Positions 1 to 64,000 of a stretch of DNA of 64,000 bases are shown here, piece after piece. The notes under the pieces were generated by a model. It was not told where the DNA came from. It did not search any database and was given only the letters and a program-made list of their open reading frames with translations. The stretch covers positions 1 through 64,000 of the forward strand of contig NZ_PXUP01000014.1 in assembly GCF_003324185.1 (NCBI RefSeq), in the 5' to 3' direction. Origin of the DNA: Faecalibacterium prausnitzii (GTDB taxonomy: Bacteria > Bacillota > Clostridia > Oscillospirales > Ruminococcaceae). Made by a program: the position numbers and the translations under genes. The first letter of the stretch is position 1, and every line of letters begins with the position of its first letter.

Positions 1-47
1 AGGCTTATAAAGGGAAATAAAGCCATTTGTGAGCCTTCCTTGACCTG

Positions 48-77
48 TCCCCACGATGAAGCCGATTGAGCAGTAAA
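48..77 (+). repeat. 30-bp direct repeat, left copy (candidate att site)
   Basis: The 30 bases from TCCCCACGATG to GAGCAGTAAA recur exactly at 17408-17437, just past a tyrosine integrase gene. A short AGGCTTATAA lies upstream of both copies. The position suggests a left attachment site of an integrated element, but the chromosomal target is not recognised. Confidence 0.6.
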
Positions 78-96
78 TTTCCAATTTAAGCGAAAC

Positions 97-144
97 AAAG
101 CCTGAAACTTCTTGATGTACCGAGAAGTTTCAGGCTTTTTCTTT
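97..144 (+). terminator. Rho-independent terminator
   Basis: A stem of about 16 bp (AAGCCTGAAACTTCT pairing with AGAAGTTTCAGGCTT) is followed by a T-rich run. It would end transcription entering from the left of the window. Confidence 0.8.
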
Positions 145-172
145 TGATGGATTTCCAGCGAAAATTGCGCCA

Positions 173-190
173 TACGCCAATTTTACGCCA
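173..190 (+). repeat. Paired TACGCCA repeats (candidate integrase arm sites)
   Basis: Two TACGCCA heptamers lie 11 bases apart. The same heptamer occurs five times at 17248-17291 and twice at 17757-17775. Recurrence at both ends suggests arm-type binding sites for the Tn916-type integrase at 15976-17238. Confidence 0.5.
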
Positions 191-227
191 AACGATGCAG
201 GATTTTGTGCAGAGCAAAAAGAGCGTT

Positions 228-335
228 GTTCGCGTTTGCGCAGCGAAGCGGAGCAATGAAAGCCCCAGTGGGGCTTTTAAGCGACCGAACGGTCTTGCGT
301 AAGCAAGATGGAGGGGCCCCGCCCCGACAAGTTCG
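228..335 (+). repeat. Palindromic repeat element, copy 1
   Basis: About 103 bp bounded by GTTCGCGTTTG at both ends. It contains the hairpins AGCCCCAGTGGGGCT, CTTGCGTAAGCAAG and GGGGCCCCGCCCC. It matches 11484-11590 and 15586-15684. It occupies the gene-poor interval before the first CDS; the rest of 1-480 holds only the repeats and terminator listed here. Confidence 0.75.
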
Positions 336-339
336 CGTT

Positions 340-383
340 TGGTGTAAGAATTGGACGTGTGGTGGATGGATGTAGACCTGCAA
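340..383 (+). repeat. Element-end sequence shared with 17561-17600
   Basis: The sequence beginning TGGTGTAAGAAT and ending GGATGTAG resembles 17561-17600 (TGGTGTAAGAATCG to GGTGTAG) in the same orientation. It lies on the inner side of the 30-bp repeat at both ends, so the two ends share a longer diverged duplication. Confidence 0.4.
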
Positions 384-480
384 AGGGCTGCATCAGGAAG
401 TGGCTTTATATATTTGCAAACGGACAGCTGAAACTTTCCACCGCAAAAGAAGCAACTGTGAAGAACATGGAGGTTTCCTT

Positions 481-732
481 ATGAACAAACTGCTTTCCTG
501 CCGCTACAACATGGACACCAACCGGGTGGAAGCCCGGTTCGAAGATGAAACTACTCTTGCCATCGACTGCATCGCCATTGAAGACGAGTATGGCAACACT
601 CCGGCGCAGCGGGCAGAGCTGGACTGGCTGCTCTACAACAAGCTCTTGGAGTATGCCCAGCTTGTGCTGGGTGGGGAGATTGAGCGTTATCTCTCGCTTG
701 GTTGCGACCACGGCAGGCTGGAAGATCAATGA
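481..732 (+). CDS. Small hypothetical protein (DUF6061-like)
   Basis: An 83-residue acidic protein starting MNKLLSCRYNMDTNRVEARF. The start is set by a GGAGG about 8 bases upstream of ATG 481. From memory it resembles the small DUF6061-type proteins common in mobile elements of Faecalibacterium and relatives; its function is unknown. There is no signal peptide or membrane segment. It sits alone between the palindromic repeat and a strong bidirectional terminator, convergent with the GH32 gene. Its place just inside the left direct repeat fits element-borne content. Confidence 0.65.
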   Translation: MNKLLSCRYNMDTNRVEARFEDETTLAIDCIAIEDEYGNTPAQRAELDWLLYNKLLEYAQLVLGGEIERYLSLGCDHGRLEDQ

Positions 733-736
733 CATA

Positions 737-784
737 ACAAACACAGCCCCGCTTTGGTGAAGGAGAAGCCAAAGCGGGGCTGTA
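737..784. terminator. Bidirectional terminator
   Basis: A stem of about 15 bp (CAGCCCCGCTTTGG pairing with CCAAAGCGGGGCTG) lies between two convergent genes. It can serve the small protein on the plus strand and the GH32 operon on the minus strand. Confidence 0.8.
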
Positions 785-816
785 TTCAATGAAGGAGAAA
801 TGAGGGGAATATCAGG

Positions 817-2292
817 TCACAGATTCAATTCAAACTGTTCTGCCGTGATGGTTGCTTTGCCATCGGCAGCAAAGGTGATGCCATCGGCAGACTGGGGAGT
901 GTAGATCCATACGGTCATGGTCTGCTCGCCATCGTTGGCGAAAACTTCGATGCTGTTTTTATCCAGCAGGATGCGGAGCTTGAGCGCACCGTTCTGGCTG
1001 CGCACCTTGCAGCTGCGGCGGTGAACGATGTCGGCACGGGAACCGGCATAGCTGCGATCCAGCGTCAGCTCGGAGGTGTAGGGATCGTAGGTCAGGCTGG
1101 TGTGATGGTCTGCATCGGCGGCCAGCTTCAGGGTGAAGGAGCGGTATTCGCCAGGCTGCACCGTGACGGTCAGGTCCGCCACACGGCCCTTGATGCCTTC
1201 CAGAGAAGTTTCGTTTTGCACCGTCACATTTTCGTGGAAGATTCGCTTGCCGTGGACGGCATCCAGCTCCCGCACCGGGGCCTGAACAATGCGTCCGTCC
1301 TTGATGTGCAGTTCCCGGGGGCAGATGGTCTGCCCGAACCACTTGCAGCCCTGGGGCTTATCCTCGGTGTCCGACCAAGTCTGCAGCCATGCGGTCATGA
1401 TCCGGCGGCCATCCGGGGCAAGGGTGGTCTGGGTGGCGTAGAAGTCGATGCCGCCGTCCATCAGCTGCACGTTTTCCTTGGTGAAGGTGTGGGTGGCTTC
1501 GTCGTAGCTGCCGATGAAGGCAATGACGTTGTGACCGTTGTGGAACTCGCCCTTGGGCAGCATCTCCATGGGGCCGAGCATCAGGACCTGCTTGCCATCC
1601 AGCGGGAAGAAGTCCGGGCACTCCCACATTTTGCCGTACTGATTGTTGCAGCGTTCCAGCACCGTGACAAAGTGCCAGTCGAAGCCGTCCTTGCTCTGGA
1701 ACAGTGCCGCTGCGCCGCTGTCGTCCTCGGCCCGGCAGACGGTGACGACGGAGTAAGTGCCGTCGGCCTCCCGCCAGATCTTGGGGTCCCGGAAGTCAAA
1801 CTTGCTGAAGCCTTCCGGCAGGTCTTTCTGGGTCAGCACCGGGTTGCAGGCAGGCTTTTCGTAGTTGAGACCGTCACCGATGGCAATGCTCTGGGTCTGG
1901 ATATCCCGCATCTCCCCATTGGGCTGCTTTTCTGCAATCACGCTGGTGTACATCAGCAGCTGCTTGCCGTCATCCATCACGGTGGCAGAGCCGGAGAAGC
2001 AGCCGGGGCCGTTGTCCACCGGGGAATCCGGTGCCAGCGCACAGGGCAGATACTCCCAGTGCAGCAGGTCGGTGCTGACGGCGTGACCCCAGTGCATGGG
2101 CGCCCACCGCACATCGTAGGGGTTATACTGATAGAACTGGTGATACTTCCCTTTGTAATAAGAGAAACCGTTGGGGTCGTTCAGCCAGCCCACATAGGGG
2201 GTCATGTGGTAAGCAGGGCGTTCCGCCGGGGAAATGGCAGCACCGTGCTCGGCCTCGTAGGCACGGGCTTTTTGTAAAGTCAAATCGTTCAT
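817..2292 (-). CDS. Glycoside hydrolase family 32 (sucrase/fructanase)
   Basis: Hydrolyses beta-fructofuranosyl bonds (sucrose, fructo-oligosaccharides or their phosphates). The protein has 491 residues from ATG 2292, chosen for the GGAGG six bases upstream. Family motifs are visible: WLNDPNG with the nucleophile Asp near residue 39, FRDP near 170 (transition-state stabiliser) and ECPDFF with the acid/base Glu near 225, then a C-terminal beta-sandwich with SIEVFANDGE. There is no signal peptide, so it acts in the cytoplasm on imported sugar. It is the last gene of the leftward transporter operon. No PTS gene is nearby, so unphosphorylated sucrose or short fructan is the likelier substrate. 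Confidence 0.92.
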   Translation of the reverse strand: MNDLTLQKARAYEAEHGAAISPAERPAYHMTPYVGWLNDPNGFSYYKGKYHQFYQYNPYDVRWAPMHWGHAVSTDLLHWEYLPCALAPDSPVDNGPGCFSGSATVMDDGKQLLMYTSVIAEKQPNGEMRDIQTQSIAIGDGLNYEKPACNPVLTQKDLPEGFSKFDFRDPKIWREADGTYSVVTVCRAEDDSGAAALFQSKDGFDWHFVTVLERCNNQYGKMWECPDFFPLDGKQVLMLGPMEMLPKGEFHNGHNVIAFIGSYDEATHTFTKENVQLMDGGIDFYATQTTLAPDGRRIMTAWLQTWSDTEDKPQGCKWFGQTICPRELHIKDGRIVQAPVRELDAVHGKRIFHENVTVQNETSLEGIKGRVADLTVTVQPGEYRSFTLKLAADADHHTSLTYDPYTSELTLDRSYAGSRADIVHRRSCKVRSQNGALKLRILLDKNSIEVFANDGEQTMTVWIYTPQSADGITFAADGKATITAEQFELNL

Positions 2293-2316
2293 GGAATCCT
2301 CCAAAGGAAAGAATTC

Positions 2317-3990
2317 TTATGCGTAGTAAGCATCCAGATATTTCTGCATAATGCCCAGATAGTCGGACAGGCCGTAGTCTTCCAGCTTGCTCAGATATTC
2401 GTTCCACTCTGCATCCGTAGTGCCGTTCATGATCCAGTCGGCCTTCTGGGTATTCATGTAGGTCTGCAGATCTGCCTGCAGGTTAGAGACCTGCTCGGTG
2501 TCCTCGCTGCTCATAAAGACATTGGGATAGACATAATCGTTGTTCATATCCGGGGTGTAGATGTCCTTGATCCAATCCAGGCGGTACTGTGCATCGTCCG
2601 GGCAGGTAACGTATACACCATAGTAATCATCCAGAACCGCCAGAGGCCCGCTGACACACTGCGCTTCACGGACTTCCACGGGAGAAGCATCGCCCAGAGG
2701 AGCGTGCTTCAGCATGGGCTCGCCCTTATCGTTGGTGGACAGTTCAAAAATGTTAAAGCCTTCCGCATCGCCGTAGGTACCCCAGTTGTTCTGCGGAGAC
2801 TGGAGGGGCGCGTACATCTGATCCAGCCATGCGCAAACCAGTGCGGGGTTCTCCGCCTTTGCGGTGACAACACATCTGCCGCGGGCAAAGCCGCTGGTGA
2901 AAGAGCCGTTCTGCGGAGTGATATTCCGGGTATCGGCGGTCAGGGCAGGCAGCGGCTCCCAATCGGTCAGGTTGTCAATGTTGGCAACATCCCAGCTGAA
3001 GCAGACACCATAGCGGCCAGCCTTGCCCTTGGAAACATAGGTGGACCACTCCTGCGTGAAGCACTCCGGGTCAATGAGCTTCTCGGCATACAGCTTGTGC
3101 AGCCAGTCCAGACCATCGCGGTAGCCTTGCTGGGTAGCGGCACAGATGACTTTCCGGTCGTTGGTAACGGCAATATGACGGTCTTTGTCTGCATCGCCGT
3201 AGCCTTCGCCAAAGCCATTGATGAGGATGCTGGGGTCCTGATCGCCGTTGTTGACGATGCAGGACATGGGGATGATGTCGCCGTCAATGCCATACTCTGC
3301 CTTGATAGAAGCAGCGTTATCACGGAATGCCATCAGCACCTGCTCAAACTCGTCCACCGTGGTGGGCATCGACAGACCGAGGAAGTTCAGCCACTTGGTA
3401 TTGATGAAGCTCATGTTGCCAATGGTCTGGATGGCGGTCTTTTCTGAGCCGAGCTGCTCGATCCAAGGCAGTGCCCAGATGTGGCCATCGCTGTCGGTGC
3501 ACATGGTGCGGTACTCCGGGTACTGCTCAAAGACCTTCTGGAGATAAGGCATATTGTTGTCAATGTAGTCTTCCAGATTGAGGATGACACCCTGATCTGC
3601 GTAGCGCAGCAGATTGCTGTCGGTAAAATCAGCAGTAAAAACAAAATCCGTCAGGGTGTTGGGGTTGGACATATTCAGGGTGATCTTATCGCTCCACTGG
3701 TCGGACTGGATGGCGGTCCAGTCGATGTGCACATTGGTCTGCTCTTCCAGACGCTTGAAGATGGTGCGGTTGTTCGGCTCGGGTTCGCTGCCCACAGGGA
3801 AGCTGGTCATACCGGTAAAGGTGACCTTTTCGGACAGCGGAAATGTAACGGCACCGGTCGTGTCCACAGCTGCGGCAGCAGAATTACCGCTGCCGGTGGA
3901 TTTGCCGCCGCCACAGGCAGACAGAGCAGCGGCAGAGCCCGCCAGAGCGCAGACCTTGAGGAAGTTGCGGCGAGAAATCAGCTTTTTCAT
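2317..3990 (-). CDS. ABC transporter sugar-binding lipoprotein
   Basis: Extracellular solute-binding protein of the large LplA-like type, 557 residues from ATG 3990. The N-terminus MKKLISRRNFLK continues into a hydrophobic stretch and a lipobox LSACGGG, so Cys near residue 24 is expected to be lipidated. A low-complexity Gly/Ser/Ala linker follows. It should capture the sugar for the two permeases encoded upstream. It lies 24 bases before the GH32 start, giving a transport-then-cleave operon. No ATPase gene is present, which is usual for this subfamily; a shared MsmK-type ATPase elsewhere would energise uptake. Confidence 0.9.
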   Translation of the reverse strand: MKKLISRRNFLKVCALAGSAAALSACGGGKSTGSGNSAAAAVDTTGAVTFPLSEKVTFTGMTSFPVGSEPEPNNRTIFKRLEEQTNVHIDWTAIQSDQWSDKITLNMSNPNTLTDFVFTADFTDSNLLRYADQGVILNLEDYIDNNMPYLQKVFEQYPEYRTMCTDSDGHIWALPWIEQLGSEKTAIQTIGNMSFINTKWLNFLGLSMPTTVDEFEQVLMAFRDNAASIKAEYGIDGDIIPMSCIVNNGDQDPSILINGFGEGYGDADKDRHIAVTNDRKVICAATQQGYRDGLDWLHKLYAEKLIDPECFTQEWSTYVSKGKAGRYGVCFSWDVANIDNLTDWEPLPALTADTRNITPQNGSFTSGFARGRCVVTAKAENPALVCAWLDQMYAPLQSPQNNWGTYGDAEGFNIFELSTNDKGEPMLKHAPLGDASPVEVREAQCVSGPLAVLDDYYGVYVTCPDDAQYRLDWIKDIYTPDMNNDYVYPNVFMSSEDTEQVSNLQADLQTYMNTQKADWIMNGTTDAEWNEYLSKLEDYGLSDYLGIMQKYLDAYYA

Positions 3991-4066
3991 GGTATTTTCT
4001 CCTTTTTTATGTTTCTTTTTTCGTGTAACAGATGAGCGTACCGGCTCATAAAATTCTGGAATATCC

Positions 4067-4972
4067 TCAGCCCTTAATGGAACCAGCCATGATGCCGGCA
4101 TCAAAATACTTCTGGAAGAAGGGATACATCACCAGCAGCGGCAGACTGGAAATAATAATGGTTGCATATTTGAGCAGCTCTGCCATCTTCGCACGTTCGG
4201 CCGTACTCTGGATATCTGCGATCATGCCGGATTCCGGCTGGCTCTGGATCAGGATGGAACGCAGCACCAGCTGCAGCGGCTGCTTCGATGCGCTGTTCAG
4301 GTAGATCATGGCGTCAAAGTAGCTGTTCCACATTGCCACGAACTGCCACAGGGCCAGAACTGCCACCACCGGCATACAGACGGGCAGCAGGATCTTGAAG
4401 AAGTAAAGCATCTCGCTGGCTCCATCCACATCCGCAGCTTCACGCAGCTCACGCGGGATGCCTTGATAATAAGTACGGGCAATGATCATGTTCCACACGC
4501 TGAATGCTCCCGGCAGAATGACCGCCCACATGGAATCCAGCAGACCCAGAGTGTTGATGAGCAGGTAGGTGGGGATCAGACCGCCGCTGAAAAACATCGT
4601 GATCACAAACAAGGTGTTGAAGATCGTTTTGCCTTTGAAGTCCGGCAGCGACATGGGATAAGCGGCAAGCATCGTCACAGCTACCGAGATGATGGTGAAG
4701 ATGATGGAGTAAAGTACCGCGTTCTTGAAGCCGACCCAGATCTGCTTGTCCGAAACGACACGCTGGTAAGCATCCAGACTCCACTTGCTGAAATCAAAGG
4801 AGATGCCCTTGTTTTGCAGAGTGACCGGGTCCATAAAGGACGCGATGACGATGTAGATCATCGGAACGATGATCGCCAGCAGGAACAAGCCCAGAAGTGC
4901 GTAGCCGCAGTACAGGATGATCTTATCTTGTCTGGTGTAGAGGGCCATTTTTGATTTTTTCTGTTTTGCCAT
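4067..4972 (-). CDS. Carbohydrate ABC permease (LplC/YtcP type)
   Basis: Integral membrane permease of 301 residues with about six hydrophobic segments. It has the EAA-type loop of binding-protein-dependent permeases (PRELREAADVDGASE) near residue 187, which contacts the ATPase. ATG 4972 is chosen because AGGAGGGG precedes it. It pairs with the LplB-type permease whose gene ends 13 bases upstream, and feeds the GH32 pathway. Confidence 0.9.
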   Translation of the reverse strand: MAKQKKSKMALYTRQDKIILYCGYALLGLFLLAIIVPMIYIVIASFMDPVTLQNKGISFDFSKWSLDAYQRVVSDKQIWVGFKNAVLYSIIFTIISVAVTMLAAYPMSLPDFKGKTIFNTLFVITMFFSGGLIPTYLLINTLGLLDSMWAVILPGAFSVWNMIIARTYYQGIPRELREAADVDGASEMLYFFKILLPVCMPVVAVLALWQFVAMWNSYFDAMIYLNSASKQPLQLVLRSILIQSQPESGMIADIQSTAERAKMAELLKYATIIISSLPLLVMYPFFQKYFDAGIMAGSIKG

Positions 4973-4985
4973 GGTAAACCCCTCC

Positions 4986-5933
4986 TTACAAGCCCTTGCC
5001 ATCGTTCATTTTGGCAACGACCTTGTTCACTGCGATCAGCAGGATGACGTTGACAACGGTGTTGAACAGACCGACTGCCGTGGAAAAGCTGTAATCGCCG
5101 TCCAACAGGCCCTTTTTATAAACGTACGTTGCAATGATCTCGGCCGTGTTCAGGTTCAGGTCAGTTTGCAGGGCATAGGCCTTTTCAAAACCGATGCTCA
5201 TGATGTTGCCTGCCTGCAGGATGAACTGAATAACGACCATATCCTTAATGGCGGGCCACTCCACTGTCATGATCTGCTGGATCAGGTTTGCGCCGTCGAT
5301 CATCGCAGCTTCCTTCAGATCCTTGCTGGCGTTAGAAAGGGATGCGGTGTACATGATGGATGCCCAGCCGGCACCCTGCCAGATGCCGCTGATGATGTAG
5401 ATGGGGCGGAACGCTTCCGGCAGCGTCATGAAGTTGATGCTGGTGTGAAGCAGGCCGTTCACAGGACCGGTGACACTCAGCAGCACACGGACGATACCGC
5501 ACAGCACGATGACCGAGATGAAGTTGGGCATATACAGCACCAGCTGCACCTTCTGCTTGATCTTCTTGCTCTCGATACGGTTGAGCAGGAATGCCAGCAG
5601 GATGGGGATCGGGAAGCCCCACAGCAGACCGTAGACGCTCAGCTTCAGGGTGTTGATCAGATAGCGCTGGAAGTCCGGCGAGGACATGAAGCGGGTAAAG
5701 TTTTTCAAGCCTACCCACTCGCTGCCCCAGATACCTTTGAAGGGATTGTACTTCTGGAACGCGATCAGCACACCGCCCATGGGAGCGTACTTGAACACCA
5801 GCGTCAGCACCACGGCAGGCAGCAGGAACAACAGGTAAAGCTGCCAATGCCGTTTGATGTAGACCCATGTGTTGTGCAGCTTGCGTTCTGCTGTTAGCAC
5901 AGCCGTTTCCGGCGAGGCCGTCTTTGCTTTCAT
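4986..5933 (-). CDS. Carbohydrate ABC permease (LplB type)
   Basis: First gene of the leftward operon, 315 residues. An N-terminal cytoplasmic stretch (WVYIKRHWQLYLLF enters the first membrane span) and about six membrane segments are visible. The ATPase-contact loop is SKDLKEAAMIDGANL. A GGAGGAGA ribosome site precedes ATG 5933. LplB/YtcP pairs with a large lipoprotein are typical for oligosaccharide or aldouronate import; the adjacent GH32 makes sucrose or fructan the likely cargo here. Confidence 0.9.
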   Translation of the reverse strand: MKAKTASPETAVLTAERKLHNTWVYIKRHWQLYLLFLLPAVVLTLVFKYAPMGGVLIAFQKYNPFKGIWGSEWVGLKNFTRFMSSPDFQRYLINTLKLSVYGLLWGFPIPILLAFLLNRIESKKIKQKVQLVLYMPNFISVIVLCGIVRVLLSVTGPVNGLLHTSINFMTLPEAFRPIYIISGIWQGAGWASIMYTASLSNASKDLKEAAMIDGANLIQQIMTVEWPAIKDMVVIQFILQAGNIMSIGFEKAYALQTDLNLNTAEIIATYVYKKGLLDGDYSFSTAVGLFNTVVNVILLIAVNKVVAKMNDGKGL

Positions 5934-5977
5934 GAATCATTCTCCTCCTTTTTGATTTGCTTGCCGTTTGATTTACG

Positions 5978-6036
5978 TTTTACATTTGCACCTTTGAATT
6001 TTACGTTTTCATCACTTCGCTTGTGCAAATGTAAAA
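5978..6036. promoter_or_regulatory. Inverted 14-bp operator pair downstream of the leftward promoter
   Basis: TTTTACATTTGCAC at 5978-5991 and its perfect reverse complement at 6023-6036 flank 31 bases. Both lie between the leftward transcription start and the first permease gene, suiting a LacI-family roadblock or loop. The GTGCAAAT core recurs near the lacI promoter. Confidence 0.6.
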
Positions 6037-6048
6037 CTCTGTAATTCA

Positions 6049-6077
6049 TTTATACCACGCAAACAAGCGAATGTCAA
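6049..6077 (-). promoter_or_regulatory. Promoter of the sugar uptake operon
   Basis: Read on the minus strand: TTGACA (6077-6072), 17-base spacer, TATAAA (6054-6049). It is a near-consensus sigma-A promoter for the operon running left. Confidence 0.75.
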
Positions 6078-6107
6078 TGATAATTCATGGGATACATAAA
6101 GAAATAC

Positions 6108-6129
6108 TGTGCATTTGTACAGATGCACA
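6108..6129. promoter_or_regulatory. Upstream operator-like inverted repeat
   Basis: TGTGCAT (6108-6114) and ATGCACA (6123-6129) form an inverted repeat sharing the GTGCA core of the other sites in this divergent region. It is a likely extra LacI-family site. Confidence 0.45.
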
Positions 6130-6177
6130 AATCCGAACGTGCGCAAATATGCAAAATGCTGATTTGCATTTTTGCAT

Positions 6178-6206
6178 TTGACTAATTTGTGCATTTGCAC
6201 TATACT
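6178..6206 (+). promoter_or_regulatory. Promoter of the LacI-family regulator with internal operator
   Basis: TTGACT (6178-6183), 17-base spacer, TATACT (6201-6206). The palindrome GTGCATTTGCAC fills 6189-6200 inside the spacer, so repressor binding would shut this promoter. This implies autoregulation. Confidence 0.75.
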
Positions 6207-6266
6207 GGAGTCGCAAAGAATAAGATCCGTCACCAGACTTTATCTATAAAAGAAAGAGGATGACTT

Positions 6267-7322
6267 ATGGCAACCAAGGTCACCATTCAGGATATTGCAA
6301 ACGAGCTGCAGCTTTCCCGCAACACAGTTTCAAAGGCCATCAACAACACCGGTGTGCTGGCAGATGCCACACGGGAAAAGATCCTGCGCAAAGCCGCCGA
6401 AATGGGCTATAAGCAGTTTGCCTATCTGCCGCTGTTTCAGGAAGACGATGCAAAAGCAGCAGAGCCTTTCATTCTGCCGAGTGACAAACGGGAGATCGCC
6501 ATGCTGACGACCCAGTTTCTGAGCAGCTCTCACTTTTCCTCCATGATGCTGGATCGTTTCCAGGCGGAAATCGACCATCTGCACAGCGGCATGACCATTC
6601 ATCGCATTTCTCCCATAGAGCTGAAAGAGAAAAAACTTCCATCTTCTCTCAACATCCAGCGCACAGCCGGCATCATCTGCTTTGAAGTATTCGACTATGA
6701 CTACGCACAGATGCTGTGCGATCTGGATGTTCCGCTGCTGTTTGTAGACACCCCCGTGATGGATATGCGTCCTCCTCTTAAAGCTGACCGCCTTTATATG
6801 GAAAACCGCATTGAGATCCAGAATGTGGTGGCCCACATGGTCCAGCGCGGCAAAAAACGCATCAGCTTTGCGGGGGATAAAAACCACTGTCAGTCCTTCT
6901 TTGAGCGTTATATGGCTTATAAGGATGCAATGGAGCACTTTGGTCTGACAGAAGGCCTGAGCACCTGTGCGATGCCATCTGGACAGCAGAACTATCCGGC
7001 ATCCCTGTACGAAACCATACGTCGGTTCAAAACGATGCCGGATGCCTTTGTCTGCGCCAATGACTTTGTTGCTATGGATCTGGTCAAGGCATTGAATGAG
7101 CTGGGGTATTCGGTTCCCGATGATATCTGGGTCTGCGGCTTCGATGACAGTCAGGAGGCTTCCTACTTTGTCCCCCGTCTGACTTCGATCCATATCCATG
7201 AACAGATCATGGGCTACACCGCTGCCAATCTGCTTATGACCCGCATCGAAGAGCCATCGCTGAACTATCGCACCGTCTATACGGAAACCAACCTGATCCT
7301 GCGCGAATCCACAGGAGATTGA
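6267..7322 (+). CDS. LacI-family transcriptional regulator
   Basis: A 351-residue sugar-responsive repressor. The N-terminal helix-turn-helix and hinge helix (VTIQDIANELQLSRNTVSKAI, residues 4-24) are followed by a periplasmic-binding-protein fold. DAFVCANDFVAMDLVKAL and WVCGFDDS are typical of the effector domain. It is divergent from the sugar uptake operon and shares with it a 333-bp region holding several GTGCAAAT-type operators, so it probably represses both sides in the absence of substrate. It heads the rightward genes to amylosucrase. Confidence 0.92.
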   Translation: MATKVTIQDIANELQLSRNTVSKAINNTGVLADATREKILRKAAEMGYKQFAYLPLFQEDDAKAAEPFILPSDKREIAMLTTQFLSSSHFSSMMLDRFQAEIDHLHSGMTIHRISPIELKEKKLPSSLNIQRTAGIICFEVFDYDYAQMLCDLDVPLLFVDTPVMDMRPPLKADRLYMENRIEIQNVVAHMVQRGKKRISFAGDKNHCQSFFERYMAYKDAMEHFGLTEGLSTCAMPSGQQNYPASLYETIRRFKTMPDAFVCANDFVAMDLVKALNELGYSVPDDIWVCGFDDSQEASYFVPRLTSIHIHEQIMGYTAANLLMTRIEEPSLNYRTVYTETNLILRESTGD

Positions 7323-7339
7323 GCGAAAGGAGAACCCCC

Positions 7340-7990
7340 ATGCGTGACCTGTGCAATACAGACAAGCCGCTGTTTGCTGTGCTGACGAAATTGACTTACA
7401 GTGCTTACCTGAACATCTTATGGCTCGTGTGCAGCCTGCCCATCGTTACCATAGGGGCTTCTACGACCGCCTTGTTCTACGTCACGCTCAAAATGGCGGA
7501 AGATCGGGACGATGGTCTGACCCGGATGTTTTTTAAGGCGTTCCGGGAAAATTTCAAGCCTGCCACAAAACTCTGGCTTATCCTGCTGGCAGTCGGCAGT
7601 TTCCTGGCTGCGGATGGCTTTGTGCTGCGCCGAATGTGGAGCGAAAACATTTTCTGGACGCTGCTCACTGCAACGCTTATTGGTGCGGCAGTTCTGTACG
7701 GCATCGTTCTGCTGTATGCCTTTCCTCTGCTGGCACGGTTTGAAAACACCACCTTCGGCATCCTGAAAACAGCGCTTCTCGTGGGTGTCCGGTATCTGTT
7801 TTGCACCCTGCTGATGGCGGCGATCTATGGCATCATGGGGTACGTCATTGTGTTTGTGTTCACACCTGCATTCCTGCTGGGCATGGGTTTCTGCGCCATG
7901 CTCTGCTCCTTTCTGATGCTTCGGATCCTCTATCTGATCGGTGGAGACCCTGATGCAGTACACGAGGAATACGACCATGACAAAAACTGA
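7340..7990 (+). CDS. YesL-like DUF624 membrane protein
   Basis: A 216-residue protein with about four to five membrane segments and the family signature near the N-terminus (SAYLNILWLVCSLPIVTIG, then TTALFYVTLKM). ATG 7340 follows AAAGGAG; an earlier in-frame start lacks a better site. DUF624/YesL proteins sit beside LplB/YtcP-type sugar ABC genes in Firmicutes, and their role is unknown. It begins 17 bases after the lacI stop, in one operon. Confidence 0.85.
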   Translation: MRDLCNTDKPLFAVLTKLTYSAYLNILWLVCSLPIVTIGASTTALFYVTLKMAEDRDDGLTRMFFKAFRENFKPATKLWLILLAVGSFLAADGFVLRRMWSENIFWTLLTATLIGAAVLYGIVLLYAFPLLARFENTTFGILKTALLVGVRYLFCTLLMAAIYGIMGYVIVFVFTPAFLLGMGFCAMLCSFLMLRILYLIGGDPDAVHEEYDHDKN

Positions 7991-8594
7991 CCGGGATACG
8001 CTCCGCTCCCTCCATGGGCGCAAAAAGTGGGAGCACATCTGGGCATATTACAAGCTGCCCATTGCGATCGTACTCATCGTCGTCTATATCCTTGGCTATA
8101 CAGCCTACCGCCATGTGACGAAAAAAGAGGATGTGCTTTACCTTGGTCTGGTAAATATCACTGCCGGGTCTGATCTGACGGAACAGCTTACCACCGGCTT
8201 TGCCGAGGCGCAGGGTCTGACCAAAAAGCAACAGGTCGATCTGCTGTCCGGCTTGCTGCTCAGCGAGAGCGAACACGCAGAGGAGCAGTATGTATATGCT
8301 TCGGAGATGAAGCTGCTGGGTGCAGTCAGTGCCCAGCGGTTAGATGTTGTTCTGATGGACGAATATGCACGGGATCGACTGTTGGCTGATGATTATTTTC
8401 TCGATCTGCGGACGTTGGATGCGTCTTTCCGTGCACTGTCGGGTCTGAACGCCGGTGGAACCGTGCTGGATATTTCGGACACGCCGTTTGTCAGGCAGGC
8501 AGGTTTTTCTGGCAGGGTCTATCTTGGGGTGGTGCAGAATGCACCGCACCCGGAGCGTACAGCCGCTTACATTCATTATCTGTTCCAGCGGTGA
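7977..8594 (+). CDS. Membrane-anchored hypothetical protein
   Basis: 205 residues from ATG 7977, preceded by GAGGAA and overlapping the YesL-like gene by 14 bases; ATG 7953 is an alternative. One membrane segment (residues about 28-45, IAIVLIVVYILGYTAY) leaves a long C-terminal domain on one side of the membrane. I do not recognise a family. Tight overlap suggests it works with the YesL-like protein in the sugar locus. Confidence 0.7.
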   Translation: MTKTDRDTLRSLHGRKKWEHIWAYYKLPIAIVLIVVYILGYTAYRHVTKKEDVLYLGLVNITAGSDLTEQLTTGFAEAQGLTKKQQVDLLSGLLLSESEHAEEQYVYASEMKLLGAVSAQRLDVVLMDEYARDRLLADDYFLDLRTLDASFRALSGLNAGGTVLDISDTPFVRQAGFSGRVYLGVVQNAPHPERTAAYIHYLFQR

Positions 8595-8630
8595 TCGTTG
8601 GGTTTCACATCAAGAATAAGGAGAAGTATC

Positions 8631-9563
8631 ATGGACATTTTAACGATTGGTGAAGTTTTGATCGACCTGACCCAGACCGGCAAGGATGCGCGCGGCATCC
8701 CTCAATTTGCCGCAAACCCCGGCGGTGCCCCGGCAAATCTGGCTGTGGCTGCTTCCAGACTGGGCGCACAGACCGCCTTTATCGGCAAGGTGGGTGCGGA
8801 TGCCTTTGGCCGCTACCTGAAAGCGGTTCTGGCAGAGAACAAGGTGGATGTTTCCGGCATGGCGGTGGATGCAGACCACCCCACCACCATGGCGGTGGTC
8901 TCGGTGGATGCCACCGGTGAGCGGGATTTCAGCTTCTACCGCAGTGCCAACGCTGATGTGATGCTGTGCAAAGAGGACATTTCGGACGAGGCTCTGAAAG
9001 CTGCCAAAATCGTCCACTTTGGTTCTGTCAGCCTGACCGCCGACCCCTCCCGTACCGCTACGCTGGACGCTGCCGCCCGTGCCAAAAAGCTGGGTGCTAC
9101 CATCACCTACGACCCCAACTACCGTGCCAACCTCTGGAAGAGCAAAGAGGATGCCATTGCCCAGATGAAAGCACCCCTGCCGCTGGTGGATATCTTGAAA
9201 GTGTCCGATGAAGAGCTGCCCCTGCTCACCGGCACCACCGACTGTGAAAGCGGCACGGCACAGCTGGCACAGAACGGCATCCGGCTGATTTTTGTCACCT
9301 TGGGTGCAAACGGCGTATTCTACCGCTTTGGGGACAAGACCGGCCATGTGGCTGGCGTTCCCTGCAAGGTGGGTGACACCAACGGCGCAGGCGATACCTT
9401 CTTTGGGGCTGCCCTGTCCAAGCTCTGCAAGGAGAAGCTGGACACCCTGACTGTGGACAAGCTGGAAGGCATTCTGGCCTTTGCCAACAAGGCAGCCAGC
9501 ATCACCACCAGCCGGCATGGTGCTATCCCCGCCATGCCCACCCTTGCGGAAGTGGAGGGCTGA
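8631..9563 (+). CDS. Fructokinase (PfkB family)
   Basis: Phosphorylates fructose with ATP in the cytoplasm. It has 310 residues from ATG 8631 (AAGGAG upstream). PfkB signatures are visible: GGAPANLAVAASRLG near residue 37 and the C-terminal DTNGAGDTFFGAAL near 250, whose Asp is the catalytic base. Both the GH32 enzyme and amylosucrase release fructose, so fructose is the natural substrate here. It is followed after 3 bases by the amylosucrase gene. Confidence 0.88.
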   Translation: MDILTIGEVLIDLTQTGKDARGIPQFAANPGGAPANLAVAASRLGAQTAFIGKVGADAFGRYLKAVLAENKVDVSGMAVDADHPTTMAVVSVDATGERDFSFYRSANADVMLCKEDISDEALKAAKIVHFGSVSLTADPSRTATLDAAARAKKLGATITYDPNYRANLWKSKEDAIAQMKAPLPLVDILKVSDEELPLLTGTTDCESGTAQLAQNGIRLIFVTLGANGVFYRFGDKTGHVAGVPCKVGDTNGAGDTFFGAALSKLCKEKLDTLTVDKLEGILAFANKAASITTSRHGAIPAMPTLAEVEG

Positions 9564-9566
9564 ACC

Positions 9567-11396
9567 ATGGCAGTAAAACAGGAATTTGCGTCCCGATTTG
9601 CCAAGCACAAGGACGAACTGGAATGGCTGTTCATGGAACTGTACCACAACCGGGAAGGGCTGGAGGTTCTGGAGCGGGAGATGGCAGAAGCCTACAACGC
9701 CCGCAGCGCCGAGCTGAAAGCACTGGACAAGGCACGCTCTGCCGACCCGGAGTGGTACAAGCGGGGCAATATGTTCGGCATGACCATGTATACCGACCTC
9801 TTTGCCGGAAATTTGAAAGAGCTGGCAAAGAAGCTGCCCTATCTCAAGGAGCAGAAGCTGACCTATCTGCACCTGATGCCCCTTTTGCAGATGCCCCACC
9901 CCCACAACGACGGCGGCTATGCAGTGGAGGACTTCGACACCGTAGACCCTGCCCTTGGCACCAACAAAGATCTGGAAAACCTGACCCGTGAACTGCGGAA
10001 AGCAGGCATCAGCCTGTGTCTGGATTTTGTCATGAACCACACCGCCAGCACCCACCGCTGGGCCATGGCGGCAAAGGCGGGCGACCCGTGGTTTCAGGCT
10101 TATTACCATCTCTATGACGACCGCACCATCCCCGACCAGTACGAGCAGACTGTGCCGCAGGTGTTCCCCAACACCGCGCCCGGCAACTTTACATGGTGCG
10201 AGGAGATGCACAAGTGGGTGCTGACCACCTTCCACGACTACCAGTGGGACCTGAACTACGCAAACCCGGCGGTGTTCGTGGACATGACCAAGAGCATCCT
10301 GCACCTTGCAAATCTCGGTGTGGAAGTGTTCCGCATTGACGCAGTGCCCTATATCTGGAAGCAGCTGGGCACCACCTGCCGCAATCTGCCACAGGTGCAC
10401 ACCATTGTGCGGATGCTGCGCATGGTGCTGGAATGCGTCTGCCCCGCGGTCATCCTCAAGGGCGAGGTGGTCATGGCTCCCAAGGAGCTGGCGGCATACT
10501 TCGGCACCCCGGAAAAGCCGGAATGCCATATGCTCTACAACGTATCTACCATGGTCAACCTGTGGGGCGCCCTTGCCAGCCGGGACACCCGGCTGCTGAA
10601 GGCGCAGCTGGATGCCCTGCACGCCCTGCCGGACAACTGCTGGTTCGTGAACTATCTGCGCTGCCACGATGACATCGGCTGGGGTCTGGACGAAGCGGTG
10701 GAAAACCGGCTTGGCATCGACCCGCAGAAGCACAAGGAATACCTGTACCACTTCTACGAGGGCAATTTCCCCGGCAGCTGGGCAAAGGGCGAGCTGTACA
10801 ACTACGACCCCGCCACCGGCGATGCCCGAAGCTGCGGCACCACCGCCAGCCTGTGCGGCGTGGAGCAGGCACTGGAAAAAGACGACAAAACCGCACTGGA
10901 CTACGCTGTGAAGCGCGACCTGCTGCTGCACACTGCTATGGCATTTTTGCAGGGCTTCCCCATGCTGAACTGCGGGGACGAAATTGCACAACTCAATGGC
11001 TGGGACTACAAAAACGACCCTGACCGTGTGGAGGACAGCCGCAATCTGCACCGTACAAAATTCAACTGGGAGGACGCAAAGCAGCGCACCCGGAAGGGCA
11101 CGCTGCAAAACCAGCTGTGGCAGGGCATGGAGCAGCTGCGCCAAATGCGTGCAGACCCCTGCTTTGCCCCGGATGCGTGGGTGACCACATGGGACAGCCA
11201 CAACCCCGGCGTGCTGGCGCTGGTGCGCAAGCGCGGTGAGGAAACGCTGGTGGGACTGTTCAACTTTACCGAGTACCCGGCAGGGGCAAGTCTGGACGCT
11301 CTGGGCGGCGAGTATCACGCCCCGGAGGGCACTTCCGTCTGGCTGGCGGATGTGGAGCTGGAGCCGTACCAGGCAATGTTGGTAAAAAACAAATAA
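9567..11396 (+). CDS. Amylosucrase-like GH13 enzyme
   Basis: Transfers glucose from sucrose onto alpha-1,4-glucan and releases fructose. The 609-residue protein resembles amylosucrases along its length: helical N-terminal domain, DLFAG, TYLHLMPL, DGGYAV, then a (beta/alpha)8 barrel. Catalytic residues are Asp258 (VFRIDAV), Glu300 (LKGEVV) and Asp368 (CHDDIGW). The 42-residue Asp-Glu spacing equals that of the Neisseria enzyme as I recall it. Sucrose phosphorylase or hydrolase is a weaker alternative. With fructokinase directly upstream, it turns imported sucrose into storage glucan plus fructose 6-phosphate. It is the last gene of the locus. Confidence 0.85.
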   Translation: MAVKQEFASRFAKHKDELEWLFMELYHNREGLEVLEREMAEAYNARSAELKALDKARSADPEWYKRGNMFGMTMYTDLFAGNLKELAKKLPYLKEQKLTYLHLMPLLQMPHPHNDGGYAVEDFDTVDPALGTNKDLENLTRELRKAGISLCLDFVMNHTASTHRWAMAAKAGDPWFQAYYHLYDDRTIPDQYEQTVPQVFPNTAPGNFTWCEEMHKWVLTTFHDYQWDLNYANPAVFVDMTKSILHLANLGVEVFRIDAVPYIWKQLGTTCRNLPQVHTIVRMLRMVLECVCPAVILKGEVVMAPKELAAYFGTPEKPECHMLYNVSTMVNLWGALASRDTRLLKAQLDALHALPDNCWFVNYLRCHDDIGWGLDEAVENRLGIDPQKHKEYLYHFYEGNFPGSWAKGELYNYDPATGDARSCGTTASLCGVEQALEKDDKTALDYAVKRDLLLHTAMAFLQGFPMLNCGDEIAQLNGWDYKNDPDRVEDSRNLHRTKFNWEDAKQRTRKGTLQNQLWQGMEQLRQMRADPCFAPDAWVTTWDSHNPGVLALVRKRGEETLVGLFNFTEYPAGASLDALGGEYHAPEGTSVWLADVELEPYQAMLVKNK

Positions 11397-11483
11397 GCAA
11401 AACGAGCCCATCTGGCTCTCTCTTTTCGCCAAAGTTTTCAGAGCATTTTCTCGCAATCTGCCGAAAGTAGCGTGTTCTCAAAA

Positions 11484-11590
11484 GTTCGCGCTTGCGCAGC
11501 GCAGCGGAGCAATGAAAGCCCCAGTGGGGCTTTTAAGCGACAGAACGGTCTTGCGCAGCAAGATGGAGGGACTAAGTCCCGACAAGTTCA
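11484..11590 (+). repeat. Palindromic repeat element, copy 2
   Basis: 102 bp between two AAGTT-containing boundaries, with hairpins AGCCCCAGTGGGGCT, CTTGCGCAGCAAG and GGGACTAAGTCCC. It lies immediately upstream of a promoter. The homologous module at 22500-22610 runs straight from CTCAAAAGTT to GTTGACAC without it, so this is a filled site. Confidence 0.8.
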
Positions 11591-11592
11591 CG

Positions 11593-11621
11593 TTGACACA
11601 ACTCGATTTTTGTGGTAATCT
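11593..11621 (+). promoter_or_regulatory. Promoter of the structured module, copy A
   Basis: TTGACA (11593-11598), 17-base spacer, TAATCT (11616-11621). The spacer is nearly identical to that of the promoter at 22580-22608. Confidence 0.7.
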
Positions 11622-11627
11622 ATCCCA

Positions 11628-11985
11628 AAAATTTAATATAACATATTTACTTAGAGTTTCAGCTCGGCTCCCGAAGGAGCCGGAGCAAGTTTTTAACTTT
11701 CTATCGCTACATAGCAAACCCGAACCAAGGCCATCCCGGAAGGGATGGTCAGGTTCAGGTTGTTGTGTGGCGATTTTTTATTGCCAAATCCAGCACCGCA
11801 CCTTGACAACCGCATGACCGTCTGCATGGGATACACGGCGATGACCCCGCAAGGGAGAGCCGGGAAACGCCGCCGAGAGGGGGCAGGAAAACCATGTGGG
11901 GAGAACGGCTAAACGTTGATTCCTCAGTTACCAGAAAACAATGTGGTCAAATTGACCACATTGTTTTTCTGTAACGCCAGTGAAA
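11628..11985 (+). ncRNA. Candidate structured RNA of mobile elements, copy A
   Basis: A non-coding stretch homologous to 22615-22965. Its flanks are conserved, but two hairpins differ in sequence while staying paired: CGGCTCCCGAAGGAGCCG here, and CCATCCCGGAAGGGATGG here. A conserved block (CCGCATGACCGTCTGCATGG to GGGGAGAACGGC) follows, then a long stem around GTGGTCAAATTGACCAC. It fills the gap between amylosucrase and the zinc-ribbon gene. The RNA family is not recognised; it could instead be a long leader. Confidence 0.45.
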
Positions 11986-12564
11986 GGAGGGTCATCTCCA
12001 TGTATATGACAAACGAAAAATGGGAGCAGAACAATCAGGATTATTTGAAAGAATCGTATGAGGAAACGGGTTTTACCGCCGGAGGATACGCCGTCCGCAA
12101 ACTTATCTGCCGCGGCTGCGGTCGGGTGTTCTACACCACCATCTACACCAAGAAATACTGTCACAGCTACTGGTGCGGCAATCAGGCCAACAATCGGCGG
12201 CAGCGGGAATACCGCCAAATGCGCCGTCAGGATTTAGTATGCCAGTGCTGCGGTGAAAAATTCACACCCAAACGTGCAGATGCCCGCTATTGCAGCAATG
12301 CCTGTCGGCAAAAAGTCTATCGAAAACGTGTTACAGATGCTGCAAGTGCTCAAAATGAGCACTTGGTTAAGCGTAACGCATCTGCCAAATAAAACTCAGT
12401 CCCTCACAAATGAGGGAACAGAAATTCATCGACCTGTTACGGAAAACCAAGTGGTCAAAATGAGCACATCGTTTTTCCGTAACGCCTCAAGGCCTGTTGA
12501 AAATCAGGTTGCCAAGATGACAACCTGATTCTACCCGTAACGGAATCAGCGGGCCAAAATGGCC
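11937..12564. repeat. Family of five hairpins with CAAAATG-type loops
   Basis: Hairpins with different stems but like loops: GTGGTCAAATTGACCAC (near 11943), AGTGCTCAAAATGAGCACT (near 12345), GTGGTCAAAATGAGCAC (near 12451), CAGGTTGCCAAGATGACAACC (near 12504) and CGGGCCAAAATGGCCCG (near 12550). The first and third extend into long stems with GTTAC ends. They crowd the 390-base gap before the relaxase; that gap contains no convincing gene. Confidence 0.6.
12000..12392 (+). CDS. Zinc-ribbon protein of a mobilisable element
   Basis: 130 residues from ATG 12000 (GGAGGG upstream). Two cysteine clusters are seen: CRGCGRVFYTTIYTKKYC with a further Cys, and CQCCGEKFTPKRADARYCSNAC. Each suits one zinc ion, and the Arg/Lys-rich spacing suggests nucleic-acid binding. 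It lies between the structured module and the relaxase and is probably an accessory or regulatory protein of mobilisation. The last codons overlap a hairpin (AAGTGCTCAAAATGAGCACTT). Confidence 0.7.
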   Translation: MYMTNEKWEQNNQDYLKESYEETGFTAGGYAVRKLICRGCGRVFYTTIYTKKYCHSYWCGNQANNRRQREYRQMRRQDLVCQCCGEKFTPKRADARYCSNACRQKVYRKRVTDAASAQNEHLVKRNASAK

Positions 12565-12782
12565 CGTTGAAAAAGCCGGACGAGCTGGTGGGCAGGGATT
12601 CGCAAATCTTTGACCGCCAGCTTGACCGGAGCAAGAGTGCAGAGAGTGCAGCTCTTTGCCCCAGTGATATGATGCTGTGCGTCATATCCTACTGGGTATT
12701 ATCTGGCGCAAAAAGGCGGCAGATCCAGCAGCTTCGCTGCTGCGCTTTCCCCGCCAAGCTGTTGAAACGGAGGGATGTCTAT

Positions 12783-14018
12783 CTGAAATTAACACGACAC
12801 AACGGACGAGCCGGAACCCACGGCACTTACAACCCCAAGCACAACGACCGCAGTTTCAACCTTGCCAACAGTGAGCACATCGACCCGGAACGAGCCAAGG
12901 GCAACATCTACTGGGACTGCTTTCACGGTTTCCGTTCGGCTCTTGACCCACAAGACCCGGACGATCTGGCGGCAACCTTCTCGGACGTAGAACGGCAGTT
13001 CTACGAAACCCACTACACGGCTTTTGTGGAAAGCCAGAACGAGCGTAACGCCAAGATCCGGCACACAGAGCGCAACCGCTCCATTCCCGACCTGCTGTCC
13101 AGCCGCAAGACCTGCCCGGAAGAGACCATCTATCAACTTGGAACGCTGGATGAACACGCTTCGGCAGAGGACTTGCTGAGCGTCGTCACAGAGTTCATCG
13201 AGAAGTTCAAAGCCAAGTATGGCGACCATGTTCATGTGCTGGACTGGGCACTGCATCTGGACGAAAGCACACCCCACATCCACGAGCGTCATGTGTTCGA
13301 CTGCGAGAACAAGTACGGCGAGGTTGCTCCCCAGCAGGAAAAGGCACTGGAAGCGTTGTGTTTCGACCTGCCTGACCCGGACAAGTCCCTCAGCCGCCGG
13401 AACAATCGCAAAATCTCCTTCGATGCCGCCTGTCGAAAGATGCTGTTCGAGATCGCCAAGCGGCACGGTCTGGAATTGGAGGAGGAAGCGGAGTACGGCA
13501 ACCGCAAATATCTGGAAAAGCAGGACTTCATTCTTGCCAAGCAGAAGGAGCAGCTTGCCGCCCAGCAGAGCAAGCTGGACGAGTTGACCCTGAAAGTTTC
13601 GGACATGAAGACCCTGCTGGAGGATGTTTCGGCTGCAGCCTACGACAAGGCGGTGGAGGTCGTGACGGACGTGGTGCGCACCGAGACCCGCAAGGAAGAT
13701 ATGCGGATGATCGAGGACACAAAAAAGTGGGTGCTGTCCCCGGAACGCAAGGCTCCGCAGGCCACGAGAGAGTACGCCGCCCATCGGTTGGACACCGTGC
13801 TGGACAAGTTTCTCAAGACCATGCAGACCACTGCTGCCCGCTTGCAGGAGAAGCTGCTGAAGCCGGAAGTTCGGCAGAAAGGCAAAGAACAGGTCAAGGA
13901 GAAAGCACGGGATTCCGTTCTGCAACTGCTGAACCGCTTGCAGGCGGAACAGACCCAGCGGAAGCCCGGAGAGCAGCATACTGCGGAGAAATCAGAAACA
14001 CGAGGTGATGTTTATTGA
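12783..14018 (+). CDS. MobV/Pre-type relaxase
   Basis: Nicks the transfer origin to start conjugal mobilisation. The conserved part starts KLTRHNGRAGTHGTYNPKH. A histidine motif HLDESTPHIHERHV lies near residue 157, as in Mob/Pre relaxases, and the C-terminal third is coiled-coil-like. An open frame runs upstream to 12567, but the only well-spaced start is CTG 12783, eight bases after GGAGGG; the ATG at 12775 opens a three-codon frame ending TGA. A one-base deletion from an original ATG could explain this. Its stop overlaps the next start (TTGA), implying coupling. Confidence 0.75.
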   Translation: MKLTRHNGRAGTHGTYNPKHNDRSFNLANSEHIDPERAKGNIYWDCFHGFRSALDPQDPDDLAATFSDVERQFYETHYTAFVESQNERNAKIRHTERNRSIPDLLSSRKTCPEETIYQLGTLDEHASAEDLLSVVTEFIEKFKAKYGDHVHVLDWALHLDESTPHIHERHVFDCENKYGEVAPQQEKALEALCFDLPDPDKSLSRRNNRKISFDAACRKMLFEIAKRHGLELEEEAEYGNRKYLEKQDFILAKQKEQLAAQQSKLDELTLKVSDMKTLLEDVSAAAYDKAVEVVTDVVRTETRKEDMRMIEDTKKWVLSPERKAPQATREYAAHRLDTVLDKFLKTMQTTAARLQEKLLKPEVRQKGKEQVKEKARDSVLQLLNRLQAEQTQRKPGEQHTAEKSETRGDVY

Positions 14019-15364
14019 GCAAAGAAGCCAACGAAGAACGCACTCCACGAACCGTTGGAGATGTGAAGGAAATGCTCACCAAGCACTCCAACGGAGAGAT
14101 CCAGCGGACGATTCAGAACTGCATCACGATTTTGCAGAACGACCATGTGCTGGCCGATGCCATTCGACTGAACCTGTTGAGCGAGCGCATCGACATCGTA
14201 AAGTCTGTGGGCTGGCCCCGCTCCGGCAAGACGCTGAGCGACACCGACATGAAGTATATCCTGCGTCGGATGGAGAAATACGGCATTTCCAGCGAAAAGA
14301 AAATCGAATCTGCCATCCGCATCGTTGCCAACGAGAACCGCTATCATCCCATCCGAGATTACCTGAACAGCCTAAAATGGGATGGAACAGAACGGATAGC
14401 CCACGTCCTGCACCACTTCCTCGGTGCTGCGGAGGACGAATACACTTGCGAAGCTATGAAAATTTTCCTGCTGGGAGCCATTAAGCGCGTGTTCCAGCCG
14501 GGATGCAAATTTGAAACCATGCTCTGTCTGGTGGGCGGGCAAGGCACAGGAAAGTCCAGCTTTTTTCGGCTGTTGGCGGTCAAGGATGAATGGTTCTCGG
14601 ACGACCTGCGGCGGCTGGACGACGACAACGTGTACCGAAAGCTGCAGGGGCACTGGATCATTGAAATGTCGGAGATGATCGCCACCGCCAATGCCAAGAG
14701 TATCGAGGAGATCAAAAGTTTTCTCAGTAAACAGAAGGAAACCTATAAAGTCCCCTACGAGACCCATCCTGCCGACCGTCTGCGCCAGTGCATCTTTGCT
14801 GGCACGACCAATCGGCAGGATTTTTTGCCCCGTGACCGCACAGGCAACCGCCGCTTCATCCCCGTCCCGGTGGATGCGGAACTGGCCGAGGTGCACATTC
14901 TGGACAACGAGGAAGATTCCCGTGCCTATATCGACCAGCTCTGGGCGGAAGCCATGACCATCTACAACAGCGGTAACTACAAGCTGGCGTTCAGCCCCGC
15001 CATGCAGGAAACCCTGCAAGCCCATCAGCAGGACTTCATGCAGGAGGATGCACAGGCTGGCATGATCTACGCCTTTTTGGAGGACTACACGGGTGAACGA
15101 GTGTGTTCCAAGCAGCTCTATGCGGAAGCACTGGGCAACACCAACATCCCGGCAGAGTGGGAGACCCGTGCTATCTGCGAGATCATGAACACGGGTATTT
15201 CGCGCGGCGATATCCAAGGCTGGCAGGCGCACAAGACCGCCAAGCGTTACCCGAAGTACGGCGTTCAGAAAGGCTGGGAGCGCGTAACCAGCCCCGAAAC
15301 CGGGGCTGAAGATTTCTCCGAAATAACGGACGCAGAAGCCAAGCAGCTGGGCTTTCCCTTCTGA
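14015..15364 (+). CDS. VapE-family (virulence-associated E) ATPase
   Basis: A 449-residue primase-helicase-like ATPase of phages and mobile elements. Walker A is GGQGTGKSS near residue 173; WIIEMSEM near 210 suits Walker B; TNRQDFLPRDRTGNRRF fits the arginine-finger region. It starts at TTG 14015 with GAGGTG eight bases upstream and overlaps the relaxase stop. It probably aids replication of the excised circle. The array of GGTTAC repeats lies directly downstream. Confidence 0.82.
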   Translation: MSKEANEERTPRTVGDVKEMLTKHSNGEIQRTIQNCITILQNDHVLADAIRLNLLSERIDIVKSVGWPRSGKTLSDTDMKYILRRMEKYGISSEKKIESAIRIVANENRYHPIRDYLNSLKWDGTERIAHVLHHFLGAAEDEYTCEAMKIFLLGAIKRVFQPGCKFETMLCLVGGQGTGKSSFFRLLAVKDEWFSDDLRRLDDDNVYRKLQGHWIIEMSEMIATANAKSIEEIKSFLSKQKETYKVPYETHPADRLRQCIFAGTTNRQDFLPRDRTGNRRFIPVPVDAELAEVHILDNEEDSRAYIDQLWAEAMTIYNSGNYKLAFSPAMQETLQAHQQDFMQEDAQAGMIYAFLEDYTGERVCSKQLYAEALGNTNIPAEWETRAICEIMNTGISRGDIQGWQAHKTAKRYPKYGVQKGWERVTSPETGAEDFSEITDAEAKQLGFPF

Positions 15365-15372
15365 CGGACACC

Positions 15373-15556
15373 GGTTACACGTCTGGTTACAGATTCGGTT
15401 ACGCCCCAGTTACAGCCCAAAAACCGCATGACTGCTGCGTTTTTCTCTTTCTGTAACCATGTAACCTTAAAAAGAGAAGAAAAAGTATAAAGCCCACCGG
15501 ATGCCCTGTGTGCAGAAAAAGAGAGTTTTCCTGCCCGGTTACAGGCGTTCGGTTAC
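15373..15556 (+). repeat. GGTTAC repeat array (iteron-like)
   Basis: GGTTAC or AGTTAC starts at 15373, 15385, 15397 and 15408 (steps of 12, 12 and 11), with reverse copies GTAACC at 15453 and 15461, and direct copies at 15537 and 15551. Helical-turn spacing suggests a protein-binding array such as a replication origin or a Xis/Int accessory region. Confidence 0.5.
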
Positions 15557-15576
15557 AAGGAATTGGAGGTCTGCCT

Positions 15577-15864
15577 ATGAAGGAAGTTCGCGTTTGCGAA
15601 GCAATGAAGTCTCCGGTGGAGACTTCAAGCGACGGAACGATCTTGCATCAGCAAGATGGAGGGACCAAGTCCCGACAAGTTCCGATTTGGGAAAAGAGCA
15701 ATCTGACGCTGGAAGAAGCTGCGGCTTACTCCGGCATTGGCATCAACAAGCTGCGTTCATTATCAGATAACGAACATTGCCAGTTCGTGCTGTGGGTGGG
15801 TTCCAAGCGGCTCATCAAGCGGCGCAAGCTGGATGAATATACGGAGCGAATGTACTCGCTTTGA
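15577..15864 (+). CDS. xis: Excisionase (Tn916 Xis-like) with in-frame repeat insertion
   Basis: 95 residues from ATG 15577 (GGAGGT upstream). Residues 35-95 (VPIWEKSNLTLEEAAAYSGI and onward to a basic C-terminus) match the layout of Tn916 Xis, a small winged-helix protein that directs excision. Residues 4-34 are encoded by palindromic element copy 3: 93 bases, 31 codons, no stop and no frame change. Removing it would leave MKEVPIWEKS, close to known Xis starts. The integrase gene follows after 111 bases. Confidence 0.82.
   Translation: MKEVRVCEAMKSPVETSSDGTILHQQDGGTKSRQVPIWEKSNLTLEEAAAYSGIGINKLRSLSDNEHCQFVLWVGSKRLIKRRKLDEYTERMYSL
15586..15684 (+). repeat. Palindromic repeat element, copy 3 (inside xis)
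   Basis: Same architecture as copies 1 and 2, but with substituted stems that still pair: AGTCTCCGGTGGAGACT, CTTGCATCAGCAAG and GGGACCAAGTCCC. GTT at 15586 and GTT at 15679 mark the ends, 93 bases apart. Confidence 0.8.
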
Positions 15865-15975
15865 AAATGTCCCGGATAATTTTCAAAACGTCTTGCAGAG
15901 AATGGCGTATCTGTGGTACTATGAACACAGAACAACGCTCTTTTCTGCACCGCGATGTAGAAAGGAGCAACGCTC

Positions 15976-17238
15976 ATGGCAACAACTCAGAATACGAAAC
16001 GCAAAGACAAGGCGCGTGTGGTTCTCCGCAAAGGGGAATCCCAGCGCAAAGATGGCAAGTACGATTTCCGTTGGACTTCCCCGGATGGCAAGCGGCACTC
16101 TATTTATGCCGCGACCTTAGAGGAACTTCGGGAAAAGGAAAACGACATTCAGCGAGATTCGCTGGAAGGCATCAAGGCAGAAGCACGGTACGTCACTCTG
16201 AACGATGTGTTCACCCTGTGGGCAAAGGTCAAGCGTGGTCTGAAGGACAACACCTTTCAGAATTATCGGTACCTTTATCGGCAGTTCGTGGAGCCGGATT
16301 TCGGCAAATCGAAGGTGTCTGCGCTCAAGAAGTCGGACGTGAAGCAGTTCTACAACACGTTGGCGGATGAGCGGGGCTTGCAGATCTCTACGATTGACAG
16401 CGTACACACGGTTTTGCATCAGGTGCTGGACATGGCGGTGGATGATTGCTATCTGCGGAGCAATCCCTCGGACAATGTTCTGCGGGAGCTGAAAAAGGCA
16501 CATCAGTTTGAAACCAACCGCCGTAAGGCACTGACCGTAGCAGAGCAGAATCTGTTGCTGTCCTACCTCTCCAAAACGCCGAAGTACCAGCACTGGTACC
16601 CGATTTTTGCGGTCATGCTGGGAACGGGCTTGCGCGTAGGAGAAGCCACTGGCCTGCGCTGGTGCGATGTGGATTTAGAGGAAGGCACGATCTCCGTCAA
16701 CCACACGCTGGTCAACTACGACCACCGTGAGAACAACGGCGGCAGGAAGGGCTGCTACTTCAACTGCCACTCGCCCAAAACAAAGGCTGGTGTCCGCACT
16801 GTTCCGATGATGGACTTCGTGAAAGAAGCCTTTGAAAAGGAACGTGCCTATCAGGAAGAAGCAGAGATCCATTGCACGGTAACGGTGGACGGTTACACGG
16901 ACTTTATCTTTGTCAACCGCTTTGGTGAGTGCCAGCATCAGGGAACGCTGAACAAGGCCATTCGGCGCATCATCCGGGACTGCAACGATGAAGTGCTGGC
17001 GAAGAATCCGAACAGCACCGTACTCCTGCCGCGTTTCAGCTGCCACACCCTGCGGCATACCTTCACGACCCGGATGTGCGAAGCGGGCGTGAACATCAAG
17101 GTGATTCAGGATGCGCTGGGACATTCGGATATTTCCACGACCTTGAACATCTATGCGGATGTGACCAAGGAACTGCGGAAGTCTGAATTTGAAAATCTTG
17201 ACCGTCAGTTCGCACAGTGGAAAGACCCTGAAGAATAA
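15976..17238 (+). CDS. int: Tyrosine integrase (Tn916 Int-like)
   Basis: A 420-residue site-specific recombinase. An N-terminal arm-binding domain (RKGESQRKDGKYDFRW, then SIYAATLEELREKE) resembles Tn916 Int. It is followed by a core-binding domain and the catalytic domain: Arg in TGLRVGEATGLRW, HTLRH, LGHSDISTT and the Tyr in LNIYADV. ATG 15976 follows AAAGGAG. TACGCCA repeats begin ten bases after the stop and recur near the left end, which fits Int arm sites. Confidence 0.93.
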   Translation: MATTQNTKRKDKARVVLRKGESQRKDGKYDFRWTSPDGKRHSIYAATLEELREKENDIQRDSLEGIKAEARYVTLNDVFTLWAKVKRGLKDNTFQNYRYLYRQFVEPDFGKSKVSALKKSDVKQFYNTLADERGLQISTIDSVHTVLHQVLDMAVDDCYLRSNPSDNVLRELKKAHQFETNRRKALTVAEQNLLLSYLSKTPKYQHWYPIFAVMLGTGLRVGEATGLRWCDVDLEEGTISVNHTLVNYDHRENNGGRKGCYFNCHSPKTKAGVRTVPMMDFVKEAFEKERAYQEEAEIHCTVTVDGYTDFIFVNRFGECQHQGTLNKAIRRIIRDCNDEVLAKNPNSTVLLPRFSCHTLRHTFTTRMCEAGVNIKVIQDALGHSDISTTLNIYADVTKELRKSEFENLDRQFAQWKDPEE

Positions 17239-17247
17239 AATAAAGCA

Positions 17248-17291
17248 TACGCCAAATACGCCATACGCCATTTACGCCAATTCATACGCCA
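17248..17291 (+). repeat. Five TACGCCA repeats downstream of int
   Basis: Heptamers start at 17248, 17257, 17264, 17273 and 17285. They are the densest cluster of a motif also present at 173-190 and 17757-17775, and are probably integrase arm sites. Confidence 0.55.
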
Positions 17292-17407
17292 AACAATACA
17301 GTTCGGATAAAGGCTTGTGTAGAGATGTAAATGGAATGGCAAAATTCAACCCTTGCGGTGTAGAGTAGTATCAAGAAATAAAGGCTTATAACTGCTCGTC
17401 GATGACA

Positions 17408-17437
17408 TCCCCACGATGAAGCCGATTGAGCAGTAAA
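17408..17437 (+). repeat. 30-bp direct repeat, right copy (candidate att site)
   Basis: Exact copy of 48-77. In one frame it reads PTMKPIEQ then stop, so it could come from the 3' end of a gene used as an integration target. This is unconfirmed. Confidence 0.6.
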
Positions 17438-17499
17438 ACGTAAAAATAAAGCGCTGATACGATGAATTTTCGGCAGGAGTTCAAACGGTATCTGCGGTA

Positions 17500-17600
17500 C
17501 TACACCACAACTACACCAATTTTGGGGCGTTTTCCCGAAAAGGAGCCTTACAAAGCGGTGTGGTGTAAGAATCGAATAGGCGGATTGGTGTAGTGGATAC
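17500..17600. repeat. CTACACCA repeats in both orientations
   Basis: CTACACCA at 17500 and 17511, and the reverse complement TGGTGTA(G) at 17561 and 17586. They look like arm sites of a second, lost integrase, indicating stacked element ends. No gene is present between 17239 and 17777. Confidence 0.4.
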
Positions 17601-17617
17601 ACCGAACCCCAAACGCA

Positions 17618-17668
17618 AAAAAGCGGCAGCTATGTTGTGAAAATACAACGTAGCTGCCGCTTTTTGTT
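17618..17668. terminator. Terminator hairpin
   Basis: AAGCGGCAGCTA and CGTAGCTGCCGCTT form a long stem flanked by A and T runs on either side, so it can work in both directions. Confidence 0.75.
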
Positions 17669-17756
17669 TCGTATAGAGATTTTATGCTGACAGGCAACTT
17701 CTCCTGTGGTTAAATCAATTTGTCGTTGGCAAGTGTCAAACACTCCTGATTTGGCA

Positions 17757-17775
17757 TACGCCAAAATTTACGCCA
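17757..17775 (+). repeat. Outer TACGCCA pair
   Basis: Two TACGCCA heptamers 12 bases apart, ending three bases before the phosphatase stop codon. The same arm motif outside the 30-bp repeat suggests a second, older element boundary here. Confidence 0.4.
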
Positions 17776-17777
17776 AT

Positions 17778-18227
17778 TTAGCGCAGTTCCTCAAGCAATG
17801 CCGTGCATCCTTCCAGTATATCCTGCCATGTGGTTTCAAAATCTCCCGTGAACCATGGGTCTGCCACTTCACGGGGATGATCCGTATGCGCCATCAGCAG
17901 CGAGACTTTATGCTGTGGGTCTCCGCCGACAAGCCGCAGGATGTCGCACAGATTGCTTTCATCCATGCCAATCAGATGATCATACCGTGCATAATCCAGC
18001 CGGGTCATCTGCCGGGCGGTCTTGCCGTTGCAGTCGATGCCATGTTCTGCCAGCTTCTGCCGTGCAGGAGGATAGACCGGATTTCCGATTTCCCATGCAC
18101 TGGTGGCGGCTGATGCGATTTCAAATTGCTCGGATAGTCCTGCCTTGGACGTAAGGTCTTTCATCACATACTCCGCCATCGGGCTTCGGCAGATATTTCC
18201 GAGACAAATAAATAAGATCCTGATCAT
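17778..18227 (-). CDS. Low-molecular-weight protein tyrosine phosphatase
   Basis: 149 residues. The catalytic P-loop CLGNICRS lies at residues 8-15 with the nucleophilic Cys8. The general-acid loop DPWFTGDF lies near residue 123. The length is normal for the family. It acts in the cytoplasm on phosphotyrosine of unknown partners. Its start overlaps the stop of the winged-helix gene by four bases (ATGA), so the two are translationally coupled, and both follow the rib genes. Confidence 0.9.
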   Translation of the reverse strand: MIRILFICLGNICRSPMAEYVMKDLTSKAGLSEQFEIASAATSAWEIGNPVYPPARQKLAEHGIDCNGKTARQMTRLDYARYDHLIGMDESNLCDILRLVGGDPQHKVSLLMAHTDHPREVADPWFTGDFETTWQDILEGCTALLEELR

Positions 18228-18640
18228 GCCGGGTCGTTCTCCTTTTGGCTTACAAAAGCATAGCCGCCGTGGGTAGTGCGGATAAAGCTACCGCAGCCGA
18301 CCAGCTTCTTTCGCAGATTGGAAACGGTATTTGCCACGACCTTTAAGGTGTCGTCACAGTTTTGTCCCCACACAGCACGGAAAAGCTCTTCTTTTGAGAA
18401 GATTTGTCCTTCGTGGGAGGCAAGCATCAGCAGCAAATCGAACTCCAGTCGTGTAAGGGAGACTTTTCTGCCGCTGCACAACACTTCGTGGGTCATTTCG
18501 TCCAGTGTAAGCCCCGGAAGAACCAACTTCTCCCATGAATCAATGGATATTTGCTCTGCCTCGATGTGCTCTCGTTCCAGAAGCATCCGGATCTTCTGCT
18601 CCAATTCCGGGTCAGGCTGTCGGGTCTTTATAACGATCAT
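18224..18640 (-). CDS. Stand-alone OmpR/PhoB-type winged-helix protein
   Basis: 138 residues. The C-terminal half (SLTRLEFDLLLMLASHEGQI, then VANTVSNLRKKL and IRTTHGGYAF) is a response-regulator DNA-binding domain. The first 45 residues replace the receiver domain and contain no phospho-acceptor pattern. It lies 20 bases after ribH and overlaps the phosphatase gene. It may regulate this operon or act with the phosphatase; its target is unknown. Confidence 0.8.
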   Translation of the reverse strand: MIVIKTRQPDPELEQKIRMLLEREHIEAEQISIDSWEKLVLPGLTLDEMTHEVLCSGRKVSLTRLEFDLLLMLASHEGQIFSKEELFRAVWGQNCDDTLKVVANTVSNLRKKLVGCGSFIRTTHGGYAFVSQKENDPA

Positions 18641-18660
18641 GGCAAACTCCTGCGTGTATT

Positions 18661-19137
18661 TTACTCTGCGGCGGTATCCATTTCCCGGAGCAGGTTTACC
18701 ATCTCGATGGCACTGACTGCACAGTCATAGCCTTTATTACCTGCTTTGGTGCCTGCCCGCTCGATGGCCTGTTCGATGTTTTCGGTGGTCAGAACACCAA
18801 AGAGGACGGGAACCCCGCTTTCCAGCGAGACCGTGGCAATGCCTTTGGAAACCTCATTGCACACATAGTCGTAATGGCTGGTAGAACCGCGAATCACGGC
18901 ACCAAGGCAGATCACAGCATCATACTTTCCGCTTTTTGCCATTTTAGAGGCAACCAGTGGGATCTCAAAAGCACCTGGAACCCATGCAACATGAATATCA
19001 GCGTCCTGCACATCGTGCCGGAGCAGACCATCCATTGCTCCGCTCAGAAGTTTGGACGTGATAAATTCGTTGAAGCGGGCAGCTACGATACCGACCTTGA
19101 TGTTCTGAGAAACCAGCTTACCTTCAAATGTTTTCAT
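18661..19137 (-). CDS. ribH: 6,7-dimethyl-8-ribityllumazine synthase
   Basis: Condenses the pyrimidine intermediate with dihydroxybutanone phosphate, the step before riboflavin. The protein has 158 residues, with typical blocks [24 protein letters not shown] and [16 protein letters not shown]; the His in the last is catalytic. It is the fourth rib gene in the operon controlled by the FMN riboswitch upstream of ribD. Confidence 0.97.
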
Positions 19138-19158
19138 TTTTAAATACCTCTTTCGTTG

Positions 19159-20355
19159 TTAATATTCCAGAAGATGTCCCATCCGTGCCTGCTTCGTTTT
19201 CAGGTAAAACAGGTCATACGGGGTCGCCGTCATCTGAATGGGTACGCGCTCGGAGATCTCCAGCCCAAACTCGGAGAGCTGATATACTTTGTCCGGGTTA
19301 TTGGTAAGCAGGCGCAGGCTTTTTACGCCAAGTTCCCGGAGGATCTGTGCGCCGAGATAATACTCCCGTTCATCTCCATGGAACCCCAGAGCGAGATTGG
19401 CTTCCAGCGTATCCATGCCCTGCTCCTGAAGTTCATAGGCACGCAGCTTGTTGATCAGACCGATGCCTCGGCCTTCCTGCCGCATATAGAGCAGGATACC
19501 CCGGCCTTCTTTTTCGATCTGCGTCATGGCAGCGGCCAGCTGCTGGCCGCAGTCACAACGCAAAGAGCCAAATGTATCTCCTGTCAGGCATTCCGAGTGG
19601 ACGCGGCACAGAATATCCTTTCCATCGCCAATCTCACCTTTTACCAGTGCAATGTGATGCTCTCCGTTCAGGCGGCTCACAAAACCATAAGCTCTGAAGG
19701 TGCCATACTTGGTGGGCAGGTTCACTGCCGTCACCTGATCGACCAGTTTATCGTGACACTTGCGGTACTCCTGTAAATCACGGATGGTGATGAATTTGAT
19801 CTGGAAACGCTCTGCCAGCTTTGCCAGTTCAGCGGTGCGCATCATCGTGCCATCCTCCCGCATGATCTCGCAGCACAGGCCGCATTCTTTCAGCCCTGCC
19901 AGACGGCACAGGTCAACGGTTGCTTCCGTGTGACCGTTGCGCTCCAACACACCGTTCTTTTTTGCCAGAAGGGGGAACATATGGCCCGGTCTGCGGAAAT
20001 CTTCTGCTTTTGCGTGATCGTCCACACAAGCCATCGCCGTAATGGAACGCTCTGCGGCAGAAATGCCCGTAGAAGTAGAAACGTGGTCGATGGACACCGT
20101 AAATGCCGTTTCATGGTTGTCGGTGTTATACTGCACCATCTGCGGAAATTGCAGCTTCTGGACGAAAGCCTCGGACATCGGCATACAGATCAGACCTTTG
20201 CCGTGGGTCGCCATAAAGTTGACGTTTTCGGTGGTGGCAAATTCGGCAGCACAGATGAAGTCCCCCTCGTTTTCACGGTCGGGGTCATCCGTTACCAGAA
20301 TGATTTTTCCTTGCTTCAGATCTTGCAAAGCTTCGGGAATGGTATTGAAGTTCAT
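19159..20355 (-). CDS. ribBA: Bifunctional DHBP synthase / GTP cyclohydrolase II
   Basis: 398 residues. The N-terminal half is RibB ([16 protein letters not shown] near residue 22, forms dihydroxybutanone phosphate). The C-terminal half is RibA (zinc cysteines in [18 protein letters not shown] near residue 253, opens GTP). Together they supply both branches of riboflavin synthesis. It lies between ribE and ribH. Confidence 0.97.
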
Positions 20356-20367
20356 CGTAAACTCTCC

Positions 20368-21009
20368 TTAAAAGCCGCAGCGCAGCAGCATTTCTTTTGT
20401 GAGCGTGTTTTGCTTCGGTGTTTCTGATGGAAGCAGCCTCTCGATATATTTTCCAACAACATCGGTTTCCAAATTGACAAAATCCCCTTTGTGCCGTTGG
20501 TTCAGGTTCGTCTGACGGACGGTGTGCGGTATCGTGGACACGGAAAAGCCCGTAGGTTCCACCGCAGCCACGGTCAGGCTGATACCGTCTATTGTGATAG
20601 AGCCTTTTTCAACGACATAGCGAAGGATCGCAGGATCTGCATGAATGGTGTACCAGATAGCCGTATCGTCTTTTCGGATATTAGCAATGCGTCCGACGCC
20701 ATCCACATGGCCTGCTACGATGTGTCCGCCAAAACGTCCGTTGGCCGGCATGGCACGTTCCAGATTGACAGCACTTCCAATGGTGAGCTGTGCAAGTGCA
20801 GAGCGGTTCAAGGTCTCGTGCATGACATCCGCAGCAAAGCTATCCGGGAAGAGCTGCCTGACGGTCAGACAGATGCCGTTGACGGCGATGCTGTCGCCGA
20901 TCCTGGTTCCTTCCAGAACCGTTTTTGCACGAACAGTCAGTACGGCGGAATGCTGTCCCCGATTGATGGATTTTATTGTTCCGACTTCTTCCACGATTCC
21001 GGTAAACAC
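20368..21009 (-). CDS. ribE: Riboflavin synthase alpha chain
   Basis: Dismutates two lumazine molecules to riboflavin. It has 213 residues with the expected internal duplication: each half is a lumazine-binding barrel, starting MFTGIVEEVG and, near residue 100, FGGHIVAGHVDGVG. Its start lies inside the end of ribD (37-base overlap), so translation is probably coupled. Confidence 0.96.
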   Translation of the reverse strand: MFTGIVEEVGTIKSINRGQHSAVLTVRAKTVLEGTRIGDSIAVNGICLTVRQLFPDSFAADVMHETLNRSALAQLTIGSAVNLERAMPANGRFGGHIVAGHVDGVGRIANIRKDDTAIWYTIHADPAILRYVVEKGSITIDGISLTVAAVEPTGFSVSTIPHTVRQTNLNQRHKGDFVNLETDVVGKYIERLLPSETPKQNTLTKEMLLRCGF

Positions 21010-22097
21010 GGGTACTCCACCTCACTTTCGATCAGGAAATCTTTGCCAAGCTGTTCCAATCGGCTGTTCTTCAGGCGGAATGCAGCATCCGGAAGCGGGA
21101 CACCTGCACCCTCAATGGGTGCTTTGGCATCCCTTCCTCCGAACAGCTTCGGGGCAATGTAAGCCTGTACCTGCTGCACGATGCCGCTTTCCAGTGCAGA
21201 CCAGTTCAAGGTTCCGCCGCCTTCCAGCAGAATGCTGTCGATCTGCTCCTGCCCCAGCTGTTTTATCAGTTGCAGAAGATTCACATGACCGCAATGCGCT
21301 TCCAGACAAAGGACCCGGCACCCGGCCTGTTGATATGCCGCCTGCTTCTCCGGGTCGCCGCAGCAGGTCGCAAGAATGGTCGGAACCTGTTTGGCGGTCA
21401 TGACCACCTGTGATTGCAGCGGTGTCCGCAAATGTGTATCACAGATGATCCGGACGGGATCACGGCCACCCTCTATCCGGCAGGTCAGCAGCGGGTCATC
21501 TGCTAGGATGGTTCCGACTCCCACCATAATGCCGCGGAATCGGTGTCGCTGCCGTTGAACATGATTCCGGGCAATTTCCCCGGTGATCCATTTGGAAGCG
21601 CCTGTGTATGTGGCGATTTTTCCGTCCATCGTCATGGCGTATTTCATGGAAACGAAGGGGCGTTTTGTGGTGATATAGTGGAAGAACACCTTGTTCAGCG
21701 CATCGCATTCCTCTTGCAGAACATTTTCGGTCACATCTATGCCGTGTGCGCGCAGGATTGCAATTCCTTTTCCAGCCACCAGCGGATTCGGGTCAGCAGA
21801 ACCCACGACCACCCGGTGAATGCCCGCGTCCAGAATCGCATCCACGCAGGGCGGCTGCTTTCCGTAATGGCAGCACGGCTCCAATGTCACATACAGGGTC
21901 GCTCCCTGCGGATCTTCGGTGCAGGATGCCAGCGCATTGCGCTCCGCATGAGCCTGACCGTATCTCTGGTGCCAGCCCTGTCCGATGATCCTGCCCTCTT
22001 TTACGACCACGGCACCCACCATCGGGTTGGGAGACGTCCATCCGCAACCCTTTTTTGCAAGCTGCAAAGCCAGACGCATATACTCTTTGTCGTTCAT
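20973..22097 (-). CDS. ribD: Bifunctional riboflavin deaminase/reductase
   Basis: 374 residues from ATG 22097 (GGAGG upstream). The N-terminal deaminase has HAERNAL and the zinc motif PCCHYGKQPPCVDA; the C-terminal reductase starts near residue 145 (FVSMKYAMTMDGKIATYTGA). First gene of the operon. Its ribosome site directly follows the T-run of the riboswitch terminator, so read-through decides expression. Confidence 0.96.
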   Translation of the reverse strand: MNDKEYMRLALQLAKKGCGWTSPNPMVGAVVVKEGRIIGQGWHQRYGQAHAERNALASCTEDPQGATLYVTLEPCCHYGKQPPCVDAILDAGIHRVVVGSADPNPLVAGKGIAILRAHGIDVTENVLQEECDALNKVFFHYITTKRPFVSMKYAMTMDGKIATYTGASKWITGEIARNHVQRQRHRFRGIMVGVGTILADDPLLTCRIEGGRDPVRIICDTHLRTPLQSQVVMTAKQVPTILATCCGDPEKQAAYQQAGCRVLCLEAHCGHVNLLQLIKQLGQEQIDSILLEGGGTLNWSALESGIVQQVQAYIAPKLFGGRDAKAPIEGAGVPLPDAAFRLKNSRLEQLGKDFLIESEVEYPCLPESWKKSEQ

Positions 22098-22109
22098 CGT
22101 GTCGCCTCC

Positions 22110-22143
22110 AAAAGAAAAAGCCCTGAACAAAAACGTTCAGGGC
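22110..22143 (-). terminator. Riboswitch-controlled terminator before ribD
   Basis: On the minus strand GCCCTGAAC and GTTCAGGGC close over GTTTTT, followed by TTTTTCTTTT and the ribD ribosome site. It is the expression platform for FMN-dependent attenuation. Confidence 0.85.
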
Positions 22144-22252
22144 AAGCCGAAAAGACACAAGGAACCCTTGTGCAAAAAAGAAAGCTCCAGAATGCAAACG
22201 CATCCCAGAGCAGCCTCCACAAGCGCAGAACCGTGCGGGCTCTGCGCTTGGT

Positions 22253-22366
22253 ATCTTCTTTCATCCAGACTGTACTGTCGGCTTCGGAGTTTCACCGAAT
22301 CATGCCTTACGGCTCGTGGGCTGTACCACCGGTAGGGAATCGCACCCTGCCCTGAAGATTTCTGAT
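22253..22366 (-). ncRNA. FMN riboswitch (RFN element)
   Basis: On the minus strand the conserved blocks CTTCAGGGCAGGGTG, CCTACCGGTGGTA, CAGCCCACGAGCC, GGTGAAACTCCGAAGCCGAC and GTCTGGATGAAAGAAGA appear in the family order. It senses flavin mononucleotide and controls the rib operon. Confidence 0.96.
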
Positions 22367-22380
22367 TCAATTACAGCGGC

Positions 22381-22409
22381 ATTATAGCACGGCTCCTTTC
22401 GGATTGCAA
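22381..22409 (-). promoter_or_regulatory. rib operon promoter
   Basis: Minus strand: TTGCAA (22409-22404), 17-base spacer, TATAAT (22386-22381) with an extended TG just upstream. It starts transcription shortly before the riboswitch. Confidence 0.75.
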
Positions 22410-22579
22410 GGGCATTCTGCAAACCGGGACGAAACCGGGATGAAGATGGGTACGAAACTTTTTGACTATTATTGCCTTGTCAAGAGGGCTTGCATCGTCC
22501 AGCTCTCTCTCTTTTTGCCAAAGTTTTCCTCGCCTTTTCTTGCAAGCTGCCGAAAGTGACGCGTTCTCAAAAGTTTTTG

Positions 22580-22608
22580 TTGACACGGCTCGATTTTTGT
22601 GGTAGCCT
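22580..22608 (+). promoter_or_regulatory. Promoter of the structured module, copy B
   Basis: TTGACA (22580-22585), 17-base spacer CGGCTCGATTTTTGTGG, TAGCCT. It matches copy A, but no palindromic element precedes it: the sequence reads CTCAAAAGTTTTTGTTGACA. Confidence 0.65.
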
Positions 22609-22614
22609 ATCCCA

Positions 22615-22965
22615 ACAATTGAATATAACATATTTTTACATATTCGTTCAGTCCCTGCGGGGATGAACATTTTGGCTTTCAGCCGTTACATAACCGACTA
22701 GCATGACCTTCCAGAAAAAGCGAAGGCAGGGCTGGTCTGTTTTGTGACGGCTTTTTTGTTGCCGTTTTGCCCGTTGGACCTTGAAAACCGCATGACCGTC
22801 TGCATGGGATACCCGGCGATGACCCTGAGAAGGAGAGCCGGAAAACGCCGCCGGAAGGGGGCAGGAAAGCCGTGCGGGGAGAACGGCAGGACGTTGATTT
22901 CCCAGTTGCGGAGAAAAACGATGTGGTCAAATTGACCACATCGTTTTCCGTAGCGCCAACGAAAG
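22615..22965 (+). ncRNA. Candidate structured RNA of mobile elements, copy B
   Basis: Counterpart of 11628-11985. It has a replaced but paired first hairpin (GTTCAGTCCCTGCGGGGATGAA), a second hairpin with CCTTC/GAAGG, the conserved CCGCATGACCGTCTGCATGG block, and a terminal stem with ACGATGTGG/CCACATCGT where copy A has ACAATGTGG/CCACATTGT. Paired changes support an RNA structure. The gap 22410-22977 holds no gene. Confidence 0.45.
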
Positions 22966-22977
22966 GATGGAATGCCT

Positions 22978-23304
22978 ATGAGTAATTTTACCCCCGCATG
23001 GTTCAAAGGGCTTTTTCAACGAATCCCTGTTCTGTGACGATTTCCTGAGCACCCACCAGCTGCTTTACTCGAACGGCGCATTTTTCACCCCGGACGGCAG
23101 AATGGTGGACCCCATGCCCCTGCGGTGTGAGATCTTCGAGATGATGCGTGAATACGTTGGGGCGAACCTCGCCAAGAAGGTCACCAATGTGGTGGATGTG
23201 CTGAAGCTGGCGGCACAGGTGGAGGACTTCCCGCCTGTCACCGACCGTATCGCACTGGCAAACGGAACCCTGTATCTGGATGGCACCTTTCAGGAGGGCA
23301 AGGA
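22978..23304 (+). pseudogene. 5' remnant of a mobile-element primase-like gene
   Basis: ATG 22978 opens MSNFTPAWFKGLF and stops within 20 codons, but a +1 shift near 23020 restores a long frame (NESLFCDDFLSTHQLLYSNG and onward to DRIALANGTLYLDGTFQEG). From memory this resembles the N-terminal part of a phage/plasmid primase. The frameshift and the loss of everything after about 23304 mark a dead fragment. It follows the copy B module, so this is the left end of a deleted element. Confidence 0.6.
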
Positions 23305-23509
23305 GTGCACCATGGAGAGTATCCACAACTACCTGACCCATCTGCGGATGCAGCACTGCCGCAAGGCGTTGGAGGAGGGCGTTTCCGTCCTGAATGCCTG
23401 CACCGAAAGCGGCTTTCCGGATTACAGCAGCTTCCTGAAAACCTTCCGCCATCTGTACGGCATCACCCCCACCGAATACCGCGCACAGCACCGGACAATG
23501 GTGCGTTAA
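23305..23509 (+). pseudogene. C-terminal fragment of an AraC-family regulator
   Basis: The frame continues from the primase remnant into an AraC-type C-terminal helix-turn-helix: MQHCRKALEEGVSVLNACTE, then GFPDYSSFLKTFRHLYGITP and TEYRAQH. The N-terminal sensor and first helix-turn-helix are missing. It is a deletion scar that fuses element DNA to a chromosomal gene. Confidence 0.7.
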
Positions 23510-23550
23510 AAGCTGCGGCAGGAGAATACGAAAATTTTTCTCAAAAAGGG

Positions 23551-23579
23551 TTGACATTCTACCCGCTCTGTGGTATTAT
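23551..23579 (+). promoter_or_regulatory. Promoter of the tRNA-Met gene
   Basis: TTGACA (23551-23556), 17-base spacer, TATTAT (23574-23579), about 40 bases before the mature tRNA. Confidence 0.8.
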
Positions 23580-23625
23580 ACTTGAGCAGTCAGCGAGAGC
23601 CGCTGAAAAGCAAAAAAGTAAATAT

Positions 23626-23703
<78 letters not shown>

Positions 23704-23704
23704 A

Positions 23705-23744
23705 AAAAGCACGATGGTTCGTAAAGAACTACCGTGCTTTTCTA
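23705..23744 (+). terminator. Terminator after the tRNA
   Basis: AAAGCACG.TGGT and CTACCGTGCTTTT form a stem with a T-run. It is element-derived, replacing the original terminator now at 31607-31640. Confidence 0.7.
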
Positions 23745-23768
23745 TTTGTCTTGCGTGCTCCGGGGCGA

Positions 23769-23792
23769 TTTGGCTACTATTTGGCTACTACG
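23769..23792 (+). repeat. 24-bp direct repeat near attL (arm sites)
   Basis: TTTGGCTACT-AT-TTGGCTACT-ACG, with two tandem TTGGCTACT units, is identical to 31432-31455 near the other end. These are probable arm-type integrase sites. Confidence 0.7.
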
Positions 23793-23795
23793 CCC

Positions 23796-24044
23796 TCAAA
23801 AACTGCCCCGGTCTGGCTGCTGCGGCTCCTCCCCGTAAAATTCTGTTTTCAGGTCTTTGTAGACCCGCTGCAACAGCATCCATGACCCGAAAAGGGAACT
23901 CGCGCAAACTTCATTCGGCATATCTCCGGTTTGAATAGCGGTCTGCACAGCCTCGATCAGATCAACCGCATACCCCAGTTCACACAGGGAAACGTCCATT
24001 TCTGCCCAGTTGGGGACAGGGTGATTCTTGGCGGGATGGTTCAT
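23796..24044 (-). CDS. Hypothetical protein of the satellite element
   Basis: 82 residues (MNHPAKNHPVPNWAEMDV). Helical, without membrane segments or a recognisable family. Its start overlaps the stop of the gene upstream by four bases (ATGA), so it is the last gene of the leftward operon. Confidence 0.6.
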   Translation of the reverse strand: MNHPAKNHPVPNWAEMDVSLCELGYAVDLIEAVQTAIQTGDMPNEVCASSLFGSWMLLQRVYKDLKTEFYGEEPQQPDRGSF

Positions 24045-24373
24045 TCTGCTGCACTCCCTTCCTTGGCGGCCTTAGTCTGTGCAAGCAGCTTCCGGCTGGC
24101 TGCGATTTTCTGCTGCATCTCTGCCCAGAGTGCGGGCAGGTCTATGCGGGCATCGATGGTCTCCCCACGATGGATAGAGGACACGCGGAACCCCGCAGCC
24201 TCATACTGCTGTGTAATAAACGCCGCGGGGGTCTGGCCCAGACGTGCAAGGGCGCTCAGGCGGCCCCCGTCAAGCACGATCTGCTCCCAGTGAATCGTGC
24301 GGGGCTTGGGCTCCCGGGTGTCGATGTATTCCACCTCGTAGGCGGTCAAAGTGATTCGCTTTTCCAGTTTCAT
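24041..24373 (-). CDS. Hypothetical protein of the satellite element
   Basis: 110 residues from ATG 24373, with GGAGGG upstream. A beta-rich N-terminal half (KRITLTAYEVEYIDTREP) and a helical C-terminus rich in Ala/Lys are visible. The family is unrecognised. It is coupled to the following gene. Confidence 0.6.
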   Translation of the reverse strand: MKLEKRITLTAYEVEYIDTREPKPRTIHWEQIVLDGGRLSALARLGQTPAAFITQQYEAAGFRVSSIHRGETIDARIDLPALWAEMQQKIAASRKLLAQTKAAKEGSAAE

Positions 24374-24437
24374 GGTGTTACCCTCCAACAATGGCCCGGC
24401 GGGGCTCCTCTGGCTCCGCCGGGGATCTCGGTTTGTG

Positions 24438-24770
24438 TTACTGCTGCGCCAGCGGCTGCACCTGCGAAACGCCAAAGAACGACGCTTTATAGGTCTGGCC
24501 GTCGCCCTTGCTGGCGTGAATCAACGGGCATTGGAACAGGCAGCGGCTGCCGTGGACAACCTCAAAACCCAGCTTGCGCCAGTCTGACCATGTGTGCACC
24601 TCCTCGGTCACGCCAAAGTCTTGGCGGCTCTCCTCGATGCGCTGGGCGTTGATCGGTGCGGCCTTGGCGGCCATCCATGCACGATGCAGGCACTCGGCAA
24701 AGGCTGCAACGCCCTTCCGGTACAGCTGCCATGCACGGGTCATAATCTGGGAAAGATCGTATTTTTTCAT
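24438..24770 (-). CDS. Hypothetical helical protein of the satellite element
   Basis: 110 residues from ATG 24770 (GGAGG upstream). MKKYDLSQIMTRAWQLYRKG resembles short phage/ICE proteins that start with the same helix. The C-terminal half is beta-rich (FEVVHGSRCLFQCPL). Function unknown. Confidence 0.6.
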   Translation of the reverse strand: MKKYDLSQIMTRAWQLYRKGVAAFAECLHRAWMAAKAAPINAQRIEESRQDFGVTEEVHTWSDWRKLGFEVVHGSRCLFQCPLIHASKGDGQTYKASFFGVSQVQPLAQQ

Positions 24771-24786
24771 GGTGAAAACCTCCGCT

Positions 24787-24945
24787 TTACTCTGCGGGGC
24801 CATCCGTGTTATAATAAAGATAGCCCCTGTTCTGGGTGCGGCTCGGTGTAAGTTTGGTAGACGGCACCGGGCCTTTTCTTATATACAGCAGGCGGGAGTG
24901 GGTTACTGTCTTAGCTAACTCTAGGTCTTTGCGCTCCCGGTACAT
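24787..24945 (-). CDS. Possible small protein, first of the leftward tail
   Basis: 52 residues (MYRERKDLELAKTVTHSRLL), basic. The ribosome site is weak. It could equally be an untranslated leader between the promoter near 24985 and the next gene. Confidence 0.3.
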   Translation of the reverse strand: MYRERKDLELAKTVTHSRLLYIRKGPVPSTKLTPSRTQNRGYLYYNTDGPAE

Positions 24946-24984
24946 CCTTCGCCCCTTGCCTTCCGGTCGTGCTCCCTTGCTGTG

Positions 24985-24993
24985 ATTATAGCA
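24985..24993 (-). promoter_or_regulatory. Leftward extended -10 element
   Basis: TGCTATAAT on the minus strand, divergent from the small repressor gene. The -35 is weak, as expected for an extended -10 promoter. It would drive the leftward tail operon. Confidence 0.5.
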
Positions 24994-25048
24994 TACACCT
25001 TTTAATGTGCATAATCTATTGATGCAGTGCACAAATATACATCATATA

Positions 25049-25096
25049 AAGTGTATATATTATACACTTGAAAGCGTGTACAACGTGTGTTATACT
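25049..25096 (+). promoter_or_regulatory. Repressor promoter with palindromic operator
   Basis: TTGAAA (25068-25073), 17-base spacer, TATACT (25091-25096). The palindrome AAGTGTATATATTATACACTT (25049-25069; arms of nine) overlaps the -35. The related GTGTAC lies in the spacer. Confidence 0.6.
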
Positions 25097-25122
25097 TAGT
25101 ACAATGAAGGAGGTGCAGTTAT

Positions 25123-25365
25123 ATGCCGATCAGGTTTGACAAACTATTTGAACTCATGCACGAAAAAGGATTGACCACCTATAAGATACGAAAGAACAGG
25201 ATTATTTCAGAAGGTACCTTGCAAAAGCTGCGGGAGAACAGCGCAGTTTCCACCGAAAGCATCACCGCTCTTTGCGCTGCATTGGACTGCCAGCCCGGCG
25301 ACATTATGGAGTATGTTCCAGAGATTTCAGTAGAGCTCTCAGACAGCGCCAACGCCAAAGAGTAA
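25123..25365 (+). CDS. Small XRE-type DNA-binding protein
   Basis: 80 residues. The helix-turn-helix spans about residues 18-60 (TTYKIRKNRIISEGTLQKLR, then SITALCAALDCQPGDIMEY), as in the YozG-like Cro/CI group. AAGGAGG precedes ATG 25123. It is divergent from the leftward tail genes across a region with a clear palindrome, so it probably represses itself and them. Confidence 0.8.
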   Translation: MPIRFDKLFELMHEKGLTTYKIRKNRIISEGTLQKLRENSAVSTESITALCAALDCQPGDIMEYVPEISVELSDSANAKE

Positions 25366-25380
25366 AACTATCCAGACAAA

Positions 25381-25432
25381 CAGAAAACGCCTCACACAGA
25401 GCCGCAGAGGGCCGCTGTGCGGGGCGTTTTGT
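25381..25432. terminator. Bidirectional terminator between convergent genes
   Basis: AAAACGCC with CACAG pairs with CTGTG and GGCGTTTT, T-rich on both strands. Confidence 0.75.
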
Positions 25433-25433
25433 C

Positions 25434-25643
25434 TTATCTGCGCCGCCGGGCGCGCGTGCCGTTCAAAGTACGATCTAAAAGCTCGTCCAGCTCATCGGCC
25501 ACGATGTGCACATAGCGCCAGCCGTGGGCGCTGCACTCCTCGACACTGCACATGGTGCGCGAACCGTCCGGCCTCTGGCACTCGATCTGCAAAGGCTTGG
25601 CGCGGGTCTGGGCGATCTCCTCCAAAAGGTCAGGTGTCTGCAT
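25434..25643 (-). CDS. Hypothetical protein next to the terS-like gene
   Basis: 69 residues from ATG 25643, overlapping the end of the terS-like gene by 14 bases. Acidic middle (VADELDELLDRTL) and an Arg-rich tail. No family recognised. Confidence 0.55.
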   Translation of the reverse strand: MQTPDLLEEIAQTRAKPLQIECQRPDGSRTMCSVEECSAHGWRYVHIVADELDELLDRTLNGTRARRRR

Positions 25644-26058
25644 CCGGCTGCGCCTCCTCTTGGTTTCTGGGAGCGGGCAGCGGGGCCCCGGGGATATCGT
25701 CCACGAATACCACCCGCATAGCGCTGCCGCCGCTGCTGGCCTCAGAGAAGCGCAGGCCATAATCTAACAGCGCCTTGGCAGCATTCACGCGGGCTTGCGC
25801 CTGCTCCTTGGGATTCTCTGCAATGCTGCGCAGAGTACCCACAGCGGCCCCGTAGGACGCGGCCAGACTGTTCACAGCCTCGCTCAGTTGCGCCTCTCTG
25901 CCCTCTGCCAGAGCTGCGGCGAACTGGGGCAAAGTCTTGTATTTGGTTATGACCCGGTCACTCAGGCCGCAGGCCCGGGCTGCTGCTGCGGTGGTGGGGT
26001 TCGTCAGCAGTGCCGCCAGAGCCTTGCGCTGGTTCGGGGTCAGGGTTTCGGCGATCAA
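25630..26058 (-). CDS. Candidate small terminase (TerS-like) protein
   Basis: 142 residues from TTG 26058, with GAGGTG seven bases upstream. An N-terminal helix-turn-helix (TPNQRKALAALLTNPTTAAA, then ARACGLSDRVITKY) is followed by long helices ending EQAQARVNAAKALLDYGLR. This layout is common in phage small-terminase or related DNA-binding proteins, which pick packaging sites. No large terminase is present in the element, as expected for a satellite that borrows a helper phage. It could also be a different phage HTH protein. Confidence 0.5.
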   Translation of the reverse strand: MIAETLTPNQRKALAALLTNPTTAAAARACGLSDRVITKYKTLPQFAAALAEGREAQLSEAVNSLAASYGAAVGTLRSIAENPKEQAQARVNAAKALLDYGLRFSEASSGGSAMRVVFVDDIPGAPLPAPRNQEEAQPDADT

Positions 26059-26104
26059 TAAAATTCACCTCGTTTTCGGAAATTTGCGGCTGAACTGGGC
26101 ACGA

Positions 26105-26545
26105 TCAGGCACCGATCTGGGAGGCCAGCGCCTCGTTGAACGATGTCAGACTAGGAAAGCCCTCGGCAAAGGCAGCGGCCCGACGTTGGGACTGCTGCAA
26201 GACGTTTTCCCCTGCATCCAGCTTCTGCCGCCAAAGACTGAACGGCACCGGCCAGCGCTCGGCCATGTACGCCAAAGCCTCCGCCGGGGTGTCAAAGTAT
26301 TTGCCGCTGCCGTGGAACTGCACCGAATAGGTGCCCCCGGCGGGCAGGGTCAGAGCGCCAGCCCGGAACAACAGCATAGCGTCAGCAGGCAGCACAAACA
26401 GGGTGTCACTCGTGCTGCGGTCGGATACGATGGGTAGGGACTTCAACCCTCCCGCCCAGTCAGGGGACAGCTCGAAACGGCGCTGCATGAACACCTCGCC
26501 GCCGGGCACTCGGAACGAAAAAATCTCAGAAAAAACAGATTCCAT
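26105..26545 (-). CDS. Hypothetical protein of the satellite element
   Basis: 146 residues from ATG 26545 with GGAG upstream. Beta-rich first two thirds (FSFRVPGGEVFMQRRFELS; YSVQFHGSGKYFDTP), helical end. No recognisable family. It lies between the primase and the terS-like gene. Confidence 0.55.
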   Translation of the reverse strand: MESVFSEIFSFRVPGGEVFMQRRFELSPDWAGGLKSLPIVSDRSTSDTLFVLPADAMLLFRAGALTLPAGGTYSVQFHGSGKYFDTPAEALAYMAERWPVPFSLWRQKLDAGENVLQQSQRRAAAFAEGFPSLTSFNEALASQIGA

Positions 26546-26756
26546 GTTGTACTCCTCTCGCGCACTGGCCCCGGCGGGGTGGGCGCTGCGGCCCTTTTCC
26601 CGCCAGAGTGTGCGTGATTTCAAAAATGACGTAATATCGTATGGGTGCAAGCTAGTGCAAGCTGATATGTAAATTCTAAAAAGTGAAATTTTAATCTCTT
26701 TAGGGAATTTACGTTTCGGCTTGCACAGCTTGCACCTTTTGGCGGAAAAGCGGGAA

Positions 26757-28967
26757 TCAGAGGACGTCAACGCCCAGTCTTAAACCGGTGTAAATCATTC
26801 CTGCTTTTGTCTTGTGACGCTCAAACCCGGCGGCCTCCAAAGCTGTTTTGAAGTCATTGGAGCGGCGGCAGTATTCGCCGCTCTCGTCGCAGTATGTGCG
26901 GTAGGCAAGCTGCAAATCGCTGGCCTTTACCGTAAAATCCTTGCCCACCTCGCACTGTTCTGTAATAAACTGGCTCAACCAGTCATTTTCTGCCCGGTAT
27001 GCCTCTACCTCGGTCTGTACGCATTGCGGGAGGGTCAGGGTGCAGCCGTTGGCAATAAACCGCCGGGCTCCCTCGACCATCCACGCCAGCACAGCGCCGC
27101 CAGCGCTTTCAACCAGAAAAGAACAATAATCTTTCACTTCGCCCCGCTGCCCACGAAAGGACGCACGGCAGGGAATGACGACCAGACGGCTCCACGTGCC
27201 TGCATCAGAGCTGCCCACTCGGGGGAGGAAATTGGTGTACAGCACCGGGGTATGGCTCGGGACGAACTGAAAAGGATCCCGATATTTTGGGTTTGCCGTG
27301 ATGGGGTCGGTGCTGCTGATACGTTTCAAAATGGAGGTATCCAGACGGCGGCCCTCTTCTAGTTCGGCAGCGATCACCAACCGGCGGCCCCGTAGTTCTG
27401 CCAGCTCCGGCCCTGCGTTTTTGTTGGCGCTGGAGGTCAGCACATCAGCAGACAGCGCCCCGGCATAGTCCCCCAGCACGTGGGCCAGCGTGTTAAAGAA
27501 GGTGGATTTGCCGTTTCCGCCTGCGCCGTAGGCAATCAACAGCGCCTCGGTGTACACCCGGCCAACGGCAGCCATGCCAGCAACCTGCTGCAAGTAGTCG
27601 ATCAACTCACGATCACCACAGGCGAACCGGTCAACAAACGCCGCCCAGAGTGCTGCGCCCTTGTCAGACAGGGCAACGGCGGTGCATTTGGTGCATCGGT
27701 CGGCGGGGGCGTTGGGGCGTGTCTGCCCGGTGCGCAGGTCGATCACGCCGCCAGGGGTGTTCAGCAAGAACGGATCAGCGTCCAGCTCGTCAACGCCAAC
27801 GGCGACCATGTGGGCAGCCTCACCTAAAGCCGCCTTAATGCCGCCAGCGTTGCGCTGCTGCTGCACGAATTTGAGGTATGCCCGGGCAGCTGCCTGCTGC
27901 CGCTTGGCCTCGCCTGCCGCGATCTCGTCAGCATCGGCCAGAGCGTCCACAGCTGCGTGCACGTCCTTCCGGGCCTCGATTAGCTGCCGATCGGTCAGGT
28001 TATGGAACCGCAGATGCACGGCCGCCTCGCTCTGGGCGAACTTGTGCCCGTCCCAGCACAGCCAGCCGGTGCCCTCAGAATAGAGGACTTCCCCGGCGGT
28101 GTCAGCTGCGAACACGCGGGCCTGTCCGACGTTGGAGAAGTCCAGCGGGCGCAGACTGCCGCCGGGCTGCGGCTGCAAGCCTTGCAAAGCGTACTCCGCC
28201 GGGGTCAGATAGTCCGGGCGGCTCTCGACCTTGCGCCGGTAGGCGGCCACAGCTGTGCCCCAGATGGTAGACAGCTCGCCCTCGTCCAGCGGCGGGGTGC
28301 ACGCCTCTGCCCGGCGGTCGAACTCGGCGCGGGCCTCCTCAGTGTCGCCCAGACGCTTGAGCAGCTGGAACGCAAAACGGGAAAGAGTGCTGTTTCGCTG
28401 CCCCTCCGGGATCTCCTGCAAGGCCGCTGTGCTGCCCTCTGCGCCCTCCTCGTCAACGTAGGGAAACAGGTCAGACAGTAGCAAAGCGCCCTCCACAGCA
28501 AAGCCCCGGGGTGATTCCACGCCAAACATAAACCGGGCTGCATCAATGGCGTTGGCATCAAAATAGGGGAACGCTGCACACACGCTGCGCTTCAGCTGTT
28601 CGACCTCTGCCCGGTCAGTGGTCGGCTCGATGGGAAAGTAGCAATGAAATCTCGGCACCGCCGGGCTGCTGCCTTTCGGCTGCATATCGTGGCGGGAGAA
28701 AACAATCATGTGCGCCACGCCGGGGAAGTCCTCGGCGATCTGCTCCGGCTGCACGATCTGGCCGTGGTCGTTGTCCACATCCAGAACGATGCAATCCGCC
28801 AGTCTAAAGCCGTCAAGGCTGCGGCGGCTGCCCTCAAATTCGGCCGCCACATGGTCGAACCGGGCAGCGGTCTGAAGGTCGGAAAAGCCGGTGATAACCC
28901 GGCGGCGGGGGTATAGGGTGTTTCGTGTGTCGCCTCTCTGGGCGGCGCAGTGAAGGGTAAAAGACAT
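26757..28967 (-). CDS. Phage/plasmid primase-helicase (P4 family)
   Basis: 736 residues. The N-terminal region (CIVLDVDNDHG, VFSRHDMQPKG, PRFHCYFPIE) looks like an archaeo-eukaryotic-type primase. The middle resembles D5_N. The C-terminal helicase has Walker A GAGGNGKST near residue 487 and VIAAELEEGRRLD nearby. It replicates the element after excision. AGGAGCC precedes ATG 28967. Confidence 0.85.
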   Translation of the reverse strand: MSFTLHCAAQRGDTRNTLYPRRRVITGFSDLQTAARFDHVAAEFEGSRRSLDGFRLADCIVLDVDNDHGQIVQPEQIAEDFPGVAHMIVFSRHDMQPKGSSPAVPRFHCYFPIEPTTDRAEVEQLKRSVCAAFPYFDANAIDAARFMFGVESPRGFAVEGALLLSDLFPYVDEEGAEGSTAALQEIPEGQRNSTLSRFAFQLLKRLGDTEEARAEFDRRAEACTPPLDEGELSTIWGTAVAAYRRKVESRPDYLTPAEYALQGLQPQPGGSLRPLDFSNVGQARVFAADTAGEVLYSEGTGWLCWDGHKFAQSEAAVHLRFHNLTDRQLIEARKDVHAAVDALADADEIAAGEAKRQQAAARAYLKFVQQQRNAGGIKAALGEAAHMVAVGVDELDADPFLLNTPGGVIDLRTGQTRPNAPADRCTKCTAVALSDKGAALWAAFVDRFACGDRELIDYLQQVAGMAAVGRVYTEALLIAYGAGGNGKSTFFNTLAHVLGDYAGALSADVLTSSANKNAGPELAELRGRRLVIAAELEEGRRLDTSILKRISSTDPITANPKYRDPFQFVPSHTPVLYTNFLPRVGSSDAGTWSRLVVIPCRASFRGQRGEVKDYCSFLVESAGGAVLAWMVEGARRFIANGCTLTLPQCVQTEVEAYRAENDWLSQFITEQCEVGKDFTVKASDLQLAYRTYCDESGEYCRRSNDFKTALEAAGFERHKTKAGMIYTGLRLGVDVL

Positions 28968-29004
28968 TGGTAAAGGCTCCTCTGTTCTGGTGAAAATTTA
29001 CATC

Positions 29005-29217
29005 TCAGTTGACCCGGCGAACACCCTCGGCCTCAGCTGCTGCGGGCGTGTCGGTGCCGTTCAGATAGGCCGCCAGACTGTCAAGGTTGACAAGAATGCG
29101 GCGGCCGCAGCGGATGGACTGCACTGCCCCCTCTGCGCAGAGAACACGGACGCGATACACGGCCAAACCGCTGCGGCTGGCGGCATCGGTGACGGAACAC
29201 ATAGTAGGTAACGACAT
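29005..29217 (-). CDS. AlpA/excisionase-type helix-turn-helix protein
   Basis: 70 residues. CSVTDAASRSGLAVYRVRVL followed by IRCGRRILVNLDSLAAYL fits the MerR-like winged helix of AlpA/Xis proteins, which bind att arms or activate the element. GGAGG precedes ATG 29217. It is divergent from the repressor at 29377 and leads into the primase. Confidence 0.75.
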   Translation of the reverse strand: MSLPTMCSVTDAASRSGLAVYRVRVLCAEGAVQSIRCGRRILVNLDSLAAYLNGTDTPAAAEAEGVRRVN

Positions 29218-29376
29218 TGTAAAAGCCTCCTTGTTGTAGTTAAACGTGACTTAAAAGTACTTGACAGCGCTGTTCTGTGATGATAGTATAGCATTAGGAA
29301 ATCTAAATGTTAAGTTGTATTTCAAAATGAAATAATCGAGAAAAATCTGACAGCGGTATTTCAAGGAGGCTATAAA

Positions 29377-29970
29377 ATGGGCATTGAACTTGCACGGCTG
29401 CAAGGAGCTTTTGCAGCGTATCAAAAACAGCTTGGCGTACGAACACAAAGTGATCTCGGCGCGGAAATCCATGTGCAGCAGTCCACTGTTTCCAACTGGC
29501 TGCGGGGCGCTCGCTCTGTTCCTGCGGAAAAGGTGCCAGAACTCGCAAAGGCTCTCGGATGTTCGACCGACTATCTTTTTGGACTGACCGACCAACCCGC
29601 ACCAGACCCGAACGCAAGAGGCGCAGGAGAATATACAGGTCTCAGCCCGGCGGCAATCTCCGCACTGCATGATATGGAAACGGCGCCATTCATTGCAGAT
29701 TATACAAAAATGGCGCTGGAAGGTTTTTCCATGCCCGACAGTGCGGCAGATGTAAAAACAGCCCTCTCGCGGCTACTGTGCATGGATGAAATGCAGCGGG
29801 CGCTTGCATCTATTGAGCCATGTAAAGAGGCCCGACGGGTGGCCATTGCCTCGCAGGACTGGGAACAGCAGGAGCAGCGGAGCAAGGCCGAATTTGAAGC
29901 AGCGTATCTGCGTTTCCAAATAATTGATGCAGTCACACACTGTATCGACGATCTTTTGAAGGAGGAGTAA
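29377..29970 (+). CDS. XRE-family repressor of the satellite element
   Basis: 197 residues. The N-terminal helix-turn-helix (about 18-60: TQSDLGAEIHVQQSTVSNWL, then LAKALGCSTDYLFGL) is followed by a helical domain of unknown fold. There is no self-cleavage Ser/Lys pattern that I can identify. It is divergent from the AlpA-like gene, four bases before the integrase; the layout matches a lysogeny control gene. Confidence 0.8.
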   Translation: MGIELARLQGAFAAYQKQLGVRTQSDLGAEIHVQQSTVSNWLRGARSVPAEKVPELAKALGCSTDYLFGLTDQPAPDPNARGAGEYTGLSPAAISALHDMETAPFIADYTKMALEGFSMPDSAADVKTALSRLLCMDEMQRALASIEPCKEARRVAIASQDWEQQEQRSKAEFEAAYLRFQIIDAVTHCIDDLLKEE

Positions 29971-29973
29971 ACC

Positions 29974-31395
29974 GTGGCCAGCATCAAAAAGCGCACCGGC
30001 AAAAATGGCGTTTCCTACCAAATCACTGTTTCCGCCGGGTATGATTCAACCGGGCGAAAGATGATTCACACTAAAACATGGGCACCAGAAAAAGGCATGA
30101 CCCCACGCCAGACTGAAAAGGCTTTGCAGCGGGCGGCTGCTGATTTTGAGCGATCTATTGAATTGGGGTTTCAGCTGGACAACCGCCAGACCTTTGCAGA
30201 GTATGCCGGTTATGTGCTCGGCCTCAAAGAGCAAGAGGGCTGCAAGGTGCGAACGCTCGACCGGTACAAAGAACTCCTCGTGCGTATCAATCAGGCAATC
30301 GGCCATTTGAAACTCGTGGATATCCGGCCTCAGCACCTGAACGCATTCTATAAGAACCTTGGCGAAAATGGGCTGCGTAAAGGGAACGGCAAGGCTACGG
30401 CAAAGCCTGCGCTGCTGGAAAAGGTCAAGCAGCAGGGCATAAAACGCCCCGATCTGGCACAGGCCGCCGGGGTGGGCACCTCGACTATTAACGCCATCAT
30501 GCGCGGGGAGAAGGTGCGGCAGGAAAAGGCGCAGGCCGTAGCGCAGGCTCTTGGCGCTCCCCTGTCAGAGCTTTTCAAGGTGGAGGCGAACACAGCCCCA
30601 CTCTCTGCAAAAACCGTTCTGGAACACCATCGGTTGATCTCCACCATCCTTGCGCAGGCAGAGAAAGAAATGCTCGTGCCCTACAATGCAGCGGAAAAGG
30701 CAACTCCGCCAAAGGTAGCACGGGCAGAGCCGAACTATTTTCAACCGGCTGAAATCCGGGCGATTCTGGACGCGCTCGACACAGAGCCGCTCAAATGGCG
30801 CACCATTGTGAATCTCATGATCGTTACCGGCTGCCGCCGGGGTGAAATTATGGGTCTGCGGTGGGATAGGGTCAGTTTTGACCTGAACCGCATTAAGATT
30901 GACCGTGCCTTGCTTTACACAAAGTCCCGGGGCGTATATGAGGACAGCACGAAAACCAGTGATGTACGGTATCTGCGTCTCCCGGCGGAAACTATGCAGC
31001 TGCTGCGGGAGTGGAAACAGGAACAGGAGCACAACCGCCTCATGTGCGCCAACCTCTGGACGAATAGCGGCTATGTGTTCACACAGGACGATGGGCAGCG
31101 TATGAACCCGGACAGTATAACCGCTTGGCTGCGGGGCTTCTCTGAACGCCACGGGCTGCCGCACATCAACCCGCACGCATTCCGGCACACGGTCGCCTCT
31201 GTCCTGATCTCCAACGGCACAGACGTTGTGACAGTCAGCAAGCAGTTGGGCCATGCCTCCGTCACGACCACAGAGGGATTCTATGCGCACATGATTGAGG
31301 AGCAAAAGGCAAAGGCCACAGAGTGCATAGCGGATGTTCTGCTGCGCTCTGGGCGGCGATCTGGCCCCGATCTGAACGCCATCAAGCAGGCATGA
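29974..31395 (+). CDS. int: Tyrosine integrase with an inserted helix-turn-helix domain
   Basis: 473 residues from GTG 29974 (GGAGG upstream). An N-terminal arm-binding domain is followed by a core-binding domain interrupted at about 145-203 by an XRE-like helix-turn-helix (IKRPDLAQAAGVGTSTINAI, then EKAQAVAQALGAPLSELF). The catalytic domain holds Arg in TGCRRGEIMGLRW, HAFRH, LGHASVTTT and the Tyr of GFYAHM. It recombines the tRNA-fMet site and should recognise the TTGGCTACT arms. Confidence 0.9.
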   Translation: MASIKKRTGKNGVSYQITVSAGYDSTGRKMIHTKTWAPEKGMTPRQTEKALQRAAADFERSIELGFQLDNRQTFAEYAGYVLGLKEQEGCKVRTLDRYKELLVRINQAIGHLKLVDIRPQHLNAFYKNLGENGLRKGNGKATAKPALLEKVKQQGIKRPDLAQAAGVGTSTINAIMRGEKVRQEKAQAVAQALGAPLSELFKVEANTAPLSAKTVLEHHRLISTILAQAEKEMLVPYNAAEKATPPKVARAEPNYFQPAEIRAILDALDTEPLKWRTIVNLMIVTGCRRGEIMGLRWDRVSFDLNRIKIDRALLYTKSRGVYEDSTKTSDVRYLRLPAETMQLLREWKQEQEHNRLMCANLWTNSGYVFTQDDGQRMNPDSITAWLRGFSERHGLPHINPHAFRHTVASVLISNGTDVVTVSKQLGHASVTTTEGFYAHMIEEQKAKATECIADVLLRSGRRSGPDLNAIKQA

Positions 31396-31396
31396 A

Positions 31397-31428
31397 AAAA
31401 GCCCCGGCGGGAACTCCTGCCGGGGTGT
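31397..31428 (+). terminator. Terminator after the integrase
   Basis: GCCCCGGCGGG and TGCCGGGGT pair over AACTCC, preceded by an A-run and followed by a T-rich stretch. Confidence 0.75.
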
Positions 31429-31431
31429 ATT

Positions 31432-31455
31432 TTTGGCTACTATTTGGCTACTACG
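31432..31455 (+). repeat. 24-bp direct repeat near attR (arm sites)
   Basis: Identical to 23769-23792: two tandem TTGGCTACT units near the opposite end of the element. Confidence 0.7.
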
Positions 31456-31560
31456 ACCACAGAAAGCTGCTGCACGTCACTAAATGACACTAAAAGTAAA
31501 ATGACGCTTTATCGCTTTATATAAGACGTTGCAAAACGTGGCGAAATGGACAAACCGCAA

Positions 31561-31606
31561 CTCATAACCCGAAGGTCGTTGGTTCAAATCCGGCCCCCGC
31601 AACCAC
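31561..31606 (+). repeat. attR of the satellite-like element (46 bp)
   Basis: Exact copy of the tRNA-fMet 3' end at 23658-23703. The original tRNA terminator (TTGAATTT/AAATTCAA with a T-run) follows at 31610-31640. The 550 bases to 32160 carry no gene, only inverted repeats such as GAACATTGTGGG (31786) with CCCACATTGTTC (31828). Confidence 0.93.
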
Positions 31607-32160
31607 CAAGCAGGTTGAATTTTTTAAATTCAACCTGTTTTTTTGTGTTCACATCAAAGTGGGAAGCGCCGCCGCTGTTGCACATTGTGCAGCGTGAACA
31701 GTGTAGAATATTATTATAACTTTTTATATTTGATCAGTGTGCAAAAAGAAACTGTCCTACGTTAAATGTTCACATCGTTCGGGTTGAACATTGTGGGTGC
31801 GGAATGCTGTGTTTCCAGGTCTGAATGCCCACATTGTTCAAAACTCTGTGGGTCATAGGTGCAGCCCGCTGCGGCTTGAACAGTGTAGCCCGCTGCGGGC
31901 AGCGCAGCCGAAGTCAGTATGTGTTTGTCATGCTTTTATCATACTGCATTTGCTTTGGAAGAGTTAGAAGATCTTCAAGGTAAAAACGGTCATTTTTGCA
32001 ATTTTGCGCGATTGCGTCTGCACCGCATCCAGAAGATATCGTGCTTGTTGCCCGGCAAAAAGAATAAAACTTTCCCCTTTTATAATAAGAACGTTCTGGC
32101 AAAGACCGTCTTTTTCTGTTATACTCTAGCCAATGAATACAGCTGTAACAGGAGGATGTT

Positions 32161-33015
32161 ATGGAAAAGAATGTACTGAACACCGATCTCACCGGCAAGG
32201 TGGCTGTCGTCACCGGCGCAAGCGGCACGCTGTGCTCCATTTTTGCCAAGGCGCTGGCCCGGGCGGGCGCAAAGGTGGCGCTGCTGGGCCGCAACATGGA
32301 TAAGCTCAAGGAGCTTGCGGACAAGATCGAAGCCGAGGGCGGCACCGCCAAGGGCTACACCTGCAACGTGATGAACAAGGCCAACTGCCTGCAGGTAGCA
32401 GAGGATGTGCTGGCAGACTTTGGCCCCTGCGATATCCTTGTGAACGGTGCCGGCGGCAACAACGCCCGCGCCAATACGGACAAGGAATATTTTGAGATGG
32501 CCGATCTGGAAAGCGACACCGTCACCTTTTTTGATCTGGACGAGAGCGGCGTGGAGATGGTGTTCAACCTGAACTTTATCGGCACCCTGCTGCCCACGCA
32601 GGCCTTTGCACGGCAGATGGTAGGGCGCGAGGGCTGCAACATCCTGAACATTTCCAGCATGAATGCCTACCTGCCCCTGACCAAGATCCCTGCCTACTCC
32701 GGCTCCAAGGCTGCTGTGACCAACTTTACCCAGTGGCTGGCGGTACATTTCAGCAAGGTGGGCATCCGGGTCAACGCCATTGCCCCGGGCTTTTTTGCCA
32801 GCGAGCAGAACGCAAAGCTGCTCTTCAACGAGGACGGCACCCCCACCGACCGCACCAAAAAGATCCTTGCCGCCACCCCCATGGGACACTTTGGCGACAG
32901 TGAAAAAGACCTTGTGGGCGCGCTGCTGTTTTTGCTGAACAATGATGCAGCCGGTTTCATCACCGGCATCTGCCTGCCGGTGGACGGCGGCTTCTCGGCC
33001 TATTCCGGCGTGTAA
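32161..33015 (+). CDS. SDR oxidoreductase, D-mannonate oxidoreductase-like
   Basis: 284 residues. The Rossmann motif TGASGTLCS lies near residue 19; NAGG is present as NGAGG; catalytic Ser is in NISSMNAY and YxxxK is YSGSK near residue 180. The ending DGGFSAYSGV and the insert before FFDLD recall Firmicute mannonate/fructuronate reductases of glucuronate breakdown, so that is the best guess. It stands alone, with AGGAGG upstream of ATG 32161. Confidence 0.75.
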   Translation: MEKNVLNTDLTGKVAVVTGASGTLCSIFAKALARAGAKVALLGRNMDKLKELADKIEAEGGTAKGYTCNVMNKANCLQVAEDVLADFGPCDILVNGAGGNNARANTDKEYFEMADLESDTVTFFDLDESGVEMVFNLNFIGTLLPTQAFARQMVGREGCNILNISSMNAYLPLTKIPAYSGSKAAVTNFTQWLAVHFSKVGIRVNAIAPGFFASEQNAKLLFNEDGTPTDRTKKILAATPMGHFGDSEKDLVGALLFLLNNDAAGFITGICLPVDGGFSAYSGV

Positions 33016-33035
33016 TAAGCACTGCAAAATATACA

Positions 33036-33089
33036 AAAATCACCCCTGTCTCCCGGTGCAGCAGCCCGGCGGGACAGGGGTGGTTTTTT
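33036..33089 (+). terminator. Terminator after the SDR gene
   Basis: CACCCCTGTC and GACAGGGGTG pair across about 25 bases, followed by GGTTTTTT. Confidence 0.85.
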
Positions 33090-33160
33090 CAACGGGGTTG
33101 AACAAAAGGCTTCCCCAGCCCGGGGGAAGCCTTTATGCGGAAAAATGGATTTCTATGGGG

Positions 33161-34324
33161 TCACTTCTTCGGGTGCTTTTTGCGCCATGCAAGCGCCACG
33201 GCAACAGCAGCGCACGCCAGCACTGCCAGCGGCCAGACGGAGGCCAGCGCAACTACCAGCTGCTGCAAGCCATTCACAAAGTTGCCCCAGCCGGAGACAA
33301 GGGCCGTGCCGATGCGGGAGAAGAAGCCCTCGTCGGCGGGTGTGTAGGTCTGCACCTCGTTCAGGTCGATATACACGGTGCACTGCTGCACCTGATCGCT
33401 GTACCAGTCCAGCTGGCTCTGCCAACTCTCAATCTGGGACTGCACCTCGGTGAGGGAGTCCTCAATCTGCAGCAAGTCCGAAAGAGTTTCGGCTTGTTCC
33501 TGCAATTGCTGTAAGCGGGTGCGCTGTGCCTGCAGATTAGAAAGCCGCGCGGACACGTCCATATACTGGGTGGTCACGTCATCGGCCTGCTGGCTGCGGT
33601 AGGTCACATTACCGGCAGCGGCCACAGCATCCAGAAAGCTCTGGTAGTTGGCCTGCGGCACCCGGTAGGTCAGGCTTACGGAGCGGCTGGAACCGGTGCG
33701 CGTGTACTCGCTGCTGGATTCCAGATAGCCGCCCGCCTCGGCAAGAGCGCTGTCCAGCGCACTGCGGGCTGTTTCGTAGTCCTTGCTTTCCAGTGTCAGG
33801 TTGGCGGTGTAGATGATCTTGGCACTGTCCACCGCAGGGGCAGCAGCCTCGGTGCTGCCGGTGCCGCTGTATTCCGTTTCCAGAGAGCGGTCGTCTGCCT
33901 CCAGACTGTAATTCACCGCCTCGGGGGTGCTGTCCAGCGCGGCGTGCTGGAGATCAAACCCGCCCGCTGCCACAGAAGCAGCGGAGCTGTCGGCAGAGCC
34001 TTCGGCTGCGTACAGGGTGGGCGCGCTGCTTTTTGCGCTGCCCATCCCGATGCCCAGATGCAGGGTGCTGTAACCCAGCACGCACACGGCCAGACAGGCA
34101 GCCAGCGTGCCCAGCTGCTTTACCGGGAAGTGGATGGGCTTTTTCTTCTTGGCTTCGGTGTTCAGGGGTGCTGCGGGTGCAGCGGTCTGCGGGGCAGGGG
34201 CAGCCATCATGGGCTCGGCCTTTTCCTCCGCAGTCAGGGTGTCGGTCATGGCCAGCAACTTTGCTTTCAGATCGTCCGGGGCAGTCAGGTCATCGACCTC
34301 CATCTTATATTCATACCACCTCAT
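33161..34324 (-). CDS. DUF4349 membrane protein, probable anti-sigma partner
   Basis: 387 residues. An N-terminal cytoplasmic segment of about 75 residues, a first membrane helix (LGTLAACLAVCVLGYSTL), an extracellular DUF4349 domain (ANLTLESKDYETARSALDSA and a coiled coil around 265-310) and a C-terminal membrane helix. Its start lies in the end of the sigma-factor gene (14-base overlap), so it likely holds that sigma factor at the membrane. Confidence 0.8.
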   Translation of the reverse strand: MRWYEYKMEVDDLTAPDDLKAKLLAMTDTLTAEEKAEPMMAAPAPQTAAPAAPLNTEAKKKKPIHFPVKQLGTLAACLAVCVLGYSTLHLGIGMGSAKSSAPTLYAAEGSADSSAASVAAGGFDLQHAALDSTPEAVNYSLEADDRSLETEYSGTGSTEAAAPAVDSAKIIYTANLTLESKDYETARSALDSALAEAGGYLESSSEYTRTGSSRSVSLTYRVPQANYQSFLDAVAAAGNVTYRSQQADDVTTQYMDVSARLSNLQAQRTRLQQLQEQAETLSDLLQIEDSLTEVQSQIESWQSQLDWYSDQVQQCTVYIDLNEVQTYTPADEGFFSRIGTALVSGWGNFVNGLQQLVVALASVWPLAVLACAAVAVALAWRKKHPKK

Positions 34325-34805
34325 CTTCGATCTCCTCCTTCAGCATCGTATGTAACTGTGCCCGTGCGCGCCGCAGCCAGCTTAGTACCGTGTTTGTGGG
34401 CACCGCCATCATCCGCCCGATCTCTGCCGCAGTGTATCCTTCGTAGTAATGCAGATAGATGGCATTGCGGTAGTTTTCCGGCAGGGTGCGGATGGCATCC
34501 AGCACGCTGCCGTCCTCCGCAAGGACATCGGGGGCGGGCAGGTTCTCGTCCAGCTCGGTGTCCTTTTGGTGGGCGGCGCGGGTCAGGTCCCGGCAGCGGT
34601 TGATGGCCACCCGCAGCAGCCATGCTTTGAGATGCTCCTCACTCTCAAAGATGCCGTTGTAGTGCAGCAGTTTTTCAAATACATCCTGCACCACATCCTC
34701 AGCATCGGCTGTGCAGCGGCAATTATGCACCGCAGTGCGGTAGACGGTGTCGCTGTAACGCTGCACCGCCAAGGTAAATACTTCGTTTCTGGTCAGCTGT
34801 CCCAT
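34311..34805 (-). CDS. ECF-type RNA polymerase sigma factor
   Basis: 164 residues from ATG 34805 (AAGGAG upstream). Region 2 is around 10-75 (DAEDVVQDVFEKLLHY); region 4 is near 110-160 (LPENYRNAIYLHYYEGYTAA, then PTNTVLSWLRRARAQL). It should direct RNA polymerase to a small regulon in response to an envelope signal relayed by the DUF4349 partner. Confidence 0.88.
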   Translation of the reverse strand: MGQLTRNEVFTLAVQRYSDTVYRTAVHNCRCTADAEDVVQDVFEKLLHYNGIFESEEHLKAWLLRVAINRCRDLTRAAHQKDTELDENLPAPDVLAEDGSVLDAIRTLPENYRNAIYLHYYEGYTAAEIGRMMAVPTNTVLSWLRRARAQLHTMLKEEIEDEVV

Positions 34806-35067
34806 TGTATAAACTCTCCTTGGATGCCCGGAAGCGGGCTTCTCGATGGAATGTTTGTGGTTCTCACGGGGACGTTCACTCAATATACGGCTCAGCATCC
34901 CCGATTATTGCAGAACAAAACCCGGTTCCTTCCATTTTTTGTGTGCCGGACGCACCGGACCGCAAGGTGTGTCCACGTTCTCCGACAGGGGTTGGATATC
35001 CTGTCGGTTTACCGGTCAGTATACCACGGAATCGCAGAAAGTAAAAGAGGGGGAGGGTGCTCCTTCT

Positions 35068-35640
35068 TTATTTATAGACCCTTTGCAGCAACGCCAGCCG
35101 CTCGGAGAGAAAGGTCTCGGCCTTGGGGTGATGCAGCCAGCATTTGCCATCGGTGCTGTGCACCAGCTTCTGCGCCAGTGCGGCGGGGGAAGTGTCGATG
35201 GCCATCACGTCCTGCATGGTCAGTTGCAGGGTGAGCGCCGCCGGAACATCCGGCAGCGGCGGCAGCGGGTCCTCCCACACAAAGGGCGGCAGCAGCTGCA
35301 CCGCCACGGTCAGGCGGGTGCACTCCTCGGTCAGCAGCAGGGCGGCGGGGGTGCCGTCCTGCTGCACCTGCAAGCTGCTGTATAAAAGCTGCATCCGGGC
35401 AGGGGAGAGCAGCCGGGTCAGGCCCTCTGCCGGAGCAGCCGCAAGCTGTAAATACCCGGCGGCCTCCTCCCGGTAGATGCGCCGGGCGGGGGAGTGCAGC
35501 CCTGCGTAGAGGGCGGGCAGCATAAAGCTGCCGCTTTTTTCCAGCGCCTGCTGCGCCAGCAGATAGAACTCGGTCAGCGGGTACGCAGCATCCGGCTGCG
35601 GCATCCCGAAATCCGGCCGCGATACATGACCTCCACCCAT
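35068..35640 (-). CDS. Hypothetical protein
   Basis: 190 residues from ATG 35640 (GGAGG upstream). Cytoplasmic and helical, rich in Leu/Pro/Ala (LLAQQALEKSGSFMLPALYA). I do not recognise a family. Its upstream region overlaps the antisense RNA promoter of the neighbouring toxin locus. Confidence 0.6.
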   Translation of the reverse strand: MGGGHVSRPDFGMPQPDAAYPLTEFYLLAQQALEKSGSFMLPALYAGLHSPARRIYREEAAGYLQLAAAPAEGLTRLLSPARMQLLYSSLQVQQDGTPAALLLTEECTRLTVAVQLLPPFVWEDPLPPLPDVPAALTLQLTMQDVMAIDTSPAALAQKLVHSTDGKCWLHHPKAETFLSERLALLQRVYK

Positions 35641-35650
35641 GGGAACCTCC

Positions 35651-35679
35651 TTGACAAAACACGATGGTGCGATTATACT
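35651..35679 (+). promoter_or_regulatory. Antitoxin RNA promoter, locus 1
   Basis: TTGACA (35651-35656), 17-base spacer, TATACT (35674-35679). The same arrangement is found at 38452-38480. Confidence 0.8.
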
Positions 35680-35685
35680 ATAAAC

Positions 35686-35780
35686 AGAAGGGGCGCTGAC
35701 TGCAAAGGTCAGCTTTCCATCCCGCATTAGTCAAAAAGATTGACCGCTAGTTTGGTAGACTGGGGCGGTCAATCTTTTTT
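35686..35780 (+). ncRNA. Candidate antisense antitoxin RNA, locus 1
   Basis: About 95 nt: a 5' hairpin (GCTGACTGCAAAGGTCAGC), a linker, and the terminator AAAGATTGACCGC/GCGGTCAATCTTT with a T-run. It converges on the toxin gene and overlaps its 3' end, as in TxpA/RatA-type pairs. The terminator stem works in both directions. Confidence 0.65.
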
Positions 35781-35906
35781 GTTGTCATCGTTTTTCTTCT
35801 GCGAAGCTTTATCCATGACCTCAAGGGTCAGGCGAATTACCTCAATGATCAATCCCAACAGCGTAAGAATGACCATCAGCAGGTTCAGCATCTCCGACAG
35901 ATCCAT
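35769..35906 (-). CDS. Small hydrophobic peptide, probable holin-like type I toxin 1
   Basis: 45 residues starting MDLSEMLNLLMVILTLLGLI: short acidic N-terminus, one membrane helix (about residues 7-25), charged tail (KKNDDNKKD). GGAGGG lies seven bases before ATG 35906. It resembles the Hol_Tox group of peptides that depolarise membranes. It is opposed by the convergent RNA above. A homologous locus lies at 38574-38675. Confidence 0.7.
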   Translation of the reverse strand: MDLSEMLNLLMVILTLLGLIIEVIRLTLEVMDKASQKKNDDNKKD

Positions 35907-36127
35907 CTGACATCCCTCCCTTCGCCTTCAGGGCTTGGGGAGGCTTGGCTCAAAAAAGTTCTCCTCCCACAAGCCGCTGGTTCGTTCCATGTACAGGAAG
36001 AAGCAGTGCTGCGGGATGGGAAAGCATGACCACCGATTATGCAATCAGCGCCGTATTCTTAGAATATCATATTTTTTGACGGATTACAATATATCTATTG
36101 ATTGTAAACCCTTTGCAAACTTTTCCG

Positions 36128-36157
36128 TTGACCTGTGGCGCACCGGTGCGGTATACT
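36128..36157 (+). promoter_or_regulatory. bioY promoter
   Basis: TTGACC (36128-36133), 18-base spacer, TATACT (36152-36157). TTGTAAACC lies just upstream and could be half of a BirA-like box, but the second half is poor. Confidence 0.6.
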
Positions 36158-36204
36158 CGGGCACAGATGCCTTACAAAACGAAAAAACAGAGGGAAAACT
36201 GACC

Positions 36205-36774
36205 ATGAAAGACAAAAAACTGACTACCTATCAGATGGCTGTCACCGCGGTGATGGCTGCCGTGCTGTGCGTGCTGGGCCCGCTGACCGTGCCTATCGGA
36301 GCCGTGCCCATCTCGCTGGCAAACTTTGTTATCTGCCTGACCGCATGGCTGCTGGGGCCGAAGTTCGGTACCCTGAGCGTGGTTATCTATCTGGTGCTGG
36401 GCGCCATCGGTATTCCGGTGTTCTCCGGCTACGGTGCCGGCCTTGCCAAGCTGGCAGGCCCTACCGGCGGCTATCTGGTGGGCTATCTGCTGCTGGCCTT
36501 CATCGGCGGGATGTTCATTGAAAAGAGCAAGGGCAACCCGGTGGTCTCCGCTGTGGGTCTGGTGCTGGGCGATGCCGCCTGCTATGTGCTGGGCACGGCA
36601 TGGTTCGTGTTCCAGATGCAGTGCGAGCTGGGCTACGCGCTGACCGTCTGCGTCTACCCCTTTATTGCGCTGGATCTTGCAAAGATCGTGGTGTCCTGCA
36701 TCGTGGGTGCGCTGCTGCGTAAGCGCCTGACGCAGGCAGGCGTGCTGAAACTGCAGAATGCAGTTTCGGAATGA
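36205..36774 (+). CDS. bioY: Biotin ECF transporter S component
   Basis: 189 residues with six membrane segments. The BioY signature is seen in VPIGAVPISLANFVICLTAW, AKLAGPTGGYLVGYLLLAF and GTAWFVFQM. It binds biotin in the membrane and works with shared EcfA/EcfT energising units encoded elsewhere. ATG 36205 follows AGAGGGA. It stands alone, bounded by a terminator at 36808. Confidence 0.92.
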   Translation: MKDKKLTTYQMAVTAVMAAVLCVLGPLTVPIGAVPISLANFVICLTAWLLGPKFGTLSVVIYLVLGAIGIPVFSGYGAGLAKLAGPTGGYLVGYLLLAFIGGMFIEKSKGNPVVSAVGLVLGDAACYVLGTAWFVFQMQCELGYALTVCVYPFIALDLAKIVVSCIVGALLRKRLTQAGVLKLQNAVSE

Positions 36775-36807
36775 TCGCTGAGCGGAAAATTATTTTTAGA
36801 TAGAATA

Positions 36808-36842
36808 AGCCCGGAGGGTCTGCGAACCTTCCGGGCTTATCT
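36808..36842. terminator. Bidirectional terminator between bioY and argF
   Basis: AAGCCCGGAGGGT and ACCTTCCGGGCTT pair over CTGCGA, between convergent genes. Confidence 0.85.
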
Positions 36843-36844
36843 CG

Positions 36845-37840
36845 TTATTCCTGATATCCCAAGGTGGCTGCCATGACCGCCTTGATGGTGTGCATCCGGT
36901 TCTCGGCCTCGTCAAACACGATGCTCTGGGGGCCTTCGAATACCTCGTCGGTCACCTCCATGGCGTCGCGGCCAAAGCGTTCGCCCATCTCCTTGCCCAC
37001 GGTGGTCTTGTGGTCGTGGTAGGCGGGCAGACAGTGCATAAATACTGCATCCGGGCCTGCAATATTCATCAGATCCTGATTGATCTGGTAGGGTGCAAGG
37101 TCGTGGATGCGCTCTGCCCATACCTCAACCGGCTCGCCCATGGACACCCACACATCGGTGTACAGCACATCCGCGCCCTTTGCTGCCTTGACGGGATCCT
37201 CCTCAAAGGAGAGGGTCGCCCCGGTCTGGGCGGCAATGGCCTGACACTGCTCCACCAGTGCGGGATCCGGCTGGTACTTTTTGGGGGCGCAGGCGGTAAA
37301 GTGTAAGCCCATCTTGGCGCAGCCCACCATCAGGCTGTTGCCCATGTTGTAGCGGGCGTCGCCGAAGTAAACGAAGTGGATGCCCTTCAGGTGACCGAAA
37401 TGCTCCTGGATGGTAAGGAAATCGGCTAAGATCTGGGTGGGGTGAAACTCATTGGTCAGGCCGTTCCACACCGGAACACCGGCGTAGTTTGCCAGATCCT
37501 CCACGATCTGCTGGCCGTAGCCACGGTACTCGATGCCGTCAAACATCCGGCCCAGCACCCGGGCGGTGTCGGCGATGGACTCCTTTTTGCCGATCTGGCT
37601 GCCGGAGGGGTCCAGATAGGTCACTTCCATGCCCAGATCGTGGGCGGCCACCTCAAAGCTACAGCGGGTGCGGGTGGAGGTCTTTTCAAAGATCAGAGCA
37701 ATATTTTTGCCCCGCAGCTGGTCATGACGGATACCGGCCTTCTTTTTGGCCTTCAGGTCAGCGGCCAGCTCCAGCAGCTGCCCGATCTCGGCGGGGGTGT
37801 AGTCCAATAGCTTCAAAAAGCTGCGATTTTTCAGTTCCAT
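36845..37840 (-). CDS. argF: Ornithine carbamoyltransferase
   Basis: Forms citrulline from ornithine and carbamoyl phosphate in arginine synthesis. It has 331 residues. The carbamoyl-phosphate site STRTR lies near residue 55, with FHPTQ near 132, and the ornithine loop HCLPAYHD near 270. The length and motifs fit either anabolic ArgF or catabolic ArcB; the ARG box and solitary position favour the anabolic role. Confidence 0.95.
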
Positions 37841-37870
37841 TGTATATTTCCCTCTCTATGCAAACACTCT

Positions 37871-37884
37871 TGAATATTTATTCA
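37871..37884 (-). promoter_or_regulatory. ARG box (ArgR/AhrC operator) of argF
   Basis: TGAATATTTATTCA is a perfect palindrome and fits the arginine repressor consensus TGNATWWWWATNCA. It lies just downstream of the argF -10. Confidence 0.8.
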
Positions 37885-37896
37885 GGCTATGATTCT

Positions 37897-37925
37897 ATTA
37901 TAGTACGTTGCATCGGGAAGGTCAA
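37897..37925 (-). promoter_or_regulatory. argF promoter
   Basis: Minus strand: TTGACC (37925-37920), 17-base spacer, TATAAT (37902-37897). Confidence 0.85.
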
Positions 37926-37933
37926 GAGGAAGC

Positions 37934-38413
37934 TTACAGCTCCAGCTCTACCCGGCGTCCGGTGGGCTTATAGGGGGTCAGCCGGACACCGGCGTGCTCG
38001 AACATGAACCGCGCCGCAATGCTGGAATCGCTGTCGTGGTACTTGTCGCCGTAGTACACCACCTCGGCAATGCCGGACTGGATGATGGCCTTGGTGCACT
38101 CGTTGCAGGGGAACAGGGTCACATACACCCGGGCACCCTTCAGGTTGTTGTGGGCACTGTTGAGGATGGCGTTCAACTCGGCGTGGCAGACGTACATATA
38201 CTTGGTCTGCAAAGGTGCACCCTCCCGCTCCCAGGGCATCTCGTCATCGTTGCAGCCCATGGGCATCCCGTTGTAGCCTAAGGAAAGGATCTTATTTTCC
38301 GGGCTTACGATGCACGCACCCACCTGACTGTTAGGGTCCTTGGAGCGCATGGCGGTAAGCAGCGCAATGCCCATAAAATATTCGTCCCAGTTGATATAAT
38401 CCTCGCGCTTCAT
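37934..38413 (-). CDS. Deoxycytidylate (dCMP) deaminase
   Basis: Makes dUMP for thymidylate synthesis. It has 159 residues from ATG 38413 (AGGAGG upstream). The zinc-deaminase motifs CHAELNAIL near residue 72 and FPCNECTKAI near 100 are intact. It could be a ComEB-type protein; the short length without extra domains favours the plain enzyme. Confidence 0.9.
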   Translation of the reverse strand: MKREDYINWDEYFMGIALLTAMRSKDPNSQVGACIVSPENKILSLGYNGMPMGCNDDEMPWEREGAPLQTKYMYVCHAELNAILNSAHNNLKGARVYVTLFPCNECTKAIIQSGIAEVVYYGDKYHDSDSSIAARFMFEHAGVRLTPYKPTGRRVELEL

Positions 38414-38451
38414 CGCGTAAAACCTCCTGCCTCTTCCGGCGGGTCTGCGGC

Positions 38452-38480
38452 TTGACAAACCCGGAAAAATAGACTATACT
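38452..38480 (+). promoter_or_regulatory. Antitoxin RNA promoter, locus 2
   Basis: TTGACA (38452-38457), 17-base spacer, TATACT (38475-38480), matching the promoter at 35651. Confidence 0.8.
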
Positions 38481-38486
38481 ACGAAT

Positions 38487-38588
38487 AGAAAGAGCGCTGA
38501 CTGCAATGGTCAGCTCCTCATCCGGCTAATCAGTCGTAAAGAATGACCGCTTGCTTTCTGAGGGCATGAGCGGTCATTTCTTTTTGCC
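38487..38588 (+). ncRNA. Candidate antisense antitoxin RNA, locus 2
   Basis: About 100 nt with the 5' hairpin GCTGACTGCAATGGTCAGC and the terminator AAAGAATGACCGCT/AGCGGTCATTTCTTT. It shares layout and 5' sequence with locus 1, but its terminator stem differs in step with its own toxin's 3' end. Confidence 0.65.
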
Positions 38589-38675
38589 GTTGGAAATCGT
38601 CCATGTGATCTCGAAGGTAATGTAGATTGCTCCGCTAAGCAGCGTGAGCAACAGCACGACCTGTTCAAACGTCAT
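38574..38675 (-). CDS. Small hydrophobic peptide, probable holin-like type I toxin 2
   Basis: 33 residues starting MTFEQVVLLLTLLSGAIYIT: one membrane helix followed by a short tail ending NGKKK. GGGGGAT lies upstream of ATG 38675. It shares with locus 1 the convergent antisense RNA and a conserved block upstream of the mRNA (TGATTGCATAATCGGTGGT on the minus strand, near 38758-38776 and 36031-36049). Confidence 0.7.
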   Translation of the reverse strand: MTFEQVVLLLTLLSGAIYITFEITWTISNGKKK

Positions 38676-39070
38676 GAGGCATCCCCCTTTCCGCTTTCGC
38701 GTCAGGGGAAGCAAAAAGTTTTTCGTCCCCCTCTGGCGCGCAGCCGGAAGGAGCTAGACCACCGATTATGCAATCAACGCCCTTACCGCCGAAGCGGCAC
38801 TTACAGCATACCACAAAAACCGCATATTTGCAACGAAAACTCCCGGTTCCGCGCCTGTACGCGCTGCCGGGAGTTCTGCTTTTTCTGCCCGCCCGTTTTG
38901 CACCCGAATGTCAACTTGCACAAAACAGTGCCCGGAAGTTTGGCAGGCGTTTTTGCTAAATTTTGAAACGATATATTTAAAAATCGTTTCGGATGTGGTA
39001 TTATCTTTGTAAAATATGCCACAAAAACGGAGAGAACGCTCCGTGCGGCGGAAATGAGGGAAAAACCGAT

Positions 39071-41155
39071 ATGAAATACGCAAGCAACAACATCCGCAAT
39101 ATTCTGATTGCCGGCCATGCCGGCAGCGGCAAGACCACGCTGACCGAAGCACTGGTCTATTTTTCGGGCGCTGCCGAGCGTATGGGCCGGGTTGAGGACG
39201 GTACCACGATTTCGGACTTTGATCCCGAGGAAGCAAAGCGCAAGGCCAGCCTGTCGGCGTCCGTTGTGCCGGTGGAGTACGAGGGCATCAAGTACAACCT
39301 GATCGATGCACCGGGTCTGTTCGACTTTGAAGCAGGCGAGTACGAGGGCATCCGCGCCGCCGAGAGCGTGCTGGTGTGCGTGTCCGGCCGCAGCGGCGTT
39401 ACTGTGGGCGCAGAAAAGGCGTTCCAGCTGGCCCGCAAGAACGGCAAGGCCACCATGGTGTTCGTGTCCAAGTGCGATCTGGAAAACGCCAACTACTTCA
39501 AGATCCTTGAGGATATGAAGATCCGCTTCGGCTCCACCGTCTGCCCCTGCGTCGTGCCCGCAAAGCTGGATGACGGCACCCCTGTGTACATCAACCTGTT
39601 CAGCCAGAAGGCCTTCAAGTACGAGGGCGGCAAGCAGATTCAGGTAGACCTGCCGGACATCGGCCACCGCTTCCAGGGCCTGATCGAGGCTATGAGCGAG
39701 GCCATTGCAGAAACCGACGATGAACTGATGGAAAAGTTCTTCGGCGGCGAACCCTTTACCACCGAGGAGATCGTGGAGGGTATGCGCAAGGGCGTTAAGG
39801 ACGGCCTGATCACCCCCGTGTTCTGCGGCAGCGCCGTGAATATGCAGGCACTGGATATGCTGCTGTTCAATATGCACAAGCTGCTGCCCAGCCCGGAGCA
39901 CGAGGCCAGCACGCTGGCTGAGGACGCCAACGGTGAGCCGGTGGAACTGCACTGCACCGAGGATGAGCCCACTGCCGCCTACGTCTTTAAGACCGTGGCC
40001 GACCCGTTCGTGGGCAAGCTGAGCTATCTGCGTGTTATCAGCGGCAAGGTGACCGCAGGCGAACCGCTGACCAACGCCCGCACCGGCGAGGTGGAAAAGA
40101 TCACTAAACCCCTGACTGTCCTTGGCAAGAAGCAGATGGAGAACGACGGCATCGGTGCCGGCGATATCGGCGCAGTGGCAAAGCTGGTGAGCGCAAAGAC
40201 CGGCGATACTCTGTGCGATGCAGACCGCGTGGTCAAGCTGCCCGCACCTGTGTTCCCCAAGCCCAGCCTGTTTATGGCTGTTACCGTGGCCAAGAAGGGC
40301 GACGAGGGCAAGATCTCCAGCGCACTGGCACGCCTGATGGAAGAAGATCCCACCCTGTGCTACATCAACAACGCCGAGACCCATCAGCAGGTCATCGGCG
40401 GCTTGGGCGAGCAGCATCTGGACGTGGTCAAGGCCAAGCTGAAGAACAAGTTCGGCGTGGAGATCGGTCTGGAAGCTCCCCGCATCGCCTACCGCGAGTC
40501 TATCCGCAAGGCCTGCCAGAAACAGGGCCGCCACAAGAAGCAGACCGGCGGTCATGGCCAGTTCGGTGACGTTATCATCAACTTCGAGCCCTGCGACAGC
40601 GAGCAGGTGGTGTTCGAGGAAAAGGTGTTCGGCGGTAGCGTGCCCAAGAACTTCTTCCCCGCCGTAGAAAAGGGCGTGCGTCTGGCTGCCGAAAAGGGCG
40701 TGCTGGCCGGTTACCCCGTGGTCGGCCTGAAGGCCACCCTGCTGGACGGCAGCTACCACCCGGTGGATAGCTCTGAAATGGCCTTTATCATGGCTGCAAA
40801 GTTGGCCTATAAAGCTGCTATGCCGGAGGCTGGCCCCGTCATTCTGGAGCCTATCCACACCCTGAAGGCCCATGTGCCCAACGACAACACCGGCGACATC
40901 ATGGGTGATGTGACCAAGCGCCGTGGCCGTGTGCTGGGCATGGAGCCGGACGAGGACGGCTTGCAGACCATCATTGCCGAGGTGCCGCTGGCAGAGCTTG
41001 CAAACTTTACCACCTTTATCCGGCAGACCACGCAGGGCCGTGGCTGGTTCACCACCGAGTTTGCCCGCTATGAGACCCTGCCCGAGATGCTGGTGCCTGC
41101 CGTTGTGGAGCAGGCCAAGAAGCTGGGCAATCTGGACGAGGCCGCAGACGACTGA
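39071..41155 (+). CDS. Elongation factor G paralogue
   Basis: 694 residues with the full EF-G domain plan: G domain, domain II, and domains III-V (KKQTGGHGQFGDVII; PVVGLKATLLDGSYHPVDS). P-loop GHAGSGKTT is intact. Several usual G-domain motifs are altered: DAPGLFDF has Leu where EF-G has the catalytic His, SKCD replaces NKxD, and no RGIT effector loop is seen. This suits the EF-G-like (FusA2) group rather than the main translocase. ATG 39071 follows GAGGG. It is a single-gene unit with a strong terminator. Confidence 0.85.
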   Translation: MKYASNNIRNILIAGHAGSGKTTLTEALVYFSGAAERMGRVEDGTTISDFDPEEAKRKASLSASVVPVEYEGIKYNLIDAPGLFDFEAGEYEGIRAAESVLVCVSGRSGVTVGAEKAFQLARKNGKATMVFVSKCDLENANYFKILEDMKIRFGSTVCPCVVPAKLDDGTPVYINLFSQKAFKYEGGKQIQVDLPDIGHRFQGLIEAMSEAIAETDDELMEKFFGGEPFTTEEIVEGMRKGVKDGLITPVFCGSAVNMQALDMLLFNMHKLLPSPEHEASTLAEDANGEPVELHCTEDEPTAAYVFKTVADPFVGKLSYLRVISGKVTAGEPLTNARTGEVEKITKPLTVLGKKQMENDGIGAGDIGAVAKLVSAKTGDTLCDADRVVKLPAPVFPKPSLFMAVTVAKKGDEGKISSALARLMEEDPTLCYINNAETHQQVIGGLGEQHLDVVKAKLKNKFGVEIGLEAPRIAYRESIRKACQKQGRHKKQTGGHGQFGDVIINFEPCDSEQVVFEEKVFGGSVPKNFFPAVEKGVRLAAEKGVLAGYPVVGLKATLLDGSYHPVDSSEMAFIMAAKLAYKAAMPEAGPVILEPIHTLKAHVPNDNTGDIMGDVTKRRGRVLGMEPDEDGLQTIIAEVPLAELANFTTFIRQTTQGRGWFTTEFARYETLPEMLVPAVVEQAKKLGNLDEAADD

Positions 41156-41185
41156 GCTCTGAACCCCTGATTTGACATTTCCCCG

Positions 41186-41230
41186 AGCCCCCGCCGACAC
41201 TTTTTTCCCTCTGTCGGCGGGGGCTTTTTT
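41186..41230 (+). terminator. Terminator after the EF-G paralogue
   Basis: AGCCCCCGCCGACA and TGTCGGCGGGGGCT pair, followed by six T. Confidence 0.92.
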
Positions 41231-41240
41231 GCGTAAAAAT

Positions 41241-41276
41241 GGAACACCGGAGCGTCCGCAGATGCTCCGGTGTTCC
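41241..41276 (-). terminator. Terminator-like hairpin after asnB
   Basis: GGAACACCGGAGC and GCTCCGGTGTTCC close over GTCCGCAGAT, A-rich on the plus-strand left side, so T-rich on the minus strand. Confidence 0.7.
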
Positions 41277-41315
41277 GAAATCATAAAAAGTTTTCTGCTG
41301 AAAAATGCTCTGGCG

Positions 41316-42902
41316 TTATACGCCGGAAGCACCATAGTTTGCCAGCACGCGGGCAGAGGGGTCGTTGACGTTGCAGCCCGGCCATGCTTTGTTGGGCATC
41401 CAGAAGCCTACGATGGTGCGGCTCTGGTCGTGGTAGTACTTCTCAAAAATTTCGCGGTAGAACAGGCTCTCCTTGGTAAAGGGCATGCAGTGTGCCGAGT
41501 AGTTTGCCCGGCGCATCTGGAACTCCTCGTCGGTGTACAGGCTCTCGGCGTACTCCTTGATGTCGTCCACCATGCTGTGGCCCACGGCGTCCGAGAAGGC
41601 GGCCTTTTCGCGCCACAGGATCTCCGGCGGCAGCCAGTCGCCCTCAAAGGCCTTGCGCAGCAGGTACTTGCCCTTGCCGTAGCGGTTCAGCTTCTTTTCC
41701 GGGTCGATGGCCATGACGTACCGCACAAAATCCAGATCGCCAAAGGGCACGCGGGCTTCGATGCTGTTGGAGGAGATGCAGCGGTCTGCCCGCAGCACAT
41801 CGTACATATACAGCTCCCGGATGCGCTTCTGGCTCTCCTGCTGGAAAGCATCGGCGGTGGGGGCGTAATCGGTGTATTTGTAGCCGAACAGCTCGTCCGA
41901 AATCTCGCCGGTCAGCAGCACACGCACATCGGTCTGCTCGTGGATGGCCTTGCACAGCAGGTACATGCCCATGCTGGCGCGGATGGTGGTGATATCCCAT
42001 GTGCCCAGCAGCCGGATGACCTCTTCCAAGCTGCTGAGCACCATCTCGCGGTTGATGATGATCTCGTGGTGCTCGCTGCCAAGATAGTCCGCAGTCTGCC
42101 GGGCGTATTTCAGGTCGATGGCATCAGTGTCCATGCCGATGGCAAAGGTGCGGATGGGCTTGCCCAGCTTCTTGGCAGCAATGGAGCACACCAAGGAGGA
42201 GTCGAGCCCGCCGGAAAGCAGGAAGCCCACGGGTGCATCGGCGTCCAGCCGCTTTTCCACACCGGCGATGAGCTTCTCGCGGATGTTCTGCAGGATGGTG
42301 GGCATATCGTCCTGCATGGGGGCGGGCACATCGGCAATGTCCTCGTAGCGCACAAAGCGGCCATCGCAGTAGTAGCTGCCGATGGGGAAGGGACGGATAT
42401 CATCGCACCAGCCGATGAGGTTGCGCATCTCGGAGGAAAAGGCGATCTTGTGGCTGGACTTGGAGTAGCCGTAGAACAGCGGACGGATGCCGATGGGGTC
42501 GCGGGCGGCGATGAGACGATCCTTGCGGGAATCGTACAGGATCAGCGCAAACTCCGCGTCCATGTGGCGGAACATATCCAGCCCGTACTCGTAGTACAGC
42601 GGCAGCAGGATCTCGCAGTCGCAGTCGGAGCAGAACTTGTAGCCACGGCGCTTTAAGATCTCTTTTTCGAACCGGAAGCCGTACAGCTCGCCGTTGCACA
42701 CCACGCAGTCAGCGCCCCGGTAAAAGGGCTGCATCCCCTCCGGGGTCAGTCCCATGATGGCAAGCCGCCCAAAGCCCATCAGGCCGTAGGGACCCTCCAC
42801 CACTCGCTGGTCGTCCGGCCCGCGGTCCACGGTGCGCAGCAGATACTCTTTGAATTTTTCGGCACTCAGGTCGTGCCCCGTATAACCCATAACACAACAC
42901 AT
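41316..42902 (-). CDS. asnB: Asparagine synthetase (glutamine-hydrolysing)
   Basis: Makes asparagine from aspartate, glutamine and ATP. It has 528 residues from ATG 42902, with Cys2 as the glutaminase nucleophile after Met removal. Glutaminase motifs RGPDDQ and CNGELYGF are present, as is the synthetase ATP loop SGGLDSS near residue 245. GAGGGG precedes the start. A T-box leader upstream ties expression to tRNA charging. Confidence 0.94.
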   Translation of the reverse strand: MCCVMGYTGHDLSAEKFKEYLLRTVDRGPDDQRVVEGPYGLMGFGRLAIMGLTPEGMQPFYRGADCVVCNGELYGFRFEKEILKRRGYKFCSDCDCEILLPLYYEYGLDMFRHMDAEFALILYDSRKDRLIAARDPIGIRPLFYGYSKSSHKIAFSSEMRNLIGWCDDIRPFPIGSYYCDGRFVRYEDIADVPAPMQDDMPTILQNIREKLIAGVEKRLDADAPVGFLLSGGLDSSLVCSIAAKKLGKPIRTFAIGMDTDAIDLKYARQTADYLGSEHHEIIINREMVLSSLEEVIRLLGTWDITTIRASMGMYLLCKAIHEQTDVRVLLTGEISDELFGYKYTDYAPTADAFQQESQKRIRELYMYDVLRADRCISSNSIEARVPFGDLDFVRYVMAIDPEKKLNRYGKGKYLLRKAFEGDWLPPEILWREKAAFSDAVGHSMVDDIKEYAESLYTDEEFQMRRANYSAHCMPFTKESLFYREIFEKYYHDQSRTIVGFWMPNKAWPGCNVNDPSARVLANYGASGV

Positions 42903-42921
42903 ACTTCTTACCCCTCTTAAA

Positions 42922-43215
42922 ATAAAAAAATACGGCAGCACATTCATCCCATAGTCCTAGGACGAATATGCTGCCGTATCCGTGGTGCCACCTAAATTAC
43001 CGGCATACGCAATACGCCGGTCACTTTTGTGCGCTCTCCCCGTTGAAAGCACTGCCGCGATAACGAGCGGCGCACGTCTGCCCCTACTGCTGCGCACGCA
43101 GGTTCAGGGAGCGGCTCACGGGTGTTCTTCGGGCTTCGTTTTCTGCGCGGTTTCCACCGTCCCGCGCTCTCTGCAAGAAAAACCTGAAACCTTACTTTTC
43201 CCGGTCAACGCTTTT
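42922..43215 (-). ncRNA. T-box leader of asnB
   Basis: On the minus strand AGGTGGCACCACGGA is the T-box sequence that pairs with uncharged tRNA. It is followed by the terminator stem ACGGCAGCATATTC/GAATGTGCTGCCGT and a T-run. The upstream 200 bases fold into the stem I region. An asparagine codon specifier is expected from the gene; I did not settle which AAC is used. Confidence 0.9.
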
Positions 43216-43224
43216 ATTGTCTGC

Positions 43225-43253
43225 ATTGTATCACGGGTTTTTGTCCGTGTCAA
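43225..43253 (-). promoter_or_regulatory. asnB promoter
   Basis: Minus strand: TTGACA (43253-43248), 17-base spacer, TACAAT (43230-43225). It overlaps the last codons of the Fur-family gene. Confidence 0.8.
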
Positions 43254-43716
43254 CACAGCAGGCGCATTTTTTTGCAGGCTGTTCTTCCGCTGCGGACGGT
43301 GCCGCGTTTTGCGCGCAATGACGGCACAGCCCGTACAGCACGCTGCCCTCACATTGCAGGGTAAAGCCGTGCTCCGCCATCAGGTGGGCGCGCACTTCAT
43401 CCATAAAATGGCAGTCCAAGTGATAGATGCGCCCGCACTGCACGCACTTGAGGTGCAGGTGCTCCCGGCAATGGCGTCCCTCGTCCACATACTGGAACAC
43501 CGCCCGCTCGCCTTTGTCGGCTACATATTTCATAATGCGCTGCTCGCCGGCAAGCTTGTCCAGATAGCGGTATACAGTGGTGGGGTTGGGGCTTGCGCCC
43601 TGCGCCTCCAGATGCTCCAGAATGTTGGAGGCACTTACTGCGTGCTGACGGTTGTTGATGAGGTAGTCTAAGATGAGTTGCCGGGTGCGGGTGTTGTAGC
43701 CATCGCTTCGTGCCAT
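43231..43716 (-). CDS. Fur-family metal-dependent regulator
   Basis: 161 residues from ATG 43716. The winged helix (HAVSASNILEHLEAQGASPN, then TTVYRYLDKL) is followed by the dimerisation domain with metal ligands HCREHLHLKC and CxxC pairs (CVQCG, CRHC). A Cys-rich tail (CACCVD) is unusual and could bind extra metal. Fur, Zur or PerR function cannot be told apart here. Promoter TTGCAT-17-TACAAT lies at 43791-43763. Confidence 0.87.
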   Translation of the reverse strand: MARSDGYNTRTRQLILDYLINNRQHAVSASNILEHLEAQGASPNPTTVYRYLDKLAGEQRIMKYVADKGERAVFQYVDEGRHCREHLHLKCVQCGRIYHLDCHFMDEVRAHLMAEHGFTLQCEGSVLYGLCRHCAQNAAPSAAEEQPAKKCACCVDTDKNP

Positions 43717-43762
43717 GAGAGTTTCGGTCCTTTCCGGTGTAGATGTGTTGTTTTTTACCCCT

Positions 43763-43791
43763 ATTGTAGCACAGTTTGCGCTTGGATGCAA
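43763..43791 (-). promoter_or_regulatory. Promoter of the Fur-family gene
   Basis: Minus strand: TTGCAT (43791-43786), 17-base spacer, TACAAT (43768-43763). The rest of 43792-44077 holds only a weak rightward promoter (TTGTAA near 43914) for the GntR gene and a small hairpin at 44005-44035. Confidence 0.65.
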
Positions 43792-44077
43792 AAGAAGCGG
43801 GCGGAAAGTCGGCCTGTTTGGCGACAAGCACAAAAAACATTGTAAAAAGTAGCAAAATCGAGGCGTAATCTTTGTATAAAACGGAAAACACTCCAAAGTT
43901 AAGCAAAAAGTCTTGTAAAAAATGCCCTGATGTGAAATAATGTATTAGATAAAGTGGTTGGATTGCAGCCGGGATACAAGCTGGCTGAACATGAAGAAGA
44001 AGCCGGCAGCGGTGGGTTTGCGCTGCCGGTTCGGACGTTTTGGAACGTTTTTTGGAGAAGAATAGGAGAGTGTGCTT

Positions 44078-44737
44078 ATGAAAGAGCAGGACGCACAGGC
44101 AAAGCTCAGCCTGAAGCTGCAGGCGTACCAGTACCTCAAAACCAAGATCTTGAACTGCGAGTACCGCCCCAACGAGTTTCTGAACGAGCAGAAACTCTGC
44201 GCCGAGATGGGCAACATCAGCCGCACCCCCATGCGGGATGCGCTGGGGCGTCTGGAGCAGGAGGGGCTGATCACCATTCTGCCCAAAAAGGGTCTGATGG
44301 TCTCCGGCATCACCGAAGAGGACGTGCACAGTATGTTTGAGATGCGTCTTTTGGTGGAGCCCTACGCCCTGCGTACTTACGGCAATGCCATCCCTCGGGA
44401 GCAGCTGGAGGCCTACGCTGAGCTGATGCACCACAGCGAGCGCATCGAGGACTTCTGCAAGTCGGACGACGACTTCCACGAGCTGCTGATGAGCACCCTG
44501 CCCAACAAGTATCTGCGCTCTGCCTACGACCGCATCACCGGCCTGAACACCCGTTTCCGCATCATGACCGGCAAGGTGAGCATGATCAATCAGGAGCAGA
44601 CCTGTGAGGAGCATCTGCAGATTCTGGATGCTGCTCTGGCAGGGGACTGGGACGGCGCAGCCATGGCGCTGCAGCACCATCTGGAGCTGGCCCGCGATAA
44701 AGCCGAGGGCGTCATCAAGGTCATCCGCCTGTGGTAA
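44078..44737 (+). CDS. GntR-family regulator (FCD type)
   Basis: 219 residues from ATG 44078 (AGGAG upstream). The winged helix spans about 10-75 (NEFLNEQKLCAEMGNISRTP, then MRDALGRLEQEGLITILPKKG). The C-terminal FCD-like helical effector domain (MFEMRLLVEPYALRTYG; DDDFHELLM; CEEHLQILDAALAGDW) carries His/Asp residues that may bind metal and a ligand. The target is unknown; it stands alone. Confidence 0.88.
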   Translation: MKEQDAQAKLSLKLQAYQYLKTKILNCEYRPNEFLNEQKLCAEMGNISRTPMRDALGRLEQEGLITILPKKGLMVSGITEEDVHSMFEMRLLVEPYALRTYGNAIPREQLEAYAELMHHSERIEDFCKSDDDFHELLMSTLPNKYLRSAYDRITGLNTRFRIMTGKVSMINQEQTCEEHLQILDAALAGDWDGAAMALQHHLELARDKAEGVIKVIRLW

Positions 44738-44750
44738 AAGAATAAAAATT

Positions 44751-44790
44751 ATAAGGTCTGCTGCACCGCACGGTGCAGCAGACCTTTTGC
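44751..44790 (+). terminator. Terminator after the GntR gene
   Basis: AAGGTCTGCTGCACC and GGTGCAGCAGACCTT pair over GCAC, followed by TTTGCCTTTT. Confidence 0.9.
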
Positions 44791-44870
44791 CTTTTGTCAG
44801 CAGAACGATTCAGAATGGCCGCCGCGTGCGCTTTGGCCATAATCAGCGGAATTGTTATTTATAATATACG

Positions 44871-44905
44871 AACAGCCAAGCCTGCGGGCTTGGCTGTTCG
44901 ACTTT
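44871..44905 (-). terminator. Hairpin at the end of the ABC operon
   Basis: CAGCCAAGCC and GGCTTGGCTG pair tightly over TGCG, 30 bases after the ATPase stop on the minus strand. Confidence 0.6.
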
Positions 44906-44930
44906 TCACAAGAGGAGAAAAACGGCAGGC

Positions 44931-45749
44931 TTATTTCTCCACCTTGCTCAGCAGGATACGGTCATTATCCAGATTTTTGCCAGCATTCTCGCGGAACTTT
45001 TCCAGCAGATCGTCCACTGTCATCTTGCTGCGTGCTGCGCCCTTTACGTCAAACACGATGCGCCCGGCGTCCATCATCAGGGTGCGGTTGCCCAGCTCCA
45101 GCGCCTGATGCATATTGTGGGTCACCATCAGGCAGGTGATCTTTTTCTCGGCCACGATGCTCTTGGTCAGCGCCAGCACCTTTTCGGCGGTGGCGGGGTC
45201 CAGCGCGGCGGTGTGCTCGTCCAACAGCAGCAGCTTCGGCGTGACAAGGGTAGCCATGAGCAGGGTAAGCGCCTGCCGCTGCCCGCCGGAGAGCAGCCCC
45301 ACCGGCTGCTTCATGCGGTCCTCCAGCCCCATGTCCAGCAACGCCAGCTTTTCGCGGAAGAGCGCCTTATCCTTGCGGGAGATGCGGGAGAAGATGGCGT
45401 TGGGCGCAGTGCCTGCCCGCAGGTAGGCCAGCGCCAGATTTTCCTCAATGGTCATGTTGGGCGCAGTGCCCTTGAGCGGGTCCTGGAACAGATGTCCGAT
45501 GACCTTGCTGCGCTGGTGCTCCGGCGCAAAGGTGATGTCCTGTCCGCCCAGCAGAATGCTGCCCTCATCGGCAATAAAGCCGCCGGTGATGGCATTGAAC
45601 AGGGTGGATTTGCCCGCGCCGTTGGAGCCTACGATGGTGGCAAAATCTCCGGCTTCCATCTGCAGGCTCACCCCATTTAGCGCCACTTTTTCGTTGACGG
45701 TGCCGGGGTTAAAGGTTTTGTGCAGGTCGTTCAGTTGCAGCATTTCCAT
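44931..45749 (-). CDS. ABC transporter ATPase (TrpZ-like)
   Basis: 272 residues. Walker A GSNGAGKST near residue 39, signature LLSGGQRQ near 155, Walker B LLLLDEHTAALD near 175. It energises the permease encoded immediately upstream (one base apart). With the ABC_sub_bind-type lipoprotein this makes the TrpXYZ-type system. Confidence 0.88.
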   Translation of the reverse strand: MEMLQLNDLHKTFNPGTVNEKVALNGVSLQMEAGDFATIVGSNGAGKSTLFNAITGGFIADEGSILLGGQDITFAPEHQRSKVIGHLFQDPLKGTAPNMTIEENLALAYLRAGTAPNAIFSRISRKDKALFREKLALLDMGLEDRMKQPVGLLSGGQRQALTLLMATLVTPKLLLLDEHTAALDPATAEKVLALTKSIVAEKKITCLMVTHNMHQALELGNRTLMMDAGRIVFDVKGAARSKMTVDDLLEKFRENAGKNLDNDRILLSKVEK

Positions 45750-45750
45750 G

Positions 45751-46695
45751 TTACTGTCCCTCCCTGTTGGTCACGGTGCAGCGGGCACGGGCAGCGTGCC
45801 GGCGCTTTTCAAAGGCGAAGTGCTCCCGGATGGCGGGCATGGAGATGGCCACTGCCACAATGATGGCAGAAACCAGCTTCATGGCGGCGGCGGGCACGTT
45901 GAACCGCAGCGCCACGGCCACGATAAAGCGGTACAGGCAGCTTCCGAACACCACGCCCAGAATGCAGCGCAGCATGGTGCGCTTGCCCACCAGCGTCTCA
46001 CCGATGATGAGGGAAGCCAGTGCAATGGTCACCATGCCGGTGCCCACGTTGATATCACAGCTTTTCTGGTACTGTGCCAGCAGCCCGCCGGACAGCGCAC
46101 ACAACGCACCGGATACGCACAGACCCACCGTGATGGTAAAGGCGGGGTTGATGCTGGAAGCCCGCACCATGGCGGCGTTATCGCCGGTGGCGCGGATGGA
46201 AAGCCCCAGCCGCGTGCCCAGAAAGCCCAGCATCGCCGCGCAGGCTACAGCAATGATGCCTGCCGCCAGTGCCAGCTTGTACCAGCTGCCCAGAAAGCCC
46301 AGCGAAGTTTTTGCCATGGAGAAGATGGTAGGGGTCTTGACCAGCGACATGGTGGAGGAAAAGCCCATCACTGCCAGATTGATGGTGTATAGGCCGGTGT
46401 TGACAATGATACCGGCCATAATGCTTTCCACCCCGAGCCTTGTCTGCAAAAAGGCGGTGACAAAGCCGGAGCACACCCCCGCAGCCATGGCTGCCGCCAG
46501 TGCAAGGATGGGGTGACCGGTCAGCGCCACCTGACAGGCCACGGCGCAGCCCAGCGTAAAGCAGCCGTCGGTGGAAAGGTCGGCAATATTCAGGATGGAG
46601 TAGCTCAGAAACAGTGCCAACGCCACCAGTCCGTAGATGCAGCCCAGCTCCAGCGCTGTCTGCAAAACGTTGAGGGAAAAAATACTCGCCAGCAT
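45751..46695 (-). CDS. ABC transporter permease (TrpY-like)
   Basis: 314 residues with eight or more hydrophobic segments of the branched-chain/LivH type (SILNIADLSTDGCFTLGCAV near the N-terminus). It partners with the ATPase and binding protein around it. A gap of 156 bases with a small hairpin near 46797 separates it from the binding-protein gene. Confidence 0.87.
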   Translation of the reverse strand: MLASIFSLNVLQTALELGCIYGLVALALFLSYSILNIADLSTDGCFTLGCAVACQVALTGHPILALAAAMAAGVCSGFVTAFLQTRLGVESIMAGIIVNTGLYTINLAVMGFSSTMSLVKTPTIFSMAKTSLGFLGSWYKLALAAGIIAVACAAMLGFLGTRLGLSIRATGDNAAMVRASSINPAFTITVGLCVSGALCALSGGLLAQYQKSCDINVGTGMVTIALASLIIGETLVGKRTMLRCILGVVFGSCLYRFIVAVALRFNVPAAAMKLVSAIIVAVAISMPAIREHFAFEKRRHAARARCTVTNREGQ

Positions 46696-46851
46696 GGTGT
46701 ATGCTCCTTTTATGTTTTAGAGTGGACGAATTAACCGGTATTTCATTTTCACGGGAGGGAGATTATAAAAAGCATCTTTCCCCAGAACTGCCAAAAGCTC
46801 TCCCTTGCGGGAGAGCCGGAAAAGCCGTCAGGCTTTGACAGAGCGGGGCGT

Positions 46852-47952
46852 TCAGGAGAAGTTCTCGGCGGTGGTCACCTCGCAGATCTCGGTGCAGTAG
46901 GGCTTGAAGGCTTCCTTCAGGGCAGCCAGATCCAGACCCAGCGCTTCGGCGGTCTCGGTGTTGATGGTGACGATGCCGTTATCAAAGGTCTGGTAGGGCA
47001 GGTCTGCGGGGGTCTTGCCGTCGCACAGCAGCTGGCTGACCATATCGGCGGTGGCTTCGCCCAGCTGAACGTAGTCCACGCCGTAGCCCACCATTGCGCC
47101 GTTCAGCGCAAAGCTGTCGGCACCGGTGTAGTGCTGCACACCGGCCTCGATGAAGCTCTCGTAGATGGACAGCTCGGCGGTCATGATGGTGTTGTCGGTG
47201 GGGGTGAACACGGCCTTGACCCCAGCGGCGACCAGTGCTTCGGCAGCCATCTGCACCTCGGCGGTGGTGGTGCCGTTCTTTTCCACCACCTTGATGCCGT
47301 TCTTCTCGCAGAAGGCCTTGGCGTCCGCAATGGCCTGGGTGGAGGAATCCTGACTCAAGTCGTACAGCAGACCGATGGTGTCGATGCCGGGGTTTGCCGC
47401 CACGATCAGGTTCATGATGGCGTCGGTGTTCAGGGCATCGGAGGTGCCGGTGATGTTCTCCTCCCCGTCAAACCCGGCGGCGGCGGGGTCGGTCACGGCA
47501 GAGTAGACCACCGGGATGTCGGTGTCCTCCACAGCGGCCAGCATGGTAGCGGCGGTGGGGGTGGCCACTGCCACGATCACGTCCACGCCGTCAGCCACAA
47601 GGTCTGCACCGATCTGGTTCAGGTTGGACTGGTCGGCCTGTGCGTTGGCATAGTAATCGGCGTAGTCAAAGGTGACACCCTTCTCCTTGCCGATGGCGTC
47701 CAGACGGCTCTCCACAGATTCTACGATCTGGTTGAGGGAAGCGTGGTCCACATAGTTGACGATGCCCACCTTGAAGGTCTCGCCAGTGGCAGCGGCGCTG
47801 CCGGAAGCCGCTGCGGAGGAGGAGACCGCTGCACTGGAGACGGTGCTGGAAGCAGCACTGCCGCAACCGGTCAGTGCCATGGCAGAAACAGCAGAAGCGG
47901 CCAGAGCGGCCTTCAGGAAGCTGCGGCGGGAGATCATGTTCAGGTTTTTCAT
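46852..47952 (-). CDS. ABC substrate-binding lipoprotein (TrpX-like)
   Basis: 366 residues. A signal peptide with twin Arg (MISRRSFLKAALAAS) and lipobox LTGCGS is followed by a Ser/Ala linker and an ABC_sub_bind domain (FKVGIVNYVDHASLNQIVES; TGTSDALNT; FTPTDNTIM). Members of this family next to a T-box usually import tryptophan or another aromatic amino acid. First gene of its operon, under the T-box at 48010-48300. Confidence 0.87.
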   Translation of the reverse strand: MKNLNMISRRSFLKAALAASAVSAMALTGCGSAASSTVSSAAVSSSAAASGSAAATGETFKVGIVNYVDHASLNQIVESVESRLDAIGKEKGVTFDYADYYANAQADQSNLNQIGADLVADGVDVIVAVATPTAATMLAAVEDTDIPVVYSAVTDPAAAGFDGEENITGTSDALNTDAIMNLIVAANPGIDTIGLLYDLSQDSSTQAIADAKAFCEKNGIKVVEKNGTTTAEVQMAAEALVAAGVKAVFTPTDNTIMTAELSIYESFIEAGVQHYTGADSFALNGAMVGYGVDYVQLGEATADMVSQLLCDGKTPADLPYQTFDNGIVTINTETAEALGLDLAALKEAFKPYCTEICEVTTAENFS

Positions 47953-48009
47953 AGTGGTAACTCCTTTCCCGGAGCGGGCGGCAAATCAAAAGACCCGCTC
48001 CCTTTGCGG

Positions 48010-48300
48010 GACGGGTCTTAAAACAAAACGACCCTGTCCCTGTGTGTTATCCACAAGGACAGGATCGGTAAATTACGATTCTGCGGTGCCACCTTGCTTG
48101 CTCTGCATCCAATACAGCAGAGCCACTCACGGAGAGCCAACACTCCCCTGTCCTATAACGGAGACTTCCGTCCAAAGCTACTAGGGCTTCTGCCCGTTTG
48201 CCCGGCCCTCGGCGGCCCACGAATCTCTGCCCCGCTTTCGCCCGTTTGCACTGTCCGGGCTCACTGCAGATGCGCTGTGCAGGTTCTCTTCCGCCTCATC
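48010..48300 (-). ncRNA. T-box leader of the amino-acid ABC transporter
   Basis: Minus strand: AAGGTGGCACCGCAGAA is the T-box sequence, followed by a terminator stem CCTGTCCTTGTG/CACAGGGACAGG with TCGTTTTGTTTT. About 200 bases of stem I/II region precede it. The specifier codon was not resolved by eye; Trp (TGG) is expected from the transporter type. Confidence 0.88.
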
Positions 48301-48378
48301 GGTTTGATTGCATTATACACTTTATCTTCGTAAAGTCAAGAGGGAATTTAAAATTTTTATTTTTCTGTCCGGTCAAAG

Positions 48379-50781
48379 TCATTCTTCTGCCGGGGTGCCG
48401 GTGCTGCGGCGCTTGCGGCGCACAAAGCAGGCAACGTACACCACCCACACCGGAATTGCCACGGCGGTGACCACCCGGCTGGCGGAAAGCCCGGCGGCCT
48501 GATACACAAAGTCGATGCTGCTTGCACCCGCCGGGCAGAGCACTGCCATCAGTCCCTCGTCCACCTGAAGGATATCGGCCTTTTCGCCGTTGACGTAGGC
48601 GGTAAAGCCGTCGTCGTAGGGCACGGAGAAAAAGACGAGGTTTGCCTTGTCCAGCGTGATCTCGGCATGGAAACCGGCATTATTCATCTGGAACACCGAG
48701 CAGCTGTGGGCGCGGCGGTCGGCGCAGTCCTGCGTGTAGCTGTCGTAGTGCAGGTCATCCAGCATGGCGTCCGGCAGCTCGGTCAGGTACTGGCCGTACT
48801 GCGCCACATCCTCGTCCTCCAGCACCAGCGCCCGCATCAGCAGGTTGGAGCGCAGGGTCTTGACCGAAGCTTCGTAGGTAGCTTTGGTCACATAGTAGTC
48901 GTAGGTAAAGCCCATGGGCACATAGTTATCGTTGTGGTACAGCGCGTAGCCGTCCACATCGGCAAGGTAGGTCCAGCCCGCGTCTGCTTCGTCCTCAAAG
49001 CTCTCGCGCTTTTCCGGAGTGGTGATGAGGTACTCCACGCTCAAAAGGCCGCGCAACGCGTAGTTTGCGATCTCCGGCTCGCTGCGCACATCCCGCTTGA
49101 CCCCCAGCGCCGGGTAGAAGCTGAGGATGCTGGGGGCAGCCGTGCTGCCGAAGTATTGCAGGCAGCTTTTATCCAGCCACATCCCGATGTTATCGTGGAT
49201 CTTGTAGGTGTCTATCCGGTAGTCGCCCTCCGGCAGGTCGTTTTTCAGCAGCAAGGCGTTGGTGTCCTGCTCCACAAGGTCGCTGTCGGTGTACCACTGG
49301 CCAAACTTGCCAATGCCGATGTGCACCATGGTGAATGCGCAGGCAAACACCAGCACTGCCGCCGTCATGCGCTGGGCAAAGCGGCTGTCCTGCCGCCACT
49401 TGCTGCAAAGAACGCGGTACAGCATAAGCCCCAGCAGACCAAAGCCCAGCACGACAAAGAACTGCCCCGGGTTCTTCAGCACGCCCAGCGACCATGTCTC
49501 GGTGGTATCGTCCCGCACGGGCACCACCGCAAAAACAAGCGTAGCCAGCATGATCCAGCCGATGCCCCGGGCGGGTGCATCCAGATCAACGTCCGGGTCC
49601 TCCAGCGCGTTCACGGTCATGGCGGCAAGGATGAGGGTGGGCATATAGTACCAGCGGGCGTAGTAGCTGGAATTGAGCGCGTAGAAGGCGCTGTTCAGCA
49701 CCGGCACCAGTGCGCATACGGCGCATACCGCCACGATGCGCTTTTTGCTGTCTGCCTTCCGGCTGCGCCAGTAGGCCATGGCACCGGCCAGACTGCACAG
49801 GGGCAGATAGGCCGTCATGCTCGTCCACTTGATGACGCCCTCCGACCAGACCGAGGTAAGATAAGGGGAGTCCGGCGGTAGGATCCAGCTGAGCAGGATG
49901 GCCAGATACTGCTGCACCTTGGAGTAGGTCAGGAAGCCCCACCCGGAGGAAAGGTCGATGGTGCGCGGGTTCTGCAGCAGACTGAGCACCGCCGGGAACA
50001 GCAGCAGACAGCCCATGGCTACGCCCAGCACGCTTTCCCACAACAGATGGCCGAACTTGCGCCCGGTCAGCCGGAAGTCCCGCGCCGAAAGCTTGCACAC
50101 AAAGTAGATGCACAAAAAGAGCACCTGTCCCACAAAGAAGAAGTAGTTATTGAGCAGGTTTACCGCCACCCAGAAGGCGAACAGGCCGTGACGATCCTCA
50201 TAAATGGCTTCGTCCAGCGCCCAGAGCAGGTATGGAAACAGCGCCACCACATCCACAAAGTGGTTGAAGAACACGTTGTACACCGCAAAGCCGGAAAGCG
50301 CGTACAGACAGGCACCCAGCACCGCGTAGTTCGCATTTTTGACGTAGCGGCGCAGATACAGGAACGCGCCGCCGCCCGCCACGCCGAACTTGAGCACCAG
50401 CAGCGGCACCATCATATAGGGCAGCCAGCTCTGCGGCAGCAGCATCGACAGCCAGAAGAACGGCGAGCCGTACAGGTAGAAGGAGTAGGCGTTCATCACC
50501 CCGCTGCCAAGGTCGGTCGCCCACGAAAAGGTATTGCGCGGCGCACCGGCAAAGGCACTGTCCGGGTAACCTGCGCCCTTGACGAAGCCGTTCATATACC
50601 GGTAAAAGGTGATCTGCTGGCTGTTAAAATCGCCTGCATAGTGGAAAAAGCCGCCGTCAAGGATGTAGAACGGCAAAAAGAAGATGGCCGCCGTCAGGGC
50701 GCACAGCCCCACCGCCTGCCAGAATTTTTTATGGCTCTGCTCCCTTTGCGTGAGCAGCCGTGGTTTTTTGAACTTTTCCAT
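48379..50781 (-). CDS. YfhO-family membrane protein
   Basis: 800 residues with about 13 membrane segments. The N-terminal part GDFNSQQITFYRYM and FSWATDLGSGVMNAYSFYLYG is the hallmark of the YfhO family. A large extracytoplasmic C-terminal domain (about 540-760) precedes a last helix and a basic tail. These proteins are thought to act in envelope glycosylation, such as adding sugars to teichoic acids. Single gene with its own 5' region. Confidence 0.88.
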   Translation of the reverse strand: MEKFKKPRLLTQREQSHKKFWQAVGLCALTAAIFFLPFYILDGGFFHYAGDFNSQQITFYRYMNGFVKGAGYPDSAFAGAPRNTFSWATDLGSGVMNAYSFYLYGSPFFWLSMLLPQSWLPYMMVPLLVLKFGVAGGGAFLYLRRYVKNANYAVLGACLYALSGFAVYNVFFNHFVDVVALFPYLLWALDEAIYEDRHGLFAFWVAVNLLNNYFFFVGQVLFLCIYFVCKLSARDFRLTGRKFGHLLWESVLGVAMGCLLLFPAVLSLLQNPRTIDLSSGWGFLTYSKVQQYLAILLSWILPPDSPYLTSVWSEGVIKWTSMTAYLPLCSLAGAMAYWRSRKADSKKRIVAVCAVCALVPVLNSAFYALNSSYYARWYYMPTLILAAMTVNALEDPDVDLDAPARGIGWIMLATLVFAVVPVRDDTTETWSLGVLKNPGQFFVVLGFGLLGLMLYRVLCSKWRQDSRFAQRMTAAVLVFACAFTMVHIGIGKFGQWYTDSDLVEQDTNALLLKNDLPEGDYRIDTYKIHDNIGMWLDKSCLQYFGSTAAPSILSFYPALGVKRDVRSEPEIANYALRGLLSVEYLITTPEKRESFEDEADAGWTYLADVDGYALYHNDNYVPMGFTYDYYVTKATYEASVKTLRSNLLMRALVLEDEDVAQYGQYLTELPDAMLDDLHYDSYTQDCADRRAHSCSVFQMNNAGFHAEITLDKANLVFFSVPYDDGFTAYVNGEKADILQVDEGLMAVLCPAGASSIDFVYQAAGLSASRVVTAVAIPVWVVYVACFVRRKRRSTGTPAEE

Positions 50782-50919
50782 AGCGTTCCTCTTTCTCCGC
50801 GCACCGGCGCGGAAGTGGATTTGATGTCACCTTGTAGTATAGCACGGCGGCGCGCAAGAAAAAAGGGCTTGACAAGCGCACGCGGGGCGGGTATGGTGAA
50901 GAAAAGGAGGCGTATTGCC

Positions 50920-51507
50920 ATGCTGTATCCCTTCAGCGCCCTGCTGGCGCGCATGAAGTACATTACCCGGTGGAGCCTGATGCACTCCACCCGGGCGGAA
51001 TCCCTCAGCGAGCACACCTGCGACACCGCACTGCTGGCACACCTGCTGTGCCTCATCGCCAAGCACTACACCGGCACGCCCTGCCGCCCCGAGGTGGTGG
51101 CAGTGGCGGCACTGTACCACGACGCGCCGGAGATCATCACCGGGGATATGCCCACGCCGGTCAAGTACCACTCCCCAGCGCTGCGGGACGCCTACAAGGC
51201 ACTGGAGACTGAGAGCGTGCGCTCCATGGCGGCTCTGCTGCCCGCAGAGCTGGCTGCAGAGCTGACCCCCTGCATGGACGGCAGCGTCCTGACGGCAGAG
51301 GAGCATCGTCTGCTCAAGGCTGCCGACCGGCTGAGTGCCCTCATCAAATGCACCGAGGAGCAGCGCAGCGGCAACCACGAATTTGACGCCGCGCTCACGC
51401 AGCAGCGCGCCGCGCTGCTGGCCATGCACTGCCCGGAGGCCGACTGGTTTCTGGAGCACTGCCTGCCATGCTATACCCAGAATCTGGACGAGCTGACGAA
51501 GGCGTAA
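50920..51507 (+). CDS. HD-domain 5'-deoxynucleotidase (YfbR-like)
   Basis: 195 residues from ATG 50920 with AAGGAGG. It begins FSALLARMKYITRWSLMHST and has metal ligands HT near residue 33, the HD pair in YHDAPEIITGDMPTPVKYH near residue 67, and a later Asp in KAADRLSALI. YfbR hydrolyses deoxynucleoside monophosphates. TTGACA at 50870 with TATGGT 17 bases on could be its promoter. Confidence 0.87.
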   Translation: MLYPFSALLARMKYITRWSLMHSTRAESLSEHTCDTALLAHLLCLIAKHYTGTPCRPEVVAVAALYHDAPEIITGDMPTPVKYHSPALRDAYKALETESVRSMAALLPAELAAELTPCMDGSVLTAEEHRLLKAADRLSALIKCTEEQRSGNHEFDAALTQQRAALLAMHCPEADWFLEHCLPCYTQNLDELTKA

Positions 51508-51589
51508 AGGCGAGGAGCGGGCAGCCGAGGGAGGTTCTCTTTTGGTGGCAAAAACCCAAAAAGAGCTGCCGCGCTCCGCGGGGAAAGTA

Positions 51590-51990
51590 ATTGCTTGCCG
51601 CAAGCGCGCAGGGACGCTCCGCTGGGCCAGAGGCAGGGAGGGGTGTTCCGACTCCCCCCTCCCTACCTCTGGACTCCACCCACCCCGCAACGGGCCAAGG
51701 GCTACACGCCCTTGACAATCCTAAAGAAGAAGTCGAAGCACAAAAAAGCTAGCGCTGCGCCAGTCGGCGCTATCGCTTTAACGCTTTTTTCGCTTCTCCA
51801 TCCATAGCCCCTCAGTCGCTGCGCGACAGCTCCCCCGGGGGAGCAAGGACGCCCGCCGTAAGCGCCGCGCTTCCGTAGGAAGCGGCGCTGCAAATGCCGT
51901 TTCTCTCTACGACCCCTCCCGTGAAAATGCAATGCCGGAGCGTCCGCAGACGCTCCGGCATTGCTCTATTTAAAATATTCTTTCCGCTGA
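51590..51990 (+). repeat. Long intergenic repeat, copy 1
   Basis: Shares with 63360-63965 near-identical blocks: GACGCTCCGCTGGGCCAGAG onward, TTGACAATCCTAAA, the hairpin AGCGCTGCGCCAGTCGGCGCT and CAGTCGCTGCGCGACAG. It ends in a hairpin (here GCCGGAGCG/CGCTCCGGC at about 51931-51962). It fills the 536-base gap after yfbR; no gene is seen there. Confidence 0.85.
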
Positions 51991-52043
51991 ACATGGCTAG
52001 AGCACAGCGGAAGCCATTCTAAATCGTTGTTCGAGCCACGGGC

Positions 52044-53063
52044 TTACGGGAACGGCACTTCCCGCACATCATCGGGGTCCAGCCCGGCCTTACGCTGCTC
52101 TTCAAATACGGCGGCGATCAGCTCGTCCAAGTCCTCTAAGTGGGTCAGGGTGCAGCAGTAGCGGCGCAGGGCGGCTGCGCCCTTCAGCCCCTTCATGTAG
52201 TGCATGGTCTGGGCGCGTGCCTGCGGCATGGCCACAAACTCGCCCTTCTGCTCCACCATCTCCTCCACCTGACGGCGCAGCGCGTTCATCCGTGCCTGCA
52301 GGTTCGGCTCCTTGGGGGCGGGCAGGCCCTCCAGCGCGGCGTTCACCCGCTCAAAAAGCCACGGGTCGCCCAGTGCGCCCCGGGCGATCATCACGCCGTC
52401 GCAGTTTGTCTCCCGCACCATGCGCAGCGCATCCTCGGCGCAGTGGATATCGCCGTTGCCCAGCACCGGCACCTTTACCGCGTCCTTTACCCGGGCGATG
52501 ATCTCCGGGTCGATGCCCGGGGTGTACATTTGCTCCCGGGTGCGGGCGTGCACCGCCACCAGCGCCGCGCCCGCCTGCTCGCAGGCTTTGGCGCATTCCA
52601 CGGCGGTGATATGGTCGGCATCCCAGCCCTTGCGCATTTTTACGGTGACCGGGCGCTTGGTGTGCGCCACTACCTGCTCCACGATGCGCCCGCAGCGGTC
52701 GGGGTCCAGCATCAGCTTGCTGCCCGCCCCGCCGGAAACGATCTTAGGGGCAGGGCAGCCCATGTTGATGTCCACAAAGTCAAATTCATACTGCTCGATG
52801 GCGGCTGTGGCCTCGCCCATGATCTCCGGCACCTCGCCGAAGATCTGCACCCCATAGGGTGCGCCGTTGGGCGCTGCCTTCAGCAGGCTGACGGTCTTAT
52901 GGTCGCCGTACACCAGCGCCCTGCTGGACACCATCTCGCTGACCGTAAAGCCAGCGCCGTGCTGCGCCATCAGGCGGCGGCAGGGGGCATCCGTAAAGCC
53001 CGCCATAGGGCCGAACACTGCCCGGTGGGGCAGGGTGATATTGCCGATCTTCAAAGGTTCCAT
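52044..53063 (-). CDS. dusB: tRNA-dihydrouridine synthase
   Basis: Reduces uridines in tRNA with FMN. It has 339 residues from ATG 53063 (AAGGAG upstream). GPMAGFTDAPCR lies near residue 18, DINMGCPAPKIV near residue 95 with the catalytic Cys, GNGDIHCAED in the FMN phosphate site and ARGALGDPWLF. The assignment to DusB rather than another Dus is by overall resemblance. Confidence 0.92.
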   Translation of the reverse strand: MEPLKIGNITLPHRAVFGPMAGFTDAPCRRLMAQHGAGFTVSEMVSSRALVYGDHKTVSLLKAAPNGAPYGVQIFGEVPEIMGEATAAIEQYEFDFVDINMGCPAPKIVSGGAGSKLMLDPDRCGRIVEQVVAHTKRPVTVKMRKGWDADHITAVECAKACEQAGAALVAVHARTREQMYTPGIDPEIIARVKDAVKVPVLGNGDIHCAEDALRMVRETNCDGVMIARGALGDPWLFERVNAALEGLPAPKEPNLQARMNALRRQVEEMVEQKGEFVAMPQARAQTMHYMKGLKGAAALRRYCCTLTHLEDLDELIAAVFEEQRKAGLDPDDVREVPFP

Positions 53064-53139
53064 GGGTTCTCCTTGTATCTGTTTTATCAAAAAGGGGCTG
53101 CTGCACATTGTTTGGTGCAACAGCCCCTGTGATTTTATG

Positions 53140-54954
53140 TTACATCTTCTCGGGCACGTTGATCTTGAACATGGTGAGCACGTTGAAGATGACGTTCTTC
53201 ACGCCGATGCACAAGGCAAGGCGTGCCTGCTGCACGGCGGGGTCTGCGCCCTGAATGCGGCAGTTGCCGTAGAAGCGATGGAAGGCGCTTGCAAGGTCGA
53301 TGACAAAGCGGTTGATGCGGCTGGGGTCGTACTTCTCGGCAGCCATCACGATCTCCTGCGGGAAGGCAGCCAGCATCCGGATCAGATCCATCTCGGAAGG
53401 CTCGGTGAGCAGGGTGGCGTCGATGTGCTCTGCACCGGCAAACTGCACACCCTCGCTCTCCATCTTCTTCAGGATGGAGCAGATGCGGGCATGGGCGTAC
53501 TGCACATAGTACACGGGGTTGTCGTTGTCGGTCTTGACGGCCTGATCCAGATCAAAGTCGATGCCGCTGCCGGCGTCGTGCATATTGAACAGGAAGCGTG
53601 CGCTGTCGATGGGCACCTCCTCCAGCAGGTCGGTCAGGGTGATGGCGTTGCCGGTGCGCTTGGACATACGGACAGGCTGGCCGTCCCGCATCAGGTTGAC
53701 CATCTGCATCAGCACAACGTCCAGATCCTCGCCGTGCAGGCCGATGGCATCCATGGCACCCTTCATGCGGGCCACATGGCCATGGTGGTCTGCGCCCCAC
53801 ACGTCGATGGCCTTGGCAAAGCCGCGGGTAGCCAGCTTGTTGTAGTGGTAGGCGATATCGGCGGCAAAGTAGGTGGGGATGCCGTTGGCGCGGACGAGTA
53901 CCTCGTCCTTGGCCTCCTCCTCGGTGCCGTCCTCGGTCTTTTTCTTGTTCACGGTGCCGTACTTGGCAGCGTACTGAGCGCTGCGGTACATGATAGCACC
54001 GTCCTCGGCCTTGTAGCAGGCACCCAGCTCCAGCAGCTTATCCACCACAGCCAGCACTGCGCCGGACTCGTGCAGGGTGCTCTCGTGGAACCAGACGTCG
54101 TAATCAATGCGGTACTTGCCGAGGTCGCGTTTCAGAGCAGCAATGTTCTTGGGCAGGGCGTAGGCCACCAGTGCGTCCTTCAGGGCGGCAAAGGCCTCGC
54201 TCTCGAACAGAGCTTCCTCGTCCATACCCTTGCAGGCGGCAACGTACTTGTCGCCGTTCAGCTGGGCAAACTCACCGGCCAGCACCTTGATGTCGCCGCC
54301 CTGATAGCACTCCTTGGGCAGGGGATAGGCATCCTCACCGCAGAACTGCTGCAGGTAGCGCACCGCCAGACTTTTGCCGAACTTCTGGATCTGGTTGCCG
54401 GCGTCGTTGATATAGAACTCGCGGGTTACATCGTAGCCGGACCAGTCCAGCACAGCGGCCAGACAGTCGCCCAGTGCGCCGCCGCGGGCGTTGCCCATGT
54501 GCATGGGGCCGGTGGGGTTGGCAGAAACGAACTCCACATTGTACTTTGCGCCCTTGCCGTGGTCGGTGCGGCCATACTCCTTGTTGGCGCAGGCACCCAG
54601 CACCACGCCCGCCCAGAAGCTCTGGGACAGGAACAGGTTGATGAAGCCGGGACCGGCAACCTCCACCTTGGAGAACACGCTGTTCTCAAGGGAGGGCAGG
54701 TGTGCCAGCAGGGCGTCTGCAATCATCTTGGGCGCCTTGCGCCAGGTGCGTGCACCGGCCATGGCGAGGTTGGAGGCGATATCACCGTTCTTCACATCGG
54801 CGGGGATCTCCACGATAAAGGCGGGCAGCTCTGCTTCGGGCAGGGTGCCGTCTGCCATGGCAGCCTTGGCGGCTGCGGTCAGCAGAGCGCGTGCCTCATC
54901 CAGCGCAGCCTGCCGGGGGTTGTAGTTCTGGTAGGTCTTTTCAAAATCAGTCAT
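53140..54954 (-). CDS. argS: Arginyl-tRNA synthetase
   Basis: 604 residues from ATG 54954 (AAAGGAA upstream). Class I signature ANPTGPMHMGNARGG (HIGH-like) near residue 140, MSKRTG (KMSK-like) near residue 420, and a C-terminal DALR-type helical domain. The Arg-tRNA add-1 N-terminal domain is present. It lies beside the ywiB-like gene, as in Bacillus. Confidence 0.96.
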   Translation of the reverse strand: MTDFEKTYQNYNPRQAALDEARALLTAAAKAAMADGTLPEAELPAFIVEIPADVKNGDIASNLAMAGARTWRKAPKMIADALLAHLPSLENSVFSKVEVAGPGFINLFLSQSFWAGVVLGACANKEYGRTDHGKGAKYNVEFVSANPTGPMHMGNARGGALGDCLAAVLDWSGYDVTREFYINDAGNQIQKFGKSLAVRYLQQFCGEDAYPLPKECYQGGDIKVLAGEFAQLNGDKYVAACKGMDEEALFESEAFAALKDALVAYALPKNIAALKRDLGKYRIDYDVWFHESTLHESGAVLAVVDKLLELGACYKAEDGAIMYRSAQYAAKYGTVNKKKTEDGTEEEAKDEVLVRANGIPTYFAADIAYHYNKLATRGFAKAIDVWGADHHGHVARMKGAMDAIGLHGEDLDVVLMQMVNLMRDGQPVRMSKRTGNAITLTDLLEEVPIDSARFLFNMHDAGSGIDFDLDQAVKTDNDNPVYYVQYAHARICSILKKMESEGVQFAGAEHIDATLLTEPSEMDLIRMLAAFPQEIVMAAEKYDPSRINRFVIDLASAFHRFYGNCRIQGADPAVQQARLALCIGVKNVIFNVLTMFKINVPEKM

Positions 54955-54989
54955 GGGTCGGATTCCTTTCACAGTCTCAGGGAACTTCG

Positions 54990-55466
54990 TCAATTCACAT
55001 GGGTCACGGTAACTTCCAGCCGGTTGCGGCTCACCAGCTCGGCGCTGTCGGCATCCAGCAGGTAGGCAAACCGGGCGGTGCCGCCCTTTTCGGTCAGCTG
55101 ACAGTCGATCTCGTCCGCAGTCACGCCCAAGGTCATGGAGCCGAAGCCGGTCTCGTAGTGGCACAGGTTGCGGCGGCCTTTTTCAATCAGCAGCTGGGTG
55201 CCTGCCCCGCCGCCCTTGCCGAACCGCAGCATCGCCACCCGGCTGCCGTCTGCGGCGATCTTCAGAGTGGTAGTGCAGCCCTCGTAGCCGGTGGTCTCGG
55301 TCTCGCGGTAGGTCACATAGTAGCTGCCGCCCTTCAGCACAAGGCTGCCCCGGGTCATCAGCTCCACAAATTCTTCTTTTTCTTCCTCCGCAGCCGGTTC
55401 GTCCAGCCGCTGCTCAATGCGGCTTTTGATGCGGATGATATAGTCTTCCTTCAGTGGCTTGCTCAC
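54990..55466 (-). CDS. DUF1934 (YwiB-like) protein
   Basis: 158 residues. GTG 55466, eight bases after AAGGA, is preferred to an upstream TTG. Beta-barrel pattern (YYVTYRETETTGYEGCTTTL, then FGSMTLGV and LTEKGGTARFAYLLD) as in the calycin-like YwiB family. Function unknown. It sits 15 bases after murI and 35 bases before argS, the same pairing as in Bacillus. Confidence 0.8.
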   Translation of the reverse strand: MSKPLKEDYIIRIKSRIEQRLDEPAAEEEKEEFVELMTRGSLVLKGGSYYVTYRETETTGYEGCTTTLKIAADGSRVAMLRFGKGGGAGTQLLIEKGRRNLCHYETGFGSMTLGVTADEIDCQLTEKGGTARFAYLLDADSAELVSRNRLEVTVTHVN

Positions 55467-55480
55467 GTTGTTTTTCCTTA

Positions 55481-56305
55481 TCAATATTTATCAATGGCGA
55501 TCTGCTCCACCGGGCCGCCCTTGTACTCGCCCAGAAACAGGTCTGCCGTCTGCACAAAGCAGTCCGGCACATCGCTGACGTAAAAGTGCGCCTGCCCGTT
55601 CTCGTGGTCGGCGCGCAGCCCGCGCTCGGCAAGCATCCGCTCCAGATGATGGGCGGCGGTCATGGCGGGGTCCACCAGCGTGACGCCCGGGCCCATAAAC
55701 TCCCCGATCATGCTTTTCAGCAGCGGGTAGTGGGTGCAGCCCAAAATCAGGGTATCCACCCCGGCTTCGCGCACCTCGGTCAGGTACTGGGCAATGACCA
55801 GCTTCGTGATCTGCTGCTTTCCGGCTTCGCTGTGATCCACATACCCGGCCTCCACCAGCGGTACAAACAGCGGGCAGGGGCGGGCAGTGATCTCCACCCC
55901 GGGTACCAGCTGCCGCAGCAGCTTTTCGTAGCTGCGGGAGCGGATGGTGGCGGCTGTGCCGATGACGCCGATGCGGCGGTTGCGGGTGACAAAGGCTGCT
56001 TCCCGGGCGGCGGCGTCCACTACGCCAAGGTAGGGCACCGGCAACTGGGCTGCCTCCGCAGCCGGGTAGGTGCTGCTCACCGTGCCGCAGGCGGCCATGA
56101 TGCATTTGACGTTTTTGGAAAGCAGAAAGGCCACGTCCTGCCGGGCGTACTGCAGAATGGTCTCTGGGCTGCGGCTGCCGTAGGGTACCCGGCCGGTATC
56201 GCCGAAGTAGATGATATCCTCATGGGGCAGGCGCTTGCGCAGCTCCCGCACACCGGTCAGGCCGCCCAGACCGCTGTCGAACACACCGATGGGGCGATTA
56301 TCCAT
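55481..56305 (-). CDS. murI: Glutamate racemase
   Basis: Supplies D-glutamate for peptidoglycan. It has 274 residues. GVFDSGLGGLTGV at the N-terminus, ILGCTHYPLL with the second catalytic Cys near residue 187. The first catalytic segment reads AACGTVSS where most family members have CNT; the Cys and Thr are kept but Asn is Gly. It overlaps ddl by eight bases, giving a wall-precursor pair. Confidence 0.92.
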   Translation of the reverse strand: MDNRPIGVFDSGLGGLTGVRELRKRLPHEDIIYFGDTGRVPYGSRSPETILQYARQDVAFLLSKNVKCIMAACGTVSSTYPAAEAAQLPVPYLGVVDAAAREAAFVTRNRRIGVIGTAATIRSRSYEKLLRQLVPGVEITARPCPLFVPLVEAGYVDHSEAGKQQITKLVIAQYLTEVREAGVDTLILGCTHYPLLKSMIGEFMGPGVTLVDPAMTAAHHLERMLAERGLRADHENGQAHFYVSDVPDCFVQTADLFLGEYKGGPVEQIAIDKY

Positions 56306-57392
56306 GCTGCTTTTCCGTCCTTTCCACCGCCAGTGCGATCAGGCGATCGATGAGCTGCGGCACCGGCAGACCCTCGTGCTCCATGAGCTTGGGGTACATG
56401 CTGATGGCGGTAAAGCCGGGGAAGGTGTTGATCTCGTTGATGAGCACCCGGCCGGTGTTCTTTTCCACAAAGAAATCGCACCGTGCCAGACCCTCGCAGT
56501 TCAGTGCGGTGTAGGCCATGGCGGCGTAGGTCTTTACCTCGTCCAGCTTGGCCTCCGGCAGATGTGCCGGGATGACGGTCTGGCTCACGCCATTCTTGTA
56601 CTTATCATCATAGGTGTAGAACTCTGCACCGGCAAGGATCTCACCGGGACGGGTGGCAACAGCGGGGTCGGAGCCGATGACGGCGCACTCCACTTCCTGT
56701 CCGTCCACAAAGGCTTCAAACACTACCTTGCGGTCGTTTTCCAGTGCAAGGGCAATGGCGGCCTTCAGCTCCTCCTGATTGGAAACCTTGGAGATGCCCA
56801 CACTGGAGCCTGCGTTGGCGGGCTTGACGAACACCGGCCAGCCCAGCTTTTGTTCCACACCGGCGCAAACGCCCTCCAGATCCTTCTCGATCTCCCAACG
56901 GTTGGCGGCTACCCACTTGGTGTGGGGCACACCGTTGGCCTCGAACAGGGCGTTGGCCACAGCCTTGTCCATGCACACAGAGCTTGCCAGCACGCCGCAG
57001 CCCACATAGGCGATGCCTGCCAGCTCCAACAGGCCCTGCACGGTGCCGTCCTCGCCCCACAGGCCGTGGAGCACCGGGATCACCACGTCAAGGTGCATCT
57101 TTTCCACCCGGCCGTCCGGGGTAAACAGGATCATGCCGTGGTCGGCGCGGTCCGGGCTGATCACGCAGGCCATATTGCCGGGCAGCTCTTCCCAGCTGCC
57201 ATCGGCCATCTGTTCCGCCGTGGCCTCGGTATAGAGCCAGCGGCCCTCCTTGGTGATGCCCACGGTGAGCACCTCGTATTTGCTGCGGTCGATGTTGCGG
57301 ACAAAGTTGCCCACAGAGACACAGCTGACCTCATGTTCGCTGGACATACCGCCAAACAACAGAGCCACGCACATTTTATTTGCAGACTGCAT
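56298..57392 (-). CDS. ddl: D-alanine--D-alanine ligase
   Basis: Joins two D-Ala for peptidoglycan. It has 364 residues, an ATP-grasp enzyme: LLFGGMSSEHEVS at the N-terminus, HGLWGEDGTVQGLLE, KPANAGSSVGISKV and a C-terminal ARCDFFVE with INEINTFPGFT binding Mg. GGAGTGAG precedes ATG 57392. Ligase specificity for D-lactate or D-serine cannot be excluded by eye. Confidence 0.94.
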   Translation of the reverse strand: MQSANKMCVALLFGGMSSEHEVSCVSVGNFVRNIDRSKYEVLTVGITKEGRWLYTEATAEQMADGSWEELPGNMACVISPDRADHGMILFTPDGRVEKMHLDVVIPVLHGLWGEDGTVQGLLELAGIAYVGCGVLASSVCMDKAVANALFEANGVPHTKWVAANRWEIEKDLEGVCAGVEQKLGWPVFVKPANAGSSVGISKVSNQEELKAAIALALENDRKVVFEAFVDGQEVECAVIGSDPAVATRPGEILAGAEFYTYDDKYKNGVSQTVIPAHLPEAKLDEVKTYAAMAYTALNCEGLARCDFFVEKNTGRVLINEINTFPGFTAISMYPKLMEHEGLPVPQLIDRLIALAVERTEKQHG

Positions 57393-57569
57393 GATATCTC
57401 ACTCCTATTTATAAAGCCCCGGTAAAGGGGCGGCTTCAAACCGGTAAAATGCCGTTTCGATTCATTATACAATATCTACGCCCGCGATGCAAGCAGAATG
57501 CAAAAAAGCCGCGTTGGGACAAAAAGACAGTGACTGCGAAAAAAGTTTCTCAAAATCGCTTTTTTCTGC

Positions 57570-57598
57570 TTGACGGATTGAAAAACGCGTGGTACAAT
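57570..57598 (+). promoter_or_regulatory. Promoter of the rpmG-secE-nusG operon
   Basis: TTGACG (57570-57575), 17-base spacer, TACAAT (57593-57598). It leaves a leader of about 100 bases before rpmG. The gap 57393-57701 otherwise holds only ddl upstream sequence. Confidence 0.75.
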
Positions 57599-57701
57599 GA
57601 TATCACCTCTTTTGCGGGGTTATTAAGTGCGCCTGTTTTTACAGCTGCCACCCGCACCCGAGGGAGGTTCAAAACAACCGTTATAATGGAGGTGTCAACA
57701 A

Positions 57702-57851
57702 ATGACCGTTAAAATCACTCTGGCCTGCACCGAGTGCAAGCAGCGCAACTACAACACCACGAAGAACAAGAAGAACAACCCCGATCGTCTCGAGATGAAG
57801 AAGTACTGCCGTTTCTGCAAGAAGCACACCGTTCATCGCGAAACCAAGTAA
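57702..57851 (+). CDS. rpmG: Ribosomal protein L33
   Basis: 49 residues ([20 protein letters not shown] at the start), with two CxxC pairs (CTEC, CRFC), so this is the zinc-binding form. GGAGGTG precedes ATG 57702. It leads the secE-nusG-rplKA cluster, its common place in Firmicutes. Confidence 0.95.
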
Positions 57852-57868
57852 AAGAAAGGCGGAGCATA

Positions 57869-58120
57869 ATGGCAGACAAAACCGAGAAAAAGCCGGGCTT
57901 TGTGGCCAAAGCTAAAGCCGCTGTCAAGGGCTTCTGCGCACGGGTCGCAAAGTTCTTCCGCGATACCAAGAGCGAGCTGAAGAAGGTGGTCTGGCCGTCC
58001 AAGCAGGACGTCAAGACCAACACCATCGTCGTGCTTGTGACCGTCGCGATCGCAGCGGTTGTGATGATCCTGCTGGATGCCATCTTTGGTGGTATTCTGG
58101 GCCTGATCATCGGCGCCTGA
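57869..58120 (+). CDS. secE: Preprotein translocase subunit SecE
   Basis: 83 residues. The family motif FFRDTKSELKKVVWPSKQDV precedes one C-terminal membrane helix (TIVVLVTVAIAAVVMILL). AAGGCGGAG precedes ATG 57869. It clamps SecY in the protein export channel. It lies between rpmG and nusG. Confidence 0.94.
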   Translation: MADKTEKKPGFVAKAKAAVKGFCARVAKFFRDTKSELKKVVWPSKQDVKTNTIVVLVTVAIAAVVMILLDAIFGGILGLIIGA

Positions 58121-58150
58121 GAATCATCTTGAAACGGAGGGTCAACCAAA

Positions 58151-58702
58151 ATGGAAGAATCAACCAAGCTGGTAGATGAGTCCACTGAGGCTCTTTGGTA
58201 TGTTGTGCATACCTATTCCGGTTACGAGAACAAGGTCGCCAACGACCTGCAGACCATGGTGGAGAACCGTCACCTGCAGGAGCTGATCTGCGACATCAAG
58301 GTTCCCGTCGAGATGGTTCCTGAGATCGACAAGAACGGCAAGCAGAAGATGGTGGAGCACAAGCTGTTCCCCGGCTACGTTCTGGTCAAAATGGTGATGA
58401 ACGACGATACCTGGTATGTCGTGCGCAATACGCGCGGCTGCACCGGCTTCGTTGGCCCCGCCTCCAAGCCCGTTCCGCTGACCGCTGAGGAAGTGGAGAA
58501 GATGGGCGTGGAGAAGGCTGCACCGCTCAGCGTCGATTTTGCTGTCGGCGATACCGTGCAGATCACCGCCGGTCCTCTGGAAGGCTTTATGGGCCTTGTG
58601 GAGGCCATTGATACCGAGAACTTCAAGGTGAAGCTCAAGGTCAATATGTTCGGCCGCGAGACCCCCGCAGAGGTGGAGATCGGTCAGGTCGAGCTGCCGT
58701 AA
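58151..58702 (+). CDS. nusG: Transcription antitermination factor NusG
   Basis: 183 residues. NGN domain with WYVVHTYSGYENKVANDL at residue 13 and FPGYVLVKM near 75; C-terminal KOW domain (FAVGDTVQITAGPLEGFMG near 130). It binds RNA polymerase and couples it to Rho or the ribosome. ACGGAGGG precedes ATG 58151. Confidence 0.96.
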   Translation: MEESTKLVDESTEALWYVVHTYSGYENKVANDLQTMVENRHLQELICDIKVPVEMVPEIDKNGKQKMVEHKLFPGYVLVKMVMNDDTWYVVRNTRGCTGFVGPASKPVPLTAEEVEKMGVEKAAPLSVDFAVGDTVQITAGPLEGFMGLVEAIDTENFKVKLKVNMFGRETPAEVEIGQVELP

Positions 58703-58838
58703 CCAACCGGCAAGTTCCGTTTACCAAGGTAAGACCGCAGTGCGGTTCTTATAGAGCGTGTGCAGCGTGCACGCGCTCGTGGGAGGCGCAGAGACACTGC
58801 GCCGCAACTCACCACAGATTTTTGGAGGTGCATTTATC

Positions 58839-59264
58839 ATGGCACAGAAAGTTACTGGCTACATTAAGCTGCAGATCGAGGCCGGCAAGGCGACTCCGGC
58901 TCCCCCTGTTGGCCCTGCTCTGGGTCAGAAGGGCGTCAACATCATGGCGTTCACCAAGGAGTTCAACGAGCGTACCAAGAACCAGATGGGTTATGTGATC
59001 CCCGTCGTCATCACCGTGTACGCTGACCGCTCCTTCAGCTTCATCACCAAGACTCCTCCGGCAGCTGTTCTGATCAAGAAGGCCGCTGGCATCAACACCG
59101 CTTCCGGCAAGCCCAACAAGGAAAAGGTTGCTTCTCTGACCGCCGCTCAGGTGGAGGAGATCGCCAAGACCAAGATGCCCGACCTGAACGCTGCTTCTCT
59201 GGAAGCTGCCTGCAGCATGGTTCGCGGCACCTGCCGTTCCATGGGCGTCACCGTCGAGGGCTGA
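58839..59264 (+). CDS. rplK: Ribosomal protein L11
   Basis: 141 residues from ATG 58839 (GGAGGTG upstream). [20 protein letters not shown] at the N-terminus and the rRNA-binding C-terminal half ([20 protein letters not shown]) are typical. It forms the L11 stalk base with 23S rRNA. The 135 bases before it contain hairpins that may be a leader. Confidence 0.97.
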
Positions 59265-59321
59265 GACATAAACAGTGGGAGGGCATAACACTGCCCGCAT
59301 GACCACACAGGAGGATATACA

Positions 59322-60014
<693 letters not shown>

Positions 60015-60086
60015 TTTAGATTTCTGATGTTTTTCTGCCGTTCTGCGGAATGGCAGAAAAATTTTGTCGGAAATTGAAAAAAGTAC

Positions 60087-60115
60087 TTGACAACGCCGCA
60101 CGTTTGCGGTATTAT
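60087..60115 (+). promoter_or_regulatory. Promoter of rplJL
   Basis: TTGACA (60087-60092), 17-base spacer, TATTAT (60110-60115). Confidence 0.8.
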
Positions 60116-60120
60116 AATCA

Positions 60121-60250
60121 TGCTGTTTTTAAGACAGCAGGCGCTGGAGTCCAGTGTAAAGTTTGACCGCCTGCCGAGAAACGTGCGTAAAGTTGCTTTA
60201 TGCCTCTCTCTCGGCGCAGTGCGCGGGAGAGAGGCTTTTTTCATTGCTCC
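60121..60250 (+). ncRNA. L10 leader (autoregulatory mRNA structure)
   Basis: A kink-turn-like element around GACAGCAGGCGCTGGAG and GACCGCCTGCCGAGAAACG is followed by a terminator hairpin GCCTCTCTCTC/GAGAGAGGC with six T (60202-60241). This is the usual Firmicute arrangement in which the L10-L12 complex attenuates rplJL. Confidence 0.85.
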
Positions 60251-60288
60251 GGCTTTCGATACAAGTTTTTGAAACGAGGTGAAACCGA

Positions 60289-60804
60289 ATGCCCAGTGCA
60301 AAGATTCTTTCTGAAAAGCAGGCTTACGTCGCTGATCTGAAGGCAAAGTTTGAGAGTGCGGTTTCCGGCTGCGTCGTCGCTTACGGCGGCATTAACGTCG
60401 AGAACGACACCAAGCTCCGTAAGGAGCTGCGTGAGGCAGGCGTTGATTACATGGTCGTGAAGAACACCATGCTGCGTCTGGCAGTTAAGGGTACCGCTCT
60501 GGAGGGTCTGGCTGAGAACTTCAAGGGCGACACCGCTGTTGCTTTTGCTCACGAGGATGACCCCATGGCTGCTGCCCGCATCCTGTGCAAGTACCAGGAT
60601 GGCGATAAGTCCAAGAAGTTCGTCGTGAAGGCTGGCTTCATGGAAGGCAAGGCTATGAACGCCGCCGAGACCAACGCTATCGCAAAGCTGCCCAACCGCG
60701 AAGGTATGCTGTCCATGTTTGCAGGCGCCCTCACCAGCACTCTGTCTGGTCTGGCCGTTGCAATGCAGGCTTATGCCGACAAGCAGGAGGAGCCCGCTGC
60801 CTGA
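60289..60804 (+). CDS. rplJ: Ribosomal protein L10
   Basis: 171 residues, with VKNTMLRLAVKGTALEGLAE and a C-terminal helix that binds L7/L12 dimers. It forms the stalk of the large subunit and regulates its own leader. GAGGTG precedes ATG 60289. Confidence 0.96.
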   Translation: MPSAKILSEKQAYVADLKAKFESAVSGCVVAYGGINVENDTKLRKELREAGVDYMVVKNTMLRLAVKGTALEGLAENFKGDTAVAFAHEDDPMAAARILCKYQDGDKSKKFVVKAGFMEGKAMNAAETNAIAKLPNREGMLSMFAGALTSTLSGLAVAMQAYADKQEEPAA

Positions 60805-60874
60805 TGGCCGCGTGACCGCCGCTTAACAAAAAACTGAAACAAACTAAAACCATTGATATTGGAGGGTTATTACC

Positions 60875-61249
60875 ATGGCTTCTGAGAAGATTACTGCCAT
60901 CATCGAGTCCGTCAAGGGCCTGACCGTTCTGGAGCTGAAGGAACTGATCGACACCTACTGCGAGGAGTTCGGTGTTTCTGCTGTTGCTGCTGCTGCTCCC
61001 GCTGCTGCTGGCGCTGCTGCTTCCGCTGAGGAAGAGAAGACCGAGTTCGACGTCATCCTGGCTGAGGCTGGCGCTACCAAGATGCAGGTCATCAAGGTCG
61101 TTAAGGAGATCACCGGTCTGGGCCTGAAGGAGGCTAAGGCTATCGTTGATGGCGCTCCCAAGGCTGTCAAGGAGAAGGTCTCCCAGGCTGAGGCTGACGA
61201 CATCAAGAAGAAGCTGGAAGAGGCTGGCGCTAAGGTTGAGGTTAAGTAA
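60875..61249 (+). CDS. rplL: Ribosomal protein L7/L12
   Basis: 124 residues. N-terminal dimerisation helices, an Ala-rich hinge ([18 protein letters not shown]) and the factor-binding C-terminal domain ([20 protein letters not shown], then [15 protein letters not shown]). GGAGGG precedes ATG 60875. Confidence 0.97.
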
Positions 61250-61284
61250 TTTAACCCCTTCTCTTACCGTTCTTTCTTGAACAT

Positions 61285-61322
61285 CAAGAGGTCTGCACCG
61301 CAAGGTGCAGGCCTCTTTTTGT
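61285..61322 (+). terminator. Terminator after rplL
   Basis: AAGAGGTCTGCACC and GGTGCAGGCCTCTT pair over GCAA, followed by five T. Confidence 0.9.
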
Positions 61323-61389
61323 ATCTCTCCGTGAAAAAAGGCTTCAGAAACGCCCACAGGCGTTTCTGAAGCCTAAAATCAAATTCCGC

Positions 61390-61433
61390 TCAAAAAAAGG
61401 CTACTGCACAAACCTGTGCAGCAGCCTTTCGTA
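61390..61433 (-). terminator. Terminator of the patatin-like gene
   Basis: On the minus strand AAAGGCTGCTGCACAGG and TGTGCAGTAGCCTTT pair, followed by TTTTTGAG. A further hairpin (GGCTTCAGAAACGCC/GGCGTTTCTGAAGCC) lies at 61339-61374. Confidence 0.8.
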
Positions 61434-62303
61434 TTATTCTTCCGGTGCAGCCTTGGACTCCTCCACATAGGCTGCGATCTTGTCGATCTGGATCTGTGCC
61501 ACGGCGCGGCCGGTCTCGTAAACGCGGCGCAGCTGGGCGGGATCGCGCTCCATGGAGGGAATCTCCAGCGGGATGGGCGGGCGGATGACAAAGGCCCGGC
61601 CGGACTGCTCCAGCATGGAAATATAGGCCAGCGTCTCGTTGTAGCGCTGGTGCCGGTCTGCCACGGCCTCCACAAAAGCGGGATAGCGCACATACCTTGC
61701 CCGGATAAGGGGCAGCATCTTGTTTTTCTGCTTTACAAAACCCTTGGGCTGGGTCAGGATGATCAGGTTGCGCTTGTAGCCGATAGACTCGAAAAAGCGC
61801 ACAGGAATGGAATCCGCAACACCGCCGTCCAGCAGCTGATAGTGGCCGATCTTCACGATCTTGGCCGCCAGCGGCATGGATGCCGAAGCCTGCATCCACT
61901 GGATATCCTCGGCGTCGCCGGTGCGGCACTTGCGGTAGATAGGCTCGCCGGTGCGTACATCGGTGCACACCACAAAAAAGTCCATGGGGTTCTCCCGGAA
62001 AGCCTCGGTGTCAAAGGGATCCAGCTTTTCCGGCACGGTATGGTAGCAGAACTGCTCGCTGTACAGGTTGCCGGTGCGCAGCAGGTTGCCAAAGCTGGCG
62101 TAGCGCTTGTCGGTGCAGTATTCTGTGTTGTAGCGGATGGTGCGCCCGATTTGGTGCGACTTGTAGTTGCAGCCGAACACTGCCCCCGCCGACACACCAA
62201 CGGCACCGTCCAGCTGGATGTTATGCTCCATCAGCACATCCAGTACGCCGGCGGTGAACATTCCGCGCATAGCGCCGCCTTCCAGCACAAGTCCTGTTTT
62301 CAT
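61434..62303 (-). CDS. Patatin-like phospholipase
   Basis: 289 residues. The patatin Ser-Asp pair is visible: GLVLEGGAMRGMFTAGVLD at the N-terminus (oxyanion loop), GVSAGA near residue 39 with catalytic Ser, and DGGVADSIPV near residue 157 with catalytic Asp. No signal peptide. It probably acts as a cytoplasmic lipid acyl hydrolase, similar to YjjU-type proteins. Single gene. Confidence 0.88.
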   Translation of the reverse strand: MKTGLVLEGGAMRGMFTAGVLDVLMEHNIQLDGAVGVSAGAVFGCNYKSHQIGRTIRYNTEYCTDKRYASFGNLLRTGNLYSEQFCYHTVPEKLDPFDTEAFRENPMDFFVVCTDVRTGEPIYRKCRTGDAEDIQWMQASASMPLAAKIVKIGHYQLLDGGVADSIPVRFFESIGYKRNLIILTQPKGFVKQKNKMLPLIRARYVRYPAFVEAVADRHQRYNETLAYISMLEQSGRAFVIRPPIPLEIPSMERDPAQLRRVYETGRAVAQIQIDKIAAYVEESKAAPEE

Positions 62304-62516
62304 ACCATTTTCCTCCTCGTCCGGTCAAAAATCCCGGATATGACCCTTCTCCTATTAAGAATAGTATACTCAAAAACCGCGAAAGAACAAGGGAGGATAA
62401 ACCAAAAATGACCCGACAACCTCACGAAGTTTCGGTATTTTTGGACAAGGTCATACTTTTAGAAAAAACGAAGAGGTTTGGTGTCGTAATTTTACGAATT
62501 TTGGCATGAAAACCCC

Positions 62517-62545
62517 TTGTCAAAGCGGGATGCTTCCGGTATACT
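62517..62545 (+). promoter_or_regulatory. xpt promoter
   Basis: TTGTCA (62517-62522), 17-base spacer, TATACT (62540-62545). Confidence 0.75.
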
Positions 62546-62563
62546 AGGTGAAACATTATATGA

Positions 62564-62660
62564 TGGGTGCGTGTGGCGCGCACCCGGGAATGGAAAACAG
62601 GCAGGCGCTTTTCGCGGCGGGCGAGCCGGAGGCAGAAAACGCGCCTGCAAGGGTTGGAGG
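62564..62660 (+). promoter_or_regulatory. Structured 5' leader of xpt, unclassified
   Basis: Two hairpins: GGGTGCGTG/CGCGCACCC (62564-62586 region) and a long stem GCAGGCGCTTTTC/GAAAACGCGCCTGC around 62603-62651, then GGTTGGAGG. The conserved core of the purine riboswitch is not seen. The 366-base gap 62304-62669 holds this leader and the promoter. Confidence 0.5.
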
Positions 62661-62669
62661 ATATATTTT

Positions 62670-63263
62670 ATGAAGATGCTGGAAGATCGTATCCGCAAGG
62701 ACGGCATTGTGCGCGAGGGCAACGTGCTCAAGGTGGACAGCTTTATCAACCACCAGATGGACATCCCGTTGTTCCGCGAGATGGCACGGGAGTGGAAGCG
62801 CCTGTTTGCAGGCAAGCCCATCAATAAGGTGCTCACCATCGAGGCCAGCGGCATCGGCATTGCGGCTGTGGTGGCCAGCGAGCTGAACGTGCCGGTGGTG
62901 TTTGCCAAAAAATCCATGAGCATCAATCTGGACTACGACAACTACAAGACTCAGATCCAGTCCTTCACCCACAAAAAAATCTACAATGTCATCGTCTCCA
63001 AAAAGTTCCTCACCCCGGAGGATCATGTGCTGATCATCGACGATTTTCTGGCCAACGGCTGCGCCCTGATGGGGCTGCTGGAACTGGCCGAGGAAGCCGG
63101 TGCCACCGTAGAGGGCATCGGCATCGCCGTGGAAAAGGGCTTCCAGCAGGGCGGCGAGCTGATCCGCAGCAAGGGCATCCAGCTGGAAAGCCTTGCCATC
63201 GTGGACGCCATGGACAGCACCACCGGCGAGATCACCTTCCGCCCCCAGCCGAACCAGAACTAA
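62670..63263 (+). CDS. xpt: Xanthine phosphoribosyltransferase
   Basis: Converts xanthine and PRPP to XMP (purine salvage). It has 197 residues from ATG 62670 (TTGGAGG upstream). The start [14 protein letters not shown] and [16 protein letters not shown] are typical; the PRPP loop is [20 protein letters not shown] near residue 125. It differs from apt by the long N-terminal hood. Usually followed by pbuX, absent here. Confidence 0.93.
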
Positions 63264-63284
63264 AAATCATTATACATTTCAGCG

Positions 63285-63316
63285 TAACGGAATGTCTGCG
63301 GACGTTCCGTTATTTT
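63285..63316 (+). terminator. Terminator after xpt
   Basis: AACGGAATGTC and GACGTTCCGTT pair over TGCG, followed by ATTTTTTTG. Confidence 0.88.
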
Positions 63317-63359
63317 TTTGCGGCTGAATAGCAGCATTTGCAGCGGCGCTGCGGGTAAA

Positions 63360-63965
63360 GGTATCTGCTTGCCGCAAGCGTGCAAAGACGCTCCGCTGGG
63401 CCAGAGGCAGGGAGGGGTGTTCCGAGTCCCCCCTCCCTACCTCTGGACTCCACCCACCCCGCAACGCAACAACTGCGACCGCCGCCAGCGGCGGAAACAG
63501 GGAGCAGTTGTTGGGGCAGCGGCCAGCAAGACGCGAGTGCCGCCCAAGGCACGAAGCGGATGCTGGGTGCCGCAACCCGTCGCCAAGGGCTGCTCGCCCT
63601 TGACAATCCTAAAACAGAAGTCGAAGCACAAAAAAGCTAGCGCTGCGCCAGTCGGCGCTATCGCTTTAACGCTTTTTTCGCTTCTCCATTTATAGCCCCT
63701 CAGTCGCTGCGCGACAGATTCCCCTTTTTGTCACCTGTGGTGACATCTTCCCCCGGCCGGGGGAAGTCGGCCCTCTCGGGGGAGCAAGCGCTCGCCCGCA
63801 GCGCCGCGCTTTCGCAGAAAGCGGTGCTGCAACTACCGTTTCCCGCCACGCCCCCTCCCGTGAAAAGGCAATTCTGGAAAATCCGCAGATTTTCCAGAAT
63901 TACAAATTAAAAATCATTCTTCCGCTGTTTATGCGCAAAGCGAACGCGGCGCGCATTCCAAATCG
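63360..63965 (+). repeat. Long intergenic repeat, copy 2
   Basis: Homologous to 51590-51990. It carries about 120 extra bases around 63465-63585 (AACAACTGCGACCGCC to GTGCCGCAACCCG) and a further insert near 63720-63775. It ends with a different but paired hairpin (TTCTGGAAAATC/GATTTTCCAGAA at 63870-63901). No gene is seen from 63317 to the window end. Confidence 0.85.
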
Positions 63966-64000
63966 TCATGCCCCATCAAAGCTGTCTCCATCGGCGGGCA

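Follow-up and report, generated by a model that had tools for sequence, protein, structure and literature searches.

A 93-nucleotide palindromic repeat inserted in frame in the excisionase gene of a Faecalibacterium prausnitzii integrative element, with relatives in four other genes

The window is a stretch of 64,000 nucleotides of Faecalibacterium prausnitzii DNA that begins with a 17.4-kb integrative element (48-17437). The element is bounded by two attachment repeats of 30 bp on the + strand (48-77 and 17408-17437), whose identity is as would be left by a recent integration. Its sugar cargo (GH32, an ABC permease, a LacI regulator, a PfkB kinase and an alpha-amylase-family enzyme) precedes genes for a VapE-like protein, Xis and Int. 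The xis gene (15577-15864, + strand; PF09035, 1y6u) encodes a Tn916-type excisionase of 95 amino acids with 31 inserted codons near the N-terminus, and the tyrosine integrase gene of the same mobile element lies at 15976-17238 (+ strand; PF00589, PF02920). GGAGG at 15565-15569 (+ strand), 7 nt before the ATG of xis, is the likely ribosome-binding site.

The insert in xis is a palindromic element of 93 nt (RVCEAMKSPVETSSDGTILHQQDGGTKSRQV) at 15589-15681 on the + strand, the limits being set by the comparison of filled and empty alleles and sliding by up to 5 nt. The left junction is AAGTT (15584-15588, + strand), the last bases of the target, which also forms the left junction of a second copy at 11487. 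AAGTT recurs at the right end (15677-15681, + strand), where sequence comparison allows it to be the end of the element or duplicated target. Because of this 5-nt direct repeat, residues 4-34 and residues 5-35 are equivalent descriptions of the insert. A sequence-only reading had proposed that residues 4-34 come from a 93-base, stop-free element and that the remainder starts as Xis proteins normally do, and both proposals are borne out, the first by the alleles described below, in which the frame is open. Pfam Tn916-Xis (PF09035) matches residues 33-90 of the ORF (E = 2.1e-20), and Tn916 Xis (PDB 1y6u) aligns to residues 28-90 (E = 1.6e-9). The winged-helix core aligns with that of Tn916 Xis, but this protein has 31 extra residues before PIW, which in 1y6u lies at most about 10 residues from the start of the chain.

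We compared 17 close xis alleles. Nine, in eight genomes, are filled and eight are empty at one exact site; a close match at G029:C1:2645398 and an empty allele with stops (L027) lie outside this comparison. Eight filled alleles, in eight genomes and on three xis backgrounds, have an insert of 93 nt and keep the frame without a stop. The ninth (L053, in G029) has lost one base of the insert, leaving 92 nt, and the frame is gone, so that Xis may be dispensable there. Filled alleles read ...GAAGTT, then the insert CGCGTTTGCG...CGACAAGTT, then CCGATTTGG, with small variants. Empty alleles of backgrounds A and B read ATGAAAGA(T/C)GTC joined directly to CCGATTTGG, with variants in which the sequence after the site is CCTATTTGG (L019 and L020) or which read ATGAAGGATGTC (L031), and those of background C read GTGAA(A/G)GAAGTT joined directly to CCGATTTGG. 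Loss rather than gain of the segment fits poorly with the empty A/B xis alleles and with the empty CHC2 and relaxase alleles discussed below, which differ from what precise deletion would leave; the C-type xis is compatible with either.

The sequence-only reading had allowed that all close homologues might carry the segment. Besides the eight close Faecalibacterium alleles without it, the segment is lacking from 75 of the best 80 (of 125) Xis relatives in genome_contigs, most of the 75 coming from other Clostridia; the five that carry the repeat are all Faecalibacterium. It is exceedingly improbable that the segment is ancestral Xis sequence lost elsewhere, a reading for which only the shared site speaks, given these relatives, a Tn916 Xis match that begins at query residue 28, and members of the same DNA family that occur elsewhere in different frames and on the opposite strand.

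An empty allele (L030) was found in the window's own genome. The attachment core is found at both ends of contig C36 (L382) and close to the end of contig C14 (L383), and contigs C14, C36 and C7 overlap at their ends by about 76 bp each (all G000). These overlaps point to a tandem arrangement of two elements, the 17.4-kb element of the window with its filled xis and a 7.8-kb element whose C-type xis is empty. With tandem elements at one attachment site, filled and empty alleles could probably meet in one cell.

A start of translation downstream of the segment, also allowed for by the sequence-only reading, is contradicted by the gene. GGAGG and ATG lie intact upstream and are common to the empty A/B alleles, and after the insert the first in-frame ATG, GTG or TTG of xis is a GTG at residue 71, within the conserved domain. 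Start codons in frame do occur within the insert (ATG 15604, GTG 15616 and TTG 15643), where translation might possibly start. These codons, the hairpins directly after the ATG and the position of another copy directly upstream of a TTGACA sequence would all suit an element whose main role is as mRNA structure behind the start codon, Xis translation then beginning inside it. We consider this very unlikely in view of the intact and shared upstream signals, and it is inapplicable to the inserts in the CHC2 and relaxase genes, which are internal.

In the predicted structure of Xis the insert is probably a disordered tail ahead of the winged helix. The AlphaFold model built on a 17-row alignment has an overall pLDDT of 72 and pTM of 0.51. 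Averaged over blocks of ten residues, pLDDT is 83-90 in residues 41-90, and the four blocks before them have 46, 48, 51 and 61. This model supersedes an eight-row one of poor quality (pLDDT 57), which placed strands of low confidence in the insert.

Conservation of the insert at the protein level is weak, rather than of the ordinary kind that the sequence-only reading had named as a point against insertion. Its dN/dS is about 0.64, compared with 0.15-0.24 in the rest of xis (six distinct inserts, few changes). Between the A pair of filled alleles the insert has three nonsynonymous changes and one synonymous, which gives no sign of constraint on the tail as protein, and the rest of the gene has two and four respectively. 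The C pair has no nonsynonymous and two synonymous changes outside the insert, again small numbers. The relaxed ratio in the insert and the frameshift in one of nine filled alleles might mean that insertion inactivates Xis, the filled alleles being early pseudogenes and the element being stuck or using another Xis, which the second element, probably in tandem, could supply in trans. We think this unlikely, because eight of the nine filled alleles keep an open frame, the few changes in the rest of xis lean to the synonymous, and the attachment repeats of the window are identical.

Scans of spanning frames, together with follow-up, gave four further genes in which the repeat lies in frame, and each has homologues without the insert. 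The insert length is 93 nt in xis, in the gene of a CHC2 zinc-finger protein (PF01807) and in that of an OppF-like ABC ATPase (PF00005), 90 nt net in that of a MobA/VirD2-type relaxase (PF03432) and 90 nt in that of a YaiI/YqxD protein (DUF188, PF02639). The CHC2 gene has four complete filled alleles and one truncated downstream. In 23 close places residues 1-84 and 116-231 abut (with an overlap of 3 nt in one), and in one further place (G028) there is a 26-nt gap. The element is read there in a different frame from that in xis, and its dN/dS of 0.11 comes from four nonsynonymous and ten synonymous pair-summed changes, too few to interpret. In the relaxase gene it lies in the opposite orientation, and of the 28 loci with both flanks (30 fetched) three are filled and 25 empty.

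The OppF-like protein of G003 begins MPENRDV(RVCEAAN...RQV)LLEV, with the insert in parentheses, and 29 of the 30 homologues read, paralogues included, lack it (42 matches in all). These homologues have N-termini of variable length, and the size of the gain is therefore taken from the element itself. The YaiI/YqxD protein of G015, the only match in that genome, begins MTI(RVCEAMN...RQV)LIDADG; among 16 sequences this one is filled, 13 close and one distant are without the insert and one is unreadable. In the three N-terminal cases the last codons of the element (RQV) replace native residues before the core. The xis and relaxase genes belong to integrative elements, and the CHC2 gene probably does so too. 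With two of the five genes, and probably a third, from mobile elements, an effect of the insertions on mobility is possible.

Some insertions do harm. A large serine recombinase is broken by the element, which puts a stop into the upstream frame. Six copies occupy this one site in six genomes, and five of the six were flagged in the spanning-frame scan; the Pfam assignment comes from L065 alone. The recombinase is split near 1501-1588 in L065, with counterparts in L037, L125, L131, L172 and L203.

The repeat was found in 14 of 31 Faecalibacterium genomes with a 109-nt query, copy numbers being lower bounds. In a sample of 297 genomes from the family a 93-nt query matched two, each of them Faecalibacterium. 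We collected 147 distinct matches in the loci examined, 141 of at least 84 nt, and the 137 copies with flanks represent 90 sites. There is a short form of about 93 nt and a long form of about 103 nt in which the left end is longer. Some copies form head-to-tail tandem arrays with a period near 104 nt (L122, L098, L048 and L126). As the sequence-only reading had said, the element is intergenic elsewhere in the window, where two relatives of the long form, both longer than the insert in xis, lie on the + strand at 231-334 (ends approximate) and 11487-11588, the latter directly upstream of TTGACA. A paralogous region of the window near 22571 has the same flanks as the copy at 11487-11588 and is an empty site.

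The element is hairpin-rich, again as had been proposed. The sequence 15584-15682 (+ strand) folds at -40.9 kcal/mol with z = -4.8, and none of 200 shuffles was as stable. The predicted fold contains hairpin 1 (15605-15627; 10 bp, loop of 3), hairpin 2 (15640-15657; 7 bp, loop of 4) and hairpin 3 (15661-15673; 5 bp, loop of 3), all on the + strand. A further hairpin 0, TTCGC-GTTT-GCGAA (15587-15600, + strand), can be read from the sequence across the left junction and is absent from the predicted + strand fold. On the family alignment 17 pairs are predicted, comprising hairpins 1 and 3, which covary across the family, and two outer pairs; hairpin 2 is not among them. Ten of the 17 have two-sided changes in a set of 94 copies with a single copy from each site group, compared with a mean of 3.1 and a maximum of 6 after shuffling. 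Standard pairs fill 98.9% of the cells of these pairs in the same copies, against a shuffled mean of 94.3%.

Terminal inverted repeats were not seen by eye, the left end GCGTTTGCGAAGC and right end CCCGACAAGTT not being inverted copies. Nor did we see by eye a constant target duplication among the junctions inspected. AAGTT flanks both sides of the copies in xis and at 11487, and no constant duplication occurs in the CHC2 or relaxase genes. The triplet before GCGTTTGCG at the five coding sites is TTC, but TTT in C-type xis. A comparison of five loci with Rfam gave no match over a copy of the element at E <= 1, and a search of plasmids for the repeat yielded nothing. A Y1 transposase (PF01797) occurs in 11 of the 31 genomes, seven of the 14 carriers of the repeat lack it (G003, G008, G013, G014, G015, G017 and G028), and no link between the two was established among these 31. 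We looked for a mobilizing enzyme for the repeat and found none; the inserting enzyme would act in trans.

All five coding sites are occupied by the short form. At the 39 short-form sites outside the five genes the length is divisible by 3 in 24, and a mean of 3.3 of the six frames is open (3 of 141 copies were unparsed in these frame statistics). The chance that a random insertion into coding sequence is in frame and open is about 0.37 for the short form (39 sites) and 0.21 for the long form (46 sites). With such a chance per insertion, five genes with the repeat in frame do not require selection for coding. Coding compatibility is built into the short form, so survivorship can explain the rest without selection for the peptide. 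In 17 of 20 site groups the flanks diverge more than the element, a count weakened by tandem-array artefacts in some groups and by the bias of picking copies by similarity. Strong nucleotide constraint on the element as a general rule was rejected on these grounds and because its divergence at the serine recombinase site (3.4%) is close to that of the nearest flanks (2.5% and 3.6%).

Each site holds its own lineage of the repeat, and sharing follows the site and not the genome. Copies at the same site have an identity of 0.971 (116 pairs), compared with 0.837 between sites. Gene conversion between copies within a genome was rejected, as the identity of copies at different sites is 0.837 both within genomes (705 pairs) and between them (9028 pairs).

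The relaxase alleles point to movement of the insert. The three inserts differ at 0-1 of 93 nt and the flanking synonymous sites at 22-26%, and in every filled allele at least one flank lies nearer to an empty allele than to the other filled alleles. Upstream, L227 is 0.9% from the empty L238 and 9-14% from the filled alleles, and downstream L228 is 3.4% from the empty L230. Against this, the downstream flank of L227 is nearest to the filled L226, at 5.8% compared with 6.3% for the closest empty allele. Near-identical inserts between flanks that are diverged and ungrouped indicate that the insert moved between alleles. AU tests of a single clade of filled alleles gave p = 0.037 upstream and p = 0.006 downstream for the relaxase (21 rows kept, the seven distant relaxases dropped).

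The signal from CHC2 and xis is of the same kind but less clear. The AU test for CHC2 (13 rows kept, three distant loci dropped, and L148 retained among the empties despite its own gap) was not significant upstream (p = 0.118) and gave p = 0.0005 downstream. The latter value depends on L138 alone, which stands apart while the other three of the four filled alleles group. For xis A/B upstream the test was not significant with 300 nt (p = 0.069) or 140 nt (p = 0.086). Downstream, seven of the eight frame-keeping filled xis alleles are nearest an empty allele and one is tied. Upstream this holds for three of the eight, and of the six A/B filled alleles five have other filled alleles as their nearest neighbours. 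The filled L010 differs from the empty L017 by 1.4% upstream and 1.7% downstream, with three substitutions in the seven bases before the insert, where all six A/B filled alleles agree.

These flank comparisons indicate that the insert has entered several alleles. Passage between alleles of related integrative elements is supported, not proven, and would be explained most simply by short-tract allelic recombination. The bold explanation is site-specific homing, in which a seated copy would duplicate into the corresponding site of further alleles, carrying along hardly any flanking DNA. It would make the repeat like a miniature protein-coding intron, with no need of splicing because it is 31 codons long. 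We regard homing as distinctly unlikely. The near-identical relaxase inserts between diverged flanks make testable how such repeats reach new sites.

The insert in xis is very probably a non-autonomous palindromic mobile element, an analogue of the Rickettsia palindromic elements (RPE), that is tolerated as a tail of the Xis protein. As the filled and empty alleles show, one copy of the short form inserted right after the start of xis. With a length that is a multiple of three and an open frame, it would give Xis an N-terminal tail of 31 residues and leave the winged-helix domain in place. Probably this tail lacks structure and has a neutral or mildly regulatory effect, and Xis would still work. 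The insert could survive because coding sequence can largely accommodate the short form, which often has 93 or 90 nt, with about three open frames and an RQV end.

The sequence-only reading had likened the element to RPE, which holds as an analogy in that five unrelated genes contain the repeat in frame. The cited passages on RPE and the Wolbachia palindromic repeats describe dispersed, stem-loop-rich elements of about 100-150 bp, both intergenic and in frame within unrelated genes, and give insertion in gmk, the sole case tested, as neutral or slightly detrimental (PMC10969869, PMC3767692, PMC2229807). The Faecalibacterium repeat is likewise dispersed and palindromic, slightly shorter at 93-104 nt, and in frame in xis, CHC2, relaxase, OppF-like and YaiI genes that have empty homologues. 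The likeness drawn here is one of description. The repeat comes from another phylum and shows by eye no terminal inverted repeat, in contrast to the 12 bp tabulated for RPE (PMC2229807, Table 1). It also differs in using three frames over both strands, in having hosts such as xis and relaxase (probably also CHC2) that are integrative-element genes, and in its near-identical relaxase inserts in alleles with diverged flanks.

The enterobacterial ERIC and RU-1, RU-2 and RU-3 are also small mobile repeats with open frames that are fused to ORFs, often at their ends (PMC2759123). For ERIC a published table lists terminal inverted repeats as well as target duplications (PMC2229807), neither of which is clear here, and two of the present insertions lie inside a protein of which both halves are kept. 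We view the Faecalibacterium repeat as another family of in-frame palindromic repeats, a phenomenon already known from Rickettsia, Wolbachia and enterobacteria. REP/BIME elements, which have RAYT (Y1) transposases, are dispersed hairpins that form tandem arrays and have no clear target duplication. The present repeat shares these features, but has about 93-104 nt and three or four hairpins, and the Y1 transposase is missing from half of its carriers. It differs from a MITE in that no terminal inverted repeats are seen by eye. Our literature search, with subscription journals mostly outside its reach, found no described Faecalibacterium repeat of this kind.

In this family, from a common genus of the human gut, the same genes occur both with and without the insert. 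With such natural pairs, tolerance of the insert, its translation and its effect on fitness become testable. A copy of the repeat also occurs in the Faecalibacterium prausnitzii phage FP_Toutatis (MG711466, 53788-53885).
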